Positions 1-36,649 of a stretch of DNA of 36,649 nucleotides are shown piece after piece (the stretch's first letter is position 1; each line of letters begins with the position of its first letter). The notes beneath the pieces were generated by a model. It was given only the letters and a program-made list of their open reading frames with translations, searched no databases and was not told where the DNA came from. A program made the translations under genes and the position numbers. The DNA is from a virus. The DNA lies in the IMG/VR virus record IMGVR_UViG_3300037264_001396, positions 1-36,649 of that record; one strand, given 5' to 3'.

Positions 1-1
1 T

Positions 2-3000
2 GCGACTCTCTACGGCAATCTCATCGTAAGCGGGACGGGAACGTTCTTTGGAAACGCGTATGTAACAGGTTCAAAGGGTATTGGTAGTATTGTGTTTACA
101 CCAGGGTGGCAAGCCGGTAGTGGTTGGAATGTTGGTTATGAAAATTTCGAATACAATGCAGAATTTGACAATCTTAATATACGTGGTACGTTATCTGTTT
201 ATGAATTATTAATACAACAAATTCGTGCAACGAATGGTAATTTGATAGTTACGGCGGTAGCAAAAGTGTCTGGTTCAAATGGTTCAACATATTTTGATGT
301 GGAAGACCCACAAGAATTAACCGTTGCACCGTTTGTTGCTGGTGATATTATTATGGCGCAACGGGTAAATCTCGCCGGAGCGTCTTATGATACCAATACA
401 TCCTCATCTATGAGTGATGTAACAAACAACTCATATTTAGTAAAACGATTGATTTATGAAGTGAGTAGTGTGAGTGGTGTCAGAGTGAACGTTACATCAC
501 TTTCAGGAGCACCAGCAAATAAAGGAAGTATAGAAGCCGGGGATGATTTTGCTCGATTAGGAAATACCAATTCCACAACATATAAAAACAGACAAGGAAT
601 GGTTGGTATTTGGTCAGACGATGCAAATGCACCATACATACGAATTACAGATGAAGTAAATAGTTGGTCTGCGTGGAAATCTCAAAATTCTGTAAAAGCA
701 CAACTTGGTAAATTACAAGGTGTTCGTAGTCCACAATTTGGTGATTTGTCTGGGTATGGGTTGTTTACACAAAATGTTTATTTGACAGGAAATGCTAATG
801 TTGCAGGCACATTAGCGGTGGCTGGTGGAAATCTTTATGGAAATACATTTTATGTTGGAAAAATTGCAACCAATTACACAACGGATTCAGATAAAGCTGG
901 TAATATTTCTGCACAAAGTACTGGGCCAGGTAGTGTTTCACAATCCATTCAAACTGCAACGGATAGACCATTTTTAACACAAGCGGGTTCACAAACAGGA
1001 ACAGTACAAGAATTTTATATCAACAACGCTACAGATACATTTTCTAATAGAATTGCTATCAACCACAGTATTGCTGGTAATGTAGTTGCTAATAGACGAT
1101 ATACATTTTCATGTTGGGTTAAAACAATAAGTGGAACACCACAAATAGGAATATCCGCAGAGCAAGGTGGGCCATCATATGATAGGCCAACGGCGTGGTT
1201 TGGGGATTCAACACTGGTTGGTAAAGAAAATGGCGTTTGTGTATTTACACCACTGACAACATGGACACGAATTCATGGAACATTTTATTGGACAACGCCA
1301 ATTGCTACAAATTTTAGTTTGTTTATATATGGTGATAACGTTGGTACGATTCAAGTGTGTGGTCTTCAGACCGAATATGAGGATAATCAACTATCACAAA
1401 ATGCATCTGCGTATCAATCAAACGATGCCACGTTAACATCCGAAACAGGTTATGGTATGTGGTCGGTTGCTGGTGGTTTTGGCGGTACGATGCAAAATCC
1501 AGTGGTAGCACTTTCTGACGATGGTATGTATGTTCGTGGTCAAAGTACTTCCATGGCAAATCTGACCCAAATCTCCGCAGAAGGTGTATATATTGGTGAT
1601 TATAAAAATAATCCATCGTATAATTCGTTAATTATACGAACAATGGCAAATTCTTCAGGTTCGGGGTTGTTTGGTTATAGTGGTGCTAGTGAGTTATTTG
1701 CTCTTCGTAGCGACGGAACGGCACAAATTGCAGGGTGGAATTTCCATCAATCTGCTATTTACAGAGAAAATATTAATGGTCAATCGTTCGCCATGTATCA
1801 GGATGCTGGTGGAATGGCACTCACGCTTGTTAATGGGACTACATATAATGCAACAGGAGTCCCTCGCATAAGTATTGGACGAATATTAAGTACATCGTGG
1901 GGATGGGAATCAAAATTTGGTATAGCGGCGAAAGATTCATCAAACAATGAATTGTTTTATCTATCGAGTGATGGAAACACAAGTACAATTGCAGGTTGGA
2001 GTTTTGATAGTCGGGCCATTTGGCGTGACCCAGGAACAACCGCACCATATCTTTATATTTGTCATGATATGACACGAGTAAGCGGTACTGCAAAGAACCA
2101 GCCTGGTATATTTATGAAGGTTACAAAATCTGGTCCATATCATATTTATACTTCTATTGGAGAAGTATTTAATGGTTCTGCGTGGCAAGACCAATACGGT
2201 ATGTCTATTGCAGATGGTCAAACCAATTTGTATTATTTCAGAGTATCGGCGCCAACAACAGGTTCTGTAACCGCCGAAATTGCAGGTTGGACATTTGACA
2301 CACAATCGTTTGAAAAAACGTATCATTCCAATCAAGCAAGAATGAGAATGTCAACAATTGCGTACGGTGGCGCGAGTACTTATGGCCCCGTCACGTATGG
2401 TGTCGGTTATAATATGGGTTGGGATTATGGAGTTGCTAATGCAGGAAACATTTGGATTGGTGGAGTGCCCGAAACTCGTGATGGCAGCGGATGGGTATAT
2501 TCAACCGAACGAACCGGAATTGCATTCCATTGGTATGATGGAACAAGATTGTTTGAAATATCAACAGTTCCAGGAAGTGGATTTTCATCATTTAGAGCGC
2601 ATATATCAAATTGGAATTTTGATTCATCATCATTTTGGATGAGTTCAAGTGCGGCGTATTATGGATTGAAATCACCTACAACATTGGGGGGCGGTACATC
2701 AGATACAACTGTATTATTTGCCGGTGCAACCACCAAAGGAGACGGTACCACTGCAAAGGCTGCAATCTATAGTAATGGAACTGCAAAATTTTCAAACGGT
2801 GAAATCAATCTAAATGCAGATGGTACTATAACAGGAAATCCAACAGGAAGAAATTATTTCTTTGAACGAACCAGATTATTTGGAAATGGTGCGGATGGAA
2901 ATTATACATTAAGTGGCAGTGGAACTGCGCCCGGTATGACGAGAACTGGTGATGTGTATCGAATGGATAGAGATATTTATGCAAATAATTTTTCAATGAA

Positions 3001-3226
3001 TAGTGGTGCATCGTTAAAAACAAATGGATACAGATTATTTGTGTTTAACACACTTACAATGAGTTCCGCTACAAGAATTTGGAACACTGGTAGTAATGGT
3101 AGTAATGGTGTTAGTGGTTCTTCTACTTCGGACGGCGGTGCGGCCGGTACGAGTGGTGCAGGTGGAAATTTAGTATCTGGTTCAGGGGCTGGAAGTGGTG
3201 GAAACGGCGGTGATGGAACTCCATAA
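2..3226 (+). CDS. Tail fibre / receptor-binding structural protein, 5' end outside window
   Basis: The reading frame is open from base 2, so the gene begins upstream; the GTG at 92 is internal, not a start. At least 1074 residues are present. It is Gly/Ser/Thr/Asn-rich with almost no Lys/Glu clustering, as in beta-structured phage fibres. Visible parts: Gly-turn repeats near the start (GNLIVSGTGTFFGNAYVTG and a relative at about 780-860), a jelly-roll-like segment around 960-1400 (YTFSCWVKT ... WTRIHGTFYWTT) resembling carbohydrate-binding modules, then four repeats opening with I-A/S-G/N-W-x-F near 1723, 1987, 2278 and 2602. The C-terminus turns into a glycine-rich domain (about 3080-3226) that stops abruptly. 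A Gly-rich adhesin-like gene follows in the same frame 18 bases later. Role as a virion fibre or adhesin is inferred from composition and repeats; no chaperone or peptidase domain is seen. Confidence 0.72.
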   Translation, partial: ATLYGNLIVSGTGTFFGNAYVTGSKGIGSIVFTPGWQAGSGWNVGYENFEYNAEFDNLNIRGTLSVYELLIQQIRATNGNLIVTAVAKVSGSNGSTYFDVEDPQELTVAPFVAGDIIMAQRVNLAGASYDTNTSSSMSDVTNNSYLVKRLIYEVSSVSGVRVNVTSLSGAPANKGSIEAGDDFARLGNTNSTTYKNRQGMVGIWSDDANAPYIRITDEVNSWSAWKSQNSVKAQLGKLQGVRSPQFGDLSGYGLFTQNVYLTGNANVAGTLAVAGGNLYGNTFYVGKIATNYTTDSDKAGNISAQSTGPGSVSQSIQTATDRPFLTQAGSQTGTVQEFYINNATDTFSNRIAINHSIAGNVVANRRYTFSCWVKTISGTPQIGISAEQGGPSYDRPTAWFGDSTLVGKENGVCVFTPLTTWTRIHGTFYWTTPIATNFSLFIYGDNVGTIQVCGLQTEYEDNQLSQNASAYQSNDATLTSETGYGMWSVAGGFGGTMQNPVVALSDDGMYVRGQSTSMANLTQISAEGVYIGDYKNNPSYNSLIIRTMANSSGSGLFGYSGASELFALRSDGTAQIAGWNFHQSAIYRENINGQSFAMYQDAGGMALTLVNGTTYNATGVPRISIGRILSTSWGWESKFGIAAKDSSNNELFYLSSDGNTSTIAGWSFDSRAIWRDPGTTAPYLYICHDMTRVSGTAKNQPGIFMKVTKSGPYHIYTSIGEVFNGSAWQDQYGMSIADGQTNLYYFRVSAPTTGSVTAEIAGWTFDTQSFEKTYHSNQARMRMSTIAYGGASTYGPVTYGVGYNMGWDYGVANAGNIWIGGVPETRDGSGWVYSTERTGIAFHWYDGTRLFEISTVPGSGFSSFRAHISNWNFDSSSFWMSSSAAYYGLKSPTTLGGGTSDTTVLFAGATTKGDGTTAKAAIYSNGTAKFSNGEINLNADGTITGNPTGRNYFFERTRLFGNGADGNYTLSGSGTAPGMTRTGDVYRMDRDIYANNFSMNSGASLKTNGYRLFVFNTLTMSSATRIWNTGSNGSNGVSGSSTSDGGAAGTSGAGGNLVSGSGAGSGGNGGDGTP

Positions 3227-3244
3227 TATTATAGGAGATAAATA

Positions 3245-3961
3245 ATGGCAACTGTAAACGGTGGTAGTGGAGCTGGCGCTGGTGGTGGTGGTTCAACAAC
3301 TATAGCAGTCACGCCCATTGATAATATAGACCCACATTTAATATTACCATTCAGGGATTTTATGGGAACTTCATATGTTCCATATAGAATTACTACGCCC
3401 GGCGGGCCAGGTGGTGGTGGTGGTGGTGGAACTGGTGGAGGCACAGCTATTGGTTCGGGTTTCAATGGTGGTAGTGGCCAACCGGGTTTATTTTCATTTA
3501 AATCAGTTACAACATTTGGTGGTGGTGAAGGTGGAGATGGAGATTCTGGAAGCGACGCTGGAGTTGGTGGTAATGGTGGTGGTGGAGGTGGTGGTGGGGG
3601 TGTTGGTGGTATAGTTTTTATTTCTGCAAGAACAATAGTAACTTCATCCGCAACTTACATTGATGTACATGGTGGCAATGGTGGTTGGGGTGGATATGGT
3701 GCGGTTGGTGGTAGTGGTGGTGGCGCTGGTGGTGGTGGGGGCGGCGGTTCTGGTGGGAATGGTGGTTGCATTATATTAATAACTGCAAGTAATTATTCCG
3801 GTTCTGTAAATACTAGTTTTTATAACACGTGGGGTGGAGTTGGTGGTAGGTCTGGTTCTTCTGATGGGTGGTACGTAGGATTTCCAGTCGCTGGCGCCGA
3901 TGCAGCCGCAGTTGCTGGTACAACTGCTGAAAGCGGAAGTGTATTCATTGTTACTGTATAA
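3245..3961 (+). CDS. Polyglycine-rich adhesin-like protein
   Basis: A 238-aa protein with several runs of 6 to 9 glycines alternating with short hydrophobic beta segments (GGIVFISARTIV, GGCIILITAS, GSVFIVTV). This alternation is typical of glycine-rich phage fibre-tip domains, such as the T-even gp38 adhesins whose polyglycine helices pack as a sandwich. Start ATG has a good ribosome binding site (AGGAG at 3233-3237). It is in the same frame as the fibre gene ending at 3226, with two in-frame TAA codons between (3224 and 3239), and looks like the continuation of that gene's terminal glycine-rich domain. Likely a fibre-tip or receptor-contact protein; the receptor is unknown. The GGT-repeat DNA is simple-sequence and prone to length change. 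Confidence 0.6.
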   Translation: MATVNGGSGAGAGGGGSTTIAVTPIDNIDPHLILPFRDFMGTSYVPYRITTPGGPGGGGGGGTGGGTAIGSGFNGGSGQPGLFSFKSVTTFGGGEGGDGDSGSDAGVGGNGGGGGGGGGVGGIVFISARTIVTSSATYIDVHGGNGGWGGYGAVGGSGGGAGGGGGGGSGGNGGCIILITASNYSGSVNTSFYNTWGGVGGRSGSSDGWYVGFPVAGADAAAVAGTTAESGSVFIVTV

Positions 3962-3970
3962 TTTAACAAG

Positions 3971-4056
3971 AAAACTCTCTATAATATCAAAAAACTGAAA
4001 ATCAACATTTTGATAGAAGTTTAATATTTATAGTATATGATATTATAGGGAGTTTT
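3971..4056 (+). promoter_or_regulatory. Long hairpin masking the RBS of the 4063 gene, with promoter-like box in loop
   Basis: Arms 3971-3989 and 4038-4056 are complementary over 19 bp with a single U-G wobble and no bulge. The 3' arm contains GGGAG (4048-4052), the ribosome binding site of the ATG at 4063. The 48-base loop holds ATATTTATA at 4024-4032. Read-through RNA from upstream would fold and hide the site, while RNA started just after the loop box would lack the 5' arm and be translatable. T4 genes e, soc and I-TevI use the same logic to restrict translation to late transcripts. The pairing is seen directly; the regulation is inferred. Confidence 0.6.
4024..4032 (+). promoter_or_regulatory. 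Candidate late promoter box ATATTTATA
   Basis: Nine-base box 30 bases before the ATG at 4063. The identical nonamer occurs at 15059, 18391 and 30278, each 29-35 bases before the first gene of a block, with near matches at 31662 and 34822. It contains TATTTATA, the reverse complement of the T4 late box TATAAATA, so orientation is unsettled. Confidence 0.42.
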
Positions 4057-4062
4057 AGGCGT

Positions 4063-4443
4063 ATGAAACTATTGAATTTACTCAATGAAATTGAACGTTC
4101 CGATATGCCTCAAATCAAAGGAAAAGACATTCCAGATGCATTGAATATTCTTGCTAAAAATGGTATTGCGTATCGTAAAGGTAGTGTAGCAGTCGGTCTC
4201 TTAAAACCAACACAAGATGATGCAAACAAAGAAAAAATGGATTCCATTTCAACAGATATTGAAAATGGGAAACAATTACCACCAATTTTCATTTCAAAAG
4301 ACGGCTCGATTATAGATGGCCATCATCGTTGGTTAGCGTACAAAAATGTATATGGAGATGGTTACAAAATGAGTGTGGTACAAATTATGCTCCCCAAAAT
4401 ACAGTGTCTAAAATTATTCATAGCAGTATCGGAAAAAGTATGA
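4063..4443 (+). CDS. ParB/sulfiredoxin-like domain protein with capsid-targeting-like N-terminus
   Basis: A 126-aa protein. Residues about 66-95 contain the signature of the ParB N-terminal/sulfiredoxin-like fold: GKQLPPIFISKDG followed by IIDGHHRW (84-90). Family members bind nucleotides and act as CTP switches, nucleases or modifying enzymes; which applies here cannot be told, and there is no ParB helix-turn-helix region. The N-terminus MKLLNLLNE fits the tag shared by many genes in this window and would be cut after Glu9 by a gp21-type protease. Translation is probably controlled by the hairpin just upstream. Its stop overlaps the ATG of the next gene (ATGA at 4440-4443), so the two are probably translationally coupled. 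Confidence 0.6.
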   Translation: MKLLNLLNEIERSDMPQIKGKDIPDALNILAKNGIAYRKGSVAVGLLKPTQDDANKEKMDSISTDIENGKQLPPIFISKDGSIIDGHHRWLAYKNVYGDGYKMSVVQIMLPKIQCLKLFIAVSEKV

Positions 4444-5879
4444 CCATTGGATTGCGTTACCTATTAAAAGAAGGCGCCAAAGAACAAGCCGCAATAAGTC
4501 TTTTGACTAAGTTGGTGAAGGAGTCGCCATACAAGGGAAAGGTCTTTCTCGCTGGCGGGTACGTGAGGGATGAATTGATGGGCTTAGAACCAAAAGACAT
4601 AGATTTAGTAATCGAAATGCCAGATGGTGGTATTGCATTTGCAACATGGGTAACGAAGAAATTAAACATTTACAGTTCAACAAACCCTGTAATCTTTCCA
4701 CGTTTCGGAACTGCAAAATTCAATTTGCGTGGCATCAAATGGAAAAGACAGGACTTATCTGATATTGATATTGAATGTGTTATGACTCGAAAAGAGAAAT
4801 ACACAACTGGGTCAAGAAAACCAGATGTAAGTCCAGGCACATTAAAACAAGATGTGGAACGTAGAGATTTTACAGTTAATTCTCTTTTGAAAGATTTGAC
4901 AACAGGAGAAATATTGGATTTAACAGGGATGGGAAAAATTGATTTGGAGAAAGGTGTGGTTCAAACACCGTTGAACCCTGATATTATCTTTGCAGAAGAC
5001 CCATTACGGATGCTTCGAGCAATTCGGTTTACTGTAAAGTATGGATGGAAATTGCCGTTATTTATGATTCGTGCAATTAAGAATAATGCACATATGTTAG
5101 GTTCAATATCATCGGAACGAATACAAGAAGAATTGAATAAAATGTTGGTGACAAAATCGCCCGATACTGCTGTTCGATTGATACAAATAACCGGTTTGAA
5201 TAAGTATGTTGCACCTGAATTAGATGCATTAATAGGACTTCAACAAAATAAATATCATAAATGGGATGCCCAAAAACACACATTACAAGTATTGAAAAGT
5301 ACACCACCAAATTTGGTGACTCGATTGGCTGCATTATTTCATGATATTGGAAAGGCGGAAACCAAAAGTGTGGTTGATAATGAAATTCATTTTTATGAAC
5401 ACGAAGAAATTGGTGCTGATATTGCAGGGGATATTATGAAACGATTAAAATATCCAAACGATATCATAGACAAGGTAACTGCAATCATTCGAGCGCATAT
5501 GCGGTTGAAGGGTGCCGGAAAGGAAGGCGAAATTATCAGTGATAAGGCACTACGGAAATTACAGGCAGATTTAGGAGACCATTTGGAAGATACATTGGAT
5601 TTGATGCATTCAGACAATATAAGTCACGCGGATGATGCATCTATGCCGAATCAAATACCAAGTATTCGACAACGATTGAAAAATGTTGGACTGAGACAAC
5701 CACAACATATAAAACTTCCTATTGATGGAAATGATATTTTGAAAGCATTAAAACTTAAGCCAGGTAGAATTGTTGGTCAATTATTAGACGCAGTAAAAGA
5801 TGCATATTTTACTAATCCAAAACTCACAAAGAAAGATGCATTAACACTCGTTAAAAAAACATATGAGAGACTGAAATAA
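4440..5879 (+). CDS. CCA-adding enzyme-like tRNA nucleotidyltransferase with HD domain
   Basis: A 479-aa class II tRNA nucleotidyltransferase/poly(A) polymerase-like protein. Head-domain motif VFLAGGYVRDELMG (about 35-48) is followed by KDIDLVIE (52-59), where the two Asp would bind catalytic metal; RRDFTVNSL and DPLRMLRAIRF are further family motifs. An HD phosphohydrolase domain follows (LFHDIGKA at about 300, then HEEIGAD and an H at the third site). In bacterial CCA enzymes this HD domain has phosphatase and 2',3'-cyclic phosphodiesterase activity. I chose ATG 4440 because it overlaps the preceding stop as ATGA; the frame extends to a TTG at 4329, but that would overlap the ParB-like gene by 115 bases. 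The N-terminus MTIGLRYLLKE-G loosely resembles the packaging tag. Likely function is 3'-end repair or CCA addition. Confidence 0.8.
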   Translation: MTIGLRYLLKEGAKEQAAISLLTKLVKESPYKGKVFLAGGYVRDELMGLEPKDIDLVIEMPDGGIAFATWVTKKLNIYSSTNPVIFPRFGTAKFNLRGIKWKRQDLSDIDIECVMTRKEKYTTGSRKPDVSPGTLKQDVERRDFTVNSLLKDLTTGEILDLTGMGKIDLEKGVVQTPLNPDIIFAEDPLRMLRAIRFTVKYGWKLPLFMIRAIKNNAHMLGSISSERIQEELNKMLVTKSPDTAVRLIQITGLNKYVAPELDALIGLQQNKYHKWDAQKHTLQVLKSTPPNLVTRLAALFHDIGKAETKSVVDNEIHFYEHEEIGADIAGDIMKRLKYPNDIIDKVTAIIRAHMRLKGAGKEGEIISDKALRKLQADLGDHLEDTLDLMHSDNISHADDASMPNQIPSIRQRLKNVGLRQPQHIKLPIDGNDILKALKLKPGRIVGQLLDAVKDAYFTNPKLTKKDALTLVKKTYERLK

Positions 5880-5880
5880 T

Positions 5881-8800
5881 ATGAACACGGACTTAGGAAA
5901 ATCTATAGTAGAGGAACTTCTAGAAGAACTGCGTCAGGCCGACTTACAAGAAGAAATGATTCGGGAAGGTGTATATGATCCCGGAAAACTGAAGGCAGTT
6001 TTCTTAGCGGGAGGCCCTGGTTCTGGAAAAACTGCGGTCACACAAGAAATATTTGGTGTGCCTAATGAAATTTCCGTTTCTGGCGGTGGATTAAAATATG
6101 TTGGTTCTGATTATGCATTTGAAAAAATGATGAAACGAGCTGGTTATGGTACCAAATTAGACAAACTTGATGATGAAACTTTCAAAAAAATAACATCTGA
6201 TGAACCCGGTTCTATTCGTTCTGATGCAAAACGCTTAGTGACAAATATGATGAATCATTATATTAGTGGGCGGTTGGGTATTATTGTTGATGGTACTGGA
6301 CACAATCCAGAAAAAATCAAACGTCAAGCAGAAATGTTGAAATCTATGGGGTATGATTTACAAATGGTTTTTGTGAATACATCTTTAGAGAAGGCATTAG
6401 ACCGAAATAAAAAAAGAGATAGAACGTTACCAAGTGATATTGTAAAACAAAAGTGGGAAATTGTACAACACAACATTGGAAAATTAAAAGAGATTTTTGG
6501 AAACAATTTTTCGGTTGTTGATAATAACGAAGATATCGTTGGGGGTAAGATAAAGATTCCAGACGGAGTTAACAAAGAAATTAACAAGTTTATTCGAGAG
6601 CCGATTAAAAATCCATTTGGTAAAAAATGGATACAACGAGAATTGGAATTAAAGAGAAAACCATATGCAAAAGAAAAATCTGATTCGGACGTTGATAAAA
6701 AGACACCAGAAACAACATCAAAAACAACGCAATCAAGTTCCCAAGAAAGTGACGCGGCAAAAGACGCGAAGAAACGAGGTCTAATATACAAAGGATTTGG
6801 GCGTTGGGCAGACAAATCAAATACTATAGTCGCAAAATCGGAAAATGGTAAGTTGGTAAAAATAGAGGAATCGTTATCAGAATCGAAGGCGTCAGAGGAA
6901 GCAAAACGTAAAGGATTGGAATATGATGCGTTTGGGCGATGGAAAGATAAGTCTGGGAATGTTGTTGCAAAAACAAAAGACGACAAGTTGATACCTATCA
7001 AATCAAAAGAAGTAGATACCAAATCTTCATCCAAATTGGCATCAACAGATAAAAAATTAGATAAGAAATCAGATAAAGAAACAGACAGTAAAATCAATTC
7101 CAAAATTAAAACACTTGTTGGTGTGTATTCAGGAAGATTTCAACCATTTGGTATGCATCATTTTCAAGCATACAATCAATTAAAGGGTGCGACTGGTGCG
7201 AACACATTTATCGCAACGTCAAATGTAGTTGATAAATACAAGAGCCCATTTACATTCGGTGAGAAACAAAAAATTATATCAAAGTATGGTGTACCTAGTT
7301 CAAAAGTAGTAAAAACAAAAAGTCCATATAAACCTGTTGAGATACTTGAAAAGTTTGACCCAGCAACAACTGCACTTGTAGTTTCATTCGGACAAAAAGA
7401 TGCAGATAGATTAAGTGGTGGTGGTGATTATTACAAACCATTTAAATCAGTAAAGACGTTAGAAGGATATGAAAAACATGGTTATTATATCATTGCGAAA
7501 CACGAATCGGTTGTGGTTGGCGGGAAAGAATTGTCAGGAACTGCAATTCGGGGTATGTTAGGAAGTCACAAGATTAGTAAAGAAAAAAAGATACCAATCT
7601 TCAAGAAAATCTTTGGGTGGTTTGACAAGGATGTTTTTGAAATGATTGTTGATAGGTTAGAAGGAACGGTGTCGGAAGCGATTCGATTGTCTGGCCTATT
7701 GCTAGAGGGTGGTGCGGCAGGACACATGCAACACATATTTGATGATATGCAATTAACTTTTGGAGACCTCAAAAACATTGTTAGATTATCATTACAAGGT
7801 GAATTGAGTAAAGAAGGAGGCGTAACTGAGAAATTGGATGGCCAAGCACTTGCAATTTCATGGAAAGATGGGAAGTTGATAGCTGCAAGGAACAAGGGAC
7901 ATTTGAAAAATCATGGTGCGGCGGCGCCGGACGCAAACGGTATCAAAGACATGTTTGCAGGCCGTGGTGCAGTTGCAGATGCGTTTGGTCTTGCAATGGA
8001 TGATTTGCAAAATGCGGTGAATTCATTATCAGAAAAACAAAAAAAATATGTATTTGATAATGGAAAAAATTTTATGAACTTAGAAATCATCTATCCAAAG
8101 AATGCAAATGTCATACCATATGACACGTCATTACTTGTATTTCATGGTGTAAGTACATATGATGAAAATGGAAATGTAATCAATCAAAATAAAGAATTTG
8201 CACGAATGTTGGCCGGTATGATTAAACAAGTTAACCAAAATGTTCAAAAAACGTATACAATAGAATCACCGACATTTTTGACCATACCAAAATATCAAGA
8301 TTTTTCAGTAAAACAGAACTATTTTATCAAAAAGATAGATGCATTAAAATCAAAATTTCCATTGAAAGATACAGATACGGTATCCGTGTATCATCAAATG
8401 TGGTGGGAAGATTTTATCGGAAAAAAGGCAAAATCAGTTCGATATTCATTACCAAATAATGTGTTAGCAAAATTAGTAATGCGGTGGGCATTCTACGACA
8501 AGTCAAATAAAATTACGGATATTAAAAAAGAAATTGATAATGATAGATTTGCAGAGTGGGTAGATTCGTTTGATAAAAATGATACACAAACGCAAGTGAA
8601 AGAAAATATGTTGCCGTTTGAAAAGATATTTTTAGAATTGGGCGCAACGGTATTGGAAAATGCAAGTGGATTTATTGCGGCCAATCCAAATAAAGTAGTT
8701 CAAAAGATACGAAAAGATTTGGACAAGGCAGTTAGCAAACTAAAAAATTCAACAGACCCAAATGATTTACAAAAACTAAAACTTGAATTGGAACGGATTC

Positions 8801-8934
8801 GTGCAATTGGTGGGTTTGATAAAATTATGCCATCGGAGGGGTTGGTATTTGTTTATAAAGGAAAAACATTCAAACTTACCGGGAGTTTTGCGCCGATAAA
8901 CCAACTCATTGGTATTCTCCGGTATGGGAGATAA
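5881..8934 (+). CDS. Kinase / NMNAT-like nucleotidyltransferase / polynucleotide ligase-like fusion
   Basis: A 1017-aa multidomain protein. (1) Residues about 36-230: P-loop kinase, Walker A GGPGSGKT (44-51), similar to zeta-toxin and polynucleotide-kinase folds. (2) About 288-380: two tandem copies of a Lys/Glu-rich module (DAKKRGLIYKGFGRW; SEEAKRKGLEYDAFGRW), low complexity between. (3) About 411-600: Rossmann nucleotidyltransferase with GRFQPFGMHH in place of the NMNAT GxFxPxHxGH and SGTAIRGML in place of ISSTxxR. (4) About 620-1017: covalent nucleotidyltransferase of the ligase superfamily, motif I EKLDG (Lys651 would be adenylylated), NLEIIYP as motif III, SEGLVF as motif IV and FKLTG as motif V. 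It follows the CCA-like gene by one base. I infer 5'-end phosphorylation and strand sealing of RNA; DNA substrates are not excluded. The site SLSE-S at about 332 resembles the prohead-protease linkers found elsewhere. Confidence 0.72.
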   Translation: MNTDLGKSIVEELLEELRQADLQEEMIREGVYDPGKLKAVFLAGGPGSGKTAVTQEIFGVPNEISVSGGGLKYVGSDYAFEKMMKRAGYGTKLDKLDDETFKKITSDEPGSIRSDAKRLVTNMMNHYISGRLGIIVDGTGHNPEKIKRQAEMLKSMGYDLQMVFVNTSLEKALDRNKKRDRTLPSDIVKQKWEIVQHNIGKLKEIFGNNFSVVDNNEDIVGGKIKIPDGVNKEINKFIREPIKNPFGKKWIQRELELKRKPYAKEKSDSDVDKKTPETTSKTTQSSSQESDAAKDAKKRGLIYKGFGRWADKSNTIVAKSENGKLVKIEESLSESKASEEAKRKGLEYDAFGRWKDKSGNVVAKTKDDKLIPIKSKEVDTKSSSKLASTDKKLDKKSDKETDSKINSKIKTLVGVYSGRFQPFGMHHFQAYNQLKGATGANTFIATSNVVDKYKSPFTFGEKQKIISKYGVPSSKVVKTKSPYKPVEILEKFDPATTALVVSFGQKDADRLSGGGDYYKPFKSVKTLEGYEKHGYYIIAKHESVVVGGKELSGTAIRGMLGSHKISKEKKIPIFKKIFGWFDKDVFEMIVDRLEGTVSEAIRLSGLLLEGGAAGHMQHIFDDMQLTFGDLKNIVRLSLQGELSKEGGVTEKLDGQALAISWKDGKLIAARNKGHLKNHGAAAPDANGIKDMFAGRGAVADAFGLAMDDLQNAVNSLSEKQKKYVFDNGKNFMNLEIIYPKNANVIPYDTSLLVFHGVSTYDENGNVINQNKEFARMLAGMIKQVNQNVQKTYTIESPTFLTIPKYQDFSVKQNYFIKKIDALKSKFPLKDTDTVSVYHQMWWEDFIGKKAKSVRYSLPNNVLAKLVMRWAFYDKSNKITDIKKEIDNDRFAEWVDSFDKNDTQTQVKENMLPFEKIFLELGATVLENASGFIAANPNKVVQKIRKDLDKAVSKLKNSTDPNDLQKLKLELERIRAIGGFDKIMPSEGLVFVYKGKTFKLTGSFAPINQLIGILRYGR

Positions 8935-8937
8935 CAC

Positions 8938-9759
8938 GTGAATTTCAGATATTGTCCATCTTGTAATAAAAAACTTTTATATAAACGAATTTATGAGATG
9001 ATACGAGCAAATTATAATAAGAGCAAATGTAATGTTTGTAATGGGAAAAGAAATGTTGGTGAAAATCATCCAATGTGGGGAAGACATCAATCCGAAGAAA
9101 CGAAGAAAAAACGAAGTAATTCTCTTATGAACCACAATGTGTCTATTAAAACAAGAATAAAGATAGGAAATGCAAATAGGGGAAAACGCAGAACTGATGA
9201 AATGAAACGAAAAATGTCAATTCGACTCAATGGAATTGGGAATCCCTTTTACGGAAAAAATCACTCATTTGATACGAAGGAAAGAATTAGTAAAACGTTG
9301 TCTATAATACTGAATAAACCAGAGGTTAAAAGAAAATTCTGTATTTTAGCAAAGAAGCGATTTTTAAATAAAGAAAACCATCCAATGTTTGGGAAACGCC
9401 ATTCTAAAGAATCAAAGATAAAAATGAGACTTTCGAGAATAAAATATTTGAATGATAAATTTGGGGGTGGTATTTGCCCAACATATAATCCAGTTGCGTG
9501 TAAAATCATAGATGATTATGGTAAAAAACATGGATACGATTTTCAACATGCAATGAATGGTGGAGAGTTTTATATAAAAGATTTAGGATATTGGGCAGAT
9601 GGGTATGACAAAAAGAAAAACACTATAATTGAGTATTACGAGAAACATCATAATTATCATAAAAAGCATGACAACGAACGAAAATCATTAATAATCAAGA
9701 TGTTAAAATGTACATTTATAGAAATGTGGTATGATGGAAAAATTATAATAAGGGGGTAA
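8938..9759 (+). CDS. NUMOD3-type free-standing homing endonuclease
   Basis: A 273-aa basic protein. Two CxxC pairs near the N-terminus (C6/C9, C31/C34) suggest a zinc finger. Four NUMOD3-like DNA-binding segments follow (about 43-60, 78-95, 101-118, 147-165), recognised by NPMWGRHQSEET, NPFYGKNHSFDT and HPMFGKRHSKES. The C-terminal 80 residues (YWADGYDKKKNTIIEYYEKHH ... HD..R) look like the nuclease domain of Vsr/EDxHD-type homing endonucleases. Start is GTG 8938 with GGGAG upstream. It sits between the ligase fusion and a conserved gene without disrupting either, as free-standing homing genes do. Confidence 0.75.
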   Translation: MNFRYCPSCNKKLLYKRIYEMIRANYNKSKCNVCNGKRNVGENHPMWGRHQSEETKKKRSNSLMNHNVSIKTRIKIGNANRGKRRTDEMKRKMSIRLNGIGNPFYGKNHSFDTKERISKTLSIILNKPEVKRKFCILAKKRFLNKENHPMFGKRHSKESKIKMRLSRIKYLNDKFGGGICPTYNPVACKIIDDYGKKHGYDFQHAMNGGEFYIKDLGYWADGYDKKKNTIIEYYEKHHNYHKKHDNERKSLIIKMLKCTFIEMWYDGKIIIRG

Positions 9760-9763
9760 GGTT

Positions 9764-10507
9764 ATGGCAGATACATTAATACAGAATGAAACTGATGAAT
9801 CATTTAGTAGTTTAAAAGAACAATTTGAAGACCAACGGAAAGAGTTAGAATTGCCGTCGTATGTTGATAAAAATAAGGTTGAAGATTTGCGAGAACGAAG
9901 AAACAAAACAATCGAAGAAGTCAACAGAATGATGAAAGGAATTCCAAAGGGACAAGACACAAAGAAAATTATTTTTAGCATGTATATTCCAGAGAAAGAA
10001 CCCGATAGAAAAATTGGTGATAAGTGGGTTGATAAAGATGGTAAGGAGTGGGAAAGAACTGAATTTGGTGTTACCGCCATTCCAAAGATTGATAGAGCGG
10101 AATTGATTCGAGAAGGTTATTTGATGCCAGATTGGTGTCCGAGATGCAAAAATCCAATGAAACATTGGTTGGATAGAAAAATGTGGCCTATTCATAACAT
10201 GTGTTTCAATTGTGTAACGGAAATGGAAACAGACCTTCGTGCAAAAGGACAATATCAGGAGTATGAACGACAGAAGGTTATGGCAAATGTTCGTTCGTTT
10301 TATAATGACGTGATGGATAGTAGAGATGATATTGTTAAAACGTTTCGTGGGTCGTATGTGAACTCATTTGGTGATGTTGAAAAGTGGGATAATGTAAAAG
10401 AGTCTGAATTGTATGCCACAATTGATTCTGATTTGAAAAATCTTGCTGATGAATTTGAAAAAACGTTTGGAGAATCATTAATAGTGGAGAATAATAATGT
10501 CATTTAA
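9764..10507 (+). CDS. Conserved phage protein with treble-clef-like zinc finger
   Basis: A 247-aa protein with C125-P-R-C128 and C147-F-N-C150, spaced to bind one zinc. The N-terminal half is charged and helical (EEVNRMMKGIPKG), the C-terminal half helical and acidic. Proteins with a similar CPRC...MCFDC core sit upstream of terminase in related phages as far as I recall, but their role is not known to me. Start ATG follows AGGGGG. No small-terminase (gp16) gene is otherwise recognisable before the large terminase, so that role is a possibility only. Confidence 0.55.
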   Translation: MADTLIQNETDESFSSLKEQFEDQRKELELPSYVDKNKVEDLRERRNKTIEEVNRMMKGIPKGQDTKKIIFSMYIPEKEPDRKIGDKWVDKDGKEWERTEFGVTAIPKIDRAELIREGYLMPDWCPRCKNPMKHWLDRKMWPIHNMCFNCVTEMETDLRAKGQYQEYERQKVMANVRSFYNDVMDSRDDIVKTFRGSYVNSFGDVEKWDNVKESELYATIDSDLKNLADEFEKTFGESLIVENNNVI

Positions 10508-10805
10508 ATCGTGGTTAGGTGAACAAATTGAATGGTTAAAAGATTTTTTCGAAGAAACAAAGGGTGGTAAATCAAGTTCGCGTCGCATTATAGAAATAGC
10601 GGTCGTGTGGGTTTTTCTTGCAAGTTATTTAAAGGTATCCATCGCAACATCAACAATACAAGATGTGCCTTGGGGGTGGGGTATTTTAATTGCAGGGATT
10701 CTTGGGTTGAAAACATTAGATGCATTTGTAAAGAACAAAAATATAGCAAACGGAAATGGTGATACTTTGGAGATAAAGAAAAATGAAAAAGAGAATGCCG
10801 TCTAA
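10497..10805 (+). CDS. Small two-helix membrane protein, holin-like
   Basis: A 102-aa protein overlapping the previous gene by 11 bases. It has an N-terminal amphipathic charged segment, two predicted membrane helices (about 31-50 and 58-77) separated by a short loop with VPWGWG, and a charged tail. Size and topology fit a holin, but short phage membrane proteins of many kinds look the same. Neighbouring genes also encode membrane proteins, which makes a lysis or envelope role reasonable but unproven. Confidence 0.5.
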   Translation: MSFKSWLGEQIEWLKDFFEETKGGKSSSRRIIEIAVVWVFLASYLKVSIATSTIQDVPWGWGILIAGILGLKTLDAFVKNKNIANGNGDTLEIKKNEKENAV

Positions 10806-11454
10806 GGTTCGTAAACAGAAGAAAAATTCTAGTAAATCAAAAAGTTCCGTAACTGGAAAATTTGCAGATTCGAATGAATTTTCTTTATATAAAGACCGAT
10901 TGGTAGAACATATTGCTGGACAAGAAGTGTGGACAAAATCCGTTGATGAACGACTAGATAGAATGGAAGTATGTTATACCGAAGTCATACCAGAATTGAA
11001 AGTGAAAATGGATATATTATCAAAAGGTATCCCTGACATTCAAGCACAAATAGAAAAACACACAGACGACGGAGATAAAGTGTGGGCAAACATTAGTAAG
11101 GAAATATCAAAGTTAACAACGAGTGTGGATAGTATTTCAAATGATTTGAACCATATTCAGTTGAATGGAAACGTGATTGGATTCAAACAAGGAATTAAAG
11201 AATTGTATATAGCCGTTGGTTTGAATAAAGTTGCGATTGATGAATTACGGGTACTGACTGAAGCCACTAGGTTATTTACTAATATGAAAATTTCTTTGAT
11301 TGCATGGACAAAAACTTCTATGATTGTTCGTTTTTTCAAAAGTCGATTTGGTCAATTGGTTGGATTTGTGATTTTGGCTGGATTATTAAATACATTGTTA
11401 GAATCAATTGGAATTGATTTTAATATTTGGTCGGTAGTAAAAAAGTTGTTTTAA
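10783..11454 (+). CDS. Coiled-coil protein with C-terminal membrane segment
   Basis: A 223-aa protein not recognised. Its start (GGAGATAAAG upstream of ATG 10783) overlaps the preceding gene. The first 25 residues are very basic, residues about 45-150 form a long heptad-like helix region, and about 189-208 (FGQLVGFVILAGLLNTLLES) form a hydrophobic membrane segment close to the C-terminus. It would be tail-anchored. Position between a holin-like and an N-anchored coiled-coil protein hints at a membrane complex. Confidence 0.5.
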   Translation: MKKRMPSKVRKQKKNSSKSKSSVTGKFADSNEFSLYKDRLVEHIAGQEVWTKSVDERLDRMEVCYTEVIPELKVKMDILSKGIPDIQAQIEKHTDDGDKVWANISKEISKLTTSVDSISNDLNHIQLNGNVIGFKQGIKELYIAVGLNKVAIDELRVLTEATRLFTNMKISLIAWTKTSMIVRFFKSRFGQLVGFVILAGLLNTLLESIGIDFNIWSVVKKLF

Positions 11455-11466
11455 ACGGAGACTGTT

Positions 11467-12246
11467 ATGTTTAGTACGGTAGTTATATCATTGTTAAAAA
11501 ACAAATGGACTTGGATAATAATACTATTTCTTGCAATATCATATTTTGGTTATTCTCAATATATGAAAACATTAGAATTGGAACATCAAAACGTGGTACT
11601 AACTCAAAATAGAACTGCATTAGAAGATTTGGTGACAAAAAAGGCAGATTCTATTCAAGCATTGACTGTATCAGTACAAAATTTAAATATAGATAAAGAA
11701 CGTGCAAAACGAAGTTACAACGCATTAGAAACAAAATACGAAACGTTGGTGCATAGTGTGAAAGACTCCGGTGGTTCGTCTGTTACCACAAAGGATTCCA
11801 TTGCAACCATACCATTTGAAGGTAAACAATACATAGCGCATTATAGTGGAAAGGTAAAATATAATATTCCCAAAGACACCGCAACGTGGAACATTGATAT
11901 TGCATTTGATACAATTAAAACACAATCAAATTTAGTATATGAAGATTCATTGTGGAAAATTAGAACAACATCGTTGACGAGTGGTGTAACATTGCGCGGA
12001 ATTTCCACATTAGATGATTTGACGTTGCGAAAAATTCGTGGTGTGCCTGATAAGGTATTCGACGCAGAAAACACGTTTTTGGGTATTGGTGGACTAGTAG
12101 ATTATAACAGGGTGTTTGTAGGCATAGTCATAAAACCGAACAATTGGGCGATATCTGTTCATTATAAGTTATTTGACAAATTTGGTTCTAGTGACGAATC
12201 ACTTCAAAATAGGTTATTATTTGGTATTCACTATTTTGTGTTTTAA
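11467..12246 (+). CDS. N-anchored membrane protein with coiled coil, spanin-like layout
   Basis: A 259-aa protein, strong start (CGGAG before ATG 11467). One hydrophobic anchor at about 14-30, a coiled coil at about 34-95, then a beta-rich C-terminal domain. Inner-membrane spanins have the same anchor plus coiled coil, but the beta domain makes this longer than usual Rz proteins, so I do not assign that function. It ends 12 bases before the terminase gene. Confidence 0.5.
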   Translation: MFSTVVISLLKNKWTWIIILFLAISYFGYSQYMKTLELEHQNVVLTQNRTALEDLVTKKADSIQALTVSVQNLNIDKERAKRSYNALETKYETLVHSVKDSGGSSVTTKDSIATIPFEGKQYIAHYSGKVKYNIPKDTATWNIDIAFDTIKTQSNLVYEDSLWKIRTTSLTSGVTLRGISTLDDLTLRKIRGVPDKVFDAENTFLGIGGLVDYNRVFVGIVIKPNNWAISVHYKLFDKFGSSDESLQNRLLFGIHYFVF

Positions 12247-12258
12247 TTTTGGAGGGTT

Positions 12259-15039
12259 ATGGCAAAATCATTAAAGGAATTGGTATCGGAAGAATTTAAG
12301 AAATGTGCAGCCGACCCAGCATATTTCATGAGAAAATATTGCATCATACAACACCCAATCAAAGGTAAGATGTATTTTGCATTATGGAAATTTCAAGAAA
12401 AATTACTACACCAATTCAAAGAAAGTAAATATAACGTAGTGTTAAAATCTAGACAGTTGGGAATTTCAACGTTAGTCGCTGGATATGCATTGTGGTTGAT
12501 GTTATTCCATAGTGATAAAAACATCCTAGTCATAGCAACGAAACAGGGTGTTGCAAAGAATTTAGTGACGAAAGTTAGAGTGATGCATCAGAATTTACCT
12601 GTGTGGTTGCGTGGTAATTGCGTTGAAGATAACAAACTATCATTAAGATTCGCAAATGGTTCTCAAATTAAAGCAGAATCAAGCGCCCCCGATGCAGGTA
12701 GGTCTGAAGCGTTGTCATTGTTGGTATTGGATGAAGCTGCATTCATCAAAGACATTGATTCGATATGGGCCGCATCGTCATTAACTCTTGCAACAGGTGG
12801 AGATTGTATCATGTTGTCAACACCAAATGGTGTTGGGAATCTTTTCCATAAGATTTGGAAATTTGCTGAAGAAGGTCTTGCATATGGTGATAAGTTTTCG
12901 TTTAACCCATTGAAGTTGCATTGGAGTGTTCATCCAGAACGTGATATCGAATGGAGAAGGCAACAAGATGAAATTTTAGGTCAAAGGCTAGCGGCTCAGG
13001 AATGTTTTGATGCCGAAACCAGAATTTGCACAAGACGAGGATTTGTTCCAATTAGCAAAATAACTACGGCCGATTTTGTGCTAACACACACAGGAATTTT
13101 CAGAAAAGTAACGAATGTAATTGAAAATCCAAAGACGCTCGTAAAACAAGTACACACTTCAAACAATCGAGTTAGGCGAATGGTCACTGCGAATCATCCA
13201 TTTTTAACTTCGGATGGTAAGTTTGTTCCAGTGTCTTCTATTAACAATAATATTATTGAATTTCCACGCGTTGAGTTGTGTAATGCAGTTCCAACTATTG
13301 ATATATTTTCTATCATCCATCCGAAATTTTTTAAGAAGATTCTGTGTGATGAAAAACAATCATTTTATATTAACGATAGAAGACATAAGATGGTGCATAA
13401 GAGATTTATTGAAGTCGGATATAAACTTGGTGTTATTATTGGATTGTATTTAGCAGAGGGATATTCTAATAGATTGCGCGTGGATTTTTCTTTTAATTAT
13501 GAACGAGAAAATTCTACGTGGCCCAAATTAATAACAGAGTATGTTTCTGATTTGTTTGGCATTACATCACATCAAATTAGAAAACAAGAAAATTGTGGGC
13601 ATCTTACGATTTGTTCAGAAGTACTCTGTTCAATATTAACGAAATTTACTGACGGAGAAGACGCCAGAACAAAATGTCTTTCTACTTTTGCATACGAAAA
13701 TGCCAACAGTGAATTATTTAATGGTATTTTATATGGTCTTTTTGTTGGCGATGGTACAGTATCAGATAAGTATAATAAACAAATTTCTCAATCATCTGAT
13801 GATATGATGTATGATGTGTTGTATATGTCCAGAATGCTAAATGTGTTTGGAATTTCTTTTGCAAAGTATGATAGACCAAGTATTGTTGAGATTGATGGTA
13901 GAGTATGCAATACAAAACCATATAAGTATGATTTTAGATTTAAACAATCAAAATTCAAATCATTGAATGAAACCATCGGTACTATTAATGCGGCAAAATC
14001 CATAAATACTGCCTTGATAATAGAAAATGCTGAGGTTGTTGTTCCAGTATATAATCTTGAAGTAGAAATAGACAATTCGTATGTTACTGAACACGGCGTG
14101 GTTCATAATTGTGATTGCGATTTCATAACATCTGGTAATACCGTTATTGAAGGCTCTATAATCAAGTGGTATGAAGATACAATGGTGAAAGACCCAATTG
14201 AAAAGAAGGGTATAGACCACAATTTGTGGATATGGGAATTTCCAGATTACGCAAAAACATATGTTGTTTCTGCCGACGTTGCACGTGGAGATGGTAACGA
14301 CTTTTCGACTGCACAGGTTGTTGATGTAGAAAATCTTGTGCAAGTTGCAGAATATAAAGGTCAACTTGGAACAAAAGATTTTGGTAATTTTTTGGTTGGA
14401 CTTGCAACGGAATACAATGATGCATTATTGGTTATTGAAAATAACGCTGGTTGGAATACTATTCAACAAGCGATAGATAGAGGATATAAAAACTTATTGT
14501 ATACAAGTCCAGATTTAACAAAAGTTGATGTACAAACACAAGTGTTGCGTGGATATGACACATTAAATCCTATTGATAGTACAAAGTTAGTACCCGGATT
14601 TTCAATGACAACAAAAACACGGCCAATTGTCGTGTCTAAGGTTGATGAATATTTTAGAAACAAAGACATGAAAATATTTTCAAAGCGACTCGTGAGTGAA
14701 CTCTATACGTGGATTTGGGAAAGTGGTAAAGCTGACCATTTAGCGGGTTATAATGATGATACAATTATTGCAATGGGAATAGCTCTTTTGATTCGCGACA
14801 CCGCATTGAAATTGAAACAAGTTGGTATTGAAATGCACAAACAGGCGTTGAGTAACATTCGTGTCGTAAGACCGATATATACTCCAAATCAACGGCCGAT
14901 AGTTGACCCATTTATAATGCAACTAGGAGGTGGATACACAGAAGATATTCGTTGGCTAGTGGGTGTGCCACCACTTAAAACGGAGCTAACAGGTTCTGTT
15001 GTTGTCATTGGTGAATCAATGGCAAAAGTTGTTGGCTAG
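12259..15039 (+). CDS. terL: Terminase large subunit (gp17-like), interrupted by an intein
   Basis: DNA-packaging motor ATPase and headful nuclease. The precursor has 926 residues; removing the intein (249-617) leaves 557, normal for the family. ATPase domain: deviant Walker A KSRQLGIST (63-71), as in T4 gp17; Walker B LLVLDEAAF (154-162); coupling motif STPNG (187-191). Nuclease domain after the intein: SADVARGDGNDF (about 671), VIENNAGW (about 725) and NDDTIIAMG (about 832) supply the acidic metal ligands. The intein joins the extein as AAQE/CDCDF, restoring a sequence typical of this family. Start has GGAGGGTT just upstream. The portal gene follows after a promoter-like box. Confidence 0.95.
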   Translation: MAKSLKELVSEEFKKCAADPAYFMRKYCIIQHPIKGKMYFALWKFQEKLLHQFKESKYNVVLKSRQLGISTLVAGYALWLMLFHSDKNILVIATKQGVAKNLVTKVRVMHQNLPVWLRGNCVEDNKLSLRFANGSQIKAESSAPDAGRSEALSLLVLDEAAFIKDIDSIWAASSLTLATGGDCIMLSTPNGVGNLFHKIWKFAEEGLAYGDKFSFNPLKLHWSVHPERDIEWRRQQDEILGQRLAAQECFDAETRICTRRGFVPISKITTADFVLTHTGIFRKVTNVIENPKTLVKQVHTSNNRVRRMVTANHPFLTSDGKFVPVSSINNNIIEFPRVELCNAVPTIDIFSIIHPKFFKKILCDEKQSFYINDRRHKMVHKRFIEVGYKLGVIIGLYLAEGYSNRLRVDFSFNYERENSTWPKLITEYVSDLFGITSHQIRKQENCGHLTICSEVLCSILTKFTDGEDARTKCLSTFAYENANSELFNGILYGLFVGDGTVSDKYNKQISQSSDDMMYDVLYMSRMLNVFGISFAKYDRPSIVEIDGRVCNTKPYKYDFRFKQSKFKSLNETIGTINAAKSINTALIIENAEVVVPVYNLEVEIDNSYVTEHGVVHNCDCDFITSGNTVIEGSIIKWYEDTMVKDPIEKKGIDHNLWIWEFPDYAKTYVVSADVARGDGNDFSTAQVVDVENLVQVAEYKGQLGTKDFGNFLVGLATEYNDALLVIENNAGWNTIQQAIDRGYKNLLYTSPDLTKVDVQTQVLRGYDTLNPIDSTKLVPGFSMTTKTRPIVVSKVDEYFRNKDMKIFSKRLVSELYTWIWESGKADHLAGYNDDTIIAMGIALLIRDTALKLKQVGIEMHKQALSNIRVVRPIYTPNQRPIVDPFIMQLGGGYTEDIRWLVGVPPLKTELTGSVVVIGESMAKVVG
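13003..14109 (+). mobile_element. Intein with LAGLIDADG endonuclease, inserted in terminase
   Basis: In-frame 369-aa intein at residues 249-617. Splice junctions: Cys249 (CFDAETRI) at the N-side, VVHN then Cys618 at the C-side. Splicing block B is VTANHPFL (T-x-x-H) and block F is VYNLEVEIDNSYVTEHGVVHN-like with all expected positions. Two LAGLIDADG motifs, GLYLAEG (about 395) and GLFVGDGTV (about 493), indicate an endonuclease able to home into intein-free alleles. Block A lacks the common Cys-Leu-x-Gly-Asp. It interrupts the region between the ATPase and nuclease domains. Confidence 0.9.
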
Positions 15040-15058
15040 ACGATATACAGAAATGTTG

Positions 15059-15067
15059 ATATTTATA
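15059..15067 (+). promoter_or_regulatory. Candidate late promoter box ATATTTATA before portal
   Basis: Identical to the boxes at 4024, 18391 and 30278 and placed 35 bases before the portal ATG, in the 63-base gap after terminase. The ribosome binding site AAGAGG lies between. Confidence 0.42.
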
Positions 15068-15102
15068 TTAGATGTATACTATAAACTTCATAAGAGGATA
15101 TT

Positions 15103-18100
15103 ATGGCAGAAGTCAATCTATTTCAAAAATTAAGAAGATTATTTTCTTCCGATGTGGTTGTTCGAAGTGTTGGTGGTAAAAAGTTAAAAGTTATAGACGT
15201 GGATAGGCTACAAAGCCTCGGATTTCGTACAAATTATCAAATTGACCGATACGCTCGTGTAATGCATCCGGGCTCTTATTCCTACAATGCACAAATCTCA
15301 TTCCAAACATCTCGACTTCAATTATACAACGATTATGAAGTAATGGATGCTGACCCAATCATAGCATGTCTTTCTGGTGATACAAAAGTTTCTACACTTG
15401 AAGGATTTATGTCAATTGAGGATTTGTCAAAAAAATATTCAAATGGAGAGTATTTTGAAGTTTGGAGTTGGGATAAAGATGCGTGTCAATACACCATCGG
15501 TCAGGCACACCATCCAAGAAAGACAGGTACGAAAAAAGTTATTGAAGTGGTGTGTGATAACGGAAAATCATTAAAATGCACAGAAGACCACAGAATATTA
15601 CTTGTAGATGGAACATATAAACAGGCAAAAGATTTGGTTGTAGGAGAATCCGTAATGCCGTTTTCATATAAGAAAGATGTATATATGAAAATAAAAACAA
15701 ACGAAGGTATTTACAAAAAAGTTCATAGATATATATTTGAAAACATCTTTGATAAAAATATTGATGGCATGCATATACATCATATCAACCACAATAGATA
15801 TGATAACAGAACAAAAAATCTAAAACAACTCACGCCGATAGAACATGCAAGCCATCGTGGTCTATCTATAATAACATCGGAAAGAAAATCAATCGGTTGG
15901 ACAGATGAATCAAAAAAACTCCAATCGGAAAGAGTAAAAGAACGATTTAAAAACAAAGAATATGCCGATAATTTTTCTTTGATAATGAAAGATACTATGT
16001 CCAGCAATATCATTAGAAAGAAAATTTCCGATACCATGAAATTTGTGTGGTTAAATGATGATTATCGAAAAAAGGCATTATCTGGTTGGAGGCAATGGCA
16101 GTCGTCGTTGGAAGGTAAGGAATTTATGTCAATGCATAGTTCCAAACTAAATAAAGAACGGTGGAATAATGATATAGAATATAGAGAAAATATGACGAAG
16201 ATATTTTCCGCGCACGCAAAAAAACTTTGGTCACAACCTGAATTTAAAGAAAAGTTTGTACGGGGTAGGTTGAAAAACTTGAAATTAAAAGTGGCAAATG
16301 ACCCAAACTATTGCAAGAAAACATATGGCAAGAATAGCGCGCAAAATAATAATTTTGATGATGATATATCAAACGAATCTATTTTATTAAAAGGAAGTAA
16401 ATACGATACTGTAAAAGAATTTGCTATAGATTTCGATTTTAATGATAAAAATAGTATGTCACTTCAAAATAAAATTCAATTTTTAAGAAGAAGACTACAT
16501 CAATGCGGATATAATTCTTTTGAAGAATATAAATCGAATTATTCATATTGTAATCACAAAGTTGTGAATATTATAGATAATAATGAAGTTTTAGATGTAT
16601 ATGATTTGACTGTAGATTTTTTTGAGAATTTTTGCTTGGAAAATACGATGATAGTTTCGAACTCGGCCCTCGATATTTATGCCGACGAATGCACAACGAA
16701 GAATGAATATGGTGACATTCTCAAGATAACATCAGATGATGAAAAGGTTCAAGATATTTTAAGAAACCTTTTTTATGACATTTTGAACATCGAGTTCAAT
16801 TTGTGGATGTGGATTCGTAGTATGTGTAAATATGGAAACTCATATTTCAAAATGGACATATCAGAAAAATATGGTGTGGTCAATATTGTACCGCTGCCAG
16901 TATACGAAGTTCAAAGAGAAGAATTTTTTGACCAAAAAAACCCACACGCCGTTCGTTACATTGTACAGGGTTCATATGGACATGGTAAACTTGATAACTA
17001 CGAAGTTGCAGACTTTAGAATTTTAACAGATGCAAATTTCATGCCTTATGGAAAGTCAATGATTGAATCCGCACGAAAGGTGTGGAAACAGTTGACGTTG
17101 ATGGAGGATGCTATGTTGATTCACCGAATCATGAGAGCGCCAGAAAAACGCGTTTTCAAAATTGATATCGGTAACATTCCACCAAATGAAGTTGACCAAT
17201 ATATGGCAGCCATTATTGATAAGATGAAAAAGACGCCATATATAGACCCAACAACCGGTGACTATAATTTGAAATTCAATATGATGAATATGACGGAAGA
17301 TTTTTATCTTCCTGTTCGTGGTAATGAACAAAATACGTCTATTGATTCTCTTAGTGGCCTTCAGTTTAATGCAATCGAAGACATTGAATATCTACGAAAC
17401 AAAATGATGGCTGCATTAAAGGTACCAAAAGCGTTCTTAGGATATGAAGAACAGATTGGTGCAAAAGCAACATTGGCAGCTGAAGACGTTCGATTCGCTC
17501 GAACCATCGAACGATTACAACGTATTGTAGTTTCAGAATTGAGTAAGATTGCAGTTATTCACTTATATGCACAAGGAATAACAGATGGACGATTGGTAAC
17601 TTTTGAATTAGAACTCACAAATCCGAGTACGATTGCAGAACAAGAAAAACTTGCATTGTGGGAAACAAAGGTTCGGCTTGCAAGTGAAATATTAAGTCAA
17701 GAAGACCCAACATTATCTTCGGATTGGATTTACAAAAATGTGTACGGACTAACAGATACACAGATTGAAGATTTGAGAACGGAGATATTACAAGACAAGA
17801 AACGAAAATTCAGACTATCACAAATTGCAGCAGAAGGTAATGACCCTGTAAAAACTGGACAATCTTTTGGTACTGCACATGATTTGGCTGCATTATCACA
17901 ACAATCAAGTGGTGGAGATGAACCGATAAATTATGGCGATACTAATTTTGACCCAGATTCGCCGTTCCATGTAAGTCCTGAACTAAATGTAGACCCACGC
18001 GGTGGTACCCCACCAACAGGTGGTAGACCTGCAGAAGGAATGAAATATGGTCAAGATTCTCATCCACGTGGCAGAAATCCAATGGGTGCAAAGGATTTAC

Positions 18101-18375
18101 AAAATTCACTTGAATATGATAATTCATTAACGCATAAATATAAAGGTGGGCCACTTCATCGCGAACAGAAAGAAACAATGAAAGAATTGACCAAAGAAGA
18201 TAAAGAAAAACGAATGCAATTTGCACTACGACACATCCCAGCCGCTTGGCGAAAAACCAAAAAGATGATTAATGAGAGTATTGGGTCAGATGATGAAAAA
18301 CCAAGTGAAAATGAAGGTTTGTTAGATGAAAGTAAGTTGGATGTAGATGTGTCTGGAAGTGATAAATTCGTGTAA
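15103..18375 (+). CDS. Portal vertex protein (gp20-like), interrupted by an intein
   Basis: Dodecameric portal through which DNA enters the prohead and to which terminase docks. The precursor has 1090 residues; without the intein (89-520) it has 658, longer than T4 gp20 (524) mainly by a charged, Gly/Pro-rich C-terminal tail. The joined extein reads MDADPIIA/SALDIYADECTT, the conserved portal start region. Later conserved stretches include LTLMEDAMLIHRIMRAPEKR, FKIDIGNIPP, LRNKMMAALKVPKAFLG and LAAEDVRFARTIERLQ. A possible prohead-protease site INE-S occurs in the tail at nucleotides about 18274-18285. Position after terminase and before protease matches T4 gene order 17-20-21. Confidence 0.93.
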   Translation: MAEVNLFQKLRRLFSSDVVVRSVGGKKLKVIDVDRLQSLGFRTNYQIDRYARVMHPGSYSYNAQISFQTSRLQLYNDYEVMDADPIIACLSGDTKVSTLEGFMSIEDLSKKYSNGEYFEVWSWDKDACQYTIGQAHHPRKTGTKKVIEVVCDNGKSLKCTEDHRILLVDGTYKQAKDLVVGESVMPFSYKKDVYMKIKTNEGIYKKVHRYIFENIFDKNIDGMHIHHINHNRYDNRTKNLKQLTPIEHASHRGLSIITSERKSIGWTDESKKLQSERVKERFKNKEYADNFSLIMKDTMSSNIIRKKISDTMKFVWLNDDYRKKALSGWRQWQSSLEGKEFMSMHSSKLNKERWNNDIEYRENMTKIFSAHAKKLWSQPEFKEKFVRGRLKNLKLKVANDPNYCKKTYGKNSAQNNNFDDDISNESILLKGSKYDTVKEFAIDFDFNDKNSMSLQNKIQFLRRRLHQCGYNSFEEYKSNYSYCNHKVVNIIDNNEVLDVYDLTVDFFENFCLENTMIVSNSALDIYADECTTKNEYGDILKITSDDEKVQDILRNLFYDILNIEFNLWMWIRSMCKYGNSYFKMDISEKYGVVNIVPLPVYEVQREEFFDQKNPHAVRYIVQGSYGHGKLDNYEVADFRILTDANFMPYGKSMIESARKVWKQLTLMEDAMLIHRIMRAPEKRVFKIDIGNIPPNEVDQYMAAIIDKMKKTPYIDPTTGDYNLKFNMMNMTEDFYLPVRGNEQNTSIDSLSGLQFNAIEDIEYLRNKMMAALKVPKAFLGYEEQIGAKATLAAEDVRFARTIERLQRIVVSELSKIAVIHLYAQGITDGRLVTFELELTNPSTIAEQEKLALWETKVRLASEILSQEDPTLSSDWIYKNVYGLTDTQIEDLRTEILQDKKRKFRLSQIAAEGNDPVKTGQSFGTAHDLAALSQQSSGGDEPINYGDTNFDPDSPFHVSPELNVDPRGGTPPTGGRPAEGMKYGQDSHPRGRNPMGAKDLQNSLEYDNSLTHKYKGGPLHREQKETMKELTKEDKEKRMQFALRHIPAAWRKTKKMINESIGSDDEKPSENEGLLDESKLDVDVSGSDKFV
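15367..16662 (+). mobile_element. Intein with HNH endonuclease, inserted in portal
   Basis: In-frame 432-aa intein, residues 89-520. It starts CLSGDTKV (classical block A), block B is CTEDHRIL, block F is VYDLTVDFFENF and it ends MIVSN with Ser521 as +1 residue. The penultimate residue is Ser instead of the usual His. The insert contains HIHHINHN...NRTKNL (about 225), an HNH endonuclease core, followed by helical repeats rich in Trp/Lys that may bind DNA. It is unrelated to the terminase intein in endonuclease type, so the two arrived independently. Confidence 0.9.
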
Positions 18376-18390
18376 AAATGATGCGTTTTG

Positions 18391-18399
18391 ATATTTATA
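18391..18399 (+). promoter_or_regulatory. Candidate late promoter box ATATTTATA before 18435 gene
   Basis: Same nonamer 35 bases before ATG 18435. It lies in a small inverted repeat TTTGATA (18387-18393) / TATCAAA (18413-18419); the ribosome binding site TTGAGAG follows directly. Confidence 0.42.
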
Positions 18400-18434
18400 T
18401 TTGAAATTATTCTATCAAATTGAGAGATTATAGT

Positions 18435-19301
18435 ATGAGAAATCTTCGCCACAGTAAAATCCGCAATACGGGCATTTTGTACGAACTACTCATGAGACAA
18501 GTTTCTACAGATGTTCTTGCGGGAAAGAACAATTCCAACGCGTTAACCATGATTAAAGAACACTTTGGAAAAGGTTCGGAAATTTACAAGGAATTGGAAT
18601 TATATCAAACATTACTGAATATCCGATTCAAATCTGAACACAAAGCGAATGCATTGGTAGATGCGGTAATCTCTGCTCGCAAACGGTTGGACGAGAAAAA
18701 AATTCGCAAACAAAAATATGGTATGATTAAAGAAATTCAACGTTCCTATGATGTTGACGCATTCTTTAAAAGTGATGTTGCGAACTATAGAATATTGGCA
18801 TCAATCTATAAACTATTTGAAGATGCAACATCACAAGAACCATATAATCCATCAGACGTTCTCCGAGCGAAGACAACATTAACAGAACATATCTCTGGGA
18901 AAGTAAAATCACAAATTCTTGAAAAATCAAAGGCGATTGCAGAATATGAAAAACAACCAGAAGATATACGATTGTTGACAACGAAGATTTTGGTAGATAA
19001 GTTTAACCAAAAATATAGTTCACTTTCGCCCCAACAAAAGTCACTTCTTAAAGAATACATTAATAACACGGCCGGCTCGTTGAAAAAATTCATCGAACTG
19101 CAAACGCCACAAATGAAAAAGGAACTTGTTACACTTGCAAAGACCGTAGATGATAAGGTTACAAAAATCAAGTTAACAGAAGTGGTCAAACAGATTGACA
19201 CTCTTTATAAAGGTAGAGAGGTGAAAGATGAACAGGTTTCAGCGATGCTAAATTATTACGAATTAATTTCGGAATTGAAAAACTTACAAGAGAAAAAATA
19301 A
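18435..19301 (+). CDS. Conserved phage protein between portal and protease, helical
   Basis: A 288-aa, almost wholly helical, Lys/Glu-rich protein starting MRNLRHSKIRNTGILYELL. I recall proteins with this opening in other marine T4-like phages next to the portal, always of unknown function. Start ATG 18435 preferred over the TTG at 18420 because GAGAG lies at the right distance. Its last base is shared with the next start (TAATG). Head assembly role is inferred from position only. Confidence 0.6.
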   Translation: MRNLRHSKIRNTGILYELLMRQVSTDVLAGKNNSNALTMIKEHFGKGSEIYKELELYQTLLNIRFKSEHKANALVDAVISARKRLDEKKIRKQKYGMIKEIQRSYDVDAFFKSDVANYRILASIYKLFEDATSQEPYNPSDVLRAKTTLTEHISGKVKSQILEKSKAIAEYEKQPEDIRLLTTKILVDKFNQKYSSLSPQQKSLLKEYINNTAGSLKKFIELQTPQMKKELVTLAKTVDDKVTKIKLTEVVKQIDTLYKGREVKDEQVSAMLNYYELISELKNLQEKK

Positions 19302-19993
19302 TGAGTCGTGCAAGATTAAAAGAATTATTGAGACCTATAGTTATTAGTGTGCTCACAGAAACGAATGGCCCGATTCCATTAACAGAAGCTTCCGATGAAA
19401 TGAAACGTCTTTTGCCAAAAGTACAATCGTTGTATGATAAATTAGAAAGACGCCATTTATCATTGGATAGAATAGTAGATGTGGTATATGATGCATATAA
19501 AATTCGTGCATTGGTAGTTGTTCGTGGTAAAGTTATTTCATTCTATGTAGAACATAATGAAAATACTGTCAAAGAAGCGTCTGTTACCGGTGATGTTGCT
19601 GGATATCAGACGCCTTTTGCGTTTGCAGGGAATCGAAAACAAGATAAAGAGAAACGAAGAAAGAATATTACGCAAGCTGGATACAAACCTGTTAATGAAT
19701 CATTAGAACGAGAGATGAAGTCAAAATCATTTGTCATAGAGCAAATGTATCCATCTTATTCCCAATTAAAAGACAATCAAGACTTAACACCACGACAAAA
19801 ATTGGGGTTTTCCATTCGCGAAGTAAAGAAACACATGGCAGAAATCGAAGAATTTCTTGATTCGACATTGAAGTTAAAACAAGAAAGTGGCGTAACATCC
19901 GGTGATTATTGGAAACGAACACATGGTCATTTGTTAAGATTGGGAGAACACATGACACGTATCATGGGAAAACTTCGAGAATTGAGAAATTAG
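19301..19993 (+). CDS. Unrecognised protein with GDVAGYQTPFAF motif
   Basis: A 230-aa protein, overlapping the preceding stop by one base. N-terminal helical region, then GDVAGYQTPFAFAGN (about 103-117), a motif I have seen in various phage head-region proteins, then a charged helical C-terminus with conserved-looking HLLRLGEHMTRI. It contains VNESLE, near the linker motif of later genes. Function unknown; probably virion or head-assembly related. Confidence 0.5.
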   Translation: MSRARLKELLRPIVISVLTETNGPIPLTEASDEMKRLLPKVQSLYDKLERRHLSLDRIVDVVYDAYKIRALVVVRGKVISFYVEHNENTVKEASVTGDVAGYQTPFAFAGNRKQDKEKRRKNITQAGYKPVNESLEREMKSKSFVIEQMYPSYSQLKDNQDLTPRQKLGFSIREVKKHMAEIEEFLDSTLKLKQESGVTSGDYWKRTHGHLLRLGEHMTRIMGKLRELRN

Positions 19994-20003
19994 GAGAAAG
20001 TTT

Positions 20004-20297
20004 ATGGCAAACCAAGTGTTGGAAATGGGAGAATCAATAAAATTGAAAACCATTGCAAGAGAGATTTTAAAAGAAGATGCCTACAGACCAAATATCAGAA
20101 CATCTACTGCACGTAGTTTGTATATGAAACTCCTTGATTATTTGTTAATGACCGGCGACCCACGATATGAGAAAATAAAACAATTTAGGCGTGCAATAGA
20201 TAAGATTTCAGATTTGCATGACAAAGAGGAATTGAAGAAGTATTTTAATAGTGAATTTCGTAATGTGGGCAAAGATGCGTGGGAGTATTATAAATGA
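20004..20297 (+). CDS. Small unrecognised protein, 97 aa
   Basis: Strong ribosome binding site (AGGAGAAAG). Residues 12-24 (IKLKTIAREILKE) imitate the tag-like L-x-E ending seen in neighbours; a compact helical domain with LMTGDPRYEKIKQFRRAIDKI follows. Its TGA overlaps the next ATG (ATGA). Unknown function. Confidence 0.5.
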   Translation: MANQVLEMGESIKLKTIAREILKEDAYRPNIRTSTARSLYMKLLDYLLMTGDPRYEKIKQFRRAIDKISDLHDKEELKKYFNSEFRNVGKDAWEYYK

Positions 20298-20608
20298 AAT
20301 TAAGAACACTCCTAAAAGAAATAGATTCTAAAGTCGAGTTTTCAAATACACTTGTAACAGATATCAATGTAACTCAACATAAAAAATCAAGTCAAAATGC
20401 TACGGTTGAATATCCAAAACGTGGTGAGAAGTATAGATATAGAGATTGGTTTCTTATTATAAAGAAGATACAATCAAAACCGTATAATACAAACGTATAT
20501 TTTGATGTTGTTGACGAGGCCGGCAATCTATTGCAACAAATGTGGAGAGTATACACATCACAGTGGATTCCGTTAGTAGGAAGTGGTTTAATAAAAAAGG
20601 TGGGATAA
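20294..20608 (+). CDS. Small protein with MKLRTLLKE tag, 104 aa
   Basis: Starts MKLRTLLKE-I, matching the capsid-targeting-like consensus with predicted cleavage after Glu9. The remainder is beta-rich (YRDWFLIIKKI, NVYFDVVDEAGNLLQQMW, WIPL) like a small SH3-type fold; not recognised. Overlaps the previous gene by four bases and ends one base before the next start. Confidence 0.5.
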   Translation: MKLRTLLKEIDSKVEFSNTLVTDINVTQHKKSSQNATVEYPKRGEKYRYRDWFLIIKKIQSKPYNTNVYFDVVDEAGNLLQQMWRVYTSQWIPLVGSGLIKKVG

Positions 20609-20609
20609 G

Positions 20610-20909
20610 ATGCCAACACTTGAAGATGTATTAGAATTTGGAGTATATGCCGCTCAAATGTTAGAAGCACTTTCACCAACTGAACGAACTAGGCGGTACA
20701 ATACACGCCATCCGGAAAAAGTTAGGGCGTATTTAAAGAAAACCCAGAAAGACCGGGTGGAAAGAAATCGGGCGAGACGAGAAAAAACCAAACTATATGG
20801 TGAACGTAAAATGAAAAAACATGATGTTCATCATGTAGACAATATTAGAAATAGTAAACGAACTCGTATCGTTAAAAAGAATCATGGCCCTGACAAAAAG
20901 AAAAAGTGA
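20610..20909 (+). CDS. Very basic small protein with HNH-like tail, 99 aa
   Basis: After MPTLEDVLEFGVYAAQMLE-A (a possible L-x-E cleavage site at Glu19) the protein becomes strongly basic (RRYNTRHPEKVRAYLKKTQK, RNRARREKTK) and ends with DVHHVDN, VKKNHG and a Lys-rich tail. The D-V-H-H...N-H pattern resembles a minimal HNH nuclease, but the finger cysteines and spacing are not convincing. High charge fits a DNA-bound internal head protein. Confidence 0.45.
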   Translation: MPTLEDVLEFGVYAAQMLEALSPTERTRRYNTRHPEKVRAYLKKTQKDRVERNRARREKTKLYGERKMKKHDVHHVDNIRNSKRTRIVKKNHGPDKKKK

Positions 20910-20918
20910 GAGACTAAT

Positions 20919-21257
20919 ATGAAATTGATGCAATTACTAATGGAAGGATTGTGGACTAAAAATGATGCGGAGTTTATTAAATCGCATATAAAAGCCCCTG
21001 TTGTAGGCGCCCAATATTCTACGTTGGGTGGGGAACAACGTGCATCTATTTTGATTGTGGTGTCATTAGACCCCAAGAGTAAGTGGCAAAATGGAATATT
21101 AGAAAATTCTAGATATGCACGTTTTCATGTAGAGAGTGACGGTGCATTGACCTTGTTTTCTGGCGGCGGGGGATTTCCAAAATTCAGAAAGACTAGAGTG
21201 AAAAACGCACAAGATGTTGTGAATAAAATCAACACACTTATATCTCAGGTGAAATGA
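20919..21257 (+). CDS. Small protein with MKLMQLLME tag, 112 aa
   Basis: Starts MKLMQLLME-G. The rest is alpha/beta: APVVGAQY, ASILIVVSLDPK, ARFHVESDGALTLFSGGGGF, DVVNKINTLISQ. Similar in order to the broken gene that follows (APVTGATY ... ending in a helix), so the pair may be diverged paralogues. Function unknown. Confidence 0.5.
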   Translation: MKLMQLLMEGLWTKNDAEFIKSHIKAPVVGAQYSTLGGEQRASILIVVSLDPKSKWQNGILENSRYARFHVESDGALTLFSGGGGFPKFRKTRVKNAQDVVNKINTLISQVK

Positions 21258-21258
21258 T

Positions 21259-21454
21259 ATGAAATTGAAAACAATACTTAAAGAATCGTCCGCACCAGTA
21301 ACTGGCGCCACATATATAGATGATTATGATACACAGTCGGGTGTATTCGGTGTATATGTTTCGAGTGGGAAATTTTAAAGTAAATGGTGGTGAGTTGCCC
21401 TGGTTTTGGAGTTCACCACGAGATGCAAAAAAACAAATCGCAAAGTGGAGATAA
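21259..21454 (+). pseudogene. Tagged small gene split by a frameshift at TTTT
   Basis: ATG 21259 opens MKLKTILKE-S, but the frame stops at TAA 21376 after 39 codons. Removing one T from the TTTT at 21373-21376 restores the frame: GKF then KVNGGELPWFWSSPRD and a helix to TAA 21452, four bases before the next ATG. The restored protein would be 64 residues and fill the gap exactly. Either a real inactivating indel, a sequencing error in a short homopolymer, or +1 recoding at TTT-TAA. Confidence 0.6.
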
Positions 21455-21457
21455 CAC

Positions 21458-21934
21458 ATGGCATTTAAACGAAAACATTATGTAATATTAGCACAATTGA
21501 TATCCAAACTTCCAAAGGGGAAAGAGAAGGACACTCTTGTAGACGAACTTGCAACGATGTTCAAAAATGACAATGCATATTTTGACCGTTCTAAGTTTTT
21601 TAAGGCGTGCGGATATTCCAATGACGAAATTGGGAATATATTCGGTGTGAAATATGCAACAGAATCTATAAGTGAATTCACACAACGTTCATCGAAATTG
21701 GTGTCATTATTAAAAGAATCTCCACGAACATATAATGACGAAGATGAAGAATTGGAAGACCTTGCTCGTGATTTGGATTATTTTGAAATGGAGGGTGATA
21801 ATAGTTTATTTGGAATTTTGGGTGAATATGAAAAACTTGCAAAAAAGAAAAACTATAATCGCGTATTAAGAGCAATTTCTGCGACTAAGAAAAATTGGTC
21901 AAATGCCTGGATGTCTATTAGAAAACAATTATAA
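21458..21934 (+). CDS. Unrecognised acidic helical protein, 158 aa
   Basis: Good start (GGAGATAACACATG). N-terminal helical domain (LAQLISKLPKGKEKDTLVDEL), middle SLLKE-SPRTY, a possible protease linker at about 86-88, then an acidic stretch DEDEELEDLARDLDYFE and a helical basic end. Parts of its 3' half (21741-21789 and 21907-21934) are copied into the following chimeric gene. Confidence 0.5.
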   Translation: MAFKRKHYVILAQLISKLPKGKEKDTLVDELATMFKNDNAYFDRSKFFKACGYSNDEIGNIFGVKYATESISEFTQRSSKLVSLLKESPRTYNDEDEELEDLARDLDYFEMEGDNSLFGILGEYEKLAKKKNYNRVLRAISATKKNWSNAWMSIRKQL

Positions 21935-22119
21935 GGAGATAAGTTATGTCAGAAGAAAAACAAGAAGTAGAACAACCAAAAGATAAAGATGAAGAATTGG
22001 AAGACCTTGCTCGTGATTTGGATTATTTTGAAATCTGGATGTCTATTAGAAAACAATTATAAGGAGATAAGTTATGTCAGAAGAAAAACAAGAAGTAGAA
22101 CAACCAAAAGATAAAGATG
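21907..22119 (+). repeat. 128-bp duplication: direct repeats plus ectopic copy
   Basis: 21907-21991 and 22035-22119 are identical over 85 bp. Between them, 21986-22034 is identical to 21741-21789 (49 bp) inside the upstream gene. This equals a 245-bp tandem duplication of 21741-21985 with a 117-bp in-frame loss in the copy. The 6-bp match AAGATG at the junction may have primed it. Confidence 0.9.
21946..22062 (+). CDS. Chimeric 38-codon gene made by duplication
   Basis: Has its own AAGGAGATAAG binding site. The product joins the first 15 residues of the next small gene (MSEEKQEVEQPKDKD) to an acidic piece of the upstream gene (EELEDLARDLDYFE) and to that gene's last residues (WMSIRKQL), all in frame. 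It is open, but probably a by-product of the duplication. Function doubtful. Confidence 0.4.
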   Translation: MSEEKQEVEQPKDKDEELEDLARDLDYFEIWMSIRKQL

Positions 22120-22208
22120 TAGATGGAACAAGACGCCCTGGTGATTTAGGAATCGCTATTGTAACTGATAAACCAATTGGTGACGCACCAGTAGTTACGT
22201 CAAATTAA
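22074..22208 (+). CDS. Small acidic protein, 44 aa
   Basis: ATG 22074 with the duplicated AAGGAGATAAG site. Begins MSEEKQEVEQPKDKD and ends in a short Gly/Pro/Thr-rich tail (GDLGIAIVTDKPIGDAPVVT). It ends 12 bases before the prohead protease. Presumably the intact parent copy of the chimeric gene. Not recognised. Confidence 0.5.
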   Translation: MSEEKQEVEQPKDKDVDGTRRPGDLGIAIVTDKPIGDAPVVTSN

Positions 22209-22220
22209 TCGGAGATTTAC

Positions 22221-22829
22221 ATGGAGTCAAGACAATTATTAATCAGTGTCATTCCATTTACTGTATCACCACAACAAATCAACGAATCGTTGGAAAAGAA
22301 TGGTGGTAGATTGATTGTGAGTGGTGTGTTGCAACGTGCAAATGCAGTAAATCAAAATGGACGGGTATATCCAAAACCAGTTTTGTTAAGGGAATCTGAT
22401 AAATATGCAAAGACATTTGTTATCGAAAGACGCGCTCTCGGGGAATTAGATCATCCGGACAGTACGGTTGTAAACTTGTCAAATGCAAGTCATAACGTAC
22501 AAAAGATGTGGTGGGAAGGCGATGATTTGTGTGGAACAGTTGAAATTCTTGGAACACCAGCCGGAAACATTCTAAAAGAATTGTTCAAGTCGGGTATTCG
22601 TCTTGGTATTTCTTCTCGTGGATTGGGGTCGGTAAAAGAAGCTGCGCAAAAACAAGTTATTGTGCAAGATGATTTTGAGCTTATAGCATTTGATTTTGTT
22701 TCGAATCCCTCAACCCAGGGTGCCTTCCTGTCACCAATTAACGAAGGTGCTATTAAGGAAAGGATTAACAGTAGATATCATAAAGTCAATGATGTCATTA
22801 CGAACATTCTTCTTGATATAGGAAAATAA
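22221..22829 (+). CDS. Prohead core protease (gp21-like)
   Basis: A 202-aa serine protease of the phage prohead protease family (T4 gp21, herpes assemblin-like fold). It digests the scaffold and trims head proteins after Glu in (L/I)-x-E. Seen motifs: ALGELDHPDS with His78 as likely catalytic base, and LGISSRGLG with Ser131/132 as nucleophile; a second conserved His is at 91. Potential self-cleavage sites are INE-S (20-23) and INE-G (173-176), giving a core of about 150 residues. Length and position between portal and scaffold match T4. Start ATG 22221 with CGGAG. Confidence 0.9.
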   Translation: MESRQLLISVIPFTVSPQQINESLEKNGGRLIVSGVLQRANAVNQNGRVYPKPVLLRESDKYAKTFVIERRALGELDHPDSTVVNLSNASHNVQKMWWEGDDLCGTVEILGTPAGNILKELFKSGIRLGISSRGLGSVKEAAQKQVIVQDDFELIAFDFVSNPSTQGAFLSPINEGAIKERINSRYHKVNDVITNILLDIGK

Positions 22830-22830
22830 A

Positions 22831-25800
22831 ATGCCCGCAAAATCTAAAAAACAACAAAAAATGTTTGGTATTGCACGTGCATTACAAAAGGGAGATATCT
22901 CACCATCGAAAGTCTCTGCGCCTGCCCGCAAGATTGCAAAGACTGTTTCCAAAAAAGACGTTGAAGATTTTGCATCTACACCAACAAAGAATCTCCCAGA
23001 CCGTGTAAAGAAGGAAGAAATGAAAAAACGACTCAAGGAAATGATGTTACCGATTATTAGAAAAGAATTGTCTTCTGTAATTGGTGAAGTTGGTATTAAA
23101 TTACCAGATATCAAGTCGTATGAAGATGCAAAAACATTTTTGTTGCAAAGGGGAGTTAATTCTGATGCAAAAATAGGCGATAAAGTTACAGCAAAACACA
23201 CAGTTGTCCAACAACACAGAGGGAGTTGGCAAAACTATTTGAAATCATTGGTACCATCGTTGAATGAACATCATGGTGGTGAGTATCCACCCGAAGTGTT
23301 AGATATGACCGTTTCGACATTGTTGGACAAGATAAAAACTACAAATCCAGAGTTGTATAACAAGTTAGAAGATGAAATCGAGAAATCCACTATGAAAACA
23401 GAATCTATTATCGAATCGAAAGAACGAGTTTTGTATGCCGTTGCGGAGAATGACCCGGAGTGGAAAGAACAAATTCGTGTTGCTACAATTGACTTGAGTA
23501 AAGTTCCAGACTTTAAAAAGACTGTTAATAAAGATGCAGCTGACAAGTTACTGAAACATTTTCAAGAATCTCAATTATCGAAATTACAAGAAAAACTTGG
23601 TAGACAATTAACTGTACCTGAAAAACATCAACTTGCAATTGCGTATAAAACTATGAAAATGCCAGATGCGGGGGTTGGTGTTATGGGCGGGATGGATAAG
23701 GCAGAAGCGAAAAATGTGATAAAACGACTTACTGGAAAAGATTATAAATCACAAAAAGAACAAATTGTTGAATCTAAAAAACGATATAATACTCAATACA
23801 ATATTGGTAAATCAAAGTATGTTGTTAATTTTCATGATGGGGTCAAAAAACATAAAGATGGTAGTGATTTTTTTGACATTCATATATTTCATAACAAGAA
23901 AGATTTGGGAAATTTTACTTCTGAGTTGAAACGTAAAGGATATGTTAGTGAGTCAAACGAACAAACAAACGAAAGTTCCGATTTAAAAAGTGCCGAAGTT
24001 AAGGTACAAGGAATGACCATCAAAATAGTGAACATAGGACGTGATATGTACAAAGTTTTCGTAGCGGGTGAACCGATTGCCAGTGTTCCGAAAAGTAAAC
24101 TTATACGTGTGTTGAATAGATTTGGTGTTAAAACATTACCACCTGAATTGAGAGAATCGTCTGCGGTTGACAAAGAACTTGCTAAGGAGTACGGTGCTGA
24201 AGAATTTGTTCGTAAAGCGCTAGACAAGAAATTATCAGGAGTAAGTATCATTACTCAATTACAGAAAATGGGATTCGACAGAGACCATGCACACCAAATT
24301 TATTATAGAATATTTGATGCACGACCAAAAATTGGGGATAAGAAAGAATCCATTAACGAAGAAGCCCCGATTGGTAAGATTTTTAAAGAGGGGGATTCTT
24401 TCATTGACCATTATGGAGAAAAACTTTATATTATTGAAATTGACCCAAAAGATGGAAGTATGGACTTAGAAGATTCACATGGCAATTCATATGAGAGTTA
24501 TTTTGAAACGTTTGGATTTAAATATATTGGTAATGGAAAGATAAAGAAAATAAAAATGTTGCGTAAAGAATCTATCAACGAAGCCACAATTACAGACCCA
24601 CGATTTATAAAACCGGCCGAATATTGGTTTAAAGGTGGACGAGATTTAAGTAAGTTCAATGATGCAACAATTAAATTTGCATACAATATAATGAAAAAAT
24701 CTGCATTGACCAGAATTGAGGAATATAAACAGTTCCTAACAGCGTTGCAGAAAGAAATGTACGAACGAAAACTACTTGAATCTATTAACGAATCTACAGT
24801 TCGCTCATTGAGTGATATCGCACAAGAAATTTCTAAGGATTGGAAAAATGTTAATTTTGCGGCCAGACCATATTTGGATGCAATGTATTCATTGGATAAA
24901 ATGGGTGATTCATATGGTGCGGATAGTGCAAAATCTATTGTTGCATATTTTCTTTCTAATGCAAGTTCGTGGCGTGGAGAAACCGCAAAACGAGTAAAGA
25001 AAGAATTACTACAAAGATTGAAAATGCGTGAGTCCATTAATGAAACCATTGAAGTATATGATGAACGGCATGTTGGAAAAATGAATATCATTATGATGCG
25101 AAGGGGCAATGAGAATCGGGCCGCAATCTTTAAGAATGGAAAAGAGAATAAATATAATCGAAACAATCCAAAAGATGTTGCAACGTTGTGGAAGCTTGCT
25201 GGAAAATATCCACAAAAGCCAATAGAAGAAGATTATAATCCTGTAACAGACCCTGACAATTATATGAAAACGAAAAAGTATGGATTTAGTCCTGAAGATG
25301 CTCCGAATATAAACGAGTCTATTAATGAGTCATATTCGTCAAAGGATATAGTTTCTATTATATGGGGAGACATTGGTAGACCCGGAATTGGATTTATAAA
25401 ACGAACTGGTCAACGAGTTGGTGATTGGATGCTTGGAACTGCACAATTGAAAATGAATGGCCCATGGAATTATGAAAAAGAAGTCAATAAAACATTATCA
25501 AAAGATGGATTTTCTATCGAACAAATTAGAAAATTACAAAAAATTACCACAGATGCAATAGAAAAGGCCGTATCATATGTTGGTAAAAGGAACAATCTAA
25601 AATTTGGAAGTGGTGGTATACAAACGTATGCTACGCCAGACCGGTTTTCTAAAAAATCAATCATCATACCATATTCGGAAAGTGAAGATACTGATTTGGA
25701 AAAATATAGACAACAAGCATATGTTATTGCTAGGGGATTGACGGAAAAACGAATTAGTCAATATCTAGATGCAATTAAAAAAGAATCGATTAATGAAGCC

Positions 25801-26187
25801 CGCACAATTGGTAAAATCAACATTAAAAAATTGAAACAAGTTGTGATGGATAAGTGGAAGAAAAATCACAATGTATCAGAAGAAGAAGTGATAGATGCAT
25901 TACCGCCATCATGGTGGAGTATTTGGGAAATGGCAGACCAAGAAATACGTGGATTTGTTGATGATGCATTGTTTGATTTAGCGCATCATGGAAAAATTAT
26001 GGAACGAGAGTTTAAGGGCAAGATAACAGAAACTTTTTCTCCACATGATGAAGTCGAATTATCAATTGGTAGTAAGAAATTACTCGCAAAAATTCAAAAG
26101 GTTAGTGGAAACAGTGTGTGGGTAGATTTACCAAACGGAAAGACCATACGCACAACGTTGAATAATATAAAGAAACTAGAAAAATAA
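22831..26187 (+). CDS. Modular polyprotein-like internal protein with repeated ESINE linkers
   Basis: A 1118-aa protein directly after the protease. Residues 1-62 (MPAKSKKQQKMFGIARAL ... DVEDFAS) match the DUF3008 type of small basic phage proteins. Linkers fit (L/I)-x-E cleavage: SIIE-S (195), QIVE-S (314), then SINE followed by E, A, S, T, S, A at Glu 510, 584, 654, 738, 833 and 989, and ITE-T (1067). Fragments would be about 51 to 196 residues, each looking like an independent small domain; one is a basic beta module (VNFHDGVKKHKDGSDFFDI), the last an SH3/KOW-like module (VELSIGSKKLLAKIQKV). No enzyme motif recognised. I infer internal head proteins released by the protease; a continuous tandem-domain protein remains possible. 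Confidence 0.65.
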   Translation: MPAKSKKQQKMFGIARALQKGDISPSKVSAPARKIAKTVSKKDVEDFASTPTKNLPDRVKKEEMKKRLKEMMLPIIRKELSSVIGEVGIKLPDIKSYEDAKTFLLQRGVNSDAKIGDKVTAKHTVVQQHRGSWQNYLKSLVPSLNEHHGGEYPPEVLDMTVSTLLDKIKTTNPELYNKLEDEIEKSTMKTESIIESKERVLYAVAENDPEWKEQIRVATIDLSKVPDFKKTVNKDAADKLLKHFQESQLSKLQEKLGRQLTVPEKHQLAIAYKTMKMPDAGVGVMGGMDKAEAKNVIKRLTGKDYKSQKEQIVESKKRYNTQYNIGKSKYVVNFHDGVKKHKDGSDFFDIHIFHNKKDLGNFTSELKRKGYVSESNEQTNESSDLKSAEVKVQGMTIKIVNIGRDMYKVFVAGEPIASVPKSKLIRVLNRFGVKTLPPELRESSAVDKELAKEYGAEEFVRKALDKKLSGVSIITQLQKMGFDRDHAHQIYYRIFDARPKIGDKKESINEEAPIGKIFKEGDSFIDHYGEKLYIIEIDPKDGSMDLEDSHGNSYESYFETFGFKYIGNGKIKKIKMLRKESINEATITDPRFIKPAEYWFKGGRDLSKFNDATIKFAYNIMKKSALTRIEEYKQFLTALQKEMYERKLLESINESTVRSLSDIAQEISKDWKNVNFAARPYLDAMYSLDKMGDSYGADSAKSIVAYFLSNASSWRGETAKRVKKELLQRLKMRESINETIEVYDERHVGKMNIIMMRRGNENRAAIFKNGKENKYNRNNPKDVATLWKLAGKYPQKPIEEDYNPVTDPDNYMKTKKYGFSPEDAPNINESINESYSSKDIVSIIWGDIGRPGIGFIKRTGQRVGDWMLGTAQLKMNGPWNYEKEVNKTLSKDGFSIEQIRKLQKITTDAIEKAVSYVGKRNNLKFGSGGIQTYATPDRFSKKSIIIPYSESEDTDLEKYRQQAYVIARGLTEKRISQYLDAIKKESINEARTIGKINIKKLKQVVMDKWKKNHNVSEEEVIDALPPSWWSIWEMADQEIRGFVDDALFDLAHHGKIMEREFKGKITETFSPHDEVELSIGSKKLLAKIQKVSGNSVWVDLPNGKTIRTTLNNIKKLEK

Positions 26188-26188
26188 T

Positions 26189-27145
26189 ATGAAACAACTA
26201 ATACCATTGTTAGAATCTCACAGAAATGTATATTTGCAACGTGCATTTCCAATTGGTAGGTTTGTTAAAACATCAGATGGGAAATCCGGTGAAGTAGTAG
26301 GATATGAACCACCAGATAAAGTGATGGTGCGGTTTAAGGGTGAACACGATGCACATCCAATACGAATGGGTGATTTGAAGAAAGAATCTATTTTAGAAAG
26401 TTCGTTTCAAATAAAAAAGGTGGAATCATATGTCGAACCGATAGAAGATGAGGACGCTATGGAAGGTTCGGTGAAACATACCAATTATGACATTTTATTA
26501 CGCAACAAACGAATTGGCGAGTTGCAGCACGAAGATTATTTTAATTCACTGTATGCACACGTTGATGGAAAAATGTTCCAAATTCCAGGCCGTTCAGAAG
26601 ATGTTAAATTAAGATTTGATGCCTATATAAAAACTCCACGTGCAAAAGGATTTTTAAAGAAGGTGAAGAAAGAATCTATCAACGAATCAAAAGCATCAGA
26701 AGAAGCAAAACGTAAGGGGTTGGAATATATGGGGTTTGGTAGATATGGAAAAAATGGAAAACAAACCCATACTGTAAAAAATGATAAGTTGATGCCCATA
26801 AAATCAAAGAATGATGCTGGTACGTCTGACTCAGGAGATTCGGCGAGTCGCGCACTTGCACAAGGTGACCCACAGTTTGAAAAACCTCAAAAACAAAAGC
26901 CGATTGATGTGGATGTGCCGGACAAAGCATACAACTATTGGAGAGATTTGTTTTACAAAAACAAAGGTATCGTAAAAAATACAATTGTAAAACAACTAGT
27001 TCAAACACATAAAGAACTGAACGCCGCATTTGCGGAACTTGCAGATAAAAATCAAATGGGCGGTGCATACATTAAGAAAATGACTAATGGTGATTGGATT
27101 TGGAGAGAAATGAGAACGACTGCGTTTCAGGCGCACGGCGGATAA
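26189..27145 (+). CDS. Tagged two- or three-module protein with ESINE linkers
   Basis: A 318-aa protein starting MKQLIPLLE-S, one base after the polyprotein. Internal linkers ESILE-S (about 66-71) and ESINE-S (about 162-167) split it into a small beta domain (GRFVKTSDGKSGEVVGY), a middle domain (YDILLRNKRIGELQHED) and a C-terminal part. The last begins SKASEEAKRKGLEYMGFGRY, nearly identical to a module in the kinase/ligase fusion at about 6880-7010, also at DNA level. A helical C-terminal domain follows. Same family logic as the polyprotein; function unknown. Confidence 0.55.
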   Translation: MKQLIPLLESHRNVYLQRAFPIGRFVKTSDGKSGEVVGYEPPDKVMVRFKGEHDAHPIRMGDLKKESILESSFQIKKVESYVEPIEDEDAMEGSVKHTNYDILLRNKRIGELQHEDYFNSLYAHVDGKMFQIPGRSEDVKLRFDAYIKTPRAKGFLKKVKKESINESKASEEAKRKGLEYMGFGRYGKNGKQTHTVKNDKLMPIKSKNDAGTSDSGDSASRALAQGDPQFEKPQKQKPIDVDVPDKAYNYWRDLFYKNKGIVKNTIVKQLVQTHKELNAAFAELADKNQMGGAYIKKMTNGDWIWREMRTTAFQAHGG

Positions 27146-27150
27146 TTTGA

Positions 27151-27363
27151 ATAACAACTATCAAGGAAGAATATAAACCAAAAATTACCACCGAAAGGGG
27201 TAGTTGGTATTTCAATCCTAAGATGATGGGAGAACGATGGGCAGCCGAAACTGTAGACCTTGCAAGTCAGATTGTTAATAAGTATTCGTCAACACCATTT
27301 CAAAAATGGATTATTCAGAATTGTATAGATATGAACAATACAGATTGGCACTATTGGGGATGA
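27151..27363 (+). pseudogene. Start-less coding remnant, probable 5' part of the 27306 gene
   Basis: Open frame after TGA 27148 reading ITTIKEEYKPKITTERG, WYFNPKMMGERW, ETVDLASQIVNKYSS and then a nonsense-looking end. It has no ATG before 27223 and no binding site. Composition is protein-like up to TPFQK at about 27305; shifting back one base at CAAAAATGG joins it to the next frame. Likely a gene broken at its start and by an A-run indel. Confidence 0.4.
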
Positions 27364-27650
27364 ATGTAAGTAAAAAATACTTAGGATTGTTGAGGTTTGT
27401 ATTGAAAAATGCGTCAAAGTATACACCACTACAATTATTAATGTATGTGGATGATAAGAGTGGTGTACTAAAAAATGAATTAACGTGGGCACTGGAGTGG
27501 GCTGCATATAAGAAAAACCAAGATAACTATCTTCCATATTATGTACGTGCATTTGGATTCTACGGTATGTCAAAAGAAGATGCAGAGAAACGATTTCATG
27601 CATATCATGAAAAATTGAAAGGGAAATTAGAAAATCCCAACGCAGTATAA
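27306..27650 (+). CDS. Unrecognised protein, 114 aa, possibly 3' part of a frameshifted gene
   Basis: Helical protein (YEQYRLALLGMNVSKKYLGL, LKNELTWALEWAAYKKN, MSKEDAEKRFHAYHEKLKG). ATG 27306 has no recognisable Shine-Dalgarno sequence, unlike nearly all neighbours, and the preceding 150 bases are coding-like in another frame. So the true gene may start upstream and need a -1 shift. A weaker alternative start is ATG 27360. Confidence 0.5.
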   Translation: MDYSELYRYEQYRLALLGMNVSKKYLGLLRFVLKNASKYTPLQLLMYVDDKSGVLKNELTWALEWAAYKKNQDNYLPYYVRAFGFYGMSKEDAEKRFHAYHEKLKGKLENPNAV

Positions 27651-27662
27651 ATGAGAATATGA

Positions 27663-28136
27663 ATGAAATTAACTCCACAACTTGCAAAGAAAATTGGAAC
27701 AAAACTAGGAATGGATTTCAGTAAAATTCCATTTGACGAGTTTTTTCAAGGTATGAAAATTGAAACGGAACATAAATATACAGTTGGTGCAAATTCAAAT
27801 GACCCTAGTTTGAAAGATTGGGTAACATATGGAAAGATTGCACTTGACCATTTGAAAGAACGTCCTGATTACTACACAATGTTAAAGAAAGTAGAGAATG
27901 AATCTATTATACGTGACGTTATTAAAGAAGTGGTATTGACAGAAATTCGATATCCACCGCGTGCTATTGATTACAATAAACTAGAAGATGCAGATGGATT
28001 TTGGGGGTGGAATGTTGAACAAGCCGCACGTGCAGCCGGGTTAATTAATTTACATGGCCCAAAACGAATTGCGGATTTAATTTTATGGTTAAATATGGCG
28101 AGCCTTGCGTGGACGGGAAGAAATGTGGGAAAATAG
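27663..28136 (+). CDS. DUF5661-like protein fused to a second small domain
   Basis: A 157-aa protein. Residues 1-80 (FFQGMKIETEHKYT ... GKIALDHLKERPDYY) resemble DUF5661, a small phage/bacterial domain of unknown function with a conserved E-x-E-H and H-L-x-E-x-P-D-Y-Y. After NESIIRDVIKEVVLTE-I (about 79-95), a linker with a possible L-x-E cut, comes a second domain (WGWNVEQAARAAGLINL). Start has only a weak binding site. Confidence 0.5.
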   Translation: MKLTPQLAKKIGTKLGMDFSKIPFDEFFQGMKIETEHKYTVGANSNDPSLKDWVTYGKIALDHLKERPDYYTMLKKVENESIIRDVIKEVVLTEIRYPPRAIDYNKLEDADGFWGWNVEQAARAAGLINLHGPKRIADLILWLNMASLAWTGRNVGK

Positions 28137-28156
28137 TGCCTAATAGAGCTAAAAGA

Positions 28157-29290
28157 ATGGACAAAACAACTGAAATAAAAGAAATAATACGAGAAATTCT
28201 GCAAGAAGAATCGAAACCAATACTTGAAGCCAAAGGCAAGTTTTCATTATCAAACTCTCAATATAATCAATTGGATTCTTTGATTTCTAAGTTTGGTGGT
28301 GATATCGAGTCCATAACAGAATCTACACTTGAAGAAGTAGAAGCAAAAACTGTTGAGATTGACCCCAGTGTTCTTGATAATTTGGAAACTTTTATACAGA
28401 GTGGGTTGGAAGCAAAGTCTTGGTATGAGGATATGAATAATAAAATAATGGGTGCGTTAGGAGAATCGGATGGGTGTTTGTTTCTGATACTGATGGCAAT
28501 TTTTTCACCGCAAAACGCTCTAGCACAAAATTTTAGGTTGGCCGCACAAGTGTATGTTGGATTAAAAAAAGATTTGGGTAATCCAAAAAGTAAGAAATTG
28601 TTGGAAGATTTGATTGATGAAAAAAGTATCTATAGAACACTAAAAGACAAACAAAAAATATCGTTTAGAAACATATTCGACTGGCTCACGGGTCAAAGAC
28701 AATATGCAGAATTAAAAACGGTTCAAGGACTTGTAACGGGTGCAAAATCTGTTAATGCATATGCTGGAAATTTGGGTAGGGTATTAAACTTGTATAAACA
28801 ACATGGATATACATTTACAAAATCGGATGTTGTGGATGAAATGTCTAAATACATAACGAAAAAAGGAACACTTGGAAAAAATGCTCTTATTTCTGCGGAC
28901 AAAGTGTTCAGTTTTACACTGAATTTGTTAGACCCAAATTTCGAATTTGAAACTGGATGGATGCCCGTGACAATTGATACTTGGATGGCATCGTTCTTTT
29001 TACCAGAGTTGTCGAGTAAAGAGAAGGCAAAAGTTCTTGCAAAGTCTCAAAATTATGCGAAGATGGCCGATATGGTTCAAAAAGAAGCATCGAAGTATGG
29101 AATGAGACCATTAGAATTACAAGCGGTAATTTGGGTTGCAATGATTAAGTCAAAGAAAGGAGAGAAATATTCTGTGAATTTTGATTCTGCAATCAATAAA
29201 AACTTGAAAAAATTGAATCTTGCTAAGGATGAAATAGAAAAAATGAGTGGTGTATATAGCAAAATAATTCAGGTGATAGGAGCAATTTAA
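28157..29290 (+). CDS. Helical protein with tandem L-x-E sites at N-terminus, 377 aa
   Basis: I start it at ATG 28157 (20 bases after the previous stop); the frame runs back to TTG 28085 but that overlaps the upstream gene. N-terminus MDKTTEIKEIIREILQE-ES then KPILE-A gives two possible protease cuts. The body is helical; its end (TIDTWMASFFLPEL ... SKYGMRPLELQAVIWVAM) recalls a conserved phage domain with a helix-hairpin-helix flavour that I cannot name with confidence. Stop overlaps the next start (TAATG). Confidence 0.5.
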   Translation: MDKTTEIKEIIREILQEESKPILEAKGKFSLSNSQYNQLDSLISKFGGDIESITESTLEEVEAKTVEIDPSVLDNLETFIQSGLEAKSWYEDMNNKIMGALGESDGCLFLILMAIFSPQNALAQNFRLAAQVYVGLKKDLGNPKSKKLLEDLIDEKSIYRTLKDKQKISFRNIFDWLTGQRQYAELKTVQGLVTGAKSVNAYAGNLGRVLNLYKQHGYTFTKSDVVDEMSKYITKKGTLGKNALISADKVFSFTLNLLDPNFEFETGWMPVTIDTWMASFFLPELSSKEKAKVLAKSQNYAKMADMVQKEASKYGMRPLELQAVIWVAMIKSKKGEKYSVNFDSAINKNLKKLNLAKDEIEKMSGVYSKIIQVIGAI

Positions 29291-29748
29291 TGAAACTTAT
29301 ACAACTTTTGGTAGAGGACGAAGAAACCGATAGAATGAAATCCGATAAGGAAAAGTTGATGCAGAAAGCAGACACGTTGGTAAAACAACGAAAGACACAA
29401 CAAGACCCACTTCGAAAATCAACAATGTCAAAACAGATATCTGATTTGGGAAGTAAGAAAGCCGATATCAATCTAAAAATGCAAAAGAAAAAACAAGAGT
29501 TGGAGAAACAAAAAGTGACTGAAGCCCATGATTCAACGTTATTAGATGATGCAGAAGATAACATTCTTGTTATTGCGAAAAATGAACGAAAATATTACTA
29601 TGCAAAAGACGCCGCCGGCGCAATTGATTATGCAATAAAGATATATGTTTCTGAAACTCTGGAAAATTTAAAGGCGGATTTACACAGTAACAGATACAAA
29701 TTAATTAAAGAACTTCTTGCATATTGGAAACGTGAAGGACACGTCTAA
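29290..29748 (+). CDS. Tagged coiled-coil protein, 152 aa
   Basis: Starts MKLIQLLVE-D. Residues about 15-77 form a charged coiled coil (MQKKKQELEKQ), then VTE-A (about 78-80), a second possible cut, and a small alpha/beta domain (NILVIAKNERKYYYAKD ... AIDYAIKIYV). Overlaps both neighbours by one base (TAATG). Confidence 0.5.
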   Translation: MKLIQLLVEDEETDRMKSDKEKLMQKADTLVKQRKTQQDPLRKSTMSKQISDLGSKKADINLKMQKKKQELEKQKVTEAHDSTLLDDAEDNILVIAKNERKYYYAKDAAGAIDYAIKIYVSETLENLKADLHSNRYKLIKELLAYWKREGHV

Positions 29749-30257
29749 TGAAACTAATGGCATTGTTACGAGAGAATTTATCATATGAACTTTGGGTAGA
29801 CATGGATGGTGTTCTTACAGACTTTGACGCACAACTAAAACAAATGTGCGGAATCAAGAATGGTCGTGCATTTGAAGCAAAATATGGGAAACAAGAATTT
29901 TGGCATAGAATAGATGTTGCAGGGTTAGAGTTTTGGTCGGATATGCCGTGGATGCCCGATGGGAAACAATTGTGGTCGTTTCTTAAAAAGATGAATTTAC
30001 CAATATTCATTATTACTGCGCCCGCGAGTTTGATTCCGGAAAGTATGACTGGAAAAAGGATGTGGGTGTCAAAAAACTTAGGGTCGTATCCTATATATTT
30101 CAGTCAAACTGGTAAAAAGGGTAAATTTGCAAGAAAAAATAGAATTTTAATTGATGATATGATGAAAAATATAGATAGTTGGAAAACACACGGATTGGTA
30201 ATTCACCATACGTCAACATCAGATACGATATCAAAACTAAACCAAATAGTGAAATAA
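29748..30257 (+). CDS. HAD-family phosphatase, 5'(3')-nucleotidase-like, with packaging-type tag
   Basis: A 169-aa protein. After the tag MKLMALLRE-N comes ELWVDMDGVLTDFD (14-27), HAD motif I with nucleophile Asp18 and acid Asp20. IFIITAPAS (about 84-92) supplies motif II, KKGKFARKNRILIDD (about 123-137) motif III Lys and motif IV Asp pair. The short cap and length resemble bacterial and phage 5'(3')-deoxyribonucleotidases; a 3'-end phosphatase as in T4 Pnkp is an alternative that would fit the RNA-repair genes. Packaging into the head is inferred from the tag. Confidence 0.7.
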   Translation: MKLMALLRENLSYELWVDMDGVLTDFDAQLKQMCGIKNGRAFEAKYGKQEFWHRIDVAGLEFWSDMPWMPDGKQLWSFLKKMNLPIFIITAPASLIPESMTGKRMWVSKNLGSYPIYFSQTGKKGKFARKNRILIDDMMKNIDSWKTHGLVIHHTSTSDTISKLNQIVK

Positions 30258-30277
30258 CGAGTTTTTGTTTTTTGTTC

Positions 30278-30286
30278 ATATTTATA
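30278..30286 (+). promoter_or_regulatory. Candidate late promoter box ATATTTATA before 30316 gene
   Basis: Same nonamer 29 bases before ATG 30316, after a T-rich run. Between box and gene, CCTAT (30298-30302) and ATAGG (30310-30314) flank the binding site TTGGAG, leaving it in a small loop. Confidence 0.42.
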
Positions 30287-30315
30287 TACGATATAGACCT
30301 ATTGGAGATATAGGA

Positions 30316-30999
30316 ATGAAACATTTTAAACCATTATTGGAAGACCTTGCATACGATATGGGCAAGAAAAAGGAAGACGAAAAAAGAAAACAACTTTCCA
30401 TGAATCTTGGTGAGTTCGCACAACGAGTGGAACAGTTTTCCGCCCTTGGAAAGAAACTCTATGAGTCAGGCGACTTCTTAAAACTTGCGAAAGAAATCAA
30501 TGAGATTGCAGAAAATGCCGAAGCCTATATCATGAAAGAAGGCAACGTTGATTGGTTTGATGGAATTACCGTCAAACGAAATATGAAAGAATTAAAGAAC
30601 TACGTCAATGAATTTGTTAAGGTCGCAACCGAAGCCCAAAGACTCAATCAGAGAATGACCGCGTTGTACGAAGATAGTGGCCGTGTTCTTGGTCGGTATT
30701 TTGAAATTCAAGAAGCAATCGAAGGTGGTGTTGTCGAATCTATTATAAAAGAAGACGTAAACGATGATTATCCAGGTGAAGATTGGGTAGTATTAGATGT
30801 ACCAAAATTGAAATACGAACAAGCAAAAGCATTTGAATCCGCATTGAAGAAAGAAGGATATAAAGTATTACGAAAAGACTGGAAAGAAAGACAAGGATAT
30901 CAAACAGAGTTCGCAGAGTTCTTTGTTCCACTTGCAGAATACAATGAAGCAAACGAATGGGCGGTAAAAAATTATAAAGATTATGATGTTTCAGAATAA
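30316..30999 (+). CDS. Tagged two-module protein, 227 aa
   Basis: Begins MKHFKPLLE-D at ATG 30316, with TTGGAG upstream; the frame extends to TTG-type codons at 30265 inside the promoter gap, which I reject. First module (to about 150) is a long-helix coiled-coil domain (GEFAQRVEQFSALGKKLYE). ESIIKE-D separates it from a second alpha/beta module (WVVLDVPKLKYEQAKAFES ... AEYNEANEWAVKNY). Same build as the other cargo candidates; function unknown. Confidence 0.55.
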   Translation: MKHFKPLLEDLAYDMGKKKEDEKRKQLSMNLGEFAQRVEQFSALGKKLYESGDFLKLAKEINEIAENAEAYIMKEGNVDWFDGITVKRNMKELKNYVNEFVKVATEAQRLNQRMTALYEDSGRVLGRYFEIQEAIEGGVVESIIKEDVNDDYPGEDWVVLDVPKLKYEQAKAFESALKKEGYKVLRKDWKERQGYQTEFAEFFVPLAEYNEANEWAVKNYKDYDVSE

Positions 31000-31012
31000 T
31001 TAGAGAATCAAT

Positions 31013-31345
31013 ATGGCAAGTTCGACACTAGTAGATTTAGGATTATACGGTTCACTATTTATCAGTTCTTCGATACCAACAACCGGCTCACTTGTGATGA
31101 GTGGTAGTTGGGGGAAATTGGAAGTTGTAGAACCTGTGATATTTAGAACATTATCCGGAAGTTTAAGTTATTCCGCATCGTTACTTGCCTTTGCTGGAAC
31201 AGGTAGTATACCCGGTGTAACGTTCCCCGCCAACTCAAAATTGTATGGGTCGTTTACATTTATTCAAGTAAAGAGTGGAAGTTTAATTGCATACAATGAG
31301 CCTCAGGCTTCATCCCGTGCTGGTGTTGCATGGCGCAATTTATAA
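31013..31345 (+). CDS. Small beta-rich Ser/Gly protein, possibly structural
   Basis: A 110-aa protein rich in Ser, Gly and Leu with repeating short beta strands (TGSLVMSGSWGKLEVVEPVIF, SGSLIAYNE) and few charged residues. No tag. Composition suggests a virion surface or decoration protein; not recognised. Confidence 0.5.
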   Translation: MASSTLVDLGLYGSLFISSSIPTTGSLVMSGSWGKLEVVEPVIFRTLSGSLSYSASLLAFAGTGSIPGVTFPANSKLYGSFTFIQVKSGSLIAYNEPQASSRAGVAWRNL

Positions 31346-31367
31346 TAACAGAAGGAAGTTACAATAT

Positions 31368-31622
31368 ATGAAACAATATGAAGAGACTGAATTTGTAGAG
31401 AAGGATAAACAGTTACGTCCAATAATGGTAAAAGTGCATGATCCAAAAGACCCAGAAAAACTTGGACTTGCATTGAAAAAATTGAAGCGTATCATCAAAG
31501 ATTCAAAGATGATGGTAGAATACCAAGAACATTTGGAATTTAAGCGCCCTGGTCAAGCGAAACGAGAAAAACGTCTTCGTGCAAAAATTCGTGCAAGACG
31601 AGCGCAACAAGAAAATCCGTAA
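31368..31622 (+). CDS. rpsU: bS21-like ribosomal protein
   Basis: An 84-aa basic protein. Residues 20-80 follow the bacterial S21 pattern: MVKVHDPKDPEKLGLALKKL, then the helix KRIIKDSKMMVEYQEHLEF, KRPGQAKREKR and a basic C-terminal helix RAKIRARRAQQ. S21 sits by the anti-Shine-Dalgarno region of the 30S subunit and helps initiation. Several phages, including pelagiphages, carry S21 genes. ATG 31368 is preceded by GGAAG. The gene lies just ahead of scaffold and capsid genes, so it could bias ribosomes to late phage mRNA; that is inference. The match is by pattern, with an extra 19-residue N-terminus. Confidence 0.65.
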   Translation: MKQYEETEFVEKDKQLRPIMVKVHDPKDPEKLGLALKKLKRIIKDSKMMVEYQEHLEFKRPGQAKREKRLRAKIRARRAQQENP

Positions 31623-31661
31623 AATTTTTTCAAAAAAACACACGCTTTTCAAAAATTCGTT

Positions 31662-31752
31662 ATATTTATTTACACGAGAATACATCACCGTTGTTCCTAC
31701 CTATGTGATGTGTATATTAATTCATACCTATAATCTTTTCGAATAAAGATTA
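31662..31752 (+). promoter_or_regulatory. Structured leader before scaffold: promoter-like box and two hairpins
   Basis: The 167-base gap 31623-31789 has ATATTTATT (31662-31670), then hairpin ACATCAC (31682-31688) / GTGATGT (31705-31711) with a 16-base loop, then TAATCTTT (31731-31738) / AAAGATTA (31745-31752) with loop TCGAAT. GGAGAGAAG precedes ATG 31790. RNA started at the box would have an about 110-base folded leader, which may stabilise or regulate scaffold/capsid mRNA. Confidence 0.45.
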
Positions 31753-31789
31753 ATTCCAAAGATATCAAAATAATGTTTGGAGAGAAGTA

Positions 31790-33019
31790 ATGGCAGACAC
31801 TCTATTGAAAGATGCTATTGCAGATGCCAAGGCCGTTCGTGAGACCGCTCTTGCAAATGCAAAGTTAGCGCTTCAGGAAGCTTTCACTCCAAAATTACAA
31901 TCCATGCTTTCTGCACGATTGAAGAATGAGATGGAAGGTGATTTTGACAAGGAAGGCGAAGAGGAAGTACCAACTGGTTTGGAAGATACCGAAAATGAAA
32001 TTGACCCAACCGTTGCGAAAGAAGAAACCGATGTTACTGCATCTTCTGGCAAAGACCCAGAGAAAGAAAAGGCTGGTGATGTTGGAACTGAAAGTGGTTC
32101 TAATACCGCAAAGTCTACGAAAGATACACTTGGAAAGACAACTATTGAAGAAGAAGGTGAAGAAGAATTCCCTGTTGGTGATGAAGAAGAAGATGGACTG
32201 AATGGTGATTCAATCACATCTGAAGCCGAAGAAATTCCTATAGCGGGTGAGGAAGACGAAGTTCCTGAAGATGAGGACAACGTTGAACTCGAAGCGATTA
32301 TAAAGGAACTCGAAGCAGAAGACGAAGTGCCTGTTGAAGAACCTGCACTTGGTGATGAAGAAGTTCCAACAGAAGAAGCAACCGATGTAACAGCAGATGC
32401 TGGTCAAGACACTGAAACGGAATTAGCTGGTGATGTAGGTCCTGAGAGTGGTTCTGATGCCGCAACTGTGGTTGCACCAACGACTGGAACAGATAGCGTT
32501 GAAGGTGAGGAAGAACTCGACCTTGAATCTCTTGTAAAAGAAATTGAAGACGAGATGGGTGATGAGGAATCCGAAGAAGAAAAAGAAAAGGCTGGACAAG
32601 TCGAATTCGAAAATCTTCGAAAGGAAAACACTTCACTCAAGAAATCCATAAAAGAACACCGAGATGTTATTGTGTTTATGCGTGGTAAGTTGAACGAAAC
32701 AAATCTTCTTAATGCAAAGTTGCTCTATACCAATAAACTATTCCGTTCTAACACTCTTTCTGAGTCGCAGAAGGTACGTGTACTAGAAGCTCTCGACAGA
32801 GCAAACAGTATTCGTGAAGCAAAGTTGGTTTACTCGACACTTGCTGAAGCATTGAAAATTAAGAAACCATTGACAGAAATCAAGAAGAAGGACAAAGGTA
32901 GTGCATCAAAATCTACCGGTACAACAAAACCTTCAACTGAAATTCTAAGTGAGGGTGCGGACATTCGTAAGAGATTCCAAAGACTCGCTGGCGTCAAGGG
33001 CATAAAGAAGTTTTTGTAA
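31790..33019 (+). CDS. Prohead scaffolding core protein (gp22-like)
   Basis: A 409-aa, extremely Glu/Asp-rich protein right before the major capsid gene, as T4 gp22 is. N-terminal helix (DAIADAKAVRETALANAKLA) with an LQE-A cleavage site at Glu30, a long acidic disordered middle (about 50-270), a coiled coil (about 272-345), and a basic C-terminal tail (RKRFQRLAGVKGIKKFL) likely to contact the capsid protein. The middle holds a diverged duplication: residues 80-107 and 198-225, both TDVTA...AGDVG.ESGS. Expected to be destroyed by the prohead protease during maturation. Assignment rests on position, acidity and architecture. Confidence 0.78.
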   Translation: MADTLLKDAIADAKAVRETALANAKLALQEAFTPKLQSMLSARLKNEMEGDFDKEGEEEVPTGLEDTENEIDPTVAKEETDVTASSGKDPEKEKAGDVGTESGSNTAKSTKDTLGKTTIEEEGEEEFPVGDEEEDGLNGDSITSEAEEIPIAGEEDEVPEDEDNVELEAIIKELEAEDEVPVEEPALGDEEVPTEEATDVTADAGQDTETELAGDVGPESGSDAATVVAPTTGTDSVEGEEELDLESLVKEIEDEMGDEESEEEKEKAGQVEFENLRKENTSLKKSIKEHRDVIVFMRGKLNETNLLNAKLLYTNKLFRSNTLSESQKVRVLEALDRANSIREAKLVYSTLAEALKIKKPLTEIKKKDKGSASKSTGTTKPSTEILSEGADIRKRFQRLAGVKGIKKFL

Positions 33020-33074
33020 TAGAAGTACAAACGTAGTAATATAATTAACTAATATTTTTATTTGGAGAAAACGA

Positions 33075-34697
33075 ATGGGTACATTAAATGAAGCTGTAAA
33101 GAAACTTTTGACTTCTGAAAATCCCAAGTTTTCTTTGATGCAGGCAACCAAGGCACTTGTTTCTAAGTGGGAGCCATCCGGTTTGCTTGAGGGAATTGAC
33201 CGTGAGTATGACCAACATGCAATGGCAGTTCTTCTTGAGAATCAAGCGCGTCAGTTGATTGACGAAGCTTCACGAACTGGTACGGCTGCTAACTCTGAGG
33301 AATGGAGTGGTGTAGCTCTTCCATTGGTTCGAAAGATTTTCGGTGAAATTGCATCGAAGGACTTCGTATCAGTCCAACCTATGAATCTTCCATCCGGACT
33401 TATTTTCTATCTAGATTTTAGATATGGAACAACGAAAGGTGGTTTCACATCGGCAACTTCCATCTACGGTGTTACAAACACCGCTGGAAATCCGAGTGGT
33501 GGTTTGTATGGTAGTGGACGATTTGGATACACCATTAACACACAATCAGTTTCCGCTTTTGGTGGAACATTTAGCACAGCGGCTTGGTCTTCGGTGAATT
33601 TCAATCCAGACCTAAGTGCAAGCATCTCTGCAGGACGTATTATTGAATTGGCAATCGCATCGTCTTCGTTTACACGACCAGACGTTGAGGGCGTCAAGGC
33701 ATTCCGTCTTGTAAGTGTTTCATCCGCTTCCGGTGCTTTAACCGTCGTTGAGCAATATCCAGCATACTTTAAGGTCGCTGGTGCTAACCTTGTATTCTAT
33801 TTCTCAGCATCCGCTGGGCCAAATGGTACAAACTCAACCGCATCAGTCTCCTATATTCAACAGCCAACCGAAACAATTCGTGGTGATTTCGAACAGTCAA
33901 GCTTTAATGTTCCTGCACCATCAACGGCTGACGATATTGGTATTCCAGAAATTAACGTTGCAATGAACAGTGTTCCAATTGTTGCTAAGACCCGTAAGTT
34001 GAAGGCAATTTGGACACCAGAATTTGCTCAAGATTTGAACGCATATCACTCGATTGACGCAGAAGCAGAATTAACTGCAATGTTGTCCGAGTACATTTCA
34101 ATGGAAATTGACCTTGAAATCCTAGATATGTTGATTGTCAATGCGTTAACGACTGAATACTGGTCAGCAGAAGTAGGTGCCGAGTATAGTGCGGCGTCAG
34201 GCATTTTTGTTCCATCAGCTGCTACAAACAGCAATGCATACACAAAAATGACATGGTTCCAGACACTCGGTACGAAGTTGCAGAAGGTTTCCAACAAGAT
34301 TCACCAGAAGACAATGCGTGGTGGTGCAAACTTTATGGTTTGCTCGCCAGAAGTCGCAACGATTGCTGAGTCAATCCCTGGATTCGCTGCTGATACAGAT
34401 GGAGACAAGATGAAGTTCGCAATGGGCGTGCAGAAGATTGGCGCGATTAATAACCGCTACAATGTCTACAAGAACCCATACATGTTGGACAATATCATCT
34501 TGATGGGATTCAGAGGTACACAGTTCTTAGAGACGGGGGCTGTTTATGCTCCGTACGTGCCTTTGATTACAACTCCATTGGTTTACGACCCGGTGTCATT
34601 TACGCCTCGAAAGGGTGTTATGACTCGGTACGCAAAAAAGATAGTAAGACCGGAATTTTTTGGTAAGGTTGTTGTTGGTGGTACAGACACAATCTAA
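33075..34697 (+). CDS. Major capsid protein (gp23-like)
   Basis: A 540-aa HK97-fold capsid protein close in length to T4 gp23 (521). The N-terminal 64 residues are the helical delta-domain; LIDE-A at Glu64/Ala65 matches the T4 cleavage after Glu65. Following conserved parts: EEWSGVALPLVRKIFGEI, MNLPSGLIFYLDF, VAKTRKLKAIWTPEFAQDL, MEIDLEILDML and the C-terminal FYG-like ending VRPEFFGKVVVGG. Codons are more GC-rich than neighbours, with Lys mostly AAG, as expected for a very highly expressed gene. Start ATG follows TTTGGAG. A terminator follows. Confidence 0.95.
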   Translation: MGTLNEAVKKLLTSENPKFSLMQATKALVSKWEPSGLLEGIDREYDQHAMAVLLENQARQLIDEASRTGTAANSEEWSGVALPLVRKIFGEIASKDFVSVQPMNLPSGLIFYLDFRYGTTKGGFTSATSIYGVTNTAGNPSGGLYGSGRFGYTINTQSVSAFGGTFSTAAWSSVNFNPDLSASISAGRIIELAIASSSFTRPDVEGVKAFRLVSVSSASGALTVVEQYPAYFKVAGANLVFYFSASAGPNGTNSTASVSYIQQPTETIRGDFEQSSFNVPAPSTADDIGIPEINVAMNSVPIVAKTRKLKAIWTPEFAQDLNAYHSIDAEAELTAMLSEYISMEIDLEILDMLIVNALTTEYWSAEVGAEYSAASGIFVPSAATNSNAYTKMTWFQTLGTKLQKVSNKIHQKTMRGGANFMVCSPEVATIAESIPGFAADTDGDKMKFAMGVQKIGAINNRYNVYKNPYMLDNIILMGFRGTQFLETGAVYAPYVPLITTPLVYDPVSFTPRKGVMTRYAKKIVRPEFFGKVVVGGTDTI

Positions 34698-34713
34698 TCC
34701 TGATTCTAGTCAA

Positions 34714-34733
34714 ACTACTATTTGCATAGTAGT
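34714..34733 (+). other. Perfect 8-bp hairpin downstream of capsid gene
   Basis: ACTACTAT (34714-34721), loop TTGC, ATAGTAGT (34726-34733). No T-run follows, so it is not a terminator by itself. It could protect the 3' end of capsid mRNA or be part of a double stem with the terminator 40 bases on. Confidence 0.5.
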
Positions 34734-34770
34734 CGTATACAAAGTGAAGTGGTAAAGAATCAAAGAAAAC

Positions 34771-34797
34771 AAGGGGAATCGCGAGATTCCCCTTTTT
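34771..34797 (+). terminator. Rho-independent terminator after major capsid gene
   Basis: Stem AAGGGGAATC (34771-34780) and GATTCCCCTT (34785-34794), loop GCGA, followed by TTT (34795-34797), with the T-run starting at 34793. Perfect 10-bp pairing with four G-C pairs in a row. It closes the scaffold/capsid unit and precedes a new promoter-like box. Confidence 0.88.
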
Positions 34798-34821
34798 ATT
34801 GTACGTTTGGGCAAATTCATT

Positions 34822-34830
34822 ATACTTATA
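34822..34830 (+). promoter_or_regulatory. Candidate promoter box ATACTTATA before 34856 gene
   Basis: One-base variant of the ATATTTATA box, 25 bases before ATG 34856 and just after the terminator, so a new transcript probably begins here. TATAAT also occurs at 34840-34845, close to the binding site. Confidence 0.4.
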
Positions 34831-34855
34831 TTAAGAAGATTATAATGGAGAAGTT

Positions 34856-35692
34856 ATGACATTAAGAGAAAAAAGAGAAAGGGCCAAACAGTATAGAGGC
34901 CCCAACACAACTAGAAAATCTACATTCGTAAAATGTAAAATATGTAATGAACAAATAACAACTGTTGGTATGTATAGACATATTAGATATACACATAAGA
35001 TGAATTATCTAGATTACATATCTACACATGGAGAGTTTAGACCAAAATACATAGACTACCAAATCCGAGCCTCCCAAAACAACTTCAAATGTGAAATGTG
35101 CAACGAAAAACTATCTTCCGCAGTACATCTTGGCCACCATGTTCATAAAGCGCACAATCTTACAGGTCCAGACTATGCATTGCAGTATGTTTTTAAAGGA
35201 ACGCCACCAACATGTAAATGTGGGTGTGGCAAGCCTGTTCTAATACTAAAGTGTCCACCATATAAACGTGAATATATATTCGGTCATTGGCCTACTCCAA
35301 ACTTAAAGGACTATCTCACTCCAAAAATTAGAAAGAAAATGTCACAAAAAGCTATCGAACGAGTGATGCGAAATAAACTGTCATTTAACATTAGTTCAAA
35401 ATCTTCATCGGAATTTCTTGATAAACTCGAACAACTGTTTGGCGTAAAAATACAGAGAGAATTTCAGATTAACAGTAAGTTCTATGATGGAAAGTGGAAA
35501 CGTCATATCTTTGAAGTGGATGGTGCGTATTGGCATAAAAATGGCAATGGGAGAGATAAGTATAAAACACGATTGGCCAGAAGACACGGGTTTCGTGTAC
35601 ACAGATTTGTTGTAAATAGAGTTGGTGAAATACAAGAGAAGTTAGACAAATACAAAAACAAATTAGACGTTATATTCAACCGCACAAAATGA
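34856..35692 (+). CDS. Vsr/EDxHD-type free-standing homing endonuclease with zinc fingers
   Basis: A 278-aa basic protein. Two C2H2-like fingers: C27/C30/H42/H47 and C79/C82/H95/H100, both with the MucR-like Y-x-x-H-x-x-x-x-H style ending. A Cys cluster (C120, C122, C124) follows, then a linker with NUMOD-like KDYLTPKIRKKMSQKAI. The C-terminal domain (about 180-278) has IFEVDGAYWHKNG, GRDKYKTRLARRHGFRVHRF, the Vsr-like nuclease pattern found in phage homing endonucleases. It sits alone between the capsid terminator and the methyltransferase gene. Own start with GGAG. Confidence 0.72.
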   Translation: MTLREKRERAKQYRGPNTTRKSTFVKCKICNEQITTVGMYRHIRYTHKMNYLDYISTHGEFRPKYIDYQIRASQNNFKCEMCNEKLSSAVHLGHHVHKAHNLTGPDYALQYVFKGTPPTCKCGCGKPVLILKCPPYKREYIFGHWPTPNLKDYLTPKIRKKMSQKAIERVMRNKLSFNISSKSSSEFLDKLEQLFGVKIQREFQINSKFYDGKWKRHIFEVDGAYWHKNGNGRDKYKTRLARRHGFRVHRFVVNRVGEIQEKLDKYKNKLDVIFNRTK

Positions 35693-35713
35693 TATAAATA
35701 AGGAAAATTAATT

Positions 35714-36649
35714 ATGACAGAAATAAAAATAAATACAAACATGGAAATCACGAAATTAATAGATGATAGAAATTCTGTACATGATTTTGGATTAAAACCA
35801 AGTGATATAGTGATATTTCATATCGGTGGTGGGTTTGGGGATATTGGCCCGATACAAACAATTAGTGTTGCACGCCCAAGTAATGTAGTATATTTTATGT
35901 TTGATGCGAATGTAGAAGCGATGGGTTCGTCATTTGTAGTAAGCTCAGGCCCGGACGGTTCAAAACAATATACATTTAACGAATGTATCGGAGAATATAC
36001 AGGAGAAGTTGATTTTAGAGTTAATGTTCATCGAGCCAGTAGTTCTGCACTTGCAGGCTCTCCAGGAGCCGTGAATGAAGACCCTATGTATTCTGATGTA
36101 AGTACGTGGGGTGAGAATGTTGTGTTAGACCACATAGAAAAAATGAAAATAACATCATTACGAGATTTTATTAATAAGGTTGGTGTAATCCCAGACGCGT
36201 TGAGTATGGACATACAAGGATTAGAAGCGGCCGTTTTACGTGGATTGGGTAACTATGTAAAATATATTAATCACTTCCTTACAGAAATAGAATTTTTTGA
36301 AATATATGAAGGACAAGGGTTGTTTTCAGACCAACAAGTTGTTTTTACAAAAAATGGCGTTCGACTCGGAGAAATTTATAATCCACAAATTTGGCATCCT
36401 GGGCCAAGAGAAGGAGGGGGATTTTTAACAGTCGGAGAAGCGTCTTGGTTTAAACAACCACAAAATTTTATAGATGATAATATAGATGTAGGTGATTTTG
36501 TCACTCGTGGTATCCGTTTTGCAGCCATATCGTTTGCGTATAATAAAATTTCACATGCACGTTCGTTATTGAATAAAATGCAAGAAATAGATGGGACTGT
36601 AAAAGAGAGATGTATAGCATTGGGTTATAGTGACCTTGCTAACTTGGTA
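35714..36649 (+). CDS. FkbM-like SAM-dependent methyltransferase, 3' end outside window
   Basis: The frame from ATG 35714 is open for all 312 codons to the window end, so the gene is truncated. Features: a Rossmann start VIFHIGGGFGDIGPIQ with FDAN at the end of the next strand, and LSMDIQGLEAAVLRGLG (about 163-179), the D-x-x-G-x-E-x-x-V-L-x-G motif of FkbM methyltransferases. KITSLRDFI and EIEFFEIYEGQ also fit that family. Such enzymes O-methylate sugars or small molecules; in phages they may modify surface glycans, but the target is unknown. The extra C-terminal part after about 250 is unassigned. AAGGAAA precedes the start. Confidence 0.68.
   Translation, partial: MTEIKINTNMEITKLIDDRNSVHDFGLKPSDIVIFHIGGGFGDIGPIQTISVARPSNVVYFMFDANVEAMGSSFVVSSGPDGSKQYTFNECIGEYTGEVDFRVNVHRASSSALAGSPGAVNEDPMYSDVSTWGENVVLDHIEKMKITSLRDFINKVGVIPDALSMDIQGLEAAVLRGLGNYVKYINHFLTEIEFFEIYEGQGLFSDQQVVFTKNGVRLGEIYNPQIWHPGPREGGGFLTVGEASWFKQPQNFIDDNIDVGDFVTRGIRFAAISFAYNKISHARSLLNKMQEIDGTVKERCIALGYSDLANLV

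Follow-up and report, generated by a model that had tools for sequence, protein, structure and literature searches.

Gene content of the window

The window analysed here is the whole 36,649-nucleotide stretch of the IMG/VR virus record IMGVR_UViG_3300037264_001396. It contains a gene for an 1118-aa protein (ATG start, 127.8 kDa, pI 9.4), which starts 1 nt past the gene for a T4 gp21-type protease and has the scaffold and gp23 genes on its other side. The relevant genes are listed below, a slash marking the presumed cut.

4063..4443 (+): gene with a capsid-targeting-like N-terminus, MKLLNLLNE/
4440..5879 (+): tRNA nucleotidyltransferase (PF01743, E=2.2e-20), N-terminus MTIGLRYLLKE/, start reassigned to a codon downstream of the TTG listed
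5881..8934 (+): Zeta-toxin-like kinase with further domains (PF06414, E=2.9e-13)
20294..20608 (+): gene with a capsid-targeting-like N-terminus, MKLRTLLKE/
20919..21257 (+): gene with a capsid-targeting-like N-terminus, MKLMQLLME/
22221..22829 (+): prohead protease, T4 gp21-type S77 peptidase, the presumed cutter (PF03420, phrog_207)
22831..26187 (+): putative head-cargo polyprotein (open reading frame, motif statistics, relatives beside S77 proteases)
26189..27145 (+): second, smaller candidate polyprotein (N-terminus MKQLIPLLE/S; ESILE/S, residue 70; ESINE/S, residue 166)
29290..29748 (+): gene with a capsid-targeting-like N-terminus, MKLIQLLVE/
29748..30257 (+): NT5C-like nucleotidase (PF06941, E=3.3e-5, just under the cut-off), N-terminus MKLMALLRE/
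31790..33019 (+): separate gene for an acidic scaffold candidate in the gp22 position (pre-gp23 position, composition)
33075..34697 (+): major capsid protein gp23 (PF07068, E=8.2e-73)

The neighbouring gene, described at the outset as a gp21-like protease, is confirmed as such by PF03420 (E=1.6e-30, score 106.5 versus a cut-off of 27 bits) and phrog_207 (E=7.1e-54), and its predicted catalytic blocks, GELDHP with His78 and GISSRG with Ser131/132, are invariant with those of Mel-JY01 and immuto. The scaffold candidate had no family match in Pfam or PHROG, and the propeptide site of gp23 is, by inspection, likely QLIDE/AS at residue 64. Capsid-targeting-like N-termini are present in eight of the 32 genes of the window, with 1.0 expected and a maximum of 6 in 5000 shuffles. 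Modules that follow such sites are also found outside the main gene: in 5881-8934, the internal site ESLSE/SK (334) precedes a module shared with the NMNAT of cyanophage S-SCSM1 (BLASTP E=3e-5), and the module past E166 of 26189-27145 recurs after ESLSE/ in 5881-8934 (66% over 47 aa).

Recurrent linkers and modules of the 1118-aa protein

The sites named in the preliminary description (195, 314, six ESINE and 1067) were all found at those residues, and are given here with the modules and two further candidates.

22831..23001 (+): module 1, DUF3008, residues 1-57 (PF11450, E=1.8e-9)
23086..23088 (+): candidate extra site E86 (SSVIGE/VG), past the helical stretch after DUF3008
23413..23415 (+): candidate site E195 (ESIIE/SKE), motif only
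23770..23772 (+): site E314 (EQIVE/SKKRY), from the homologue alignment (Glu at -1, hydrophobic at -3, unrelated upstream)
23773..23952 (+): KKRY/HDG module, residues 315-374 (relatives in viral contigs, AF2 fold)
23950..23952 (+): candidate site E374 (GYVSE/SNE), motif; the module of relatives ends ...ESVNE/ here
24358..24360 (+): site E510 (KKESINE/EA), ESINE repeat
24580..24582 (+): site E584 (RKESINE/AT), ESINE repeat
24790..24792 (+): site E654 (LLESINE/ST), ESINE repeat
24793..25023 (+): phrog_13953 module, residues 655-731 (PHROG E=1.8e-24)
25042..25044 (+): site E738 (MRESINE/TI), ESINE repeat; the next module follows a site in other phages
25045..25245 (+): DERHxGK module, residues 739-805 (homologues in other polyproteins)
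25327..25329 (+): site E833 (INESINE/SY), ESINE repeat
25795..25797 (+): site E989 (KKESINE/AR), ESINE repeat
26029..26031 (+): candidate site E1067 (KGKITE/TF), motif; like the EGKLTE linkers of two relatives, L035 and L121

The motif counts were compared with 5000 composition-preserving shuffles. Exact ESINE occurs six times against a mean of 0.002 (maximum 1), and [IL][NST]E ten times against 2.2 expected, a count reached in none of the shuffles. The bare [IL]xE is far less special (22 versus 13.2 expected, p about 0.007), and thus the signal is the recurrent linker and not the number of motifs. A DNA-repeat origin of the six ESINE linkers was rejected, since they differ in their codons (TCC, TCT or TCG; ATT or ATC; AAC or AAT; GAA or GAG) and are therefore not a simple DNA repeat. 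About nine sites had been proposed initially. The nine named motifs are present, but there are consensus sites beyond that list, at 86 (VIGE/V), 374 (YVSE/S), 442, 829 and others, and the fragments therefore need not number about nine. The piece from 315 to 510 probably comprises more than one module.

Only four modules of the protein have relatives elsewhere (DUF3008, 315-374, 655-731 and 739-805); the segments bounded by 510, 584, 833, 989 and 1067 had none among the loci compared, and residues 739-1118 matched nothing in isolate phages. DUF3008 is the module that recurs at the N-terminus of proteins of this class, which begin in the same way at many loci, and in the relative L121 the region is matched by phrog_25121, a 'virion structural protein'. 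Of 57 distinct DUF3008 proteins, 49 have a consensus site in the 43 residues that follow this module, a count taken without a random control. For the module past E654, homology to standalone genes begins at residues 652-657: Mycobacterium phage Herbertwm has it as a gene of its own (82 aa), and a further locus (L157) as a 98-aa single gene with the N-terminus ...ILSE/G. The DERHxGK module recurs in other polyproteins, where its neighbours and linkers differ.

Position of the sites in relatives

As the modules are shuffled, a query with the whole 1118-aa protein found one locus only, and the relatives were recovered by querying module by module. In uncultured T4-like phages a protein of this kind is likewise encoded next to such a protease, but its modules differ, as do their order and the linkers (ESVNE, EGKLTE). 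On loci that have the protease, 77 of 78 such open reading frames lie within 3 kb of it, and 24 of 27 records have an S77 protease. Searching both strands of whole contigs of 216-276 kb for the DNA pattern of ES[IVM]NE gave 4, 7 and 9 hits, whereas reversing the pattern gave 0, 1 and 0. A scan of genome contigs found no relative, the KKRY module included, and this module had no match in sequenced isolate phages. The closest cultured relative that was identified is Flavobacterium phage immuto, whose 841-aa protein (locus tag immuto35A_191) contains MNESVNE/G and LKESLNE/D.

The KKRY module has 107 related places in viral contigs. Among 32 aligned phages, the residue before it (P1) is Glu in all, P3 is hydrophobic in 31 and P2 varies over ten residue types, while the sequence farther upstream is unrelated. 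This pattern agrees with the L/I-x-E cleavage motif of T4 gp21 (PMC9026906), and the 1118-aa protein carries the same motif, as would a gp21 substrate. At P1', Ala (30%) and Gly (29%) stand out from a background of 6-7%.

The left boundaries of homology blocks show [ILVMF]xE in both partners in 45.6% of cases versus 3.8% at random, and the strict form [IVL][NST]E in 23.5% versus 1.0%; block ends at [ILVMF]xE are 8 to 12 times commoner than at random positions. The controls [ILVMF]xD and [ILVMF]xK were not enriched at these boundaries. These figures are to be read with the set being partly motif-selected, the random control coming from the same proteins and the motif possibly attracting alignment ends. 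Several modules are also encoded singly, with a capsid-targeting-like peptide (MIKLKELLNE/) at the N-terminus, and 197 of 243 alignments show the leader site of the single gene in register with an internal one, for example MIKLKELLNE/RMSKRE, ESVNE/RMDKRQ and EGKLNE/RMDAKK. The initial claim that the motifs are prohead-protease-type sites gains strong support from the comparison. The accompanying claim, that they separate independent modules, is as strongly supported.

The same linkers could instead join the domains of a protein that stays whole, with ESxNE being an inter-domain linker or a peptide that docks onto the scaffold or core, and the entire chain acting much like a polyvalent protein. 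Phages are known to encode polyvalent proteins of 2-15 domains (PMC5512222), the part of the T4 targeting peptide that contacts the core lies upstream of the cut site, and cleavage is here deduced from sequence. However, an invariant P1 Glu, a hydrophobic P3, a free P2 and a small P1' follow gp21 specificity, the sites are in register with single-gene leader peptides, and an S77 protease occurs in most of the records, usually close by. We regard an uncut chain as quite unlikely.

A check put forward initially was whether the linkers lie between folded domains. For the KKRY module, the AF2 model predicts a compact fold with the flanking sites outside it, in low-confidence regions; ESINE-type sites buried in folded cores, which would speak against cleavage, are therefore not predicted there. 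For the other sites the whole-protein model was too poor (single-sequence AF2, mean pLDDT 41, unusable). Fold searches with the KKRY model gave no confident relative (best Foldseek E 0.28, T7 Gp1.2; best VIA-align Z 6.0, dynamin PH domain), and for this reason no function is claimed.

Proposed processing and fate of the modules

We consider it probable that the 1118-aa protein is a modular polyprotein which the prohead protease cuts into head-internal proteins. The gene would encode a chain of small, independent and mostly basic modules, which would enter the prohead core, perhaps by means of the N-terminal DUF3008 and helix segment. The neighbouring gp21-type protease would then cut after Glu at [I/V/L]-x-E between the modules (ESINE and variants), and each module would be freed as an internal head protein of its own, to be delivered along with the DNA. 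For this phage, we infer the cutting, packaging and ejection as well as the role of each module. As the same modules can also be encoded singly, behind a cleavable targeting peptide, the polyprotein would correspond to concatenated T4-style internal proteins, with modules shuffled between phages. That the fragments become internal head proteins is plausible on this analysis, because of the capsid-targeting-like N-termini of the single-gene versions and because of two S-SCSM1 proteins, namely a distant DUF3008 protein, whose gene is labelled virion protein in the record, and NMNAT, detected by virion mass spectrometry (PMC9602691).

The position of the gene between gp21 and the scaffold gene would also suit a core or scaffold protein that helps to build the prohead core, is chopped and leaves in pieces before DNA packaging. 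In T4, gp21 also cuts core proteins: gp22 and gp67 are each cut into multiple fragments, most of which are lost from the head (PMC9026906). Many sites alone are thus no proof of retention. Nevertheless, a separate acidic scaffold candidate already precedes gp23, whereas the 1118-aa protein is basic and lies about 6.9 kb upstream of gp23, unlike a gp22-like scaffold. Its modules are varied and shuffled, one is predicted to fold independently, another stands alone in a Mycobacterium phage far from the T4-like phages, and module boundaries at sites are not needed in a disposable scaffold. Such a role appears unlikely to us.

Comparison with known systems

The proposed cargo polyprotein resembles the T4 internal proteins IPI-III and Alt (PMC9026906) in its S77 protease, the L/I-x-E sites, a gene near the head genes, small basic proteins, a cargo that turns over rapidly between phages and the leader-type N-termini of the single-gene versions. 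In T4, however, each internal protein has its own gene and one leader is removed, Alt also being trimmed C-terminally (PMC9026906), whereas here many modules are strung together in a single chain, every joint of which carries a site. A T4-type N-terminal targeting sequence (about 10 residues plus a cut site) is present in single-gene homologues of related modules, but the 1118-aa protein begins with DUF3008 and has its first consensus site past it at residue 70 or 86. The IPI, IPII, IPIII and Alt families were not among the Pfam and PHROG family matches.

T4 gp22, gp67 and gp68 share the gene neighbourhood, and gp22 and gp67 have several gp21 cuts, yet these proteins are not modular and their fragments mostly leave the head (PMC9026906). 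Inner-body or ejection proteins of giant phages, substrates of phiKZ gp175 and SPN3US gp245, are likewise cut after Glu by the prohead protease, sometimes in several places; their multiple sites lie in removed propeptides and leave one mature fragment, whereas here the sites part successive modules (PMC10052503). Polyvalent proteins, which are predicted to be packaged and to accompany the DNA on delivery, are similarly modular and shuffled (PMC5512222), and the protein studied here fits that description as a multidomain shuffled chain whose domains also occur alone. They belong mainly to portal-terminase-packaging phages and conjugative elements and have recognised enzymatic or LPD domains and sometimes their own peptidase (PMC5512222); here, in contrast, the presumed protease is a separate gene and the Pfam search gave no polyvalent domain (LPD, MPTase, PBECR, ART etc.) above cut-off. 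An LPD5 match in the relative L225 (E=0.0096) was rejected as it is below cut-off and straddles a site, and the ADP-ribosyltransferase-like look of a protein from the corresponding locus of Mel-JY01 found no confirmation in Pfam and is not used.

Possible cargo concatenation and the linker DNA

RNA viruses and retroviruses characteristically process polyproteins, and the proteins injected by T4 include Alt, which modifies RNA polymerase, and the anti-restriction protein IPI. No earlier report of polyprotein processing as a cargo strategy of tailed phages was found in the literature searched, and the proposed arrangement would be a variant of the T4 internal-protein system. We lean towards a widespread packaging system in uncultured T4-like phages, in which concatenated, shuffled cargo would be loaded whole and released in the prohead by the protease. 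One gene would thereby deliver many internal proteins, and new cargo would be gained by adding a module and a site. If true, the linkers would offer a ready means of parsing hundreds of modules that lack annotation, and every module flanked by two sites would be a candidate injected protein. What large marine phages inject, and how the cargo is swapped, would become testable, and a natural route is suggested for loading a T4-type head with several proteins in a defined stoichiometry.

The linkers might, on the other hand, be a by-product of recombination, conserved as DNA homology that drives module fusion and functionless in the protein, and the linker DNA is in fact nearly uniform in some relatives (L121, with GAAGGAAAACTTACAGAA four times; L225 and L057). 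This reading is highly improbable, since the codons of the six ESINE in the window differ, conservation tracks the protease positions, with a fixed P1 and P3 and a free P2, rather than identity of the DNA, and linkers unrelated as DNA (ESINE, ESVNE, EGKLTE, IDE, VTE) occupy the same kind of junction. In those relatives where it is found, uniform linker DNA may well help the shuffling.

Putative polyprotein gene and its recurrent linker

The open reading frame for the putative head-cargo polyprotein begins 1 nt past the end of a prohead protease gene; further downstream come an acidic scaffold candidate and the gene for the major capsid protein gp23 (PF07068, E=8e-73). The window itself is a 36.6-kb virus record from IMG/VR. 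The preliminary description had called the neighbouring protease gp21-like, after the T4 prohead protease, and it indeed carries a clear S77 domain (PF03420, E=1.6e-30); among isolates, the best protease matches were in Microcystis phage Mel-JY01 (52%) and Flavobacterium phage immuto (50%). The features concerned are:

22221-22829: S77 prohead protease gene
22831-26187 (+): putative polyprotein gene, 1118 aa
Residues 315-374: KKRY module
Residues 655-731: module phrog_13953
Residues 739-805: DERHxGK module
Glu 510, 584, 654, 738, 833 and 989: ESINE sites

Gene 21458 has its 3' end duplicated shortly before the protease gene by an 89-nt direct repeat (21907-21995 and 22035-22123, 99% identical), near which a 56-nt partial copy occurs (21734-21789, 21979-22034). 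In immuto, the protein at the scaffold position (L003 15955-17196; L-numbers denote the related loci compared) has a near-exact internal duplication (GFEQWLDSVSAQMDKFGKNNPTIQAIEKAV...), with Glu before each copy.

A motif scan of the 1118-aa protein recovered every cleavage-type site that had been named, each at its residue. ESINE occurs six times, whereas 5000 shuffled versions of this sequence held 0.002 on average and never more than 1. By itself the gp21 rule [IL]xE shows just a slight excess (22 versus 13 in shuffles), so what stands out is the recurrent linker. The codons differ among the six copies, which were therefore kept at the protein level; a fresh DNA repeat as their source is ruled out by the same differences.

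Coincidence of module boundaries and sites

When the KKRY module was aligned with its flanks from 32 phages, it was well conserved inside and the flanks were unrelated. In the preceding site, P1 is Glu in 32/32 and P3 is I/V/L/M/F in 31/32, P2 takes ten residue types, and conservation drops upstream of P5; this pattern of fixed P1 Glu, hydrophobic P3 and free P2 is the L/I-x-E specificity of T4 gp21 (PMC9026906). Among 191 strict sites, P1' is Ala in 30% and Gly in 29% (background 6-7%).

Homology blocks were then defined by comparing 109 such proteins all against all, with random positions from the same proteins as control. [ILVMF]xE was present in both partners at 45.6% of left ends (3.8% at random) and 28.3% of right ends (3.7%), and the stricter [IVL][NST]E at 23.5% versus 1.0% and 15.7% versus 0.7%, respectively. 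The controls [ILVMF]xD and [ILVMF]xK were without enrichment at block ends in these proteins, and Glu without a hydrophobic P3 was 1.5- to 2-fold up.

Related loci in other viral contigs

The protease as query retrieved 80 viral contigs, and two module queries (DUF3008 and KKRY, residues 315-374) over 150 additional loci. The region downstream of the protease contains an ORF of 675 aa with four ESVNE in L057 and one of 632 aa with three in L083; in L035/L121 the linkers of a 698-aa ORF are EGKLTE or EGKLNE. Over all loci, at least two strict sites are found in 64 non-redundant ORFs, a few of which are the proteases themselves. In loci also holding the protease, 77 of 78 multi-site ORFs are no more than 3 kb away from it, these loci spanning only 5-10 kb. 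The protease is present in 24 of the 27 whole records searched. The ES[IVM]NE DNA pattern has 4, 7 and 9 matches (both strands) in records of 216, 253 and 276 kb, compared with 0, 1 and 0 when the pattern is reversed; all 4 in the 216-kb record fall inside the polyprotein gene, and those of the other two lie mostly in two clusters, one being the protease region. In two large contigs a second ES[IV]NE cluster sits ~115 kb from the protease (L180, record G001, ~230.8-234.8 kb; L188, record G002, ~216.6-217.5 kb) and is perhaps a second cargo locus.

Equivalence of leader peptides and internal sites

Small genes near such proteases frequently start with MIKLKELLNE or MKLxxLLxE, which resemble the T4 capsid targeting sequence. 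When such single genes were aligned with internal parts of polyproteins, the leader's site coincided in position with an internal one in 197 of 243 alignments; the set is redundant and leans towards a few families, but by reading we judged about ten module families to follow this pattern. The clearest apparent equivalence concerns a single gene in L064/L103, MIKLKELLNE|RMSKRE... ("|", presumed cut), whose module lies within a polyprotein as ESVNE|RMDKRQ... in the near-identical L063; a relative in L125 reads EGKLNE|RMDAKK.... Module 655-731, internal in the window, stands alone in L157 as a 98-aa gene whose N-terminus carries ...ILSE|G. Mycobacterium phage Herbertwm has it as a plain gene of 82 aa whose neighbours bear the annotations ParB-like nuclease and DNA methyltransferase; it is thus not a T4-type head protein there. 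An uncut protein of the polyvalent kind would leave both this equivalence and the protease-like residue pattern unexplained.

Leader-like starts occur in 8 of 32 window genes (1.0 expected, maximum 6 in 5000 shuffles), including a tRNA nucleotidyltransferase and an NT5C-like nucleotidase. Behind one such start, MKLLNLLNE, the 4063-4443 product shows by eye a ParB/sulfiredoxin-like segment (PPIFISKDGSIIDGHHRWLAY); it had no Pfam match.

The virion proteome of the T4-like cyanophage S-SCSM1 comprises 45 proteins, among them the NMNAT ORF91, which its authors caution could be carry-over (PMC9602691); in its record, the DUF3008 protein ORF93 and neighbours are labelled virion proteins. This NMNAT begins MKSFLQFLKE|A, and the segment directly after the leader matches that directly after ESLSE|S in window 5881-8934 (BLASTP E=3e-5); window gene 26189 has the shared module too, behind ESINE|S. 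At least one window module behind such a site therefore also stands behind the leader of a virion-detected protein. The 5881-8934 product (1017 aa) has a Zeta-toxin/AAA kinase domain, then NMNAT-like and, by eye, ligase-like segments; it also contains a site of the leader type at 334 and shares a module with 26189-27145.

Folding, shuffling and proposed processing

The linkers had been expected to lie between folded domains. Site 314 fits this, lying in lower-confidence coil just before the first strand of the KKRY module; for the whole polyprotein, single-sequence prediction gave an unusable model. With a 32-row alignment, KKRY and its flanks are modelled as a compact domain of alpha/beta type (pLDDT 82-91 for most of 319-368; low at the extreme N-terminus and 378-397), for which a fold search returned no confident relative. 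Judging from sequence, module order is shuffled among polyproteins: DERHxGK comes after KKRY in L185, L201 and L204 but before it in L225 and, N-terminally, in L186; in L021 it is preceded by an EGKLTE linker.

Under the main rival, the product would be a core protein cut into fragments that exit the head, as those of T4 gp22 and gp67 do; this accounts for multiple sites but fits poorly with shuffled, folded, separately encoded modules and with a separate scaffold gene. Most likely, we infer, the polyprotein would enter the prohead core by its N-terminal part and be cut there into modules that would remain in the head as internal proteins, for later ejection. Our guess for the targeting part is the DUF3008 stretch and helix, behind which comes a site at residue 86.

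T4 internal proteins, the capsid targeting sequence and gp21 with its motif are already known; so are ejection proteins of giant phages that prohead proteases cleave (PMC10052503) and polyvalent proteins (PMC5512222). Full-text literature searches found no description of cargo modules strung together with every junction marked by a prohead-protease site; as coverage was partial, this is weak evidence that the strategy is undescribed. We rated it as a putative variant of the T4 internal-protein system that may be widespread in uncultured T4-like phages.

Inteins and nucleases

The terminase large subunit (12259-15039) and gp20 portal (15103-18375) genes both appear intein-bearing, the portal with Intein_splicing (E=6.9e-17) and HNH domains and the terminase with weak Hint and LAGLIDADG matches. 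The products of 8938-9759, with NUMOD3 repeats (E=3e-20), and 34856-35692, a zinc-finger and DUF559-like protein adjoining gp23, are likely homing or free-standing nucleases.
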